From Clytia hemisphaerica (Eukaryota; Cnidaria; Hydrozoa; Leptothecata; Clytiidae): a stretch of DNA of 64,000 bases. How positions within the stretch are numbered: the first letter of the stretch is position 1; each line of letters opens with the position of its first letter. Below are positions 1 through 64,000 of this stretch, in pieces. A program made the translations under genes and the position numbers. Under the pieces are notes generated by a model, which had not been told where the DNA came from, did no database searches, and worked only from the letters and a program-made list of their open reading frames with translations. Location of the stretch: NCBI GenBank assembly GCA_902728285.1, contig CACVBU010000480.1, positions 310,001 to 374,000 of the forward strand, given 5' to 3'.

Positions 1-148
1 TTCAGAATTGTATTTCTTCTTAATCATATATATTTTCCAATCTCTGAGATCAGGAGTGCGTTCTTCTTGACCCCATGAGACACTTGAGATAAACGTTCCG
101 ACATCCTTTAATGTGGTTCGAATTGCACACTTTGAAATCCTCCACACA
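1..148 (-). CDS. possible exon running off the left edge
   Basis: Reading the minus strand, a good acceptor (a run of pyrimidines ending in TTTTCAG) lies at 149-155. It is followed by a frame that stays open to the window edge, with residues such as RTTLKDVGTFISSVSWGQEE. The open frame needs one leading base, so it does not join directly to the phase-1 signal-peptide exon at 644-716. A middle exon would be required, or this is a chance open frame. No family is recognised. Confidence 0.25.
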
Positions 149-198
149 CTGAAAAGTAGAGGAGTGGAAGTGCAAATTCCTACAAAGTTAAGTAAAAA

Positions 199-217
199 GG
201 TAGGTAGGTAGGTAGGT
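199..217. repeat. (AGGT)n microsatellite
   Basis: Four to five tandem copies of AGGT directly follow an A-rich stretch. Confidence 0.8.
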
Positions 218-643
218 AAATCTCTCTAGATAAAACTTTAATTTCCCATTCTACCTTCAAATTTGTCGATAGCTTTGTAAAAAGGGTAAGAAAGCCTTAA
301 GGAGTTTTTTCGCAAACAAAAATTTAAGTTTCACCTGGTTTTTCTTCTCCACCATACTTTTACCTGGAACCAAGAAATGAAAAATAAATAGAATTTTAAA
401 TCTCTAAAAATTTCGATAGATTTTTATAACGACAGAAAGAAAATTGTTTAATCACGTTACTACGAATTCTTTGAATGACAACAGCGAAAAGTTGTGGCAT
501 CATTAGTACTACCGTAATAACCGTATTGGAGAAAGGGAATTTTCCGAGGGAGCTCCGAAGTGTAATCAAATTGTATAACTGATAGTGATATAATGAAAAA
601 ATGATAAACAAACGAAATTCTTGATTATGATGAAAGAAAGTAC

Positions 644-716
644 CTTGCAATCCGTATATGAATCCAGTGGTCAGCAAAAGAACAACCAAATATATCCAGT
701 GAACTAGAATCTTCAT
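644..716 (-). CDS. signal-peptide first exon of a secreted protein
   Basis: On the minus strand an ATG at 716 opens 24 codons: a short basic start (MKILVHW), a hydrophobic core (IYLVVLLLTTGF) and a small-residue end (IYGLQ). It stops at an AAG|GTACTT donor in phase 1. This is the shape of a signal-peptide exon, the same layout as the first exons of the secreted genes at 12.7, 16.5 and 27.2 kb, which also end in phase 1. The rest of the gene lies to the left and mostly outside the window. The mature protein cannot be identified. Confidence 0.5.
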
Positions 717-1392
717 TTTTCCGCAGAAAATGATCCAAAAACACCGACCAAATGTAAAAATCGTGATACGACGCAAATCTTCAAATAACCTCTTTGAAGA
801 TTGAAACAATTCTCTTATTAAAACCTATAGTTATTATTAGTAAGGTCAGGCCTCCTGAATGGACATTATTACACAGCTGAGAAAACAAAATCGATGGTAT
901 ATTATAATATGAGCTTGTACTACCTAGTGAGCCCTCAAAGATTGTCCCTTGAATAAAAAATTTTCATAGAAATATTTTCTGGACTTCAAAGTCAAATTGA
1001 ATTTCAACCTGGAATTTGACTGACTAGGGTATCTTTTTTCCCCTTTTTGTCCAAATTATTCATTCAAACAGCGCTTCTCACACTAAATAAACAAACGTGC
1101 GAAAAATTGAAACAGACACCACTGTGTTTGAACTAACATCAAAATATTTGTCTTTGTACTAGATCACTCTCTACTACTTATTGAAAATCGGAAAGAAGAC
1201 AGTTATAAACAGCCTGATATTCTGGTTCCCTGAAAAGTGAATTTGAGATCTAGCCTACAGTCACTAAATTGCGTTTTTTACTTATTTGAAATATATTGAT
1301 ACAGTAAAAGCATAAAATAGATAAAATTTTACATTTTCGAGCCTTTAGAAGGAAACATAAATCACAGAAAAATAATTTGACTTACGATAGGT
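717..1392. other. intergenic, no gene seen
   Basis: AT-rich sequence between the secreted-protein exon and the RING gene. It should hold the promoter of the former and the 3' end of the latter. I see no repeat or conserved site. Confidence 0.5.
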
Positions 1393-4300
1393 TTACCCAG
1401 CATTCCAGACAGCTTTGACAAACTCCCACCATCCCATTCGGCGAATATCTCGACTGATGTCATCCCTCTCTTCATCTTCGGTTCTCGGTAAAAACGATTC
1501 ATCTCGTAAAACGAAAAACGAAAGAATCGGTGACCGACAGATTGGACATATATCATCTTTGATTCGAAAATAGCAGATTTTGCAAAGACATGCATGTTTG
1601 CAGGGCAGAATAGTGCGAGTGACTGGATGTGTTTGACAAACAATACATAATTGTTGTTGTAAAGGGGATGCATTGTGGTCTAGTTGTGGTTGCTGTTGTC
1701 CTGGTGATGGGTTGTCCAGGTGCAATGGCTCAACCCCTGCTTCAAACATCCTCTACAATAAAGCAATAAAGCCTTGTTCTAAACATTTTGAGTTTGAAGC
1801 CTAAAATGTTCTGAAGTGTTCTTATTTATATGAGTTACTGCTGTGCGATTTCCTACAAGGTGTGTTTTAGAGTCCATGAAGCCTTTAAATGTCCTTAACT
1901 CGTTCTTAATACTTTACTTGTGTTCTTACAAAGTATGTTCTTATAAAAGACGTGTATGTGAACCCTTCAAAGTATTGAACAGGAATTGCTGTATTTATTA
2001 TTCGAAATGAAATGTTTGTAACTTAAGGGAAAATAATATTCCAAATTACAGTTGACCCTCTCTAATTCGATCTTCAAGAGGCCAAAATTTATCTTCGAAT
2101 AAGAGAAAAATTAGAACTACAGAGAGTAATTCAAACCACTTCCTAGCTGAGTGGACAAATATTTTGGTTCGAATTATAGAAAGATTCGAATAAAAGAGGT
2201 TCGGATTAAAGAGAGTTGACTGTTTGACCAACCTGCAAAAATTAAGAAGCGCTTATAATAAATACCTCATGAAATTTGAAACTTCTTTAAAGGACTTACA
2301 GTTAAAGGGTAAATAATGCCACTCAATGTTTCAATAAAATATTCTTTGATTTCAATTCGTCCATATTTGCTGTAAACCAAAGCGACGAACATGGAAACCT
2401 AGAAACAAAAGAAATGAAATAAAATAGAATAAATGATTTCTATTTGATGATGGTTTCTGTGTGCCGTTCAAAGTCTGCAAGAGAGGGTGGTCCAGGTACC
2501 ACCAAAAAAACAGAGGTCACAACACATTAAAGCTCCCAGCTCAAATCAATCATGCATGGTCCCACTGTTAAATACATCTCCCACCAAGAATAAATCAAAA
2601 ATGGAAAACATGAAAAGTGATGATGCATTTTAATTATATTACAAAACCACGCCCCACTTTAAAAAATCACAATCAGGTACACGCTTTTTTAAAAGAACCA
2701 GTAAACTTTAGTTCAGTCTGGACTGTTCATAATGATTTGAATTTTGAAATTTTCAGGCTAAATATTCTTACGATAATTTAAAAAGAGTTTAAAATCTATC
2801 AAAATCATTACTTTTATTGTAATTTCTGAAATCTAAGGCTCAGATTGTTCTTAACCTATTCTCGGTTTTTGGCCATTTTTTAGCCTCGGGTTCTTATAAA
2901 ATTGTTCTTATGAAAAAAACATTCGAATCCTGAACCTCCTCCCATAAAATCCAAGAAATATGAAGTCAGAACAAAAATGACACAAATATTCTTACGATAT
3001 CATTATCTTGCAATCCATCAATATTTCGGACCTCCATGTAAACACCAAAAGGAACCAATAGGCTTTCGTTTCGTTTTATTTTGTGGATCAGTTCTTGTTC
3101 GCTGGCCGGTAAGGTTTGAAAATCGAATATTTCTTCATGTTGTTGTTGGTCGTCCGTGACATTACTGTGAAGGGTTTCCAAAATGGAAGAGAGAGTCAAG
3201 GAAATTTTTAGAAGAAATTTGAAAATATTTTTCAAAAAAGAAAAAATTTGTTAACTTGTTACACGCTTTTTTTTTTTATAAGAATACACTTTATAAGAAT
3301 GTTCATGATGAAAATGGCCAAAAAATTAAGAATAATGCTAAGAATATCACCATCAAGGAATTTTGCTACTCAAGCTAAGAATGCCATTTTTAGAGCATTT
3401 TCAATTATAAATTGCCAATTACCCCCAAGTAAGGATCACTCTTTTCACAAAAATGTCATTTTATGCTTGAGACGTATGTACTAAATGTTAAATCTACTCT
3501 AATGAGATAAATTTTCGCGGGGATTAATTTTCGCGGATTTCGCGGATTTGGGTGTCATCCGCGAAAATAAGTCCCATTGGAAATTTGAAAAAGGCCCATC
3601 CGCGAAAATTAGTTTCCGCGAAAAATTTGAATTTGTTTTGCAATCCGCGAAATTTCTATTTTTATCGTTTTTTATTTTTTCTCTACATGAGGGCACGCAA
3701 CCCTCGAAAAAGGTCAAATCCTCGATATGCTTGTTAGCAAAAAATCGTTTTCCTCAAAATTTTCTTCACAAATTTAGAAACTTGGAAGAGGTATTGGAAA
3801 ATTTTTTATCTAAAGTGATCGCTTATTGTTAAAAGCTTTTCAATGCAAGAGGGTAATCCAACTGGCTTGAAATTAAACATTTAAAAGGATATGTAAGAAA
3901 AGGAGGGAAAACGGAAAACAAAAGAATTTATTTTCAATTTAATTTTCTTATCCCGAATTTCTCTTCCACTTTTCTCCCAAATAGGCTGTGAAAATTTAGC
4001 TCCGCACCATGGAAGTTCAAATTCAACTTTTGATAGTTGTAATACATATCTCCTCGCCCTATTCCAAAACACCCTCTTATTACTTGAAAAAAAATTCTTA
4101 ATTTTCCTGGAAAAAAATGTTATTTCAATGTTTTGACCCTTTTCAAAAATTTTAATTTGTACCCCAATCCGCGAAATTAAATCCCCGCGAAAAATCAGGA
4201 AATCCCTCATCCGCGAAAATTAATCCCCGCAAAATCTTAAAATTTCGCGGATGAGCTCAACCGCGAAATTTAATCCCCGCGAAAATTTATCCCATTAAAG

Positions 4301-6947
4301 TAGTCTGAATTAGGATTCTAACCTAAGAATGCTATAAGAATATTTTAGGATAAATCTCCCAAAAAAATTAAGAATATCCATGATGAAAAAGATTTACACC
4401 ACCATTCTTATAAAAAAAAAAAGCGTTTATGATATTACACGATAAAAAAGTCATATTAAATCATTTCATTGTTTAATTTGTTTACGGACACCAGACTATG
4501 GAAGGAGCTTGTGTTTGAAGATATTAAGTCTTCCAGAGTCAACGCACTGGTACACTTTATAATATATTTCTGACAAAACTCAAACATGAAAGACTCAAAC
4601 TCAATTATGCTAGGGTTTGTACACAGGCTTGGGTCCTCGCGAAGCGGAGGTAAAATGATTGGAAAGTGAAAGAATCATGTTCATAGAGGTAATGATATGA
4701 AAATTCAAAATTCTTTTTCTATTTGATTTTATTTGATTGGTTATGATCCTCGAAGATGATTTTATCACTTTTTCAAAAATGAAGAGAAATGCTGTTCTTC
4801 ATTTTTGACGGTCATTATCTTCATGATCAAATGGGCACCTGAGCATCTTCTCAGAACCCTACAATATGATATATCATAAGGACCACTAAAACTAAAATAT
4901 TTGATGAACATCTGATGAACGATTATAAAAAATTTTTTGCTACACGCCTTTTTATTTATAAAAACAATTTTATGAGAGCACCACCAGCCTCAGATTTAGG
5001 CCATCAGAACAATGGCTCTAGTGTTTGGAACAATAGAAATTTAAGAACAATTTCAGACTCAGCCAAAATTTTATTGGTTCTTATAAAGAAACAAGTGCGT
5101 ATTCATTAAAGTGATTTAAGGGAAGAAATTGAAGCTTTTTTTCTTCTTTATTTTTCACATTAGTTAATCATTTGACTTTCTATGCATCCTGTAATTTGCC
5201 AGCGAAAGCGAGGAAATGATATGAGAAAAAACCTTTTGCAGCAGAAAAAACAGGAAATGCTCTAAAGAGGTTCTGGAAATGTATCATCATGAAAAGGAAA
5301 AAAATGAAAAGAATATGAACAAAAAGTAAAGGCCGAAATGAGAAAAAAACAGGAGGCTAAAAGCTAATTTTAACACCTTTTTTTGCTGGAACTCTTTTCA
5401 CTTTTAAAACTCTTACAACATACTCATCATCAATACGACGATCTCAAATTTCGACAGTAGCATAAAGTAAAAAGGTCATGAAAGAGTTATACTAAAAACT
5501 AGGGAGCTTACACACATCTTTTAGTTGACTGCCAACTACGAATATACTTAGAGGGGTCAAAATAGCGGTAGTACTAAAAAGGGCCATAACTTTTGATACA
5601 GAAACTTTTTTTGCTTTTTATTGCATTTTTTTTGGAATCTACGTAAAATTCTGCGTCGATTGTTATACAACTTAAAAACATTCAAACAAAAATCAGGGTA
5701 CAGGAGTCTGGGAAAGTCAAACTTTAAATAAAATCTAAGCGGTCGAATTTTCGATTTCTGAAAAGGGCTTGGCAGTGAATTATGTTAAAGTAATACGATC
5801 CAAAAATTCTTTGAGAGGTGCTGAAACACACTCTCTTACACACCCTGACAATGACAGTGGGAATGAGTTAGACTGGTAATACGGGCTGTTTTCGAATGTC
5901 TTGTAATGGTATGTCTCATTAAACCATGTTGTGAGATTAAATAAACTTTATCGCAAAGACTGCAATGAAGTTGCTTGGATTCATGATATCAGTGTTTACA
6001 CTGGCCATCATCTTGAAAATTAAAAACTGACAATTTGCTTTATCAATGTTCACTCACCGTGTATTGAATATTTTGGTTGCCTAAATAAAAATTCATTCTT
6101 CTCATACAGTGAGGTCTCTTTAACTCGAACCTCTTTAACTCGAACCTCTATAATTCGAATGTCTCCTCAACTCGAAAAGTTTTATCATCCATTTAATTGA
6201 CAATGCCTTATAAACCTTATTCTATTACTCGAAAGTTTGTGTTCCCCGTGCGTGTTCGAGTTATGGAGACTCAGCTGTATTATGCAATCTCAAATAAGAT
6301 TCAAAAGAAAAAGATACATTTGTGAGCCTTCTGATTTCCAGGTTGAAATCAAGTTGATGGTATCCAATAATGTCCTATTTGCTTTCCGTTCTGGTTGATA
6401 TCCACTTTGCTTTTTGAGTTGATCAATGGCGATTGCACAATATTGAATGCAAGTGTAATTTCGGACGGATGACAGAGTGAGAGAAAATTCATCTGAAAAA
6501 AGAATGAGAACTTTGTATTTTGGGTCTCCTAACATGAAAAAACAATCATATAAAGCTGAATCTCTCTAGCCAGACCTTGTCTTAAAAGGATAGTGTTGCC
6601 CGATGAAAAACATTCCTTCTTGGGTATATTTATCTTTCCCCTAGACAAAACTCTTAAAGTCAATTTTTTAGGGTTTTCATATAATGAATAGCTCTCAAAA
6701 TGACTTTTTTAATGGGGTATTGCCGATTTCCTAAAAGAGATCCTCCTTGAGATGAGGAAGAAAGTCATGAAAGTATTGGAAATTGTTCATTTAGAATAAG
6801 GATGGACCAGGATTAATAATAGACCTCTGCCTGATTATAAGAGGAGAGATCTGATCGTTCCCTACACGGCTTCTTTATGAACCGTTTTAACTTCAGAAGA
6901 ATTCCCTTTTTAACAAGATCAATATAAGCTGTGAATTCTACTGCGTG
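1393..6947 (-). CDS. RING-finger protein resembling CGRRF1 (5' end not found)
   Basis: Five minus-strand exons join with consistent phase: 6866-6947 (0 to 1), 6318-6492 (1 to 2), 2996-3164 (2 to 0), 2300-2398 (0 to 0) and 1393-1752 (stop). The last exon has a C3HC4-type RING near the C terminus: C-x2-C (CIVCQ), then CKHACLCKIC, then CPICRSP. Such a RING recruits an E2 enzyme for ubiquitin transfer. The upstream exons (KRFIKKPYEF..., RNYTCIQYCAIAIDQL, SLLVPFGVYMEV, SMFVALVYSKYG) follow the layout of cell growth regulator with RING finger 1, an ER-associated protein. Human CGRRF1 has an N-terminal membrane segment. I found no matching exon, so the 5' end is missing, possibly beyond 7 kb. Nested MITEs sit in the introns. 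Another membrane-linked RING ligase is possible, but the order of segments favours CGRRF1. Confidence 0.65.
2049..2222. mobile_element. MITE, pogo/Tc1-like, CAGTTGAC ends
   Basis: The ends form an imperfect inverted repeat: CAGTTGACCCTCTCTAAT on the left, and its counterpart CAGTCAACTCTCTTTAAT read from the right. Internal TTCGAATTATAGAAAG motifs recur in relatives at 6.1, 19.4, 22.2 and 24.4 kb. It lies in an intron of the RING gene. Confidence 0.6.
3262..4426. mobile_element. MITE with ACGC(T)n ATAAGAAT ends, split by another MITE
   Basis: The ends are ACGC followed by about 11 T and ATAAGAAT, inverted at 4400-4426. Internal 'aagaat' motifs continue on both sides of the inserted element at 3500-4297. 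Related copies with TTTTTATAAGAAC ends occur near 4.93-5.10, 20.5-20.8, 29.77-29.97 and 37.64-37.87 kb. Confidence 0.65.
3500..4297. mobile_element. MITE rich in CCGCGAAA motifs, nested in the previous one
   Basis: The terminal inverted repeats read TAATGAGATAAATTTTCGCG and, from the right, TTAATGGGATAAATTTTCGC. Similarity continues inward through several TTCGCGGGGATTAA motifs. The CCGCGAAA word recurs about a dozen times near both ends, far above what this AT-rich background would give by chance. Confidence 0.7.
4427..6106. other. intron of the RING gene, one MITE relic, no gene seen
   Basis: AT-rich. A TTTTTATTTATAAAAAC / GTTCTTATAAAGAAAC pair at about 4.93-5.10 kb marks a short member of the ATAAGAA MITE family. 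A short hydrophobic reading frame at 5967-6029 (plus strand) has a start and stop but no splice site and is not supported. Confidence 0.4.
6107..6277. mobile_element. MITE with TA target duplication, TAACTCGAAC motifs
   Basis: The ends are TA|CAGTGAGGTCTCTTTAACTC and, from the right, TA|CAGCTGAGTCTCCATAACTC. It contains tandem 'aactcgaacctct' units and a GTTCCCCGTGCGTGTTCGAG block that recurs near 24.38 kb. The TA duplication fits a Tc1/mariner/pogo-type element. Confidence 0.7.
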
Positions 6948-9066
6948 CTAGAGAAAATAATATCAGTTAAACAAAGCAGTGTATCAAAATAAAAAATAGA
7001 AAAAAGAAGCAATAGTTAATATGTAAACAAAGCTCCTAGACGCAGGATTTTGATTGAAATTCAAAACGAGAAGCATATTAAAAAAGAAAAGTGAATGAAT
7101 ATAATAAACGGTTTTGGAGAGTAAAAAGCCGCCTTTTGGAATCAAGTAAAATATTAAAGTACTTGCAGCATTATACACATTTTAGCTGACACTTTAATGA
7201 CTGACTCAGCGTCAGGTCACAAACTACGCAGCTACTATGTAGAGTGACCTTACTGAGGGTTATTTTTGGCATATAGGGAGCCCCTAAAACAAATTTGTCC
7301 TCACCAAGTAGCAATTCGGTCTGTTAGTTAGTAGGGATAGAGACCTTTTTGTAACTGCCGAAATGCAGTTAGTTTGTCGTTTCGTTTTTACGTTTCTTTT
7401 CATTGTCTTTTTGATTGAATGGTATACATTAAAAGTTTAAATAATAGTTATATAATTTGTATTAGTCCCATGTGTATTGTTTATTATGTGTCTAGGGAGT
7501 TGTGTATTGTATTGTATAGTGCCGTATTGTGTGTATAGCTACGTGTTCGTCGCTTGAGGATCGTCTAATCGTCGTACGAGTTGTTGTGATATGTTATAAG
7601 TTTACGTATCGTAGCTGTGACTGTTAGTTGAGAGTATCTGTTGACGTGACGTGTATGTTCAGTCACAGTGTTTTTAGTAAGTTTCTATTTCTTCTTTTAA
7701 ATATTATATCTTTGACTTGTCTTTGTTATCTAACTGATGTATCTTTATATTTCGACTTGTACTGTATTTATATTTCGTTAGCTAAGTGTGTTATTTTCTT
7801 AATTTTTAGCCATTTTCTACCGTGAAGATGCGTTCATAAAAACCTTTGGCTTCATGTTAATTTTTATGCCGTTCGCTTTTGCCCCTATGTCGACCCGAAC
7901 GGCAGCTACACTTTTCCTAATCACAATGTTATGCTGTATAATGGACCTTTCTAATTATTCAACATGACGAGTGATTAGCAAAAAGTCAAAAAGCTAGAAA
8001 GAAGGTTTCCCATTGCAACTATAATATGACCTGGTGATTCGGTTTAAAACTTTTTGGTTTTATGATTTTTACTCAGATTTGTTCCTGGAATGCAGAAGAT
8101 GTTTGAGAACTTTTTGAACCCAATTTAATGTCTTCCACATTGCTTTACCAGATGTCTTTCAATGCTGTGAAAAATAGACAAATTCCAAGTTAGGAATTAA
8201 AAAAGTACCCGCTATCTAAGCTTTGCCAGGTAAAGGAAAAATCTTCAAATATTAGAGTTTAGAGACCATGGCTTATAAACAGGTTCCAGGTGGTGGCCCC
8301 TAAGAATTTAGGTGACCCCTAGAATTTAGGCATCCCCTAATAGAAAAATATTCAAGGACGAAGGTGGCCCCTAAGTTTGAGAAACTATGAAAATTGAAAA
8401 ATAAGATCTATCTTTAGAAGTGCTACAATGTCATTGCTAAGCACAATTGAATTTAACATAAGCCTGTTGACAAAAATCCAAAAAGATATATTACCGTCTC
8501 ACTGAGACAGAACTTTTATCAAATGTGAAAAAAATGTATAAAGAAATCTATGAAATGGACAAAAGTTTTGAGCCGCCAAATTCGCTGTGGCCATATTAAC
8601 ACAATGATTTAGAATTCAGCCCCCATTTTGGTTTATATAAATGTAAGTTACCCCTAGCTGAGTAGGTGGCCCCTGACCTAAAGCTATGTACCAGTTGTTG
8701 TTGTTGAACCTTTTAGCCACCCCCCCCCCCTGCGGCCAGGGGGAGCTGAAGCTATGAGAGGTTTAAGACTCTAATTAAAATAATCTTTTGGCGGGTATTT
8801 GAAGGCTTTAAAGAAATTTGTACTTCTCTTGGGACTCGAAAATCAATATTTCTATTTCATTGATATGCGATTGGCCCATAAGGCTAGAATTACATGCTTA
8901 CACCTTACCATCCATTCAGGTCAATCAGTAGAGTACATGGCCGCATCTTTGATTCCATGAACTCGGCAAGTAATAACAAAATTGAGAAGACATCAAACTG
9001 AGTCAGAGAAGGACTTATAAATTTCCAAAGGTATTGTATGCTTTTTAATTTTTCTGTTTTAAATTA
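6948..9066. other. repeat-rich non-coding region
   Basis: No credible coding exon seen. 7.37-7.80 kb is a T-rich block with 'tgtgtattgt' iterations. 8.28-8.70 kb has several copies of GGTGGCCCCTAA and related words ending near a poly-C run at 8721, probably an old dispersed repeat. The first exon of the RING gene could lie here but was not recognised. Confidence 0.4.
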
Positions 9067-9071
9067 CAGGG

Positions 9072-9475
9072 CAGTTACATCAATATGCCAAAAACATTTT
9101 GTTCAACCACCTTCACTTCAAGATAGGCAACCATAGAATGAACTTCCTTTTATAGGATGAACCATATTCATGTGGCTTTCAGCCTTGCACTCCATCGCCT
9201 ATTTGAGATATTTTACTAACTAGCCCAGAGAAAAATTTTAAACCTTTATCATTTGAATGCATGCCTTTTTAATACTCAAATATAAAAAAATCAAAAAATT
9301 TTAACTTGGTCATTAGTTAAAAAAAGTCATTAAAATTGATTAGCCCTTGCGATGGATTGCAAGGCTGAAAGCCACATGAATATGGTTCATCCTATAAAAG
9401 AAAGTTCATTCTATGGTGGCTTATCTTGAAGTGAAGGTGGTTGAACAAAATTTTTTTAGCATATTGATGTAACTG
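9072..9475. mobile_element. palindromic fold-back element with 5-bp target duplication
   Basis: Two arms of about 130 bp are near-perfect inverted copies, starting CAGTTACATCAATATGC on the left and ending GCATATTGATGTAACTG on the right. They are separated by about 140 bp of AT-rich sequence. The element is flanked by CAGGG at 9067-9071 and 9476-9480. No coding capacity. Confidence 0.8.
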
Positions 9476-9746
9476 CAGGGGTTTGTGCAAAAAACCAAAC
9501 ATAGAAAATTGTCCAAATCCCCCATTTTGATTAAACTAATAAAAAATAAAACTTTTCTATGTTTCACTTTTTTGCACTAATTCTTCAAAATGAAAATATT
9601 TAAGATTTTAAGTTCTTCTTTTATTCATTTTTTTTATGGCACTCTGTTGACTATCTAACTATCTAATTTCCCCTTTCTTCAGAGAATTGAAGATGAGAAA
9701 TAGTCTACACCTTGGATAACGGATTGAAACAAATAAAAAAGGTGTT

Positions 9747-10298
9747 ACTGTCAACTGCTCTAACTTGGGACAATTGGTCAAAGAATGGGACTGTTGATAT
9801 TTGGCCTGCATTTTCACTTACTGTTAAATCTCTTTGACAACAAATTTGTTTTGATAACTCCGCCAAGTTTATCAATCATACTTTCTGCCGAATAATAATT
9901 AATATGTCAAGATAACTTTCAGTGATAACGCGCCCTTTTTAACTTTTTTGTTTTCATTGAAAATGACTGGAGGTCGATTGGAGAATTAGAGAACGCTTGC
10001 CGCTTAAACGCCCAAATGGATTAACAAATAACTAGTGTGTAACTTGCTGCGCAAGTGACATCAAACGCTCCATCGTTTTGCCAATAATGTGGTCTTCTTT
10101 GTTCCAGACATTTGTGTGTGTTCCACGACAGATTTTTTTCATATTTCGATTTAAAAGCCTACTCGGTGTGAAAGAGAAATCATGTATTTTTTAATATGCC
10201 GTTCACTAACTCAAATCAAATAACTTTTTTGGTGAAATGATGGCTGAATTACCATCCCATGTTTTGTCAGATAGTCCCAAGTTAGAGCAGTTGACAGT
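9747..10298. mobile_element. MITE with 25-bp inverted ends
   Basis: ACTGTCAACTGCTCTAACTT at 9747 is repeated in perfect inversion over 25 bp at 10274-10298. The inside is non-coding. A target duplication is not clear. Confidence 0.6.
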
Positions 10299-12689
10299 AT
10301 GAAGGGTGCGATTTTACAGCTGCCTATGTGTGGAAGGCACTGAGAGGCCAGTGGTGCCAAGATGAAAAAGGCCTTTATAAAATACAGCAATCTCATTGGT
10401 GGAAATCATAAACAATCTGTGAAGGATCCATCAAACTAGAAGTTCAGTAAACATTGCAATCCTTTCAATAAAAAACAGCCAAATTATAAGCAGTTTCACA
10501 CAACACACGAAACGCATGCAAACTTCCTCGTAACTTTCTCGCGTCTATCATTAAAATTTTACAACCTTATTACGCTTCAAGTCACATGATAAAAATAATT
10601 CGCACGCTTAGTCGACCTGGTTTCCACGTCCTTATTGTTCATTGCAAGCACGCTCTCTAGGCGCTAAGAGGCCGCGTTAATCTTCTAGGGCACACCTGGT
10701 CCCTTTTCAAATTCATAACAAGGAAACCGGGTTCTTTTAATTATTTTCGGTTCACGGTAAAAAGGTCTACTAAAAACTTCCTTGCGTGCAAAATGTTGTT
10801 GTGATTTGGGCATCTTCGTTGAAAGCATGCTAATTAGTTTTTTAGTGATTACTACATCGTTAAAGTTTTCTTTTCAAATATAAGTAATATAATAACACTT
10901 CACATTTCTCATATTATATTAATAATCTGTGACGTGATAGAGAGAGAGTACAATTTAGTGATTGATTGATAACTTTGGTACGTATTTGTTTATGTTTGAT
11001 TTTTTATTTCGAAGGCCAGCCTACAGCAACAATTAGAAGACGCATGTCGATTTTAGACGATCCTAGTAACTTGTCAATGTGTTAAAAGTGTGTCAACAAT
11101 GAATTGTCAGCATTGTATTGTTGCAAAAGGGAAAGATAAGAGGTAAGACTAGCCTAGTTTCTAATCTTGATATAGGAGTTTGACTGATTGAAAAATCATA
11201 TTCAGGTTTTCATTAGATATGTTGTTTTAGAGCTTTTATAGTGATAGCCTGTCGTCCTATTTTGCTCTCTAGCAACTTGCGAATGAAGGTGGAGGCTGGA
11301 TTGCTTCCCAAGACCAATGCAGCTAGTACTACTTAAATTTATAAGACTGTGTGTAGAAATTGCAGTCACTAACTGGGCAGAGGACTCTTTAAAAAAGTAG
11401 TTAAATATTGATAGAAACTAGCAGTCTTTTATTTATCTATACCTGGATTTGTTCTCTTTATGTTGACAGAGAAGGGAATTCTTCTAGGGGCGTAAGAAAC
11501 CATTTGGTGCTTTCCTTGCTGTGGAAATCTCTGATTCTCTGCTACAACAATAGCACCTTTAAACTTCCAAATAAATCAAAAGTACAACCAAGAAAAAACC
11601 AATGGCTGCAAAACTAGTCACTTCTAGATCCACCATCTTGTTTGTTTACAAATTTCACATTACGTAATGTTATTCGTGTTATATACAGTCGAGCTCAGCC
11701 GTAAATCGCACTATACTACCTAAGCAAAATGTCAAAAGAAAAGCATATAGTGTAGGCCGACTGGATTAAGAAAGGCAAAGGCAAAGCAGAGGAGAAAGGG
11801 CGGAGGGGCGAGGGCGTGCGACCTTTGTTGGCCGGCTGAACACATAACGGGCGACCGAACGGTTCGGATTCCCACTGACAGTGGTTCGTTTGGCAAGAAA
11901 GCTAACCTTCGCCCTGGTCAAGCCATGCATTGTGAGAAGGGTATCGGGTAATCGGTGTTCAAGATGCTGGCGGGACACGGCGCTCTCATTAATACGCCTA
12001 TAATTGCGAAAACGAGCCTCCTCTGTAACTCAACCAAATAGACAAATATAAATCTCCAGGCTCCAGCTATCATATAGGCTGCTGGCATCCACTAACGGAT
12101 TCGCGTGCTTCTATTGTAGAGGTCTGTGATCTATCATTCTACAAGTGAAACACGTTGCTTTAGTAGACTCAATCAAGTTGGCGTTATTATATATTAGTTC
12201 TTTGAAAAAGGAGAAATGGTGTCGAGACAGCCTTGCACGACTTAAAATAAAATAAAATAAAAAATAGGAATTCGATCATTCGCAGCGGGAGAATTGAAAA
12301 CAGCGAGAGGCTCAAGTGTATTAACTTATTCTACACGACTCGGCAGAACATGGAGTAGTAGTAGATAGGTCGGATGGATTCGACAAGGGTTTGATTCGAC
12401 CTAAAAGTAAGATAATTACAAAGACCACAGAGAGCCCCGAGGGACCCTCAAAGAACCCTCATAGGACCCACAACAATCAAGTTTAAATGTTCTATTGTAA
12501 AACTTCGATTTGAAAGGCGCATTATTTGAATTCCAAATGATTTCTAAAAGATATTGATAAGACTTCATGCGACAGTTTGAATCAAACCATTATACCGAAT
12601 GTGAGTTGCAAATCACTCTACAAAAAGTCGCGATGGAAAAATTAAACTCTTGAAGAATCGCGAAAAATTATTTAAAGACGGAAAATGTA
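10299..12689. other. intergenic, with a dispersed repeat at about 11.64-12.19 kb
   Basis: No supported gene. 11.76-11.98 kb is a locally GC-rich stretch. The block around 12.07-12.14 kb (GGCTGCTGGCATCCACTAAC and onwards) recurs in diverged form at 20.00-20.06 kb, so this is a dispersed repeat. (AAAAT)n lies at 12243-12267. The last few hundred bases should hold the promoter of the PI-PLC gene; I see no clear TATA box. Confidence 0.4.
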
Positions 12690-15298
12690 ATGTCCAGCTT
12701 ATGTTTTCTTTTTGTACTCATTTGGCTTGGTGATCGAGTTTTCTGCCAAGGTTAGTAATTCTTGTACACACTAACTAGCCTCTTTCTTTTGATGACAAAG
12801 TACCACATTTTTATAAAGTGGTTTGCTGACAATAACAGAGAGTGAGATCAATACCGGATCAGGGACACCCCTGTTTCACAGACCCGCTGGGACACCAGCC
12901 CCACTGGAAAATTTAGTAAAAATTTCGTCCCTGGTGGAAAAATACCCTTGAATTTCAGCCCTACTGGGAAATTGACTTTGACTTCATCCCCACTCGAAAT
13001 TCCATGTTTAAAATTTCACTCTAAAACCATCCCCACTGGATTTTTTATTCTTGGAACATTAGAATTTCTCTCCCCATTGGGATTTTGATGGAAATTTTCA
13101 TCCCCACTGAGGAAAATAATGTTCCACCGGGGCTGTGAGACAGGGGTGTTCAGGGTGTTTGCAGAAAATGCAATTTCACAAGGTCAACAATAGCGAGGTT
13201 ACCACCTCTTCAAAAGAGCAAAGCAAAGCACCTTTATATTTTCCTCTTTCACTATGACACGCAGGATCTTGCAGAAACCATTCTGATTGGATGAATCATC
13301 TACCAATAGAAATGCACAAAATGAAGATAACGGAAATAGCCATTCCAGGCTCCCACGACTCGGGAACTTATTCGTTGATGAAGACAAGTGATATTTTTAT
13401 TGATGGCTCAAGTCATAAAGTAAGTAGAATTATTACTATATGCATCAACATATTAAATTTTGCTCACTGTTTTTAATGAACTTTTACATTTTTTAAACAT
13501 AGCTTTTCATTGAGCCGATTGCAAAGTTTTGAATTCCAAAATTTGAGTTCTTCTGTACAATAAAAAAAATAGCCGGATAATTCTTATCAGTAAACCCAGG
13601 GTTTTCTTTCATCAGCACGAGTATCTCATCTTTAAAGGGCGCCAAGCCACGACATTCATTACTTAATATTTTCTACGGAATCACCCCGGATTTTGCCAGT
13701 AGTGGCGCAAATTTAAAAAAAAGATTCTCTATCTACCTTCAATTTTCCAATACTGGAAAAAACCTACGTGTTCCCGTAGAAACGGCATTACATCATGAAT
13801 ATCACATAAATCTTTGCAAAGCAATAAATTGTTTTGAAACAACTTTTTCGGGGCTTTTTCAACAATCGATTTAAAACGGTCACCGTCTGGTGTATAAATA
13901 AGAAAAGTTTCAAAATTAAATAAAGCTTTTTGACATAACTTTGTTTTTCTCACAAACAAACAAACAAACAAACAAGATGGTCTTGAAAAATGATTAAATA
14001 TTATAAAAACCCTTTTTTCACCATAGAATGACATCATCCTTGATTTTTTGAAGTTTCGATCACAATATAAACAAAACGGCCTGCTGGGAGAATTAATTTA
14101 CAGATGGTCTATAACGCAAGATCTTAACATCACAAGCCAGTTGTATTGTGGAGTGAGATACCTTGACCTTCGAATCGCCTTCGATCATAGAAATGAAAGG
14201 TAGGCCTTTTTCAGAAACCGAGAACAAAATTAAGGAGCGATGGCCAAGTGGTCAAAGGCGATTCGCCGTTCGAATCCCCACTCCTTTCAATGATCCGTTC
14301 AGTTCATAGATAGCGGAGCCGACTGGCCGCAGACCCCGTGAAAACAATAGAAAGACTGCCCAAAAGCCTTAGATTACTGGGCTATCCACGTAAAATTCTA
14401 TATATATCTTACGCAAATGGTCCCATTGTTTTCCCGAAAACCACCATGAAGTTGTGTTGAAGGGTGGGTTTATTTCTTTACGTTTGTGAAAAATATGGTC
14501 AGTTTATACACAACGCATTTAATGTTATTCGTTTTCAGTCGAGTCGTTCATGGTCTATTCGGGACAACACTCCACGACATATTTACTCAGATCAAAGACT
14601 TCATCATAAAATACTCCAAAGAAATCATCTTACTGGACTTGCAAAGTATGGCAACAAACCATGAAATCAGCAAAGAGAATGCTCTAAAGAATGTTACAGA
14701 TTTGTTACAAGATTTTTTTTCTGACCGTATCATATTTGCAGAAAACATTCAAAGTTATAAACTGAAAGATCTGTGGCAGCAAAACATTAGCGTTATTGTA
14801 TTCAAGCGATCACGTGACAATAACAAAAAAGATTCGATTCTTCACGCGCATGCGTCAATTCGATCACCGTTCGATTATAAACAATTCACGCAAACATGGT
14901 CATGGTTGCACTTTCTTGATTTAAATTATGCAAATAGAGGTAAGCAAGGCACTGATACTTTCTATGTGACTCAAGGAATTATGCAGCCACACTGGATGGA
15001 AGTCGTGATCGCTGGCATCTCAGAAAATGCAACCTTGAGAAGTTGGGTGTCAAGTAAAGCGACACGAAAAATAAGGGACTGGTTACACGGTAAACATATT
15101 GGAAAAAATGGTATTAATATAGTGATCGCTGACTTTGTAGAGTTTTCCAATTTCACAGACACAGTTCTAGATTTAAACGCAGTCACCAATGTGAGAGGTC
15201 CTACATCTCGAAAAAGTGGCTCAGTCTGTTACAGGTCCATCGATAACAATTTGTTATGGTTGCTCTTAATTATTTTCATGTTGTTGGAAAGATATTGA
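12690..15298 (+). CDS. secreted PI-PLC X-domain protein (PLCXD-like)
   Basis: Four exons join in perfect phase: 12690-12750, 13265-13419, 14054-14199 and 14539-15298, giving 373 residues. Exon 1 is a signal peptide (FLFVLIWLGDRVFCQ). Exon 2 holds IPGSHDSGTYS with the first catalytic histidine. Exon 3 holds GVRYLDLRI, the conserved X-domain strand. Exon 4 opens with VVHGLFG, the second catalytic histidine, followed by KEIILLDLQ and NIVIADFVEF. The X domain of phosphatidylinositol phospholipase C cleaves inositol phosphodiester bonds. PLCXD proteins lack the PH, EF and C2 domains of signalling PLCs, and none are visible here. The protein ends in LLWLLLIIFMLLERY, a hydrophobic tail that fits a GPI-anchor signal or a membrane stub, so it probably acts at the cell surface. 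The usual PLCXD1-3 proteins are shorter and cytosolic. Confidence 0.9.
12862..13155. mobile_element. MITE of the CCCCACTGG family, in PI-PLC intron 1
   Basis: The ends read ACACCCCTGTTTCACAGACC and, from the right, ACACCCCTGTCTCACAGCCC. The interior repeats 'ccccactggaaaatt' and 'catccccact' words every 40-60 bp. Relatives lie at 28.0-28.35, 28.48-28.78 and 60.80-61.02 kb. Confidence 0.7.
13420..14053. other. PI-PLC intron 2
   Basis: No gene seen. It holds an (ACAA)n stretch at about 13952-13974. Confidence 0.5.
14234..14286 (+). pseudogene. deleted tRNA(Ser/Leu)-like fragment
   Basis: GGAGCGATGGCCAAGTGGTC looks like the 5' acceptor and D arm of a type-II tRNA. It is followed directly by a T-arm-like GTTCGAATCCCCACTCC. 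The anticodon and variable arms are absent. It lies in PI-PLC intron 3 and is probably a SINE head or decayed tRNA. Confidence 0.4.
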
Positions 15299-15424
15299 GA
15301 AATAATGTGGACTGTGATTTGAAAGTAATTTAAACTGTTTAAAGTAATTTAAACTGGCTAAAAATATATCATAACTTTATTTAACAATGCTACTAAATGT
15401 TCTAAATATAAAAATCGAAGAAAA

Positions 15425-15539
15425 TTATTTGCTACGTTTGTACCATTTAACATGCTTCTGTCCTGTATTTTTCAGGCTAGTACAATCTTTTTCTCTTGTG
15501 TCTTGCAAACCTCTTTGTAATTTCAGATTTCCCGAAATT
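15425..15539 (-). pseudogene. frameshifted former C terminus of paralogue 1
   Basis: Downstream of the stop, a different minus-strand frame encodes NLKLQRGLQDTREK and ends KHVKWYKRSK. It aligns with the paralogue's NLELQGGMQDTRAK and KHIRWYQTRK. A deletion of about a dozen codons plus a frame change just before 15540 separates it from the main frame. It could also be reached by an unseen splice. Confidence 0.5.
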
Positions 15540-16568
15540 TCATTTGGACCACGAATCACGTTGCATTCCTTTCTGAGAGTCATGCATACCGCCCTGAAAT
15601 AGATCATTTGGGAGAGCGAAGGGCTGGTTTTGAGCGTCATGCATACCGCCCTGAACTTCATCATTAGGGAGGGCGAAGGGCTGGTTTTGAACGTCATGCA
15701 TACCGCCCTGAACTTCATTATTCGTGAGGGCGAAGGGTTGACTTTGGATATCATGCATACCGCCCTGAACTTCATCATTAGGGAGGGCGAAGGGTTGACT
15801 TTGGGCGTCATGTATACCGCCCTGTACTTCATCGTTCGGAAGTGGGAAGGAATGCGATTCAACATTGTCCATGTGAAGCATCAAAGGCATGGGTTTGCGA
15901 TAAGGTCCATCTAGAAAGAAAACAAAAACACTACCGTTTAGGCTAAAGAAATAGGATATCACAGATAAAAACTCTCAATTTGTTTTGAGAAATTTTAAGT
16001 TGGAAGTTTAAAGGACAGTAGAAAAGTATCCATAAGGGTCCTTGGAAAAATCTCTTTAATTTGTAAAACTATAGAATGCATACCATATTTCACTGTGTCA
16101 TGCATACCGCCCTGAACTTCATCATTCGGGAGAGCGAAGGGCTGGTTTTGAGCGTCGTGTATACCACCCTGCACTACATCATTAGGAAGTGGGAAGGACG
16201 GCGATTCAGTATTGTCCATGTGAAGCATCAAAGGCATGGGTTTGCGATAAGGTCCATCTCTATCTAGAAGGAAAAGTTATGAATATATGTAATAATGTAA
16301 TTTAACTTTTCTATCCTTAAGTAACCCCGCTGTGTGATCAATGATCAAATAAGTAACTCTAAAAAAGTGTTAAGAATTAATAAGAATACGAGAATAAAAA
16401 ATGGTTGCTTTAGGGTGATGACAAAGCCCCAAATAAGATTGGCGGTTGAAGTTAATTGAAGATTACGGGGGTTAAAGAGTGTGTATTCATACCTTCAATA
16501 TATCTTTGATGTGAAAATTCCATCAAACAGAACAGTTGGAACACGAAAAATATCACTGCGTGTTTCAT
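15540..16568 (-). CDS. small secreted repeat protein, paralogue 1
   Basis: I do not recognise the family. Minus-strand exons 16493-16568 (0 to 1), 16084-16263 (1 to 1) and 15540-15910 join in phase. Exon 1 is a signal peptide (IFFVFQLFCLMEFSHQR). Exons 2 and 3 both begin with the same block, DGPYRKPMPLMLHMDN, so one is a duplicate of the other. They continue with tandem copies of a 19-residue unit, QPFALPNDEVQGGMHDAQN, one or two in exon 2 and about five in exon 3. The protein is rich in Q, N, G, H and M, has no cysteine after the signal and no dibasic sites inside the repeats. It ends at a stop just after GMQRDSWSK. A region homologous to the paralogue's basic C terminus follows at 15425-15539, but in another frame. 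Confidence 0.65.
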
Positions 16569-17204
16569 CTTGTCTTTAATTCCCAAAAAATACTTCTTCA
16601 GAGAGATGAACTGACGAAAAGATTAGCTTCGCAACGTCTGAAGGGTTAGCTTAAATCAGATTTTCGTGGTCTGATGTCCTCACTCTGAGTGAAATTATAC
16701 TTTCATAATTTTTGTGCTATATATTAATTTGAAGCAAAAATTAACCAGATGGCATCCGCTTTTATCCTTATACTGTTTATCTTTCTGAACAAGCGTCAAC
16801 TTCAATCAAAGTCTATTTTGCGATAGATAGAAACTAATTTTCGCAATCTATTTTGCTTTTATTTCACCTAACCAAAGCTGTTTTTAATGAATATCTGAAA
16901 AGGGAAACAGAGTCATAAGAGAAAAACTTGACGAAGCTTTAATAGACTTCTTCTTCAAAACGCTAACTCCAAAGAACAGACTTTCATAGTTCGTAGAAAC
17001 CATACGCGGTAAAATTCACAACAAACTTTATTTTGATGTTTATTCTGGCGTTGAAACCAGAAAAGTACCTTGAATAAATGTCTAAGAAATTAGAATGCCT
17101 AGTCATTTTCGCCGTCCGATATCACCTTTTTTCTTTTTGTGCCCACTAGCAGACTGAAGACCGTCCTTTGGTTATCTTTGACGTCCAACTAAGGGCTAAG
17201 GGAT
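16569..17204. other. upstream region of repeat-protein gene 1
   Basis: Short blocks here, for example CAGATGGCATCCGCTTTT near 16748, match the region upstream of paralogue 2 near 27.41 kb (CAGATGCTATCTGCTTTT). They may be retained promoter or 5' UTR sequence from the duplication. No gene seen. Confidence 0.4.
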
Positions 17205-17205
17205 G

Positions 17206-17472
17206 TACTGAGGCCCCCCTAGCGGTAACTCTGATCACGATATCACGCCATTTTTTGTCTTCAGGATCACGATCACGCAAATCAGCAAAAGAAATTAGAC
17301 AATCATGCATCTCTTTGAAAAAGTCCAAATCATGTATCACGGCTCAAAAATCTTTCAAATCACAATCACGTTTTGACATCTCCACGAAGGAAAAAATTCC
17401 AAATCACGTAATCACGCTGCAAAAAAGTCCCTATCACGTCATCACGAAAACCGCTTGGGGGGGCCTCTGTAC
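17206..17472. mobile_element. MITE with GAGGCCCCCC ends and ATCACG iterations
   Basis: TACTGAGGCCCCCCTAGCGG on the left is inverted on the right as TACAGAGGCCCCCCCAAGCG. The interior holds about ten scattered copies of 'atcacg'. The long open frame across it is produced by these repeats and is not a gene. Confidence 0.55.
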
Positions 17473-17477
17473 TAAAT

Positions 17478-17835
17478 TCAACATATGTTCGAATCAATAC
17501 TGGCATTACAATTACTTTAACGTCCGTTATACCCAGCAGCTGAGCCAGAACGCCTTTCCTTGGATGATCGTACGTCAGACGGCTGTATTATCAGGTGAGG
17601 TTGTCTTTAACATTACCGCAATTATCCATCATCTCTTCTTTGGCCTAACGATATGTTTGCTATCTACTACATGAGTAAGGATTTGCTTTTGCCAGTGATC
17701 ATCCATGCGCTGAACATGAGCAAACCATCAGAAGTCTACCTTGCAGCACAACAATTTGAAAGTGTGTACTATCGAAAGTACACCCTTACAGTGCATTTGA
17801 GAGATACGAAGTCTGTCTCTAATGCACAACCATAG
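17478..17835 (+). pseudogene. short coding-like block, possibly CPBP protease-like, frame-broken
   Basis: One frame reads SGEVVFNITAIIHHLFFGL and ends near 17674. A second, overlapping frame reads MSKDLLLPVIIHALNMSKPS. The order (E-x-x-x-x-[R/N], then H/F-F-G, then P-x-x-x-H-x-x-N) recalls the CPBP/Rce1-type intramembrane protease motifs, but the second Glu and the Arg of motif 1 are missing and the frames are offset. It could equally be chance. Confidence 0.2.
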
Positions 17836-18619
17836 AGACATTTTCTGATAGAAATATCGAACATAGTATCCACCTAATCATTGAATTATCATTGGAATGA
17901 TTCACAATACTCGATAGTTACGGTCCAAATTCAAGAGCGTGCAACGGGACACCTCTCACGGCAGAAAGAAACATATTTATTTGTGTCGTGATTTTTTTTA
18001 ATTTTGACTTCTATTTCCTAGCTCTACATATTTTACGCAATTTAAATATTATTATTGTAACGTTATAATTTAATATTTAATTATTGCATTGCATTCATAA
18101 GAACCAAAAAGGAAGGAAACACACGACCACGACATTTCAGGGAAATATTTCTTTTCGTCAAGACCGGGGGTAAGTCATCCCCCTCCACGAGGTTGATGAT
18201 TACATAATATTAAGTTAGTTCTTTATTTCTTGACAATTTTTCTAATATATTATCTCTAAGGAAATCCCTCTCATAAGAAAGAAATTAACGGAAAAAAAAA
18301 ACACATAAATTTTTTAAAATTGAATTGAAAAATTTCAATTGAAATTTGAACTATAATATCCCAAGGTGTCCATGGTTGGGTGGTTGCAAAAATTCATGAA
18401 AAAAATGTGGTTACTATAAAAAACTGAGCATCAATAATTCAACTGTTGGTTAGCAGTGACTAAGCCAAGAGCACAGAAAACAATGAATAAGTTTATTCAA
18501 TATTTTGGACAATTTTTGCGCTCTTCGCAACAACAAGATACGATATTAACAGTGTCAAAAAAAAAAATTCAAAAAAACAATTTTAAGTTTACTTTCTTTA
18601 GAGAGATAACATCGACAGA

Positions 18620-21600
18620 ATGTTTAAGACGGGGATATTCGAGGTAATACTTTTTGGCATAAATTTTATTCTTTGTGGAGCAGTCAAAATCGAATCATCA
18701 AACAAAACAGTTGGAAATACTGTGTATCATATCAAGAAAGTTGAATTCAAAAAATATCCAAATGTTATGCCGACAAATGGTGCAATCACACACGATAGCA
18801 TTGAAATAACCAATGCAACCACAACGTAAGGAACTTTCCTAGTTTTCAGTGTGTTCATGTTTTTACAATAGTTTACTTTACGGTTCCGAATAAACGTCTC
18901 CCCCGGCCCACTTACTAATTTGAAAATATTTTCAGCTATCAAAAGCTGAATTGCTCTAAATAGCCTCGTTTTAGTATAAAATCATCTTAATTTGAGGAGT
19001 TTTTAGTGGTATACCTTATCGGCCAAAACTTAGTCGGCCCTAAGTGACTAAATTTTGACGAGGTGACTAAAATTAGGGCCGACTAATAATTAAGGCCGAC
19101 TAAAATTAAGGCCGACTAAGTTTTGGCCGATAAGGTAATCAATCGGCCGGCCATATTACATCAAAAAATAATATTGGTGATAAATTTTTAGAAAATGCGG
19201 AACGGAATGTTATCATAAAACGACCTGCTTGAGTTTTCTGTTTTTCCGCCACAAAACACCACCAACATGCACTCTCATTGATGGACCAATCAATCGAAGT
19301 CACATGACCAAAAATTCAACAGTTGACTATTATGAAGTCTGGGTAAGTGATAGCCTGGAAGAAAGACAGTTGACTTTCGCTAATTCGAACTCGAACGGGG
19401 AATCTTATTTGTTCGAGTTACAGAGAGATTCGAATTATAGAAAGTTTACTAAGAGGGTTTCTCCATGACGGGAACTGGAAACAAGTTCGAGTTATAGAGA
19501 GTTTGTTGTCTAGACTAAAGTGTATCCAAATATAATTGGCAGTGGAGAGACACAGATAGAACATTTATTAACAAAAAAAACAATAGCGTCATCATTTCAG
19601 CCGCGACTTTCTTATACTATGGTAAAACCAGGGACAAAGTTTGTTTCTTTCGATTCACTTGTGCAGAAAAATGTTCTTTTCTTTCTACTGAATTTTGAAC
19701 AAACCTCCGTCATGACCTACAGTGTGTCCCAAATGAAACAGACGAATTTTTATATAATGTAAAATCCTCAAAACTAATTATCTAAACTGGGTTTAGAATT
19801 ATTGAAATAAGATTCAAATTCTCTGTTCAATCAATAGATATTCCATTGCCAAGATGATTGAATAGGTTTTGGAGATTGAAATATTCAAGTAAAAAAAATT
19901 CGCATAAATCATGAGGATTTTACCTTATATAATAATTTACCCGCTTTTTTTGGGATACACTGTATCTTAAACGGTTGATTATATGTCCTTCCTCGTCAAA
20001 GCTAGGCTGCTGACATCCACTGACGGATTTTTATACTATCTACTGTTTTGTTGAGGTCTGCGATTCAGACTACAGTAAGAATAGACCTTTTCATAAATTA
20101 CGTCACGAACATCACTTGCCTCGTTTTGAAACTATTGCCATGGTGATTAACTTCAAGCGGATTTTATTTAAACTACTTTCTATTCATAAATAAATCATTT
20201 AATGTCTCATGATCACCATATAAATTGTTTGAATACGAGGCAAGTGATATTCGTGACATAATTTATGAAAAGGTCTATCAACTTTTAAAAAACATGTTTC
20301 TTTATAGAACCATTGTTCTTCAAACGAGAGTATTTGTAATTTGGGTATATGCGTACCAAATTATAACACAGATACATTCACTTGTCACTGCCCGTCTTAT
20401 TATACTGGTCAATTTTGTGAAACACGTCTTTCGCATAGTAAGTATCGATTCTCAACTTTGACTTAATGCCCAAAAATTTAGAAACTGAATTTCTTATACT
20501 TTAATGTCAGATACACTTTTTTTTTACAAGAACAATTTTATAAAGAACAATGAGGCTCAAAAATACCAAAAAATAAGAACAATTTAAGAACAGCGGAGAG
20601 GCTGAAGTTAGAGAGTTATAGCAAAAAGAATCACTGGTTTCTAAAATCCTCTAAATAGTAAAGTAAATAGCCAAAACTTGTTTTTTACCTTAGAAAAAAT
20701 AAGAACAAAATAAGAACAATTCAATGCTCAAAGTGCCAAAAAAATAAGAACAGCCGAGCCTCAGGAAAAATTTACTGGTTCTTATAAAAAAAAGTGTAGT
20801 TACCATTCGCGAACTTTTCAAGGTTTTCTTATAAAGTATAGAGTGAAAGTAATTGTTTTTTTGCTCGCTTCCCTTTTTCAAAAGAATATCAACATTTTCT
20901 GTAAATACAAGTAATCATGTTCATGAAGTAATGTAAAAACTGAAATATTAGATATTTAAACTTACTTTTTTAAATCAGTCATCAAAAAGTATTAAAATTG
21001 TCATTATTCTTTTTCCACGTGTACGTAAAATTTTACTTTACACCTTATACGATAAATCGTTCGAACGTTTGCTAAAGTTAGTCAATTTGAAAAAAACTTT
21101 TTATATCCACCGGCTGTAAATTGGGTAAACTCCCTTCAACAACAAAACATCTCCAAAGAATTTCCATTTGGCTTATTGCTTAGGCGAGACCGATTTGATA
21201 AGTTGTTTTACGAGCCCGACTGACCCTGAAATCTTACCAACTTTCGCGAACAGAAACTTTAAAAAAATAGAAAATCTGTAAAACTTCACACTTTAAATAA
21301 AATGTAACTTTTATGGCATTTTTAGCCTGCTAAAAGACTAATAAGTCAAAGAACAAATGTTTCAAGCCAATCCAAAGCAGAGGAATGTAAAGAGATGGAA
21401 AAACAGCTTCTTGAAAACAATGGAAAACGGCTTGTCATATACCAGGTCTCTTGCCCTTAAGGGAGTTTATGAGTTTATGGAGCTCGAGAAAATTATAACT
21501 TCTTCTTGATTTTACTCGACTTCTGACAATTTTACAAGAACCAATTTAATATCATTGCGTTAAGAATTTCTTTTGCTATACATTGGTGAAAATATTGCTC

Positions 21601-24226
21601 CTTATTCTTGAAAATTAAACTAGTAATCGGCAAAAAAGGAAAAACTAATTTTCATTTTTATCGTCGAATCATGTAGAAACCGTCCGATTTGTATGGCGGT
21701 CTTTTCTGGACTTTCATTTAATGACCTAATCAACGTTTTTTGGCCCGTAAAAAAAGAAATTAAATTGGACCCGCCTTATAGCGACTTATTTGGTCTTCCA
21801 GACATTGAGACAAATAATGAAAAATACTTCACAATTTACTACACAGTTGCCACTTTCTTTTTTTGACTGATTGACACTGGCATTGGCTGGATGAAAATTT
21901 CCTCTCAGAGCCAATAAAACTGGTTCAAACATCATCAATTGGATCTAAAGTAAAAGGGTTAGATGATATTCCGCCCTGATCTAAGGGGGTCAAACAGATC
22001 GTTCAAGAAAGGATTCCTTTTCTTATAGCAACAACACAAAGCACGGTACAAGCAGAAACGACCAGTACAAGTGACACACTTCCTCCACCAGCTCTTGGAT
22101 GTAAGATGGAACTTTTTTTAAGAGATGCATTAGTCGACTCTATGATAAAAAATCTACGTTCTTGTGGATACAGTTAGCTCTCAATAATTCTAAATCGAAC
22201 GATTTGTTCGAATTATAGAGAGTATTTTACAAGGGTTTCCCTTTTTTTCCCTGGACGGGAATTGAGAATTGGTATGAATCATAGAAAGTTTCGAATTATA
22301 GAAATTCAAATTAGCGAATTAGTGCACTGCATAGTGTGTCCCGAAAAATGCGGACACATTTTTATATAATACCAAGTAAAATCCTCAAAAGTTAAGCCAA
22401 ATTTTATGACTTCTTAGTTTACATAATTTTTTCTCTCAAAAACCTATAATCTTGTGAATTGAACATAAATTGATTACAAAGAAAATTGTAATCTTATTCA
22501 TATTATTCTAAGCCTATGTTTAGGTAACGGGTTTTAAGAATTTTACTTTATACCGAGTGTTTCAAAAAAGTGTACAAGCTTGAATTAAGATTGTGAGAAA
22601 ACTAAAAATGATTTAAATCTAAACTACCACCTTAATTAACATTTTTCGATTTTAACAATTCTATTTGTACTCTTTTGATAATCAAAACATTCGAAAGGCC
22701 CTCGAATCTTTCGTGTGGCAAATCTTAAGTATGATAGCCCAAAATTTTTTTCGGGACGCACTCTCGTAGTATGTATCAACATCCATTCACTATAAAAGTG
22801 GATAAATTTTTTATACTTTCGAAAAAAGAAAATTTCACAATTTTTCTATAAGGAAATTCGGATAAAGGAATTTTTACCATTTTATAAATCTATATAGAAA
22901 TGGTCTGATAGATCTATTCGCTTCACAAATGTATTTTATTAGCGAGTTTTTGTATCGGTTCCAAATAAACGCCGCCCCCCCCCCCCCGCTTGTTAATTTT
23001 TCGAAGATTTTACAACCCCTCCCCCCTGGACCTTATAAGGACCACCGTTTATTAATTTTTACGAATGTTTTCAGTTGTCAAAGAGAAGACCCATTATTTT
23101 TCTCAAAATAGCCTAATTTTAGCCTATATTTACCTTATCTTTGGGTTTTCAGATGTACAATTTCCAACCCCCCGGCAATTAGGTCCCCCCCCCGTTTATC
23201 AAAATCTCGAAAAATTTCCAACCCGCTCCCCTTTATCCAAATCCCCCCGTTTATTTGGAACCTAAGAGTATAGAGGGCCACGGTAAGTGAAGTTGACACA
23301 AGACAAAGTCGATAGTTGATGTACAGTTTAAATCGCCTTTGCTCACCTAAACAGACGACAGTTTTTTTGTGTTTTGACCGTTGGGGACATGTGGACATGT
23401 CAACTTTGCTTTTTATCATCTCCTTACATTTATACCGAATAGATAAACTCGGTATTAGCTCTTCATTGATGAATCCATGTGAAAGAATATCTTCCTTCTT
23501 CATTTTAGGGCACCGATGTCGAGTCAGCGAAGATCACATCTTAGATTATCCTGTGGTACCGGAAAATTGGATTATAAAAGTCAGTTTCAAAATCGTTGGC
23601 CAACTACTACAAACGCCGGCGAACCAAGTGACCATTTTCGAAATGATTTATAACTGGGTTCCTTTCTTGCGACTGAAATACACACCAGGACTTGAGGTAG
23701 TATGATATTTTCTTTTCAAATTTATTTATTCGCTCCACGAAATAAGAGTATTTTGGTGAAGGGCCCAGAATTATTAATTCGGAAATAACAAAAGTAAAAA
23801 GAGACTAAAATTTGAATAAAAAACGGTCAAGTTAAGATCTTGAGATTAAGGTTTTTTCGTTACCGCCGTTTTCCTCCGAATAATATGGCCAATTTCGAGA
23901 TTTAACAAATTGTTTTTTAGCTCACAATAACAGGTGAAACAATTGAGAAATTCAATGATAACAACCCGTCATTCGAGCCTCAAAATGACATAATATATAA
24001 CGTCAGCATATGGTTAGTAAAAGGACCAAAGGAGGTTAATTATGAGTTGAGACAGGCAAGCAATAATGATTTACTGCAGAGCGGTCAAGTCACTCTTCCC
24101 TGGATACCTCAGGGTTCAAGTTCTGGTGATCAAGCCAAGATCTTTGCAGGTCCCAAGTATTACGACGAAGGTGATTATGACCTTAATGCCATCGATATGA
24201 CAACCGCTGGGATTGAAGCCAATTAA
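18620..24226 (+). CDS. secreted protein with probable ConA/laminin-G-like domain
   Basis: Candidate exons are 18620-18825 (signal peptide core FEVILFGINFILCG, out phase 2), 19234-19342 (2 to 0, weaker acceptor), 22029-22100 (Ser/Thr/Pro-rich TTSTSDTLPPPAL, 1 to 1), 23509-23696 (1 to 0) and 23921-24226 (stop). One exon between 19.3 and 22.0 kb is missing, because phases 0 and 1 do not meet. The last two exons alternate beta-strand-like segments (WIIKVSFKIVG, NVSIWLVKG) and end AKIFAGPKYYDEG, the shape of a laminin-G/ConA-like jelly roll that binds glycans or matrix. The fold assignment is inference from pattern. The Ser/Thr-rich exon looks like an extracellular linker. Introns contain several MITEs. 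Confidence 0.5.
19012..19137. mobile_element. MITE with ACCTTATCGGCC ends
   Basis: TACCTTATCGGCCAAAACTT is repeated in perfect inversion over 28 bp. 'GGCCGACTAA' recurs several times inside. A relative lies at 36784-36959. Confidence 0.75.
19366..19508. mobile_element. MITE, pogo-like CAGTTGAC family
   Basis: It starts ACAGTTGACTTTCGCTAATT and ends with GTTCGAGTTATAGAGAGTTT. Internal words are shared with 2.05, 6.1, 22.2 and 24.4 kb. It lies just inside an intron donor. Confidence 0.55.
19722..19962. mobile_element. mariner-type MITE with TA duplication
   Basis: TA|CAGTGTGTCCCAAATGAA on the left and, from the right, TA|CAGTGTATCCCAAAAAAA. Similarity continues inward (TTATATAA, GTAAAATCCTCA). 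A related copy lies at 22.33-22.77 kb. Confidence 0.75.
20081..20278. mobile_element. MITE with about 53-bp inverted ends
   Basis: ATAGACCTTTTCATAAATTA through CACTTGCCTCG is repeated in inversion with four or five differences. The core is about 90 bp. Confidence 0.7.
21182..21776. mobile_element. MITE of the AGGCGAGACC family
   Basis: AGGCGAGACCGATTTGATAA ... TTTTACGAGCCC on the left, inverted at 21740-21776. The best-preserved relative is at 33881-34264, and a single arm lies at 59207-59249. Confidence 0.55.
22168..22325. mobile_element. degenerate pogo-like MITE
   Basis: ATACAGTTAGCTCTCAATAA start, internal GAATTATAGAGAGTATTTTA and a CCCTGGACGGGAATTGAGAA block shared with 19.4 kb. Confidence 0.45.
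22331..22766. mobile_element. mariner-type MITE (TGTCCCGAAAAA ends)
   Basis: The left end is AGTGTGTCCCGAAAAATGCG; read from the right, AGAGTGCGTCCCGAAAAAAA. It shares TTTATATAAT and AAAATCCTCAAA words with the element at 19.7 kb. Confidence 0.6.
22959..23265. mobile_element. MITE with GGTTCCAAATAAACG ends and poly-C runs
   Basis: GGTTCCAAATAAACGCC on the left is inverted at the right end, beside CCCCCCG. Runs of 6-14 C occur at four places. A partial relative starts near 18882 (GTTCCGAATAAACGTCTCCC). Confidence 0.65.
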
Positions 24227-24743
24227 ATCGATAAGATATAGTCAAAGGCTAGAAGCGCATGTACATAGGATTTGAAACTATTTATAACACTGTCGTTGGT
24301 GTGATAAAGTAAGATTTAGGTTTTATAATCGCCCTAAGAAGAAAACTACAAAAATGATAAAACAGTGGAGTCTCCATAACTCGAACACGCACGGGGAATA
24401 AAAATTTTCGAACTATGGAGTTAGGTTTATAAGGCATTGTTAACTGAAGGGGTTAAGGAGAAATTCGCAGTGGAACCTCCAATTAGCGGGGTTACTGTCT
24501 GCTAATTAAAAGTGTCCGCCAAAGGGAACGCGCCAAACGTCTAAGCTATTTGTTTAATGAAACTTAGAAGTTTTTAAGAAATAAATAGTTTGGATAAATC
24601 AAGATTGTCTAATTTTTTAAAGTCTGTGACCAGTTTAACCGTCGATGTCCGTTATAGCTGTTTTTGCACCTTCTTGAGTTTCTTGACTGAACTTGATTTT
24701 TGACGTTATTGAGCATGTTCTAAATATCATTTTTTTCAACTTA

Positions 24744-25223
24744 CAGTCCCTGGCTCACAGAATGCAGGTGCCCCACAGAATGCAGGTCTGACGTAAATCG
24801 TCAAAGTCACAAGCTTTAGAAGACTTACGGGGTACAGGGTAAGGGTAAGGGGGTACTTAGGCAAATGGAGGGTACGGTATGTGCCGCCCTTAAGGTTACC
24901 TTTTTTGGACTTCCAAAGTCCCGCTAAGGGTCGGAAAATCAGAAAATCAAATTTCAGTCCCACTAAGGGCCGGAAAAATGGGAAGATTTCAACTTTTTAC
25001 CCCCTGAAAGATCGAAAATTGGTCAAATTTGTCCCACTAAGGGTCGTAAAATTCCCAAAATTTTCCTTTGGTTTTTACTAGTAAGGGTCCAATGTTCGAA
25101 AGTCGGGCGGCACCCCCCGCCCATCAGCTCGCAACCCTATAGGATGTAGAAAAGAATAACCACACTACTATGCGTCAGAATTCGCATCAGAAAAAGCACC
25201 TGCATTCTGTGGTCCAGGGACTG
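24744..25223. mobile_element. MITE with CAGTCCCTGG ends and TA duplication
   Basis: TA|CAGTCCCTGGCTCACAGA on the left and, from the right, TA|CAGTCCCTGGACCACAGA, continuing to GAATGCAGGTG. The interior has degenerate 'cccactaagggtcggaaaat' units every 60-70 bp. Confidence 0.75.
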
Positions 25224-26397
25224 TAGCATATCTTTTGATCTAGTGAACCAAATTTTATAAAAACCCATCAAATTTTAAAATTACTTTTTCTTCTTTCTTA
25301 TAAAATAAGTTTGATTCTTTGAAAATTCGCATAGAACTTGTGAAATCTTACTTCAAAGAGGGTAAATTTGTTCTGACACACCCGATATAAAGATTGTAAA
25401 AAATTGCCTGGAAAGATCCCTGAAGACTGTCTCAATATAATCTGCAGCGGACATTTTGTGCTCGTTAAAAAAAACTATCCAGAGTGAAATATTACCAAAA
25501 AAGAAAATATTCCAAAAAATGGAAATATGAAGATGAAAAATGAAGAAGAAGAAGTGCTTCATATTTTTGTCAGAAATTCTTCGTTCTTAGAACATCACAG
25601 TTGCTAGAAAAAAATATCAAAAATATTTATTTTCATGCAGATTATGTTGAGGCAGACTTTAGTTTATTATATTATATTATTTTATTTCACATTTGCAACT
25701 TTGTAACATACACATTTAGTATCTTTTAAAAATTATATACAATACTACAATTTTCAATTAATGTAAATATGCTAACAAAAATATAGTGCAATAATATAAT
25801 GTTTTAGGAACTTTTTCTTTCTAAATTTTGAGTCAATGTATCGAGTCCTATTTCGAAAATATAATAAATGATGACTTTTTTATAAATTTCTACCATGAAA
25901 AAAAACAATTGATTAAGAAGGAGAGGTAGAGATAGCCTGTACCACCCCGACACGGGCGTTTTTTATATTTTGAAAAGACTTGCCGTGCGTCGGTCTGTTT
26001 CGGTTAGCCAGATTCTGTGTCTCAGTTTTATCCATAGTCACTAAAATATTATACGATATTCAATTTGAAATTGGTTTGTCCCAAAACAAAAGCGTAGGAG
26101 TACTCTTTTTAAAAATGAAAGATACCATTGCATTGATGCGTTAAATGTAGCGTCACTCTTGTTGAGCTAGATTGAATGCTAAAAATAGCTACGCTCCACC
26201 GCAGATACATTCAGAGTTTTGCGTAAAAATGTCTGAGATACGGAATGTTGCTTAATTGTAACAAACTGAACTTCGCGTTTTCTTTTCAGTCAACAAAAAA
26301 CAGTTTGGTACAGGCTAAAATAAGTTTACAGAAGATTGTATCATTTCGAATGAAAAAAGGAATACATTTTGTAAGAAAATCGAAAATTTCACAAAAT
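25224..26397. other. intergenic, no gene seen
   Basis: Very AT-rich. It lies between the ConA-like gene and the 3' end of repeat-protein gene 2. No repeat with clear ends. Confidence 0.4.
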
Positions 26398-27189
26398 TTA
26401 TTTTCGTGTTTGATACCACCGGATGTGTTTTCGTTTTGGTGAAGGCGGCAGGGCGGGGCGCCCGTATTTTCCTGGCAAGTGTAATCTCTTTGCTCTCGTA
26501 TCTTGCATACCTCCTTGTAATTCCAAATTTCTTAACATTTCGTTCATAGACATGTCTCTTTGAAAGTCCCATTGAGATCTTGTATCCCGTTGCATACCAT
26601 CCTGCATATCCTGCATACCGTCCTGCGTATCCTGCATACCGTCCTGCGTATCCTGAATTCCACCTTGCACGGTACCGTCTTGAGGGACCTGCATACCACC
26701 CTGCTCAGTATCTTGCATACCACTCTGCACTACATCATTTGGAAGTGGGAAGGACGGCGTTTCAATATGGTCCATGTGAAGCATCAGAGGAATAGGTTTG
26801 CGATAAGGACCCTCTGTATCTGGAAAGAAAAAATAAATTGCTCAGTACAAGAAAATCTCACGCAATACTTTGTTTTCAAAAAATATTCACTCCTTGGCGT
26901 TTGGAGACTAAATGCAAGCACCCGTTTGGCTCCTTTTTGGGATAACATCAATTCTAACAAATAGATTAATCATGATTGTAATGCGTGGTCTCACTTTAAG
27001 ATAAACGAACTTGACTAAAATCCCTTGACTAAAATCCCTTAACGCAAAAACCTTTTTGATTTTTTAAAAATTTTGAACTTCTAGGAAAAAATTTCAAAAA
27101 ATCTTACCTTCAATCGAGACGTATCTTTGATGTGAAAATTCCATTAAACAGAAAAACTGGAGCACGAAAAATATCACTGCGTATTTCAT
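26398..27189 (-). CDS. small secreted repeat protein, paralogue 2
   Basis: I do not recognise the family. Exon 1 (27108-27189) encodes a signal peptide nearly identical to paralogue 1 (MKYAVIFFVLQFFCLMEF) and ends in phase 1. Exon 2 (26398-26819) opens with the shared GPYRKPIPLMLHMD block and SFPLPNDVVQ. It then shortens the repeat to GMQDTQD-type units (about six). It continues with DFQRDMSMNEMLRNLELQ and ends in a basic, proline-rich tail (PALPPSPKRKHIRWYQTRK). The protein is about 170 residues, with no cysteine in the mature part. The intact tail here shows what paralogue 1 has lost. KR and KRK sites flank the tail, so proteolytic processing is conceivable. Function unknown. Confidence 0.65.
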
Positions 27190-27985
27190 CTTGTCTTTAA
27201 ATTCCTAAAAAATCTGCACTTCTTCAAAATATTTTTGTGAATTTGATTTTAACTGACGGAAAATCAGCTTGATATGTTGGCTATGTCAACGTGTGTCTTA
27301 ACTCTTATTTCTTTTGAGTTTTATCTCTGCGTGGAATCACTCTAATATAAATAGTACTTTCAATGACAAAACCTTTTTTTTCTGAAGGAAGCAAATTAAT
27401 AGACCAACCAAGCCAGATGCTATCTGCTTTTCCCTTTGTCTTCTCTGTATTCCAACTAGCGCCAAATTTAATCAAGAGATTTGTCAATAGATCAAAGTCC
27501 CTATGAGTCTATTTTTTTCGTACGTAGAAAACCTTTAATTTACTACGTAAGGCTGTTTATAATGACGAGAAATTCTAATATTATATTAATAAAATGAAGA
27601 TATATATTATCTTTTAATTAGAGAATAATTTTTGAGGAAAATTTGATGGAATTTTTTGTCAAACTAAAACTGAATAGAGGGTGAATTATAAAGGACTGAA
27701 AGAACACAGACTTTTCCTCCCTTCTATTTTCTTTTTACATCGAAGATTCGGACAAGTTTGTAAACGTACGAGCCATATGATTAACTCAAGGCGTTTTTTT
27801 TATTTCTGAGTCAACTTTCCGTGCTTATTGAATACAAAATCTAGTAGTTAACAAGCTGGCAAGATTTTAAGGGAACTTTTTTCTCGAAACGGATATGACG
27901 TAGCCTAGCCTACATAATATCGGAATTTAGTAAACGGTGGTAATCTTTTTTTCACTTGAAACCTGAATGTATTTTTGGTCTTTTA
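27190..27985. other. upstream region of repeat-protein gene 2
   Basis: 5' UTR and upstream words match those of paralogue 1 (for example CTTGTCTTTAA before the ATG, and the block near 27.41 kb). No gene seen. Confidence 0.4.
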
Positions 27986-28478
27986 TCTTCTTCATACTCC
28001 TGTGACTCGGAGGGACCCCTACCCCACTGGAAAATTTTGCCTAAATTTCGTCCTCGGTGAGAAAATATTCTACAATTTCAGCCCCATTGGCAAATTGACT
28101 TTATTTTTATACCCACTCAAAACTCAATGGAAAAATTTCACTCCAAAACCATCCCTACTGGACTTTTTGAGATTTTTATGGCTGTGAATTTTAGTTCGAT
28201 TATTTTCGAGCCAGAAAATTCAGTGGGGATGAAAAAAATAGTACAATGTTTTGCAGTAAGGATTTCCTTATCTTGTTATTTTCATCTGGACAAAAATCAT
28301 AGTATGATTTTCCCCTTGGGACGAAATAATGTGAAGGGGTCCCCAGAGTGTGTTAACAACTGAACACTTTAAATCACACAACAATGATGAGATTGTGCAT
28401 TCTAGGCTCAGTGGCTCGATTGGACTAGAGAATTTTCTAACGGACCAGCGAAACCAATAACAAACAAACATTTATTTT

Positions 28479-28777
28479 AACACCCCCTTCTCACAGACCC
28501 ACTGGGAACCCTTCCCACTGGAAAAATTAACCAAAATATCGTCCCGGTGGAAAATTATTCTTCAATTTTTGTCCCCACTGAAAATAACCAAATAAACCTC
28601 GTCAGAACATATTTACTATTTTTCCAATCTCCACTGAATTTTCTGACTTGAAAACAAAAGAATTAAAATCCCATTCAAAAAAAATATGAGAATATCAATC
28701 CCCATCGAGTTTCGGTCCGTTTTTTTTGTCCCCCACTGGCTGAAAAAATCCTACCGTTTCTGTGAGAAGGGGGTGTA
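28479..28777. mobile_element. MITE of the CCCCACTGG family
   Basis: AACACCCCCTTCTCACAGAC on the left and TACACCCCCTTCTCACAGAA from the right, with 'cccactggaaaaatt' and 'gtccccactgaaaa' inside. A less complete copy lies just upstream at about 28.00-28.35 kb. Confidence 0.65.
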
Positions 28778-30727
28778 TTTTACATCGTGCAAACCTTTGG
28801 ACACATCTCATCCCATCCTCATCCTTTACCAAGAAAACTTAAACTCTATCCATGTAATATGTGAACACTTGATTTTTTAACAATTTCTCAGCACCTATTA
28901 ATGATATATTAAGAAGATCGTTGAAAAGAAGTCTTGAGTGGAATCATCTATTACATTGATAATTTTCATAAAATCGAAAATTAAAGAAGGAAAATGAAGA
29001 TGATAAAAATAGAGAATTTTTCTACTGGTTCAAAAATTATGACATGATTTCAAATTTCAAATCTATGTTCAGATTTTTCGTATCTTTCCTAGATAAAAAG
29101 GTACATCCCTTTTACTGGGCTGTAACTTGTCATTTTGCACTTTTATTTCTTTCGTATATGGCAAACATATTAACTGAAAATGAAAAAACTGTGTAGACTT
29201 CATATATAATGATAATGACTGATATTTTGTCAAGTTTCAAAATAATTATGATTAAATGTTCCCACGAAAGGGTAGCAAAAAAAAATTAGCCTGAAGTTGT
29301 ATCAGTGTGAGTAATTGCAGCAGGTAGCAGATAATTAGAAGATGGTCGTATAAATTATCAAATAAAGTTTAATCTTATTTTCATTCGAAGGAGCACTTGC
29401 AAATGCTTTACCGAGTCTTATTTTTTTAGAAATTTATTCTACAAAAACTTCAGCAAAAGGGTTGAGTTGGTTGTACCAACCACATATTTCTTTTTAGTTG
29501 GATTTGCAACGGAACGTAAATCTTGAAGAAGAATCTATTTGAAAGACAAGCACAGAATGAGCTTGAATTACCTCTCAAGCATGGCGTGACTAAATTTAGA
29601 ACACCATGCTCTCAAATCATTCTTTCAAAAGACGAAACAAGATTTGGGTGTGTAGAAGTAACCTAGCTTTCTCTCATCACCAGGGTACAAAGTTTTTAGT
29701 CTACCCTTAAGCCAATACACTTATGACAATACAACAAGGAAATATTTAGAGCCAAACCCTGGCTACGCGTTTTTTATAAGAACATCCAAAATTTTTAAAG
29801 CCTTCGGGGCCCATCGGATGTTCTTAATTTTTTGAGTATTAAGCCTAAAAATGTTCTTAGTTTCATAATTTTTCAAGTATTTTTGTCCATTTTCTTAAGA
29901 AATACCAAGATGTTTTAGATTCTGCGAAGCCTTTAAATGTTGTTAGCTTGTTGTTAAATATTTTTTAGTAATTTTTCTAGTGGATAGGGTAGTACCAACA
30001 GGTCGGTGAAACAATCTTTTATCAGGATAATATTTACACTTAGTGGGAAGGAAAATGAAAATGGTCGAAATTTGAGAATTGACCCAACTTCTAATCCTGC
30101 ATCTTGAAATATAAGATAAAAGATGATAAGGGTCTAGCTAAACCAACAAAGTCGGTTGAAGATTAATTTGACAAACATAGCTTAGGTTGAGAGCCCAAAA
30201 ATACAAAAAGGAGTTTCAATCATTTATCGCGAGATGAAGTGATAAGCAAGTTTTGGTTTACTACGTCACTCTCATGACGTTTTACGCATTTGGCGTTTTA
30301 AATGGATGTATTATGGATGTCACCCTTAGGGTCATTTCGGATATTGAGTGAGGTCGATAGAATAATATTTCAAACATCATAAGTAGAGAAAGAGAGGGAA
30401 AAGCTTTTCACTACATCACTGTATATTGGATTTGAAGTTGAATTCGTCAATAAACGTAAATAAGAACGGAAACTCACAAAAAAATGGACGAAAACATGAA
30501 ATATCTGTTTTGATCAATAATTTATTAAATCTCGCTTCACTTTTTTTTGTTTTGTTTAGATTTTTGATTTTCTCCAACCACGCGGCTAATGATAAATCAA
30601 TATCGTTTTTTATTCGATTATGTATGCAGTCAATAAAATTAAAACTCATTCCTACTTGGAAAAAGGATTCGGCGAGTTGGTATTGTGCTCCGTTTGATCC
30701 AGCGTCATGCTATTCAGTCCTGCTTTG
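28778..30727. other. intergenic with an ATAAGAAC repeat near 29.77 kb
   Basis: No gene supported. 29.77-29.97 kb belongs to the TTTTTTATAAGAACATCC family, with 'atgttctta' iterations, and is nearly the same as the left half of the element at 37.64 kb. Confidence 0.4.
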
Positions 30728-32004
30728 ATGGCCAAAAGATTTATAAAGGTATAAACCTCCTATTTTCATATAAATCTTAAAAGGGTTTATTGGCTTTTAC
30801 AGCCAATCAACGGAGCACTTTGGGACGACTTTTGTCATTATGTTGACTAAGGTTAACTTACCGATCGATGGGGGTCCTAGGGCGGGGCCATGTAATTAGG
30901 CTTTTTAAATCGGACCCTTACAATTCAGAAAAATTTGTGCGAAAAATCGACCCTTACAGTGCATTTTCTTGAAAGTTTTTGACCATTTTCAGGCAAAATA
31001 TGGTCAGATTTTGAAATTTTACAGAGTGCAATTTTTCTCATCTTTGCTGCTTTCGACCCTTGCAATGCACTTTCAGAATGGGAATCTTGGAAAATATACC
31101 CTTAAGGGCCGCACGTATGGTAGGTCATTTACCTTGAAGCCCGAAATTTGTTGATTTTGTTTGTCGGATCTGTCTTCAGAGCGCCAGTGTTTAAAGCGAT
31201 CAGAGCGAAAAAGCCTAGGCTTTCGTTTTCAACATTCTTCCTTGCAAGATTTGCCACAATCAAGGAATTTCCATACATTTTCTATTTCAGCGAAAATCAG
31301 CATCCACATCAACATCCATAGAAAGCGAAGAAAAAGAAAGAAACACTCCCTCCCCTCACAGCCTACAAGTTCCTTCAGATTGCAGACGAAGAGCTCACAC
31401 CTTTGATGAAAAGAACCAGAATACCTTCGGCAGTGCTCTATTCATTCGTAAACAGAAAGCCGAGCGGATACATTCCTATAAAACTTTCAGGATATCAGTG
31501 TTAGGTAGTTGTCAAGTTGGAAAGAGTACCATAATAAAATGTTTTCTTGGACAGCTTTTTGAAGATTATTATAATCCAACAATAAGTTGTGAAGTTTTTG
31601 AAGCCGGGATCTTCTTGGAGATCGAAAACAAATTAAAACAGTTTGATTTGGTGTTCCACGATTTTCGTGGTGATTTTCACACAAACAATCCTTTACAATA
31701 CCGAGATGAGTTGATCCACAGCCAGGGTTTCATTCTGGTGCACACTAAAAATGAATTACAAAGTTTCCCTCAAGTCTTAGAAATGTTATCTGATATACGA
31801 AAAGTTAAAGGTGATGATTTCACATCAATTTTGATTATGGAGAATAAATGTGACGAGTTATGTTATTATGGAGATAAAAGAAACAATAGACGTTCTTTTG
31901 ATATGGATGGTTGTCTAAATTCTGCTGTGTCAGCAAAACAGAACAAAAATGTAACAGAAGCCATAGGTTCACTGGTAGAAAACATAGAAATGACTCAATC
32001 ATGA
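30728..32004 (+). CDS. Ras-like small GTPase, paralogue 1
   Basis: The main exon 31291-32004 (acceptor TATTTCAG) encodes 237 residues. A basic/serine-rich N-terminal extension (RKSASTSTSIES...) precedes a Ras-type G domain. P-loop GSCQVGKST, switch-I threonine in NPTISCE, G3 as DFRGD, G4 as ENKCDE (NKxD kept), G5 as SAK. Ras proteins switch between GTP and GDP states. Here the residue after the G3 glycine is Asp instead of the catalytic Gln, which predicts poor GTP hydrolysis. There is no CAAX box, so no prenyl anchor. A tiny in-phase first exon is possible at 30728-30748 (MAKRFIK, then a GTATAA donor). Its neighbour at 35.6 kb is a clear paralogue. Confidence 0.85.
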
Positions 32005-33634
32005 CGACTGACCATGACTTTTGATTGAAAACTTATTGGGTGTACAATCTTTTGTAATTTTTTGAACAAGATTATTTAGGAAAGAAAAACCAAAATTATT
32101 GCTAAATGACAAAGTTTTGTCTGTAAACACAACCGATGTCTTTCATTGCCATATACGTACTCCGCTACGTTATGGTAAAGAATACACTAGGTCAGGAATT
32201 AGCGCGTGGGAAAAAAAGGGGCGGAGGTTGTGACAAAGTATTACACGAAGTCCTTCCCGGAAAAATGCCGTGGAAATTATGATTTATACGTATATAAGAC
32301 ATTGAGCCCGCTCCGAATTTTTACCCGCCCGCGCGGACAAAATTCCCACCTAACTTGTATCACGCGCGGCTACTTTTCTTTTCTTTTGTACGAATTCGTC
32401 TTAGACTATAGGATCGTCTGTGTCAGGAACCTAGAAAACTAAAATTTCTATATTCAAAATCTGCGGAGTTTCCAAAAGGGAAGCAGTAAACTAGCTTATA
32501 ACTAAAAATCAATGAAAAATTAAGAAGTATTATTCAAATGAGCCTTTCCCTTGTTTTATCTAGCCAAAAATGTATTTTCAGCCATCAAGAATTAAACGGA
32601 TTCAATCAAATATTTCTATCACAAGATGGTCACACGATTTCGCGAAAAATTGTTTTGATTATAGCTGGTCACTATTGAAGACATCTGGATGTAGACAAAA
32701 ATTAGTACTAGGTGAGTGTGGATAATGAGGGTTGGTTTTAACTTTCTGAAGTTTCCCTAAGGGTTACAAAAAACAACAACGAAATCAAATAGTTCCTGTA
32801 AGAATCGGAATTTCACCTTCAACCCGCGTTGTTATTCTGTTTTTAGAATTGAGACCTTTTTTCGGGAAAAATATTTCAAGCTCTTTAGAAGTCATTAGCG
32901 CTTTCAATAAGAAACATTAGTCGGGTTGGACTTAGATTGAAAAACTAAAAGACGATAATTAGACTGAAAGTACAAATGATTGGTTCGGTAGAAAAATCAC
33001 ACAACAAAGTTGGGAAAAATACTATTCTTTGAAAATGTATGATATAAAAATAGTTGTAGTTGTTTTTTTATTGTGAGTTTGTAACAGTGGCTCATAGAAT
33101 TGAGAAGTGAGGATCTTTTACATTGATATGTGGGGTGCCAAAGCGAAGGTTAGTTCAATTACTTTATTGAGGAATAAATATTTCAAAAAAAAATTCATGA
33201 AGTCTTTTAGAGAAACGAATATAAGCCATATTATGGACTTGCGGATGAAAGCAAATGTATTTTCACTTCGCATTCTTTCACAGAAAATAACTTTACCAAA
33301 TACGCTTGAAGATTTTTGTAGTATAGCATTCTTTATATTTGTTGCGATTTGTTTGAGTTTTTCATTTAAAGATTTAATATTCAAATAGCAATCAATTTCA
33401 GGTGGGTAAACAGTTAAATGTCATCTTTGAATTTCATCTTCTTGATAAAATCCTTTCACAGATGGGCTAGTGTTGTCATTCAGACTATTGTTTAGATATT
33501 TTCTTCCACATTTTTAAAGAAAATCATCTAACCCGTTAGATCTTTCGTAGACACTACGGCTGTTAAAACTTTGATATTGCAAAATAAGCAATCTTGAAAT
33601 ACTGACTATTCAGGGCCAAATAGTATTCAATATA
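32005..33634. other. intergenic, no gene seen
   Basis: AT-rich. It holds a short GC-rich patch at 32.17-32.36 kb and no recognisable exon. An open frame at 33107-33388 has no splice context and no family features. Confidence 0.4.
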
Positions 33635-33760
33635 TGCACCACTAGAGAGTCTTTTTAGATCTTTGAAAATCTTCCACCCAATACGTCATTTTTTCTATTT
33701 TTTAAGGGACGTATTGGGTGGAAAATTTTGAAAGTTCTCAGAAGACTCCCCAGTAGTGCA
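33635..33760. repeat. 53-bp-arm inverted repeat (hairpin)
   Basis: The arms meet around CCACCCAATACGTC / GACGTATTGGGTGG with a 23-bp T-rich loop and run outward to TGCACCACTA / TAGTGCA with several mismatches. Confidence 0.65.
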
Positions 33761-33880
33761 CATCATGAATACACCCCTATCAACATTTAAAGCGTGAATA
33801 GACTATAGGTTCGACTTCGAAGAATGACGTCAAAATTTCTGAAGTCATTGTATTGTGGAACATTTTTGAACAGGAGGCTA

Positions 33881-34264
33881 AGGCGAGACCAATTTAATTT
33901 GTTGTTCTACGAGCAGATCGTTAGAAAAATATGGGTCGGTCGGTCGGTAAAAATAAGAATAAATTTTTCATTTATCAGGGTTTGCCGAAAAATACCGAAA
34001 ATATTTTCCAAAAAATATTTGGATCAAAAATTCACTTTTTTTTATCTTCGATGAAGATCATGATAAAATTTAGTGTATGGAACGCTTGATTTTTTAAATT
34101 TTAAATTTCTTGAATTAATTTTCAGCTTTATTCAAATTTGATTCTTACAAATAACTAGTGTGTAAAATATATTGTTGTGGAAATTCAATATTACTATTAT
34201 TTTGATTTCACTAAAAATAGGGTTGGTCGGGCCCGTAGAACAACAAATAAAATTGGTCTCGCCT
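33881..34264. mobile_element. MITE of the AGGCGAGACC family
   Basis: AGGCGAGACCAATTTAATTT and TTGTTCTACG on the left, inverted at 34221-34264, giving about 40-bp ends. A (GGTC)n stretch lies near 33.93 kb. Confidence 0.7.
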
Positions 34265-35317
34265 AATACAACAGAATTAGGACAAAAGAGGGAACTCTCA
34301 AAAACATTTTCCCAAAAATTTATAAGCGGGGGGGGGGGGGTACTGCTACGAGGTGCCCGAGGGTAGCCTTTTGTTGATTATCTGTGGCGGACTCATCCAA
34401 TGTCGATCCCAATCAAAAATAGTAAGACATTTTGAAAAATGGCCAAAAACTTAAAAAATGCGAGACATAAAATTTCATCTATATTTCACCTATTCACCTA
34501 TTTTCACCTATTCACCTACTTTTCCCTTGCGTAAGCCACATTTTTTCCCACTTAACAAACTGTAAGCCACAAATTAGTGCAGCTAATGAAACATTTAGCC
34601 CTTTGCTGGCAATGCTGAAAAGAAAGTATATTTCTGACTGTTTCCATTATTGAGAACTCAGCCTTCAAAATTTCTTGGTAGGGTAAGCCACATGACCAGT
34701 CAGCCACATTTTTTGCCCACACTTCATTTGCTTGTAACTCCCCTTTCGGTAAGCCACAAAAATTCGCCCTTTATGCAATGGATAGCTAATTTCCTCAGCT
34801 TAACCATCAAAGCGATCCTAAGTGTAAGCCACATAATTTTCCCAAGTTATGGTCAATTTAGTGGCTGACAGTAAAAATATTACAAAACAGGGGTTTATTT
34901 TTGATTCGGATCTGCACTTTATAATGTATATTTACACCTCCCCAAAAAGAGGCTCTTTTCCAATTGGATTGACTTAAGGGTAGGCTAAAAACTTACTGTA
35001 AAACGATACGCAAAACGAAACATAGAGAAGAAACTAAAACTAATGAAAAACTTCAAAGGTATGAGAAACAAATAACTGGGCGAAGATTTTTGAAGAAGTG
35101 AAAATTTGCAATATTTTTCCATTTCCACTTTATTTGAACAAGTTTTCAAACAAACCAGAAAGAAATACAACCAAATGTTATAAATAGATGAAGCAGAGAT
35201 ATCTCTTTTCATAATGAAGTGGTTTTTGACCAAGAATAGTAAAACATTGGACCACAAGTGAATAAATTAGTGGACTTTTCGCCTTTTCTACTGGAAGCCT
35301 GGTAGCAGGTGGTAATA
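34265..35317. other. intergenic with GTAAGCCACA repeats
   Basis: Between 34.53 and 34.83 kb the word GTAAGCCACA occurs five times at irregular 30-140 bp spacing. A G11 run lies near 34328. No gene. Confidence 0.4.
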
Positions 35318-36339
35318 ATGGATGAGAAAATTAGCAAAGCAAGGGTATACCAACTTTCAACAATTTAATTTCAATTTTAAAGGGAAAATGTAGCAAAGTG
35401 CCATGAAAGTGACAAAAAATCAGTCTAAAATAATAATTAAAAATTAAAGCTTTTTCTAAAGCAAATTATTTTTAAAGGGTCTAAAATAGCGAAGGAAAAG
35501 GTCCTGAGGAGGCGTTTGTTAAGCGTAATTTGTTTTCCATTTTTCTTTAGCGCAAGATCAGTCAGCCTTTCCGCAGGCTACAGCCCGTTCAAGAAACGAG
35601 TCACGTGAACATTCACGAAAACACGACTCTTGCTCACGAAATGGAAACAAACACCACAAGATCACGACCTCGTTCGAAAACATTGGCTGATATCTCACAG
35701 GATTCATTTGAGATTAGACGTCGTTCAGAAGATTCACACAAAGCTAGCATTTTCAGTCACCTTGGTCACACTATATTTGTTCACCATCATAAATCGGATA
35801 AAAAGAGAGTCCATGGATACAAGTCTTTCAAAATTCTCGTTCTCGGTGTTAAAGAAGTCGGTAAAACGTCAATCATAAAACGTTTCATTAATGGTAAATT
35901 TAACGACGAATATCTGCCGACAATTTCCGAAGAATATGAAACAGGTATATTTCTCGAGATTGAAAATAAATTAAAACAGTTTGATCTTGTTTTCAAAGAC
36001 TTTGGAGGTGACTTAAAAACATTTTATCCAGAACTTTACAAAGATGAAGTCAAAAGTGCAGATGGATTTATATTAGTACACACGGAAAACATCCCAGAAA
36101 GCTTTGCAGAAGTATTAGAAATGGTAGCTGATATCCAGCATGCAAGGCGTCAAGAAGTCTCAATTATGATTCTAGAAAATCAAAGTGAGCGACAGAATCA
36201 GTTTGATGTTTTTAAAGTTACCAGGAAATCGTTCATTATGGAGGGAATGTTGAATGATTCAGTATCAGCCAAAATGAATTATAGAGTTGATGAATCAATC
36301 GCTGAACTCGTCAAAGAAATGGAGAAGAAGCTCACGTGA
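35318..36339 (+). CDS. Ras-like small GTPase, paralogue 2
   Basis: The main exon 35551-36339 encodes 262 residues. A long N-terminal extension (RKISQPFRRL ... HHHKSDKKRVHGYKSF) precedes a Ras-type domain. P-loop GVKEVGKTS and switch-I LPTISEE are intact. G3 is DFGGD (Asp in place of the catalytic Gln). G4 is ENQSER, so the guanine-specificity NKxD motif is lost. SAK is kept. The protein ends EMEKKLT with no CAAX box. It shares GIFLEIENKLKQFDLVF exactly with paralogue 1. Base recognition is probably weak or lost, so this may be a pseudo-GTPase. A 27-bp in-phase first exon is possible at 35318-35344 (MDEKISKAR). Both genes start their main exon in phase 0 with Arg-Lys. Confidence 0.85.
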
Positions 36340-36783
36340 GCTTTGCATTATCTTTCCAACCATCTAAAACATCTCAAATGAGGTTGTGTTATTGATATGT
36401 TCAAAGAGGAAACTGGTTTGAGAAATATTTGAAATAGAAATCTTTTTATTCCAAAAAAAAGAAAAAGGTTCAGAAAATGATACCATGTCTTGACTAGCAT
36501 GTATTCTAAAGGGATGTATTTTAAAACTTTTTCCCCTGCAATCATTACGATTATCTCAAAAGGAAACAGCGGAATGAAATAGGATGTACTTGTGAAAAAT
36601 GACAGTTTAAATATACTTTTATCAACAAACACAAAAAAATATTCAAGAAATTTGATACTTTCAAGTTTCGAAATTCCATTTTGACCGCAATAGAGCTACT
36701 TCGCTACTAAGTGGCACGTATAAGCTTTTTTGATATCAGATTTCCTAATTAAATTTTAAGATATTATGAGACAAATTCTAAAG

Positions 36784-36959
36784 TTACCTTCGCGGCCCTT
36801 TCTACACCGGCCCTTATTGGAGTTATTTTTCGTCGCTGGTGAAATGAGGGCCGGCGTAAGGGATCAGAATTAAGCCGGGCTAGAGATGGAAAAATTGATC
36901 TGGTGCTATAAGAACTGGCGCTTAATTAAGGACCGGCGTAAAAAGGGCCGACAAGGTAA
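36784..36959. mobile_element. MITE with TTACCTT..CGGCCC ends
   Basis: TTACCTTCGCGGCCCTTTCT and, from the right, TTACCTTGTCGGCCCTTTTT. Relative of the element at 19012. Confidence 0.65.
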
Positions 36960-37636
36960 GCACAAGAAAGATATTCTTAAAGAAAATTCATACCTTTATA
37001 CCAGAGCTATAGGAACGGTGAAAGTGTCTCTCGTTCATTGCCAGTCACGTTATCAACACATCCAAGTACATTCTTTCGACAGCCAAACTTAGCTAAACTT
37101 TCTTTTTTATACATTTTTTTCATTTTCTATATTTTGACTCTAAATGAAAAGACGTAGAAGAGATTCAATTAAAGTTTTCTATTATTATAAAGTGCCCTTA
37201 ACAATACCCAGGGTCTAACTAGCCTTTTTTCCACCATACTTTATCCTAAGGATAGGGTAGGTATCATTTTACAGATCCGTCCACCAATGGTCCTCCCAAC
37301 CGTCATTTTATAGTGTACCCAAACTTCTCCACTGGCCCATTGTCGTGGCAATTTCCTCTCAGGAAAAAATTTACCCATGAAAAATGGTCTAAAGTAGATG
37401 AGTCTGTCGATTTAGTGTATTTTCTTTTCACACTAGTTTAGGTTTGCAAAAAAAATTTATACATATCTTTTTATTATATATATTATGTACAGTTGAAATT
37501 TTATCAAATAATTATCAGTATATTGAATAATAGAATCAACATCCTCTGTCAAAAAGGTAGCATGTTTCAAAATTGCTCATCTTTATTGTGTCTTTTTTAA
37601 AGTGAACAGGTTTATCTGTCTTTTTCTATCAATGTA

Positions 37637-37873
37637 CACGTTTTTTTATAAGAACATCCAAAATTTTTGAAGCCTTTTAGAGTTTCGAGCCTAGAAATGT
37701 TCTTAACATGTTCTTATTTTGGCCATTTTGTGAATTTTTTTTGTCCATTCCCCCAAGAAATCGAGTGTTTTGGGTTCCACGAAGGCTTAAAATATTCTTA
37801 ACTTGTTTTAAACATTTTGTTCATCGAAACCTTATGTTCTTTTATAGTTTGTTCTTATAAAACAAAACGTGTA
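37637..37873. mobile_element. MITE with GTACACGTTTT..ATAAGAAC ends
   Basis: GTACACGTTTTTTTATAAGA on the left is inverted at 37850-37873. 'atgttctta' and 'tgaagcctt' words repeat inside. Confidence 0.7.
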
Positions 37874-39080
37874 CGCTTCATAATTTTGAAATTGAAATAT
37901 ACAATCTTAGTTTGATGAGATTCTATATGTTTTATTTATTGCAAAACCTTCATATTATTCCCAACTTCTAACTTTTCCCTGTGAAATTGTATCAAAATTT
38001 CAAATAATTATTCTTTACTAATTTTAGAGAGGGTTCTAAAAATTTATCTAAATTGTCGATAAAATAAAATTAAAAATAGCACAAGAACTAACTTTCTTTT
38101 GAAATAAATAATAAAGCTAACAATTACAAAGCTATTTTCATATCTATAGAAGGGTATCTTCAGACATTTGCAAATATCACATAATAATAATGACTCTGCA
38201 TTTGGCACTCACTAATTTAGTATTTTAGTAAAGTTTTATCTCCACGGGGACTTCGAATGGTATGTATGGTTCCAATAATAGAAGTTTTAAATTAGAGTGA
38301 TACCTTTTGTTTATATTTCTACCGACCATTTAATAACAAGTTCTAGAGGTATGATTTACATAACTCATTATCTAAATTTCTCTTGAGGACCAATTCAATA
38401 ATGTCTAATAATTCACTTTGAGTTTTGAGCAATTAGGAGATAAAAATCTATTGATTAAGAACTGACAACACTTTATATAAGGTGAATACATTGACCAATA
38501 CAAATAATCCATTTGCATTCCCCTGAATATTAGCATCAAATTAATATAATAGTGTTTTATGAAAATAAATTCAATACTGATTGGGAAGATATGCCTTACA
38601 CTACTCGTACAGCATTCAACTTAATGTTGAAATATTTTATCAAAGTAAAGTACAAAAATTTATTTTTCAATGATGGAAATTTACTAGAAAAGAAAACTGA
38701 ACTGAGAACCATAAACACCGAGTAAAGAGAAAATAAAATAGGAAAATTAAATCCACAGCATTATAAAGATTTTTGCATTTCAATGGGTGTCTGTTGCAAA
38801 AATATGCACTGGTCCATCCCACAAAACAAATTGGTGTTATAAAAAGATTTTCTACTGATTGTTAAGTTTTTAAAATTGATTTTCCAAGGACTATCCTCTA
38901 GCCTGGATCTCAAGATATCTCTAAAGTTTGCCAAATAGACTAATGCAGCACTTTGACAACAGACCCTATATGTAAGTATGGACCATAAAGTATGGACCAA
39001 AATAACTAGAATTATTTAAAAATTCATACCATGAAGGAAGCAGAATAAATAAAAAGCATGATCGAAGTTATGCCAGAAAA

Positions 39081-42000
39081 TCAGAATGCAAATCCATTTT
39101 TAACAGATTCTTCAACAGGGACCAAAATACTGGATGTGGGTGTAAAGCAAGTTCCACTTGAGCTCGATGTTGGTACTTTTGATAGCAAATTGATGGGCTT
39201 GAATAAAACCATATCATTCATCATTTCCCTTGATTTCAAAGAATGCAATGTCTAAAATTATGAAAATAAATAAAAATTGATAAAAACAATTCCTTATTTT
39301 GTTTGCACTGGGAATGAAATCGTTATGTTGTGTGTTATGCAGCCTCCCATAGGGGAGAATCTAGATTGTCTGGAAAAGAGCCTGCCGTAATTTCAGTGTG
39401 TTTCAAGATAAAAAGTAAATAAGTTATTACCTTCAATTTAACAATTCTTGGTCTTTGCTTTTTGGATAATTTCTATAAGGAAAAAATTGAAAACTCTTAT
39501 TAATTCATAAAAACAAGTGATAAGTTTTATAAAATATAGGATGGTGAACTTTTTTGCATTTGAATATGTTGATCAAAAAACTCTTTATAAATGATACCTT
39601 CCCAGTTTCTTGCTGTTTTTCAAAGTCGATGGACGGCCTTGGAATATCAAGCGGTGTAATGCATGCAATTTTACGGTTCCCCCTAAGACCAGTATGTATA
39701 ATTGATGCATGTTGAGTACTACATTTGTGTTTTGAGTAAAGTTCTTTCATCTCTTCATCAGATGAACTATCCCCATGGTATGTAGGAGATGGCTTCAATG
39801 TTTTCATTTTGTAGGGACATACACTTGATCGTGAAAACTTTCGTTTTTCACCTCCTGTTGACCGCTAAAACAAAACAATACAAATGAATTAAAAACTTTA
39901 CTTGCTTTTTTATACTATAAAAGGAATTACTGATTACTGAAATTTAAAACTACATCAATGACAATGATTTTTGCATTAAAAAATCTATAAAATAGAATGA
40001 TAGGTCAAAGTAATACCTTTGGTGACCCAGAAAAAGGTGAGTTTGTATGATTCCTAGTGTGAACTGAGTTCATTTTTACTATCTGTTGGTGATTTGGGGA
40101 GGGTTGTGTCAAGTCTTCTACCTGAACAAGAGGTTCTTCCTTTGTGTTGACAAAAGTGTATGAGTTTGGTTTGGAATAGTAATTATTAATCAGTTCCGCC
40201 TTCAAAACATCTTGCCACCGTCAATGAAAAATGGATATCTGGTCTCTAGAAATAAAGGTTTGAAAGATATTGACATAGAGCATCCAAAAATTTATACTGT
40301 ATACTAGTATGTTTTTTTTTAATTTTGAAAATTGTCCTGCATTGGGTGATTGTAGAGAATGAGTGTTGTGAGGTTGTTCAATGATTTGATATAAGTTTCT
40401 TCTGTTAAAAAACCATTTCAAAACGTGGCGTGAGCTACCCTCACAACCTTCTCTGATTAAATGAAAATTTCCACAGCTTTTATAGCATATCAACATGTCA
40501 AAATATCTAACAATGTCATTAGGGAATACAATCATACAAAAGAAATAGGAGGGATTTCTAGATAAGCTAGAAATCCCTAATGACTAGATAAATTACAAAC
40601 AAATTCTTGTAAGTCATTTGGGAATTAATACGTGTATCAAATAAACTATTCATTTTAAATGTAAACAAATTCCGCATGTCATTTGGGAAAATGACGTCAG
40701 TTCAGCAGCAATTAAACACAAAGAAAAGCTCCTTTGGTGGAGCGTGCGTCGAAGTCAGTATAACACAAGATGTTTTACAATATACCCCCCCCCTTAACGA
40801 ACGTTGGGAAGTTCAAGTCTGTAAATCTTCGAAGCGGGTCGGAGGTATGTACCAGCATTCGTCTTTACATACGCCATTCGAATTCGATTGTCTCGTCCGG
40901 GTATTGTTTCCACAATAATACCAAGTGGCCATTGTCCTCTTGGTGCATCCATGTGCAGGAGGACCATATCACCAACTTGCAGGTTTCTCCTTTCTTCGAC
41001 CCATTTGCCTCTTGTTGTCAGTGTTGGGAGATATTCAGATCTCCATCTATTCCAGAAGTGTTCTAAGCACATCTGAATGTGCTTCCATCGTTTGCGATAG
41101 CATTTTGTTATGTCCAAATCTTTGTCTGTATTGAGTAGGACTTCTGCGTTGTGAATCCTTTTAGCAGGTGGTTCGGTGTTAGTGCCTCTAAGTCTTTAGG
41201 ATCTTCACTGATTGGAGTTAGTGGACGACTGTTCACGATATTTTCCACTTCAGTTATGAATGTCATAAGTTGAAATTCGGTTAATATTAGATTCTTCAAG
41301 GTGAATTTCATGCTTGTTTTGACGGTTCGAACTAGTCGTTCCCAGGCTCCACCCATGGTGGCGCCGATGGAGGGTTGAATTGCCATTCAATCTCCCTGAG
41401 TGAACAAAATTCCCCAATCTTGTGCTGGTTCAATTTTCTTAGTTCTTCTTTGAGCTCGTTTACCGCACCTTTAAAGTTTGAGCCACAATCCGAGAGCAGC
41501 TTCCTTGGTTTCTGTCTGCGACTGATGAAGCGTTGGAGTGCGTTTAAAAAATCGTCAGTTTCCATACTTTCTACAACTTCAAGATGGACGCATCGGACCG
41601 TCATGCATGTAAATAGTGAAACCCAGCGCTTCAGACGTTTGCGACCTTGTTTAACGAGAATTGGTCCAAAGAAATCCACACCAGTATTGGTGAATGGTGG
41701 TTGGTTGAGTTGCATTCTGCTGTTAGGTAAGTCAGCCATCATTGGAATCTCAGGTTTGTTTTTAAATCTTTGACATTCCACGCATGCTTTGATGACTGTT
41801 TTGATTACTTGCCTTCCACATAATATCCAATATTTCTGTCTAACTTCGGATAAGGTTTGATTTACACCACTGTGACCATTCTCTTTGTGATATTTCTCAG
41901 CAATAAGTGACGCAACATGTCCTTTGGGGATAACAATTTGATGTTTTGCTTCAAATGAGACAGGGGCATTCTTAAGTCTACCGCCGATTCTCAAGATGCC

Positions 42001-45000
42001 ATTTTGTCCAGGAATGGTTTGAATTGATAGAGTTTGCTCTCCTTTTCAACTTCCTGTTTCTTTGTAAGGTCATCAATTTCTTCATCGAATTCTGATAGCT
42101 GAACATCCTTGATGACGATAATTGTTGCAGCTTTGATTTCTTCTGGTGTTAGGTAAGGTTTTCCTTTGTCACGTTTTTCTTGGAATTCTCACGTTTCCTT
42201 TTAGCTTCTGCTCGAAGGTTACTGGTATAACGAAGAACCCAAGCCATGTAAACGTATAATCTTGTTAAAGTTTGAGTAATCTGTGTAAGGTAACCAGGTT
42301 GAATTGTCCTGTCTAATCATTGAAATGAAGGTTTTTCTGATTTCGGTATCACCAGGGTCGATTTCTTCAATTTTCTTGTCCTTCCAAGTTGATTCGTCTG
42401 CCATTAAGAATGATGGTCCTTTGAGCCAACTTCGTTTTTTGTTTCCATGAAGTAGTTCTTCTACGCTGAAGACTCCTCTTGTGGTAATGTCACCAGGATT
42501 TTCTTCACCATTAACGTGATGCCATTGTGTAGGTTGTGTCACTTCTCGAATTTCTGAGACTCTGTTTGCTACGAAGGTCTTGAAACGATTCCTTTCATTT
42601 GTTATGTATTGGAGGGTCAGTGTCGAGTCACTCCAAAAATGACTGTCCTCGATTGGCAAGTCAATTTCTTTGATGATTAATCTGTATAATCGTACTGCAA
42701 TTGTTGCTGCACTTAATTCCAATCTTGGTAGGGGAACTTGTTTTGTTGGTGCAACTCTTCCTTTGGCTGATACAAAGCTAACGCTGATCGGTTCTGTGGT
42801 TGTTCTGAGATAAGCAACTGCACCATAGGCGTTTTCTGATGCATCGCCAAAGATATGTAGTTGAATCTTGGATGATATTGGAATGTTGTAGCATCTCTCC
42901 AACTTGAACATGTCGATAGTGGATAGGCCAGATTGCCATTTGTTCCACTTTCTTTGAATTTCGTAGTTGACTGGTTCATCCCAATTTGTGCCATCTTTCC
43001 ATACATCTTGTAGTATCATCTTTGCAGTAGTGGTGAAAGGTGAAAGAAACCCCAGTGGGTCATACAGTGAGCTAACAACGCTAAGGATTCCCTCTTGGTT
43101 GAAGAAGCGTTCACAATGTTTGGCAGGAATGTTAGCACATCTTCTTTGGTATTCCAAGTGATGCCAAGTGCTTTAGTAGAATGATTTTGTCCATCTTCCA
43201 TCTGAATGTTTACTGAAGGTGATATCAATTCTTCTGGTACATTCTTGAGTAGTTCTGGGTCGTTGCTAACGAATTTGGTTAAGCGATTTCCGCCCAGCTT
43301 TGTGATGTCGATAACTTCTTTGATAAGTTGTTGACCAGTTTCGATGTTTTCTGTAGATTTTAATAGGTCATCCACATAGAACGATCGTAAGATTGTTTCA
43401 ATGGTGCTTGGGTCGAAGTCTCCTAAGTGATCCCTTGCACACCTTTTTAGAGCATAGTTGGCACACGTTGGTGAGCATGTTGCACCCATGATATGAACCA
43501 ACATTTGGTAGGTGTCTGGTTGATCAGGTGAGTCAATATCTTCTTTCCAAAGGAACCTCAATGATTGTGTGTCCTCTTGGTTGACTTTCACTTGATTGAA
43601 CATTCCTTCAATGTCTGCGGAAAATGCAAAGTGGTGTGTTCTGAATCTCATTAGTACTCCAAGCATATTGTTAAGCAGATCTGGTCCAGTGTATAGAGCA
43701 TCGTTTAAGCTTGTTCCTTGAAACTTTGCAGCTGCATCAAACACAAGACGAATTTTGCCTGGTTTGTTTGGGTTGAAGACGCCATAATGCGGCAGATACC
43801 ATGTTCTTGGGTGTGCGGTAGCTGCCTCTTCTGACGTCATCTTTCTTGCATAACCAATCTCAAGATATTTGGTCATACTTTGGTCGTAAAGCTTTCGAAG
43901 GTTTGGTTCTCTTCTCAGCTTGTTTTGAAGTTGGGGAATCTTTTCTCGGCCACAGTACGGTTGTTTGAAAGTGTTACATCTTTCTTCCAAAGCATTGGTA
44001 CTTGATACTTTCCATCAGCGAGAACAGTTTCCGATTCCAGCTTTTCGTGACACCGTTTATCCTCTATCGATAGGGCTTCGTCACGGTCTGATGGGTTTGT
44101 AATAAAGTCTTGATCCCATATTCTTTGTACACAGTGATGGAGATCAGCTTCTGGTTCGATAACAATTCTGTTCATTGATACCGTCTCTGGTTGTCCACTG
44201 GCACCGAAGAGGGTCCATCCAAAGATTGTTTTGATAGCCAGTGGTTCGGAATTTTCTCCTTCCTTGACTTCCAAGGGTATGTGGACGGATGGAACGTTTG
44301 CTCCTATGAGAATTCCAATTTCTTCATAAAGAGCATTGTGTAGTTTTATGCCTTTCTCCTCCTTCATCTTTTTCATCATTGTTGAAGGATATTGCTGCTT
44401 TGGCATGTGGAAGCTTGATTTTGGCACAATATAGCAGTGGTCAATGTTGACACCGATTCCATCGTCTCTGTTTTCGACACGCATTGACGTTTCTTTGACT
44501 TTAGTTTTTGTCCCAATGTCATTGATTGTTGTTATGGTGATCTTCTTGTCCTTTTTCTTCAGTTTGAGTTTCTTGGCAACGTCATCTCTGACCAAAGTGC
44601 TTTGACTACCTGTGTCCAAAAGTGCGTAGGTAGTGATAGATGAAGAATCCAGTCCTTGAAGCTTTACTGGAACGACCGATAGATACACTGTACCAGATGG
44701 TTCAACAACTTGAGTGTTTCCTGAGAATGATTCTTTTACATGTTCAGTGAAGTATTCATGTAGCGTGGTATGATGACGTTCATCGCAACCAGCGTTAAAA
44801 CAATTGTTCTTTGATTTGCATTTTGAAGTAAAGTGATCCTTCTTCAAGCAGTTGTAGCAAAGATTCAACTTCTTTGCCATTTCAAAGCGTTCTGGTTGAT
44901 CCAGTGATACGTATTTTGGACATTTGTGAATTTGATGCTCATCCTTGCATAAGTAGCATTTGTTGCTTGACTTGTTGTCTTTGGATTTTGTTTTTGTTCC

Positions 45001-48000
45001 TTGTTGTCCTGTTGGTTTTCCATCTCCAATTTTGCCAGACCAATTTGATCGATGGCCATTGTCATGTGATTGATTTTGCTTCCCTTGTCCTTGTCCATTT
45101 CTTAAGTCTCTATGATCTTTGTGGTCCTTGTGATCCTTTCTATCGTCATTCTTTCTTGGTAGATAAGAGTCTTTGGATGCAAGAATCCTTTCTTGAAGCC
45201 AGGCTTCCAAGTGGGTGAGATTTGGTTCACAGGATCTTCTCAGGGTAAGACAATAATCAGCCCATTTATGTAGCAGGTACTGCGGAAGTTTGGTGCAGGC
45301 TTGTCGGAGGATGTCTGTGCTGTATAGGTCGGAAACATAGTTTAGTTTTCGTAGCGTCACCAGGCAATCACTTAGTGTGTAGTAGAACTCGGTGAGCGAA
45401 GTTTGATCTCTGTTGCCAATTGGTTTGTAGTCGACAATCTTTGTGATGACAGACTCTGCAATTCTTGATCGTTGACCAAACATGTACTTTATTCTTCTGA
45501 GTGCGAGGACGTAGCCTTCATGGTCATTTCTGAAGCCTTGGATCGACCTCTTGACTTCCCCTCGTACAGCTTGATGTAGATAGATGCATTTCTGAAGCGT
45601 GGTCAAATATCCTTGGTTGTGGACAAGATCTCTAAAACTGGTTACGAATTCTACGTAGCTTGATGGAGTGCCATCAAACCATGGTATTCTGATCCTTGGT
45701 AGACCTTGTTGTACAAACCATATGGAAAGTGTATCTTCCATTTTGCTACCAGCCAGTTGATACGGTGGTTTGTTGATGTCGAGCTCATCTATCCATGAAT
45801 CGACCTTGTTAGAGTTGAATGATATAGATGAGTGATCTGTAATTGTTTGATTCTTTGGTACTGTATCCTTTGGCGCATGTTCTTTTGGGGTGCTGATAAT
45901 CTGAAAAGGTGATGGATCCACTCTGCTACGTTGTGGTTGAACATACGTCGATTTGTCGAATGCATTGGAAAATGTTGTGCAAGTAGGAGCTATGGTAGTC
46001 ACGAATGGATTAACCATAGTTGTTAGTGGCAATGTTGGATTGGGTTGAAATCCAGGTGCAGATACGTTTAGTGTGCTTGCCGGTTGTGTTGTGATTGGAG
46101 CCAAATTTTCAAGCTCCTTGGTGATTTCCTTTTGTGCTTCGTCCATTCGGAGGAATTTCCCAAGTAGCCAATCTGATCCACCAGCTTCCGACGGGGGATT
46201 ATCTTTTAGCAGTTCAAGATAATCATCGATCTTTGATTTGATGTTGTCGGTTTGAAACTTCATGTCATCCATCCATCTTCTGTATCATCACCAAGATCTT
46301 CAAGTTTTTGGTTGATGACGTGAGCTTCTTCCAAAACAAGAATCATCGAGTCGTACAATGAGCGAATTCTGGTACGACTGCCATTCATCTTCATGATTTC
46401 CTCAATCAAGTTGATTCGTTTGGTTATTGAGCCTTTCTTTCCTCCTCGTTTTCTGCGAAGACTCGATATCTTCAGATCCACAGACATCTGGTCTCCAGTT
46501 TCACTAGTGACAGACATCGTTTGGTGGTTGAATGTGAGCAGTTGATTTTGTCAGCGACGATCGAAGTTGAAAATGTGAATGGAGCCTGACCAACAAGCTC
46601 TCTGTTGATGTGTTGACTTGACAGCTAGAGTCGAAGCAGTTGTACCGACGTGCAAGCAGCGGTCTGTACCAAGGTAACGTTAGCTTGACTCGAACTGAAA
46701 ACACCAGATTGTTTCCAGTTGTTGACTTGACAGCTCGAAGTTGAGGTGTGAATAGAGCCTAACCAACAAGCTCTCTGTTGATGTGTTGACTTGACAGCTA
46801 GAGTCGAAGCAGTTGTACCGACGTGCAAGCAGCGGTCTGTACCAAGGTAACGTTAGCTTGACTCGAATTGAAAACACCAGATTGTTTCCAGTTGTTGACT
46901 TGACAGCTCGACGTTGAGGTGTGAATAGAGCCTAGCCAACAAGCTCTCTGTTGATGTGTTGACTGGACAGCTAGAGTCGAAGCAGTTGTACCGACGTGCA
47001 AGCAGCGGTCTGTACCAAGGTAACGTTAGCTTGACTCGAATTGAAAACACCAGATTGTTTCCAGTTGTTGACTTGACAGCTCGAAGTTGAGGTGTGAATA
47101 GAGCCTAACCAACAAGCTCTCTGGTGAGGTTGACGACGTGACGTTTGATAGACAGCGTCGAAGCAGTAGAGTTGACGACGTGACGTGTGACAGACAGCGT
47201 CGAAGCAGTAGAGTTGACGACGTGACGTGTGACAGACAGCGTCGAAGCAGTTGAGTTGACGACGTGACGTTTGACAGACAGCGTCGAAGCAGTTGAGTTG
47301 GACACTTCACAAAACAAAGTTGAAAGTGTGAAAAGAGCCTTACCAATGAAGCTCAGTTGAGTTGACGACGTGACGTGTGACAGACAGCGTCGAAGCAGTA
47401 GAGTTGACGACGTGACGTGTGACAGACAGCGTCGAAGCAGTTGAGTTGGACACTTCACAAAACAAAGTTGAAAGTGTGAACAGAGCCTTACCAACGAAGC
47501 TCAGTTGAGGTTGACGACGTGACGTTTGATAGACAGCGTCGAAGCAGTTGAGTTGACGACGTGACTTTTGATAGACAGCGTCGAAGCAGTAGAGTTGACG
47601 ACGTGACTTTTGATAGACAGCGTCGAAGCAGTTGAGTTGAACACTTCACAAAGTAAGTTGAAAGTGTGAACAGAGCCTTACCAATGAAGCTCAGTTGAGG
47701 TTGACGACGTGACGTTTGACAGACAGCGTCGAAGCAGTAGAGTTGACGACGTGACTTTGACAGACAGCGTCGAAGCAGTTGAGTCGGACACTTCACAAAA
47801 CGAAGTTGAAAGTGTGAACAGAGCCTTACCAACGAAGCTCAGTTGAGGTTGACGACGTGATGTTTGATAGACAGCGTCGAAGCAGTTGAGTTGACGACGT
47901 GACGTCCGATAGACAGCGTCGAAGCAGATGAGTTGAACACTTCACAAAACAAAGTTGAAAGTGTGAAAAGAGCCTTACCAACGAAGCTCAGTTGAGGTTG

Positions 48001-51000
48001 ACGACGTGATGTTTGATAGACAGCGTCGAAGCAGTTGAGTTGACGACGTGACGTCCGATAGACAGCGTCGAAGCAGATGAGTTGAACACTTCACAAAACA
48101 AAGTTGAAAGTGTGAAAAGAGCCTTACCAATGAAGCTCAGTTGAGGTTGACGACGTGACGTTTGATAGACAGCGTCGAAGCAGTTGAGTTGACGACGTGA
48201 CGTTTGACAGACAGCGTCGAAGCAGTTGAGTTGAACACTTCACAAAACAAGTTGAAAGTGTGAACAGAGCCTTACCAACGAAGCTCAGTTGAGGTTGACG
48301 ACGTGACGTTTGATAGACAGCGTCGAAGCAGATGAGTTGAACACTTCACAAAAAAAGTTAAAGTGTGAAAAGAGCCTTACCAACGAAGCTCAGTTGATGT
48401 TGACGACGTGACGTTTGATAGACAGCGTCGAAGCAGTTGAGTTGACGACGTGACGTTTGACAGACAGCGTCGAAGCAGTCGAGTTGAATACTTCACAAAA
48501 CAAAGTTGAAAGTGTGAACAGAGCCTTACCAACAAAGCTCAGTTGAGTCGACGACGTGACGTTTGATAGGCAGCGTCGAAGTAGTTGAGTTTTTGCAGTT
48601 GGAGTCGAAGCAGTTGTACCGACGTGCAAGCAGCGGTCTGTACCAAGGTAGCGTGGCTTGACTCAAAATGAAAACACCAGGTTGTCCTCAGTCGCAAAAC
48701 TTGAAGTAGACTTCAAAGAAATTTGGATGTAGATAGAGTCTTACTGTTGCAATCGAAGTCTTTGCAGATAGAGTCGAAGCAGTTGTACCGACGTGCAAGC
48801 AGCGGTCTGTACCAAGGTAGCGTGGCTTGACTCGAACTGGAAACACCAGGTTGTCCTCAGTCGCAAAACTTGAAGCAGACTTCAAAGGAATTTGGATGTA
48901 GATAGAGTCTTACTGTTGCAATCGAAGTCTTTGCAGATAGAATCAAAGCAGTTGTACCGACGTGCAAGCAGCGGTCTGTACCAAGGTAGCGTGGCTTGAC
49001 TCAAATCCAACCAATCTCCGTTGACCAAACCAGCAATCACCTCAATCCACCAGCCAGCAATCCCCTCGATCCACCAGCCAGCAATCTCCGCTGATCCAAA
49101 CACCAGATATCACCGTTGATCCAACAACCAGATCTCCTTTGATCCAAACCAAGAGTCGAAGCAGTTGTCCCGACGTGCAAGCAGCGGTCTGGACCAAGGT
49201 AACGTGGCTTGACTCGAACCAACCAAAGAATAAGAAAATATGATCTTACTCTTTAACAAGAAAGCAGCATTCTTCTTTCATCATTATGCAGCTACTAATT
49301 TTGAAATCTTTATGTAGAGAATGAGTGTTGTGAGGTTGTTCAATGATTTGATATAAGTTTCTTCTGTTAAAAAACCATTTCAAAATGTGGCGTGAGCTAC
49401 CCTCACAACCTTCTCTGATTAAATGAAAATTTCCACAGCTTTTATAGCATATCAACATGTCAAAATATCTAACAATGTCATTAGGGAATACAATCATACA
49501 AAAGAAATAGGAGGGATTTCTAGATAAGCTAGAAATCCCTAATGACTAGATAAATTACAAACAAATTCTTGTAAGTCATTTGGGAATTAATACGTGTATC
49601 AAATAAACTATTCATTTTAAATGTAAACAAAATTCCGCATGTCATTTGGGAAAATGACGTCAGTTCAGCAGCAATTAAACACAAAGAAAAGCTCCTTTGG
49701 TGGAGCGTGCGTCGAAGTCAGTAATAACACAAGATGTTTTACAATAGTGATAGATCACCTTTAATTACTTAAGGTTTAAGTTTATTGATGTAGCTTGTTA
49801 CTTTGTAGCCAAGTAGCTCAGTCTGTAGAGCGTTCACCTTACAATCCAAGGGATGTGGGTTTGATTACTGGCCACCGCCAACTCAGTGAATGAGTAGCTT
49901 AGATTAGGTAATCTGATCTAAGCGATAAGTTACTGGGAGCTGAGAGTAGGTATGGCGTTCAACCTCAGCATTCGATCTCCCAGGTCCAGAGCAATTAGAA
50001 AAGGGGATACTCCTTCAACCCCACCAGATGAATATACTCAAATACATGAAATTATGTAGATCTTTAAGGTAGATTTAAAGGCAATTGGGCATCTCTTTGT
50101 GTGAAAAATTGTTTACAACTATACAGCTTTGGTGTAATCAATACAGAAAAACTCCTCATTTCATCATTCAAGATATTGAACTTAAACAGAATACTTACTT
50201 TCTTCATCCTCTGTTTCATTAAACAAATCAAGGTCATCCAAATCTTCCAAAGTTGTGACGTAATTCGATTGAGAGATAATTGACTGAAAATGGAAGAAAT
50301 TTAGACATTATTATTAATTAGTTTCGAGCAAGATTGAAAATATAAGAGTGAGGTCTGTACTGCTGTGCAAAATGTCAAGCTTGCAAAGACATAACTGATG
50401 TTAAAACGAATCATCAAAATAAAACAACAGCGTACAATAAATCAGTTGATTGCTCTATTTGACATTAATGTCTTTGTTCCAAAATTACGTAATGCAGACC
50501 ATATGCTTCCGTACTAAAATGTGAAGTGAGCACGTTGAAAGGAATGGTCTTTATTTTTGTAGGAGCAAGTAAATACTTTGCACTACTTTTTCAAGATCAT
50601 TTGCAAAGAGCTTCATTTTTTATGATACTGCCTATTCAAGTTGAACAAAATTTGTCTTTTTATCATTTGTTTGGTGTAGCTGGCATTATAATTATTGTAG
50701 CCAGCTGACAAATTGCTTGCAAAAACTTTTTTTTGTCATCATCAGACTGCTTAATAGTTTTCTTTGTTGCTGGCAGATTGCCAGCTATTTTTCTTGTTGT
50801 AGACGTATTGCCAGGAAAAGTGCCCCTTAAACCCCTTTTTAAAATTAGAATTTATACAACTCACAGGAAAATATGGGCAGATCCCCTGGGTGTGAAAATA
50901 ACTTCTCACACCTTGAACATGCAAGAAATTCACCTGGGTGGTAAAACCATACATTTTTCAAGGTGTGAATTGTACTTTTCCCACCCAAGTGATTTACTCA

Positions 51001-54000
51001 TTTTTCCTGTGATTGTTGTTGGAAAATTATCTAGAATATTTCCCTATCATTGGTTGCAATCAATTAATTGCGAGACTGAAGAAGAGTGTGGCTGGTTTGA
51101 AGCCAATTAATTTGGCATTATCATCAGCCGGAAGATTTTTATATACTTAAAATCACTTGGAGATACACACATGGCATCAATGAAAAAAAATTCAACAGGG
51201 AAAGATATTGTCACTTAAAAACAACTAATCAGTAGTCAAACAAAATATGGTATCATTTTCATTGACTTATTTTTAAAAGAAAACTTTTTACCCTATGAAA
51301 ATCTTAAAAAATACAAAAAATATATACATTTTCAAAGATTTTTCCAAATTTTTCGTATTAGGAAAAAAAGAATTTGAATTCATAAATTTAATTTAGGTCA
51401 GCATGAAAAATATTGGCAATCTGATTGGTTAAAAACCTTTACTGCCACTTGATGTATGGTGTTTGTTTTTTTTATATAACTTTTTTTCCTGAAATTTTTT
51501 CTTAATAAAAGTATATATTTCCTGAAAGCCAATAAAATTATCTATCAATAGCAATCAATTAGAATTATTATGTACAAAGTGAGTAGAAATTACAAGGCTT
51601 TGTTAACTTCAAAGAGTTCCACCTTCCCAACCACTTACTTTTTCAATACGATTTTTTGCCTTCTGACTAAGCAAAAGTTGTTCTAGAAAAAACTGATTTG
51701 AGTGTAAAAACAGTCCTTAAATAGTCACTGCATGTAATCAAGTGCGTATTACTTATGGGTAATGAATCAACGGATCCTGCAATAATGTACTCTCCAGTTT
51801 TCTCAAAGGTAACGAATCGAGTGGGGATTGAACCCACGACCTCTCGCTTACCGGGCGATTGCTCTCCCAACTGCGCTATCGGTTCGTTGCTATTACACTA
51901 GTTTGTAGTAGACGAGGGGAGCGACGTGCTCAATGTTCACCATCCGGTACCTGAATTCTACGAATCAATGGAATTGCCACGAACTGAGACACAGCTAGTG
52001 TCCAATCTCCAACCAACCCCCTAACTTTGAGAGAACTGTTAAGCTATGTACATTGGGGAGAGGCATTAGCCCAACGGAGCCCCGATTTTGGACAACTAGT
52101 CCATCATGGAGATTGGACACATTAGTGCAGGATCCGTTGATTCATTAGTCCTTAAATAAATGCTGTATTTCATTTAAATGTATAAATGCAAGACTGCAAA
52201 AGGGGTCTAGTACAGTGACACATCATATTTAGTACAATTTTATTGCAAATCTTATTCTCAGATATCTCCAATACAATAAACCAAATTAAATACAATATAA
52301 ACAATAACAAAAGTTATCTGAAGATTTTTTTGGCATTATTATTGACCATTTTATAATCACTTTCGAATGATTGATGTTGATCAGTGTTGATTTCACCAAA
52401 ATACAGGAAGTAAAAAAACAAAACAAAGAGAAAGACAAATTGAGAGAGAAAGGTTTCTTGATATTTTCAAGTTAATGATAATCATAAAGCAGTATTAATT
52501 TTTAAAAGAAATCAATATAATACCAGTGAAAACTAAAATAGGGTGGTCACTATGCTGACTATGTCAAAATTTCTTAAGTATATTATTATTATTATTTATT
52601 ATTATTACAACATGCCGTGAGCCTCTAGAACTGGTCTTTGTTTATTTACAGTAAATTATCCTTTAAATTTAAATATTTAAATTATCCTTGAACGATTTTA
52701 TTGCAGATGCTTCTGCCACATATTTTGGAAGCACGTTCCATGATGAGATTGTTCAATAAAAGAAGATATGCTTAGACATCTGGACCATGTCACAGAAAAA
52801 TCTTCAAAACTCAAGGGATAGTAGCGCCAAGCATCTTAGTCTTCCTGCATATGGTTACCGTGAGATTGGTTTTACTAGTCTTGCTGCACGTCTTTTTGGT
52901 ATACAGTGTCTAGAATACGTGAGGACTAGGGTCTTGAAATCCTCTTTTGATCAATCCCAACATAGAATTAGCTTTGTTTACTTGCTTAGCGATATGTTTT
53001 TCAAATAAAAGATCCAAGTCTATCAAAACACCGAGATCTTTTTCTGTGAAGACATGTTCAAGTTGCTCTCCATTTAGTTAATACAGATGTGCATGCTTTA
53101 TGTTCTCAAATTTACCTATCGTTAAAACATGGTATTTGTCGGGTGGAATTTCAACAGCCACTCACGGGACCATCTTTCAAGTGCTTCAATGTCAGATTGT
53201 ATGATTAAGGAGTCAAGAATGGAATTGATTTCCTTTATAATCTTTGTGTCGTCTGCAAACAAGAAAATGCTTGATAGAACATGTTCTGGTAAGTCATTAA
53301 TATAAATAACAAAGAGCAGAGGACCGAGCACGCTTCCTTGAGGAATATCACTTATCACTGGATCTAGAGATGATTTTGCCTCATTAACACTCATTAATTG
53401 CTTGCGGTTCGATAGAAAAGATTTGATCCAGTTCAGAATTAATTCACTAATCCCGTAACGTTCTAGTTTCATTAAGTTATTAACATTAACATTAAAGAAT
53501 GTGTACGAAAATCCCACTTCTCTTTAGTACTCTTATAATGTCTGAGATTTTAGTAACAAATTCCCTGCCCTAGTTTTAGATTGTAAGCCTGTATTTTGAT
53601 AAAAAGTGTAAACAGTGAAAAGATTCTTTAAGCATTTTGCTCTGGCATTAAAAGATCAGCTAAAAAGATTTTCATGCCATAATTAAAAAGGCTGATGAGA
53701 AATGACATGCCTCAGCCCTAGGAATTTAATTTTTTTTTGCCTATTTCACACTGTTTTACAGTCTATTTATTTCAAAATTTAAGTCTATGGTTTACTGTCT
53801 GGTTTATCTAGATCATCTGCATTCAAACATAAATTACTCAAAATCTTTGATCAGGTGAAAGTAATGAATATCTTATTTATTCAAAAATACCTCCAGGGCA
53901 ATCTTCCGTCTGATGACCTATCAACACTTAATTTTGATGAAATTGATCACAAAACTGGCACCAGGGGCAAAGCCATTAAACTACTAAAACTTTCAATGGT

Positions 54001-57000
54001 TAAAACCACAAATTTTGGACTTAACTCTTTCTCTCGTTTGGAATGAGTTACTAATAAATCATCCTGACACTGATTTTCACAACCTTGATACTAATGAACT
54101 AAAATCTTTAGCTAGGAATAATCTTTGAGTATGTGCGTGTGTTTCTGTTCGAATGTGTGTGTGTGAACTTAGTGTGTTTTCCCAGGGTGGGAGGGGGTGG
54201 GTGGTGTAACAGGAAGAACTTTTCAAATAAAACTACTCAAAGAAATTGTCATAAAATAAAAGTAAAAATATTTCTTATATTCATTATTTTGTTGTTACTA
54301 TTAATATTATAATAATCGTTTATTCATTTTTTTTTCTTTAGATCTGTAACAATTTTTCAGTTTTAGGTTCCCTATTGTATTAGAGTAATCTATTTTTTTT
54401 GTAAGGGGTTATCCTGCTGCGTTGCAGCGAAAATATATTCAATTCAATTCAATTCAAACCTGACAGTTACTCACACTAGGAAATCAAGCTTTCAGAAAAA
54501 ACAATATCAATCATCTGCAGGATGTATTTGCAAGAACAATGATGAGATGATGGGAGTTAGCTGAATCAAGTTCAAGATCCAAAGACAATTAATTAAAACT
54601 TGAAAACTTGAAGTGAGACAAAATGACCGATTGCTAAACATACATCACCAGAATTAACCAACCAAATTCTATCACTCAATTACCAAAGCACTTTGATTTT
54701 TTAGACCTTGTTTATACGCTAAAGTAAAAATAACTCCGCATATATAAATGGGTCAGTATTTGAGGTCCGGCAACATTTCTGGAAAATAGCCTATCCGGCG
54801 GTGCGCGGATCTAGGCGGGTCTCGTTTCCCTGGGGAGTTGTTCCTCAGTTTATTTTTTGAGGTTGGCTGGGCTCAAAGTTTTTCATGCATGGCTCAAAAT
54901 TTAGGTAATTCCTCATAGTTTTTGAAAATGTTAATTTCATTAAAAAGAATCATGAATCACTTTAAAAGTTTTGCAGCGCATTTTTTGCTTGCCTGTCCAG
55001 TAAATGATATAGCGCCTTCACAGCATTAAAATCTTTGATACAGATTTCAGTGGGACGCTAGTGTGACTAACTGCCTGAGGATGCAAATGATTGCAAACCT
55101 ACTCGCTCATCACTGCCTTTTAATTGTTGTTTTAAGCCGTGGTTACACTACATTAATATCTTTAAAATTTTTGAAATTTTTTAATCAAAAATACATTAAA
55201 GAAATTAACTATTTTCTTTAAAGTCTTTTTGAAATTTTTGTATGTTGTATCAAATCTTCAATCGTTTTTTCTCAACTCATTTTCGCACTTAACAAACGAC
55301 ATGAGTGGAAGGAGCACGTATTGTGCTGATTCGTTTGAAACGGAAATTTGATGGGAAACATTCTAAAACGAAAAGTCCAGCTGGTACGCCTAGTGGTTAA
55401 AGTTGAGGAACAAAAAAAGTGCCTACAACAACATATTTGCTGAACTTCGTCTACGTGGCCAAGAAGAATTTAGATCTGATTTAGAACTTATCCTATCTTT
55501 TACCCCTATCTCATATTACGTTTTAAAAATTCCAAACGCTAGAAAATCCATTCATTGAAAAAAATGTACAGAACTATCATGTCGGTGGCTTTGATCTCAA
55601 GAGAAGTGAAGAAAAAAACTTTAAACTCTTTACCAAAAAAATGGTAAAGAATCGCAAGAAATAATTTCTTTTTCAAGAATTTATACGCCTTTACTTTCTT
55701 TAAAAGAGGGCTGTTACACTTGTAAAATTTTTAATCATTAAGACTTGATTAAAAAATTTCAGAAATTTAGAAATAAATTAATGTAATGTAACCACGCCTT
55801 AAGGCAGTTCATTGGACCGTTCAAGTTATAGTCCATTGCCCCCCTGTGGATGACATGGATTTTCTGTAACAATTTACTTTTGAAAAACTTTAGGATTTCC
55901 GTAACATTCAAGATTTTTTATAGGGAAATCTTGGATTTTCCCATACTTGGCAAGAAAATAGAAGAGCAAATTTTATGGATTTTCCAATACTAATGACAAA
56001 ATAATGAGGAAAAATCCTGGGTTTTCCAAACCTTTTTCAATTTTCTCAGGATTTCCAAGTGAAAAAAAATCCAAAAAACCCTGTCGTCCACACAAGGGGG
56101 TAATGGTTTTTTTCTGGAACTGCCCATTTGTTTTAAAATTTTGCTGCTTTGATTGGTCAGTCATTTGAGGGCTATGCATGTTAGCCTTTACTGATGCAAG
56201 TTACCTGACTTCACGGTACGTTGTCCGATGGGGGTAACTAGTCAGGGAAATTCCTCAAATGCGGTAGTAATTTTTTACTGCAATTGCGGTTTAAACGCAG
56301 ACTTGCCAACTTGAGATGTTCATTTTGCGTGAGATAAAATTTTTAAAGCAAAACCCGAAATCTTAGTCTGATTTTTCTGATTTTCTGATTTCGGAAACCG
56401 GAAAAATTTTTCCAAAAGATTGGAAATCTGGAAAAAAATTTCCAAAACTCAGAAATCTGGGAAATCTTTTTCTGAAAATCAGAAAATTGGGAAATTTTTT
56501 CCGAATATCAGAAAATCGGGGAAAAGTTTCTCGGAAAATCAGAAAATCTGGAAAACTTTTTTTAAAAAATCGGAAAAGCGAGGAAATTTTATTCAAATGT
56601 CAAAAATGTGTGAGAAATCAAACTTTTGAAAAATTGCGTGAGACAGTGTTGGAATGCGTGAGAGTTGGTACCTCTGTAAACGTCACTTTTACATTTTTTA
56701 TATACCGCAATTTTTCAAGAAACAGAATTCAACATTCAAGGAGAAAACAGGCAATTTTTGTACATAATTGATCATATCTTTTTAACGCACAGACAAAATA
56801 TCTTTTCTGTAGATCAGATTCTTTGGGAGGTTGTCAGTAGTCACTTTCTAGTCAGACAGTAAAAATTTCTGACGTTAGATTTGAGGAATGCATTAGTATT
56901 CAGACAACAATTTTGTCCGACAACGAGTCCAAAAAAAAAAAAAAAACGAAATATGAATCGCCGAAGAGGAGGCACATTTTCTTTGTTATAAATCATCTTT

Positions 57001-58188
57001 AAACTTTACGCAAATTCGATTGGTCCTTTATTTCGAATTATGCCAAAATGAACTTTTATTAATATTATCTCAGTGAAAAACCCTTATTCAACATTTGACA
57101 CTCTAAGATCTTTCGTTTTCGTGACGTCGGAAAAAAAGACTTCCAAATTGTGGATTTATTTTATAGATTCGGACTATTTTACTGTCGGACTAGAGAGTGT
57201 CAGACTAGTGACATGCACCCGATTCTTTTAATAAAGATAAGCTTTCTTCTTGTACATTTTTTTTAATATTGATGTTCGTTTATCTTTGTCGACCAGCACT
57301 ACCGTGAAAAAAGGTAACTTGCATCAGTGGAGGCTAACATGCATAGCCCTCAAATGAATGACCTGGCTGGTCATTAAAATACACATACGCAGCTCCGCTC
57401 GCAGCTCTCCTCTACCATTTCTGTTTTGATTTATTTTCGTATTTTAATGACCAGCCGGGTCTTTAATTTGAGGGCTATGCATGTTAGCCTCCACTGATGC
57501 AAGTTACCTTTTTTCACGGTAGTGCTGGTCGACAAAGATAAACGAACATCAATATTAAAAAAATGTACAAGAAGAAAGCTTATCTTTATTAAAAGAATCG
57601 GGTGCATGTCACTAGTCTGACACTCTCTAGTCCGACAGTAAAATAGTCTTTCTCACGGTATATGTAGCCGTTATATGCCTTTGTAGGCTAACCACAAATG
57701 AAAACTACTGCAATTGCAGTATACCGCAATTGAGGGATTTCCCTGACCTGCTGACTGGTAACGAAAATTTTCTGCAATGGCCCAACCTTCAATCTTCAGA
57801 AACAACATATTTTAATAGAAACATCTCTTGAAAGAGAGATTTCTATTTCAATTTGCTAGCACTTCTCTGTAAAAAAAATAGAAAGATTCAACTTATACAA
57901 GGTCAGGCTCAGTTCAGTTGTCTAAAAAATACATATTTCTGAATTAATAAAATCAAAAATGGTGGATTTTTTCATCAAAAAATTCAAAATGGTTTTAGTT
58001 ATGACTGGTCATAAAAAATATTTCAAACAATTCGTTACCTGGTCATCTGGCTTGATTTCATTGAGACTTTGGTTTCTCAACTTCTTGGTTAGTTTAGTAA
58101 TACTTCGTATCATACTGAAGAGGTGATGATTTGGCAGGGTCTTGAGTCTACCATTTGTCCGACAGTTGAATTTTTGTCGTGATGGAAA
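39081..58188 (-). CDS. unknown multi-exon gene hosting the BEL insertion
   Basis: I do not recognise this protein. Minus-strand exons: 58039-58188 (0 to 0), then a gap, then 51639-51682 (1 to 0), 50199-50283 (0 to 1), 40017-40210 (1 to 0), 39598-39864, 39431-39472 and 39081-39251 (stop). The six downstream exons are in unbroken phase with good splice sites. At least one exon between 51.7 and 58.0 kb is missing. The protein is hydrophilic and probably nuclear: basic patches (TKLTKKLRNQ, GGEKRKFSRSS, KKLSKKQRPRIVKLK), acidic clusters (DLDDLDLFNETEDEE, GDSSSDEEMKE) and no membrane segment or signal peptide. The intron between 40211 and 50198 holds the BEL/Pao element about 140 bp upstream of the 40210 acceptor, in the same orientation as the gene. 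Confidence 0.7.
40351..40782 (-). repeat. 3' LTR of the BEL/Pao element
   Basis: 432 bp, plus-strand start TGTAGAGAATG, end TGTTTTACAATA. It contains a perfect 12-bp-stem hairpin at 40550-40578 (stem AGGGATTTCTAG) and a palindromic CRE (TGACGTCA) at 40692-40699. Confidence 0.95.
40692..40699. promoter_or_regulatory. CRE palindrome in the 3' LTR
   Basis: TGACGTCA, the full consensus site for CREB/ATF bZIP factors. Confidence 0.5.
40794..41117 (-). pseudogene. BEL pol C-terminal, DUF5641-like segment
   Basis: Encodes the basic RKRWKHIQMCLEHFWNRW and PRGQWPLGIIVETIPGRD motifs found after the integrase core in BEL/Pao polyproteins. It is in a different frame from the segment upstream. Confidence 0.9.
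41108..41386 (-). pseudogene. BEL integrase C-terminal half
   Basis: Starts at GATMGGAWERLV, which carries the catalytic Glu of the D,D-35-E triad, and continues through NSRPLTPISED and LTPNHLL. A frame change separates it from both neighbours. Confidence 0.9.
41332..41994 (-). pseudogene. BEL integrase: zinc-binding and core region
   Basis: The HHCC zinc-binding module (HKENGHSG ... CVECQRF) is followed by the core with catalytic Asp in NTGVDFFGP and LSDCGSNF. The third catalytic residue lies in the next, frame-shifted piece. Integrase inserts the cDNA into the genome. Confidence 0.93.
42219..43157 (-). pseudogene. BEL RNase H region
   Basis: After the RT thumb (SLYDPLGFLSPF) come the RNase H motifs IFGDASENAYG and FWSDSTLTLQYI, with acidic residues in place. 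Between 42218 and 41995 coding similarity continues, but the frame is broken at least three times. Confidence 0.92.
43016..43990 (-). pseudogene. BEL reverse transcriptase
   Basis: Fingers-palm motifs: KIRLVFDAAAKFQGTSLND, FSADIEGMFNQVKV, and the catalytic box SFYVDDLLKS. It is offset in frame from the gag-protease piece upstream and the RNase H piece downstream. RT copies the RNA genome to cDNA. Confidence 0.96.
43915..46272 (-). CDS. BEL gag-protease polyprotein (785 codons)
   Basis: Long intact frame. A DUF1759-like gag region (PWFDGTPSSYVEFVTSFRDL) is followed by two CCHC-type zinc knuckles (CYLCKDEHQIHKC, CYNCLKKDHFTSKC), then an aspartic protease with ALLDTGSQSTLV at its active site. 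Gag packages the RNA. The protease matures the polyprotein. Confidence 0.95.
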   Translation of the reverse strand: MDDMKFQTDNIKSKIDDYLELLKDNPPSEAGGSDWLLGKFLRMDEAQKEITKELENLAPITTQPASTLNVSAPGFQPNPTLPLTTMVNPFVTTIAPTCTTFSNAFDKSTYVQPQRSRVDPSPFQIISTPKEHAPKDTVPKNQTITDHSSISFNSNKVDSWIDELDINKPPYQLAGSKMEDTLSIWFVQQGLPRIRIPWFDGTPSSYVEFVTSFRDLVHNQGYLTTLQKCIYLHQAVRGEVKRSIQGFRNDHEGYVLALRRIKYMFGQRSRIAESVITKIVDYKPIGNRDQTSLTEFYYTLSDCLVTLRKLNYVSDLYSTDILRQACTKLPQYLLHKWADYCLTLRRSCEPNLTHLEAWLQERILASKDSYLPRKNDDRKDHKDHKDHRDLRNGQGQGKQNQSHDNGHRSNWSGKIGDGKPTGQQGTKTKSKDNKSSNKCYLCKDEHQIHKCPKYVSLDQPERFEMAKKLNLCYNCLKKDHFTSKCKSKNNCFNAGCDERHHTTLHEYFTEHVKESFSGNTQVVEPSGTVYLSVVPVKLQGLDSSSITTYALLDTGSQSTLVRDDVAKKLKLKKKDKKITITTINDIGTKTKVKETSMRVENRDDGIGVNIDHCYIVPKSSFHMPKQQYPSTMMKKMKEEKGIKLHNALYEEIGILIGANVPSVHIPLEVKEGENSEPLAIKTIFGWTLFGASGQPETVSMNRIVIEPEADLHHCVQRIWDQDFITNPSDRDEALSIEDKRCHEKLESETVLADGKYQVPMLWKKDVTLSNNRTVAEKRFPNFKTS
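46260..46517 (-). CDS. BEL gag N-terminal piece
   Basis: 85 codons starting MSVTSETGDQ, with a basic patch (SSLRRKRGGKKGS) typical of BEL gag starts and a helical segment after it. It ends in a GATG tandem tract, where the frame changes relative to the long gag-protease frame that overlaps it. Confidence 0.8.
   Translation of the reverse strand: MSVTSETGDQMSVDLKISSLRRKRGGKKGSITKRINLIEEIMKMNGSRTRIRSLYDSMILVLEEAHVINQKLEDLGDDTEDGWMT
46518..49240 (-). repeat. hierarchical tandem-repeat leader of the BEL element
   Basis: Three blocks: (a) 46.53-47.12 kb, units of 173 bp (anchors at 46628, 46801 and 46974). (b) 47.12-48.59 kb, about twenty 42-bp units built on GACGACGTGACGTTTGATAG ... ACAGCGTCGAAGCAG, grouped into units of about 150 bp by a spacer containing CACTTCACAAAACAAAGTTG. 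(c) 48.59-49.22 kb, units of about 170 bp sharing GTACCGACGTGCAAGCAGCG with block (a). Several frames stay open through the repeats but give only low-complexity peptides, so the region reads as untranslated leader. Confidence 0.93.
49313..49746 (-). repeat. 5' LTR of the BEL/Pao element
   Basis: 434 bp, nearly identical to the other LTR (one C/T difference, two extra A bases). The CRE palindrome is at 49655-49662. The same hairpin stem occurs near 49.51-49.54 kb. It should drive transcription leftward through the leader and gag-pol. Confidence 0.95.
49655..49662. promoter_or_regulatory. CRE palindrome in the 5' LTR
   Basis: TGACGTCA in the promoter LTR, about 430 bp from the start of the half-site-rich leader. 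Confidence 0.5.
49807..50040 (+). mobile_element. tRNA-derived SINE (Val-like head)
   Basis: The head (49807-49880) has an A-box-like TAGCTCAGTCTGTAGAGCG and a TTACAA loop that would give a Val UAC anticodon. A weak B box, GTGGGTTTGATTACTGG, follows. Stems are partly unpaired. A body of about 160 bp follows with TCTCCCAGGTCCAGAGCAAT. The 3' limit is uncertain. Confidence 0.5.
51760..52147. mobile_element. 388-bp element with 22-bp perfect inverted ends
   Basis: TAATGAATCAACGGATCCTG... is exactly inverted at 52126-52147. A tRNA-like sequence lies near the left end. A second internal inverted pair, TGTCCAATCTCC / GGAGATTGGACA, lies in the right half. AGTCCTTAAATA occurs at 51712 and again directly right of the element at 52147. 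Confidence 0.7.
51814..51885 (-). tRNA. tRNA-Thr(GGT)-like sequence, probably a pseudogene or SINE head
   Basis: A 72-nt cloverleaf can be drawn: acceptor GAACCGA/TCGATTC (one mismatch), D arm with AGTTGGGAGA, anticodon loop CCGGTAA (GGT), and a perfect T arm GTGGGTTCAATCCCCAC. The base before the anticodon is C instead of the invariant U, and the anticodon stem has a mismatch. With its position inside an inverted-repeat element, this argues against a working tRNA. Confidence 0.35.
52570..53517 (-). mobile_element. 5'-truncated LINE fragment with reverse transcriptase
   Basis: The frame at 53122-53517 has RT motifs IPQGSVLGPLLFVIYINDLP and FLFADDTKI (the catalytic FADD box). Further degraded coding follows toward 52.8 kb (EKDLGVLIDLDLLFEKHI, KANSMLGLIKRGF) with stops. 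The 3' end coincides with an (ATT)n tract at 52575-52609, a plausible LINE tail. Jockey/CR1-type non-LTR element. Confidence 0.85.
53855..54465 (+). mobile_element. 3' end of a second LINE, (TTCAA)n tail
   Basis: A decayed ORF2 C terminus (DHKTGTRGKAIKLLKLSMVK, then TTNFGLNSFS and, one frame over, WNELLINHPDTDFHNLD with a stop at 54126-54128) is followed by a 3' UTR with (TG)-rich and GGGTGGGAGGGGGTGGGT stretches. It ends in (TTCAA)n at 54438-54460, as in CR1/L2-type LINEs. Confidence 0.7.
55136..55798. mobile_element. MITE flanked by TTAA
   Basis: TTAA|GCCGTGGTTACACTACAT on the left. Read from the right, TTAA|GGCGTGGTTACATTACAT, with similarity of about 55 bp into GAAATTTTTTAATC. TTAA duplications suggest a piggyBac-type mover. 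Confidence 0.7.
55803..56130. mobile_element. MITE with GGCAGTTC ends
   Basis: GGCAGTTC on the left and GAACTGCC on the right. Subterminal CCATTGCCCCCCTGTGGATG is inverted as CCATTACCCCCTTGTGTGGA. It starts immediately after the previous element. A relic of the right end recurs near 62.37 kb. Confidence 0.55.
56157..57761. mobile_element. composite inverted-repeat element enclosing a long palindrome
   Basis: Outer arms: 56231-56292 (GTAACTAGTCAGGGAAATTC ... ACTGCAATTGCGG) and 57702-57761 in inversion. The stretch 56157-56219 is another copy of the inner palindrome's subterminal block (GAGGGCTATGCATGTTAGCC). No coding. Confidence 0.6.
57172..57648. repeat. perfect-like palindrome, arms of about 210 bp, 58-bp loop
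   Basis: 57172-57381 and 57440-57648 are inverted copies with about four mismatches and one base of length difference. They start GACTATTTTACTGTCGGACT. The loop contains CGCAGCTCCGCTCGCAGCTC. Confidence 0.9.
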
Positions 58189-58602
58189 CTCAGCAGGAAA
58201 AATATATTATGAATCTTCGTATATTTCTATAGAACTATAATCGATGATGAAATCGAATTAAATTAGAAAGCTGCCCTTAAAAACATAAAAAAGAATGAAA
58301 AGTGTCCTTTTGAATTTCTTTTCAAAAAATCGGAATTCACGTTCGTTGAAAATCGCCACTTTGGCCACCTCTCGGCTTCGATGGGTCTCAAAATGTTCCA
58401 ACTTTGCAGGCAAAATTCTCATGAATGAGTTTGACAAATAATTATTTGCTAAATCTTGTCGCTTTAAACATATTTCTGCATAAAAATAATCAAAATTATT
58501 TCGAAGAAAAACAATTCGCTTAGAGGTTTTGCATAATTTGTAAGATGAGCCCGTTAACATGCATAATTATTCCATCAAAGAATAATTAAGGCATTTTCCC
58601 AC

Positions 58603-58618
58603 GCTCCGATTGGCTCAG
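58603..58618 (-). promoter_or_regulatory. CCAAT-box-like site
   Basis: GCCAATCGGAGCG on the minus strand, about 400 bp upstream of the first recognised exon of the gene at 39.1-58.2 kb. It could mark its promoter. The exon between is not identified. Confidence 0.2.
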
Positions 58619-59714
58619 ACGCAAATTATTCAGATATTTTTTGCTGGCGTCAGCACAACAAAGAAAACATAATGGCAGAAAAAAATTAGTGTTTTGGAAA
58701 GAAACAGCAGTAATTTTACCAGTTTTAGGCTGTGTATCTTAGAACAGGTATAAAAGAAGGATGCTGTTTTAAATATGAAAAGGATAATTGAAATTTTCTA
58801 CAGGTTGATTTTCGATAGCTAAACTCTTATTTCAAGTATCTTATACTTTGAGAGCAATCTTAAGAAAAGAGGTTCTTCAGCACCGATAATATATAAAATT
58901 GGGTTTCCTGTAGAATATCTGCTCTTGCCTGCAAGCTGGAAACAATTAAGATTTTTAGAAGAAAATGAGAAGATTCTGAAAATTTCCTCAGATAGAACAG
59001 ATCAACCTTAAATTTCTATTGGAAAAGATATAAATTTCAGGTAGGAGGTTTTTCATATAAGAACCAGATCAACATTTCCCAGGTCACCAAATTTCCAAAT
59101 TTCCTTAGAACAGATCTCAACTTCTAGCTGGAGTATACAGATAATTTTAAAGAACCCGGTGGAGCTTTTGAAAGAATAGAAAAAAACGACCGACCCTCTT
59201 TTTTGGGTAGCTTTGCCCGTAAAACAACAAATTAAATTGGCCTCGCCTAAATAAAATCTTGTTTTTATATGCAATTTTTAATTTTAAGACAGATACATTA
59301 TATTTTTTATCACTATTTATTTACCTTATTTATATTCTTTTCTAGATAACATTTGTGAGAATAGGTTTTGTAAATAATAAATAAATTATCGAATAGAAAC
59401 AAAAATAGAAAAAGAATAAGAAAAGGGAAGTTTTTTTCCATTGTCACTAATATCAATATATCACCAATCAATATTCCAAACATATCATTAACATATCCAA
59501 TATACCTTTCAATTACACCCGAAGTGACATTGTCCCTGGGGGCGCTCAAAGTAAATAACCTAATATACGTGCAGCCCTTAAGGGTCCATTTTCCAAGTTG
59601 CCCCCAAAGAATGTACTTGGGTTGAGATGAGTCCCAGATGAGTAAAGATATGAGAAAAGTGCACTTTAAGGATGTAAACTTGGAAAAAGGTCAATAACCT
59701 TTTGATCAATGATC

Positions 59715-60345
59715 TTCTTTTTTCATTATCATTAGATCACATATCATTTGGTGCACAGAAAGGAAGGTTGTGTTCCTAGTTGCATTGACCGTTCCCCACG
59801 AGGACAATATCGATGCTGCTCAAGTACGAAAAGATAATCGGTACGAAGAGCTCCTAGAGAAGTGCGAAGATGCAGGTTGGGACGCAACTCATCACACAGT
59901 AGAAGTTGGCTGCAGAGGTTTCGTTGGCAATAGATTGAAGAAGTGGCTCATCAACATCGGCCTCCCCAAACGCACAATCAACAAGTCGAAAAGGAATTAG
60001 AAGAGGTAACTGAGAAAGCAAGTCACTGGATTTGGTTGAAGAGAAATGACGAGTTTTGGCAAGAGGGATAAAGAAGAATGACAGTGAAGTAGGCAACCGA
60101 TTGTCTTGTGCAAGTTGGACCTACATGACTGTTTTTGTCATCACCAACAAATCAACCAGCCACAACCAGTTGGATTGGGACTCACTTCAGTGAGGGGGGC
60201 CGGTGCGTTATGGATACCGTCGAGAGGAAGGCCCCGAAACGGAACGCATTCAAAGAGGTAGGTACATTCTCTCCTGATGACCCATGAAGACTGGATCCGG
60301 TATGCGGAGCAATGTGGCTGGCAATCACTTACCAAGGTAAGCTGT
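59715..60345 (+). mobile_element. LINE ORF2 C-terminal fragment (ALTVP / EVGCRGF type)
   Basis: A frame at 59770-60000 reads VALTVPHEDNIDAAQVRKD ... YEELLEKCEDAGW ... VEVGCRGFVGN. It continues in another frame with QVEKELEEVTEKASHWIWLK. This block closes the RT polyprotein of a retroelement group common in cnidarians and other invertebrates. The following GC-rich 100 bp (about 60.15-60.33 kb) looks like its 3' UTR. At least one frameshift; no RT domain left here. Confidence 0.6.
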
Positions 60346-61091
60346 TATTCATTTCTTTTGCTGTAACTGTGAGAAAAGATCAAATAGGATTAATTGTGCA
60401 ACCTTACTGGAATCATGGTTGCCAATCGTATGTCCAAAAAGAGTGATTTTTTATTTTGATCCCTTGAATGACGGCTAAAAGCCACCTGGGGACATTTGAT
60501 TCAAAAGCGACCGTATGTGCAGCCCAAAATTGGGATTTTGAAATGACAGTTCAGAGAAAATTTAGTCAAATAAGAGTAAATTTGGGTAAAAAAACGAGCT
60601 TTACTTATCTTCGCTTATTTCGACCCTTACAGTGCATATTTTTGATTTTGAAAAACATTCCCTTTTTAAGATTAAGTGCCATACACGTAGGGTAGGTCAT
60701 TGAATGAATACTTTTTAATATACAAAATTATTTAGGATTGCAATTTTGTACAAGGAGGGCAACCATCGTTTGTATTTTCTCAATTTTTTTCAAAAATGAT
60801 ATAGACCCACTGGGACCTCTTTTCAGTGGTAAAATTGGCCAAAATATCGTTCCCAATTGAAAGTTTTACTCCAACTTTACTTCCCGCTGAAAATAATCAA
60901 AGGAACAAACCCTCGTTGCGAAATAAAGTGCTATTTTTTCCACCCCAAATGGATTCTCTGACTTTGAAACAACCACCTTCGAGTTTCAGTCTCATGTCTG
61001 AAAAGCTATCGGGACTGGCGAGAAGGGGCATATACATATATATATATATATATCGTTTCGTGTCGGTTTTTTTTTGCCGATTTACTTTAAA
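60346..61091. other. repeat remnants, no gene seen
   Basis: 60.48-60.70 kb shares CGACCCTTACAGTGCAT and TACACGTAGGGTAGGTCATT-like words with 30.94-31.13 kb. 60.80-61.02 kb is a decayed CCCCACTGG-family MITE. (TA)n lies at 61030-61053. Confidence 0.5.
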
Positions 61092-62246
61092 CATGAACAT
61101 ATAAACAACTGGACATCTATCTTTTATTGTCTCTTTGAAGCGAGCTTCGTTGCCGCCTGTATTTCAAAATTGGTATGAAAAATCCGACAATATTCCGTCA
61201 TAATTTTATTTCTTTGAATTTTTTAGGTAAAAAGATTGACAGAGCTTTTTTCGAATTTTTTTACAAGTTTGTAATATATTTTATAAACATTTTCAACTCT
61301 GAAATGCAGAATTTCAACTGCGTGTATACTTTTGAATCCCTTTTGTCACTCCAATAATTTTTTTTATGACTTGAAAAAAATAGCTTGCCAAAGTTGAGAG
61401 CCTGTGTAATAAGAATATCGAAATTAGAATGTGACACTCTCTAAAATTATGAGACACTTTTAAGTCAAAATTTAGAAATATTAGTCAGAGTTTTGACAAG
61501 CTGACGATAATTTTGCCTCTGTTATCTTTGTTATGATATAGATAAAAGACTTGAGAAAAGTAGAACAACAGAGACTTTTGTCGAAGTTTTGACGTTGTTA
61601 GCAAGGTATGCCCAAGTGGTATATCATCAAAATCTATTGTTTCATTTTATACTTTTAACGAGGCGGCAACGAAGCTAGCTGTGTTATCTTTAAAAAGACA
61701 AAGGAGATGGATGTCCAGTCGTTTATATGTTCATGCTTTAAATAAAAACGTTGGAAAAAATCTATTTCTATCACGCCCATCAGAAAATTAAAGTGGTACA
61801 AACGGTTCTGGTTACAAGAATTTTCTAATTTTCTTCATAAATTTGCTTTCTTAGTTCAACCAAATTTTCGTCAACTGAACATAATTCACATTTTTTACCA
61901 AATCTTCTGATTCGCAGGACCTAAGAATCTTGGCTGGCTTTCAGCAGCTTCTTAGTTTTACTTCAATAAAACTGAATTCTTTAATCAATCTCGTGCTCGT
62001 GTATCCCAGGGTTTATTTATAGACTGATTGACGCTGTTAGTAGGAACATGAACATATAAACGACTAATATTTCTAAATTTCGACTTAAAAGTGTTGAATA
62101 ATTTTAGAGAGGGTCACATTCTAATTTTGATATTCAGGACACATGATTTGTCGGATTTTTCAAACCAATTTTGAAATACAGGCGGCAACAAAGCTCGTTT
62201 CAAAGAGACAATAAAAGATAGATGTTCAGTCGTTTATATGTTCATG
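61092..62246. mobile_element. 1.15-kb DNA-transposon-like element with about 100-bp inverted ends
   Basis: 61092-61189 (CATGAACATATAAACAACTG ... AATCCGAC) is inverted at 62149-62246. Inner blocks at about 61.43-61.50 and 62.06-62.14 kb are also inverted to each other, and an extra partial copy of the end lies at 61.67-61.73 kb. Non-coding, so non-autonomous. Confidence 0.75.
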
Positions 62247-63025
62247 GTAGGAATGAAAAAGCTGATAATGCACAGGGAACAAGGTTGGGATTTCGCAATA
62301 AGAGTCAGAATTCTGATGGCAGTTTTTCAGGGTTTTTTCAATACCCTTGGACAATATATCCTCCACTTCCCATGAATGGTTTTTTTCTGGAAGAGCCCAT
62401 TAGAAGCAAAATTGTATTCATTTATTAGATTTTATTATGTAAAGAAATTTAATTCTCTATTGAAATATTTAACTAAAAATATATTTATCAGACTGTTCAA
62501 CAAGATAAAGTTCATCGAAAAAACTTGTGTATTACTATTTAATGTTGATTAGTAATTTCTATATTATCGTTAAGTTTTCAGAAAATCTTAATAGTTGGCT
62601 ATAGGCGGCTATTGAGTTTCGTTAATTATCATTTATAAAAAAAGACAATATTTTCAAAAGTAAACATTAACATAAAAATAAAAAACAATGAACAAATCCG
62701 TTCAGAAGAATAAAATCAAAATTAAATTAATTAAACTGTTGAGGGGATTAGATTAATGAAAATAGTTAAAAAAGCTTTGAGTAAGAAGAGCAATCAAACT
62801 TCAAAAGTGAAAAATGGATCACTTATATCCAGAAATTTGAAAATGTGGCGACTAATATTCAAATTCATAATCATTATAATAAATTATATGTATGCTTGTT
62901 GATTTTTTTGTAAGAAAAAAAGATTTTGTCAAGAAAACAGTATAATATTTACAAAACAAAAACAAAAGAAATCATGTTAATCAAATTTTATAAAAAAAGT
63001 CCCGAAATAATGATTATTAATGGTC
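62247..63025. other. intergenic, no gene seen
   Basis: Very AT-rich. It should contain the 3' UTR of the sorting nexin gene at its right end. Confidence 0.4.
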
Positions 63026-63882
63026 CTACATTTCACGTAACGCTTGTAATGTGTTTGTCAGCAACGTTACTTGTGCCTGAAAAATAAGACATTATTAATA
63101 CCAAATATATAATTTTAAAATTTCTTTTTAACACTTATGCTAAAAGCATGATTCTGCAGTTGAATTTATGCTTCTTCATCTTCATTTGTAAACTATTTAT
63201 ATGATAATATCCCACTTCAAATTATCTTTTTAACGAGCACAAAATCATAATTCAAACTTTAGTAATTCGCATTTGTAAATTGAATGAAAGCTAATTTGAA
63301 ACTGTTTGAAACGGACTTAAGACAAGAGACAAGAGTGATAACAGTACTTTTATGCATTTGGTTTTTATACTACCTAAAAATCCAAATGGGACAAAACTAG
63401 AAAGTATTTCCGTGGATTCTCGTTTCTATGTTGAAAAGAGTATGAAATTTTGGGTAAATAGAATTATTTTCACAGGCAAAGATGCATATAATACATATAA
63501 AGAGTTTTACCTTCGCATGCTTTAATTCTAAGTCAGCTAATTCACCCTGAAAAAAAAAAGAATTTATCATTCAATCAAATCAATATTTTATTTCATTATC
63601 TGTTCACATTGACACAAATCTATCTCTACTTTATGTTAACATTTTTCAATCTTCTAAATGAAAAGTTTAACTTCATGCTATGAAATAGATTATTCTAGAT
63701 TTTACAGCTTCTATCACCCACCTTACTTCGAAAAGCCAAATCTTTTCAAAAGAACTTTCAAAAAGGAGTATCATTGCTCTCAATGTTTACAATTCAATGC
63801 ATCAAGCAAAAAAAAACATGTTGTTCACTTACTAAATTCTTTTTGAAATGGGATACTTTCTTTTTTCGTAGTTCACCAAGTT
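63026..63882 (-). CDS. sorting nexin 5/6-like, C-terminal exons (partial)
   Basis: Three minus-strand exons in phase: 63833-63882 (1 to 0), 63511-63546 (0 to 0) and 63026-63076 (stop). Together they give LGELRKKKVSHFKKNL, GELADLELKHAK and AQVTLLTNTLQALREM. This is the end of the C-terminal BAR domain of SNX5/SNX6/SNX32, where basic residues and the (E)LELKHAK helix are conserved. These proteins pair with SNX1/2, bend endosomal membranes and carry retrieval cargo to the trans-Golgi network. The PX domain and the rest of the BAR domain lie beyond the right edge of the window. The match rests on the tail only, but its sequence and end point agree closely with the family. Confidence 0.8.
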
Positions 63883-64000
63883 CTGAAAAATAACGAAGAA
63901 TAATGATGATGTTTTCTTGTCAAATATTCAAAAAAGATTTCATAGGTTTAAAGGTATGAAATGTTTCGAAAAATTTTGCAAGATTTCTAATCTATTCCCT

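Follow-up and report, generated by a model that had tools for sequence, protein, structure and literature searches.

Genes for an undescribed, apparently secreted repeat protein family in the hydrozoan Clytia hemisphaerica, with a candidate cationic C-terminal peptide and an adjoining tail-less paralogue

Within the window analysed here, a 64,000-nucleotide stretch of a Clytia hemisphaerica contig, two minus-strand genes lie about 10 kb apart, as the first-pass annotation had described, with start codons at 16568 (gene 1) and 27189 (gene 2) and a spacing of 10.6 kb. The near-identical signal-peptide exon reported for the pair was borne out by 90% nucleotide identity across 90 nt (most of exon 1 plus 22 nt of leader), corresponding to 83% identity between the two signal peptides over the 24 amino acids compared. 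The phase-1 intron said to be common to both genes is also present, as the first introns of both are in phase 1 and have GT/AG consensus sites. A secretion signal is indicated in both genes by a hydrophobic N-terminus, read from the sequence. The two-gene picture therefore stands; the number of heads, the end of gene 1 and the relationship between the two repeat types required correction.

Gene 2 consists of a signal-peptide exon (MKYAVIFFVLQFFCLMEFSHQRYVSIE-, 27108..27189, minus strand) with a hydrophobic stretch and a phase 1 end at GAAG|GTAAG, a phase 1 intron of 288 nt (26820..27107) and a second exon (26398..26819) that encodes the head GPYRKPIPLMLHMD, acidic GMQDTQD repeats, the spacer QWDFQRDMSMNEML and a cationic tail, KRLHLPGKYGRPALPPSPKRKHIRWYQTRK, before a TAA stop codon at 26400-26398. 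The repeats include a 21-nt tandem array of QDGMQDT units (26591..26669; 3.8 copies, 86% match), and the C-terminal tail with its stop (26398..26490) comprises 30 residues from Lys138-Arg139 with a net charge of +9.9. No AATAAA or ATTAAA polyadenylation signal was found within 300 nt past the stop. A JGI protein, P0001, is 97% identical to gene 2 over its full length, spans the exon boundary and equals gene 2 without the intron, as the splice model predicts. The two differ by two substitutions and one three-residue insertion, so that their repeat number differs.

Gene 1 begins with the corresponding phase 1 signal-peptide exon (MKHAVIFFVFQLFCLMEFSHQRYIE-, 16493..16568, minus strand), followed by exon 2a (16084..16263), a 180-nt exon that carries a first head and one full repeat unit and ends at the donor TATG|GTATGC. 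Because exon 2a is symmetric (phase 1-1), it could be added or skipped with the frame unchanged; P0003, a fragment from a relative, has an HDTxKxG|GT-like end as in this exon. Exon 2b (15540..15910) carries a second head and a 57-nt tandem array of 19-residue QPFALPNDEVQGGMHDxQx units (15574..15833; 4.6 copies, 88% match), with a TGA stop at 15542-15540 after GMQRDSWSK. The GPYRKP(M/I)PLMLHMD opening noted in the first-pass annotation is thus present, but in three copies rather than two, gene 1 having two on separate exons; the head that had been missed is that of exon 2a, 16263-16084. A tblastn search of the window plus flanks with the head returned three matches (E 3e-34, 2e-31 and 2e-25), and the likeness of the three copies at the sequence level is not attributable to chance.

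The earlier extension of gene 1 to 15425 was not upheld, as the stop there belongs to another frame and the repeat frame ends at the TGA given above. The stretch from 15425 to 15539 (minus strand) instead aligns with the tail of gene 2 as a decayed copy outside the repeat frame of gene 1, in which similarity persists in another frame (NLKLQRGLQDTREK ... KHVKWYKRSK). Compared with the gene 2 tail, it is short by a net 29, 1 and 26 nt at three places and carries an additional TAG; the match recovered by genome search contains one TGA and one TAG. An intron linking the repeat frame to the tail frame was considered and rejected, as inspection by eye revealed no donor/acceptor pair that keeps the frame: well-formed donors within the repeats lie in phase 1, and phase 2 would be required by acceptors close to the tail. 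From its sequence, gene 1 appears to be a tail-less paralogue of gene 2 that is perhaps dying.

The two repeat types do differ in sequence, as first reported, but an unrelated origin is ruled out: the GMQDTQD unit of gene 2 equals the second half of the 19-residue unit of gene 1, and in a relative, P0002, both halves adjoin within one protein. Both types therefore derive from one module.

The three protein searches returned three proteins in all, P0001 and two ENA fragments, P0002 and P0003, the latter two derived from a relative that by its sequence looks like another species. The search for relatives, which had been proposed earlier with the conserved head, yielded a spliced relative as well as relatives in an apparent other species. 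No family was matched in Pfam-A (E<=1) by gene 1, gene 2 or P0001, nor in NCBIfam, a prokaryote-oriented library, by P0001-P0003, and the best hits of gene 1 and P0001 among PDB sequences (E 0.5 and 1.4) were taken as chance. None of seven motif strings of the family was found in the papers searched. No relatives of P0001 were detected in the viral contigs or genome contigs scanned, and the 417 Mb genome gave no further copies beyond the two loci (two queries; counts are lower bounds); a diverged gene alike in exon 1 only could have escaped these queries. Silence of both loci and a match to a known family had been named as grounds against the proposal; for gene 2, the spliced P0001 was found and Pfam gave no match, whereas no gene 1 transcript was among the three proteins. 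Combined, the spliced P0001, its relatives and the lack of matches in Pfam, NCBIfam, PDB and print support the initial view of an undescribed gene family, here one of secreted repeat proteins restricted to a narrow lineage. Slightly short of even odds, the family may be described as hydroidolinan hydrozoan secreted peptide precursors, known to date from this genome and its near relatives alone. A mobile-element part or chance open frames would be a very improbable source of these sequences, for although there is a BEL/Pao element at a distance of 13 kb, a mobile origin was rejected on the absence of transposon domains from both genes (Pfam search) and of dispersed copies in 417 Mb, where only two loci were found as a lower bound, and the spliced P0001 and the frame-specific constraint described below speak against either source.

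Constraint on the coding frame was seen between the two heads of gene 1, the pair to which the silent-bias significance test was applied: of the 19 nucleotide differences between 2a and 2b, 13 are synonymous when read in the coding frame (against an expected 24%, P = 5e-5), with no such excess in the other two frames (P 0.99 and 0.75). Compared with gene 2, replacement and silent codons number 7 to 4 for head 2a and 9 to 6 for head 2b (of 33 codons each) and 3 to 3 of 23 codons for exon 1. After correction for sites, dS exceeds dN in each of the three comparisons (NG86 point estimates of dN/dS: 0.10/0.21 for 2a, 0.13/0.48 for 2b and 0.05/0.47 for exon 1). Over all pairs of the five repeat units, 24 codon differences are silent and 38 are replacements, so that silent changes mildly exceed the 22% expected under neutrality.

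The first-pass annotation summarized the family as a conserved head followed by rapidly changing repeats. This was found to be half the story, as the 30-residue C-terminus of gene 2 is conserved too and has been lost by gene 1. Between gene 2 and P0002 the tail is identical at 27 of 30 positions and the spacer at 29 of 36, tail conservation being judged from three sequences, two of them nearly identical. In gene 2, P0001 and P0002 alike, Lys-Arg stands directly ahead of the tail and Lys-Arg flanks a 16-residue segment within it. The repeat region of gene 2 (residues 57-137) has a charge of -10.2 and the tail (138-167) one of +9.9, an acidic-then-cationic order; when the mature sequence was shuffled 20000 times, so polar an order arose 5 times. 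The protein is predicted to be disordered, the AlphaFold model of P0001 having a mean pLDDT of 53 (two-row alignment), a quality too low for fold comparison, and helices of >=4 residues only at 3-23 and 113-132. Neither gene encodes a cysteine beyond residue 20. With respect to the structural, adhesive or defence-type roles first suggested, the charge plan, as read from the sequence, points somewhat more towards a precursor that is processed and acts in defence or signalling.

The preferred reading, to which we assign a probability of roughly 0.4, is that gene 2 encodes a secreted precursor in which acidic repeats precede a conserved, cationic C-terminal peptide set off by Lys-Arg, a plan like that of host-defence precursors. 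The protein would enter the secretory pathway via its signal peptide, leaving a conserved head followed by disordered, acidic Gln/Met/Asp-rich repeats, a stretch that would lengthen and shorten through tandem duplication. A convertase would then cleave at the Lys-Arg that opens the conserved Pro/Lys/Arg-rich tail of gene 2, freeing it in active form as a cationic peptide that would most likely serve as an antimicrobial or a local signal and whose charge the acidic repeats may offset until cleavage. Gene 1 has a second head exon and would have lost the tail through deletions; it may now encode a secreted protein of head and repeats only, or it may be in the course of being lost.

Several described systems resemble parts of this arrangement. 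In the accounts given in PMC10945409 and PMC11767717, the arminins and periculins of Hydra are small, secreted, taxon-restricted hydrozoan precursors with clustered paralogues and two oppositely charged parts; PMC10945409 portrays hydrozoan antimicrobial precursors more generally as small, taxon-restricted, clustered and mostly charge-bipartite. Compared by description rather than sequence, gene 2 has the same anionic-to-cationic order, whereas gene 1 lacks the cationic part, and the acidic tandem repeats and duplicated head exon are extra in the Clytia genes; a literature search on exon duplication and periculins gave no match. Hydra antimicrobial peptides are presented in PMC10945409 as mostly having a complex cysteine pattern, and the periculin pattern is absent from both cysteine-free mature sequences, a further point against the preferred reading. 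The host lies outside Hydra's group, being a hydroidolinan hydrozoan by mitochondrial gene order; as a lineage marker the GFP family gave no match here, nor in any of 14 controls, and rRNA motifs were absent from 20 contig starts inspected. The two loci found in its genome are fewer than the Hydra clusters, which counts against the preferred reading. Mussel myticalins, from another phylum and likened by description, share a conserved signal peptide, a phase-1 intron and Lys-Arg between Pro/Arg-rich cationic and anionic parts, but as outlined in PMC5577615 their cationic part comes first and the anionic part last, the reverse of gene 2. By this analogy, the constancy of the Clytia tail may also weigh against the preferred reading, since in the myticalins covered by PMC5577615 it is the mature peptide that varies. 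Drosophila Baramicin, in the description of PMC9246212, is a secreted precursor built of modules, among them tandem repeats and a tail, whose duplicated copies lose modules, shedding them at the C-terminus and in one gene by frameshift, as may be compared with gene 1; its peptides are parted by furin sites that the Clytia repeats lack, making the likeness an analogy only. A coral family (PMC2652719) is likewise an orphan small secreted family, but is cysteine-rich by its title, whereas the Clytia family has no cysteine after the signal.

Gene 1 may alternatively be a pseudogene through its premature stop and tail deletions, leaving gene 2 alone as a gene, which is quite possible though not the likelier outcome. 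The three net deletions and the TAG in the tail fit such decay, as does the lack of a gene 1 transcript among the recovered proteins, whereas the signal, splice sites, both heads and the repeat units are open across 208 codons and an AATAAA lies downstream at 15381. The silent-site bias between the heads also argues against it, though this may be older than the tail loss. Because this explanation concerns gene 1 only, it is compatible with any reading of gene 2. The constraint on the heads of a gene without the tail weighs against the preferred reading, as it means that the head and repeats matter otherwise, or did until recently.

Somewhat less probable than the preferred reading is that the family is a secreted low-complexity structural protein of periderm or skeleton matrix, mucus or egg coat, in which the repeats are functional and the charged ends cross-link or assemble ionically. 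The Gln/Gly/Pro/Asp-rich repetitive and predicted disordered sequence, the drifting repeat number, the constrained head exons and the retention by gene 1 of head and repeats without the tail would all suit such a protein. Fibre proteins, however, usually have long repeat arrays and these hold about 4-5 units; 14 Met in 167 residues of gene 2 is unusual; and such a role would not account for the conserved tail or its Lys-Arg junction.

Still less probable is a neuropeptide or hormone precursor releasing peptides from the tail, where two Lys-Arg sites enclose LHLPGKYGRPALPPSP in gene 2, or else from the repeats. The signal peptide, the acidic spacer repeats and the Lys-Arg bracketing of the 16-residue segment in all three proteins that carry it are consistent with one. 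Multicopy neuropeptide precursors hold repeated copies, each flanked by basic sites and often with a C-terminal Gly for amidation, whereas here basic cleavage sites between successive repeat units are absent from both genes (in gene 1 a single lysine follows the exon 2a unit and another the final 2b unit), only the single-copy tail has Lys-Arg on both sides, and the tail Gly-Lys of gene 2 is Glu-Lys in P0002.

A further and improbable extension of the secreted-precursor reading is that the symmetric head-plus-repeat exon acts as an exchangeable cassette, duplicable or skippable, preceding a cationic effector peptide that stays constant, with gene 1 having shed the effector and been kept for its head and repeats. 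If true, one ancestral gene would have given rise both to a defence peptide and, separately, to a secreted repeat protein serving as signal or decoy.

Cnidarians commonly have orphan secreted families, and alone this would be one more lineage-restricted family. Some such families shape the Hydra microbiome, as presented in PMC10945409 and PMC5614986. What this locus offers is a candidate cationic peptide some 28-30 residues long, a gene for which a spliced relative is known and an adjoining tail-less paralogue; therefore, the parts of the putative precursor are separately testable in a hydroid.

The minus strand of the window carries two short genes of one family. As read from the sequence, gene 2 consists of exon 1 (27189-27108) and exon 2 (26819-26398), which are separated by a phase-1 intron of 288 nt and together encode 167 residues, and gene 1 consists of exon 1 (16568-16493), exon 2a (16263-16084; 180 nt, 60 codons), which opens with the head GPYRKP(M/I)PLMLHMD, and exon 2b (15910-15540), which opens with a second head. 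Consensus-like splice sites were found at all three donors and all three acceptors of the two genes. Every exon junction is in phase 1; exon 2a can therefore be kept or skipped with the frame intact, giving a gene 1 product of 208 or 148 residues, respectively. These models bear out the genes, signal peptide, intron, head and repeats of the first-pass annotation, which had counted only two heads in total, overlooking the second one of gene 1, and had ended gene 1 at 15425, where another frame has its stop. The gene structures and a third head of the family are established here.

The exon 2a and exon 2b heads differ at 19 nucleotides, 13 of them silently when read in the coding frame (24% expected; P = 5e-5), as against 1 of 17 and 4 of 18 in the other two frames, with a dN of 0.05 and a dS of 0.51 (NG86, 54 codons). 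Other comparisons, which are point estimates over short stretches, gave dN/dS values of 0.10/0.21, 0.13/0.48 and 0.05/0.47, with dN always lower. The silent excess indicates that both exons were translated for some time; it speaks to past translation and not to present activity of gene 1.

Among approximately 5.8 billion database proteins, three relatives were recovered. P0001 (JGI; 170 aa, 5 member sequences, 1 contig of 1357 bases) is 97% identical to gene 2, with just two substitutions and an insertion of three residues in the repeat part separating them, and has exon 1 joined directly to exon 2; it is a spliced relative of gene 2. Gene callers applied to such contigs are not known to splice, and P0001, whose record carries only the origin label 'jgi', was for that reason taken as RNA-derived and would represent a transcript. 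A DNA copy without the intron would have the same appearance, but protein-query searches, whose counts are lower bounds, found none in this genome. Viral and prokaryote contigs scanned for P0001 yielded no relative. The two ENA proteins are more distant: P0002 (120 aa) is 71% identical over 77% of gene 2 and starts inside exon 2, and P0003 (97 aa; 49% over 43%) continues from a head exon into the sequence behind it, with the head core GPYRKPIPLMLHMD identical to that of gene 2 at 14/14 positions. At the place where P0003 ends in ...HDTTKNG-TYV, exon 2a reads ...HDTVKYG, and its donor GT follows the first base of the codon for this glycine. We read P0002 and P0003 as putative unspliced DNA from a related species whose genes share this exon plan.

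The strong repeat difference between the genes reported earlier holds in appearance, but not as a sign of separate origin. The gene 2 unit, QDGMQDT, is the second half of the gene 1 unit, QPFALPNDEVQGGMHDxQx, and P0002 contains FALPNDEAPSFVLPNDEVQGGMQDTVQGGMQDT, both halves side by side; one repeat module is common to both genes. Across the 417-Mb assembly (951 contigs), a 53-residue head query gave at least six matches and the 120-residue P0002 query at least five, all within the window, these counts being lower bounds because only the best candidates were scored and some stretches read N. By these counts, family copies in this genome are few.

Several other features neighbor the two genes. 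PAN-like and EGF-like matches just under Pfam cut-offs lie between them on the plus strand (18602-20466) and are perhaps exons of one secreted protein. Convergent with gene 1 is a 282-aa open frame (14450-15298, plus strand) with two chance-like, sub-cut-off Pfam hits; the frame itself may be reminiscent of a PI-PLC X-domain protein. Two adjacent plus-strand frames (31219-32004 and 35551-36339), each about 260 aa long, match the Ras family; they have long N-terminal extensions and are apparently a local duplication. A young-looking BEL/Pao LTR element occupies 40351-49612 on the minus strand, with 100% identical 300-nt stretches (40351-40650 and 49313-49612), interior matches to Pao peptidase, integrase zinc-binding and DUF1759, matches to reverse transcriptase and integrase core that stay below cut-off, and a 2.4-kb tandem array (46561-49005; units of 173, 149, 105 and 42 bp among others) between LTR and gag. 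Outside the window, L008 (3621-6851) holds a probable satellite, some 3 kb of repeats with short units that read like SMYLCIYIST, and L007 (8910-9485) about 0.5 kb of a GAAC-type repeat reading NERT in all three forward frames.

At its end, gene 2 encodes a spacer followed by a strongly basic tail, KRLHLPGKYGRPALPPSPKRKHIRWYQTRK. The tail opens with Lys-Arg in gene 2 and likewise in P0001 and P0002; gene 2 and P0002 are identical at 27/30 tail and 29/36 spacer positions. Gene 1 as assembled ends in GMQRDSWSK and lacks the tail. The DNA past its stop aligns to the gene 2 tail but has lost a net 29, 1 and 26 nt and holds one further stop in the original frame, and the outer tail parts are still recognizable in another frame (tblastn E 2e-5). 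The tail of gene 1 has decayed, although an assembly error may account in part for one of the breaks in frame.

The animal group was placed by a hydrozoan-type mitochondrial contig. One cytochrome oxidase match led to contig C900 (L035/L036; 14551 bases), located among the nuclear contigs, which under code 4 (the only code tried) encodes the usual mitochondrial proteins, named by eye. Only tRNA-Trp, between cox2 and atp8, and tRNA-Met, between cox3 and nad2, were found by ARAGORN (code 4) and Rfam, the two Rfam tRNAs being in the same places; four additional calls in ARAGORN mitochondrial mode were taken as doubtful. The large rRNA is encoded on the other strand. According to the available part of PMC4655093, the two tRNAs have these positions in non-aplanulatan hydroidolinans, including Hydractinia, Podocoryna, Cladonema and siphonophores, whereas the aplanulatan Hydra has its mitochondrial genes differently arranged. 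Since C900 ends in the large rRNA and cox1, extra genes marking Trachylina could lie beyond it; cox1 behind cob favors Hydroidolina.

No family with this signature appeared in the portions of literature surveyed. The strings GPYRKP, PLMLHMD, PFALPND, GGMQDT, KYGRPALPP, RKPIPLML and DEVQGGM had no match in the literature texts searched, a result of little reach outside that search because main texts mostly omit sequences.

The mature gene 2 protein has zero cysteines, is predicted to be disordered (mean pLDDT 53, two-sequence alignment) and carries charges of -10.2 in the repeat region and +9.9 in the tail, an order matched by 5 of 20000 shuffles. Gene 2 shares with defence-peptide precursors the plan of an acidic pro-part, a dibasic site and a basic Pro-rich peptide. 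In the available excerpts of the cited sources, Hydra precursors are mostly charge-bipartite, with clustered, taxon-restricted genes (PMC10945409); the N-part of periculin is anionic and its C-part cationic (PMC11767717); in myticalins the signal is conserved, the intron is in phase 1, and Lys-Arg and a Pro/Arg-rich peptide occur, in reverse order (PMC5577615); and Baramicin lost C-terminal modules after duplication (PMC9246212). These are likenesses of plan, with no homology claimed.

We tentatively favor a processed defence-type or signalling precursor (probability about 0.4). A matrix protein ranks below it and is somewhat unlikely, and a classical neuropeptide precursor is improbable. As a processed defence-type or signalling precursor, the gene 2 product would be cleaved at Lys-Arg and its tail may be active; the family proteins are presumably secreted, and gene 1 may play some role. 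Defence and signalling need not be mutually exclusive, because NDA-1, a Hydra neuropeptide, is also antibacterial according to the available part of PMC5614986.
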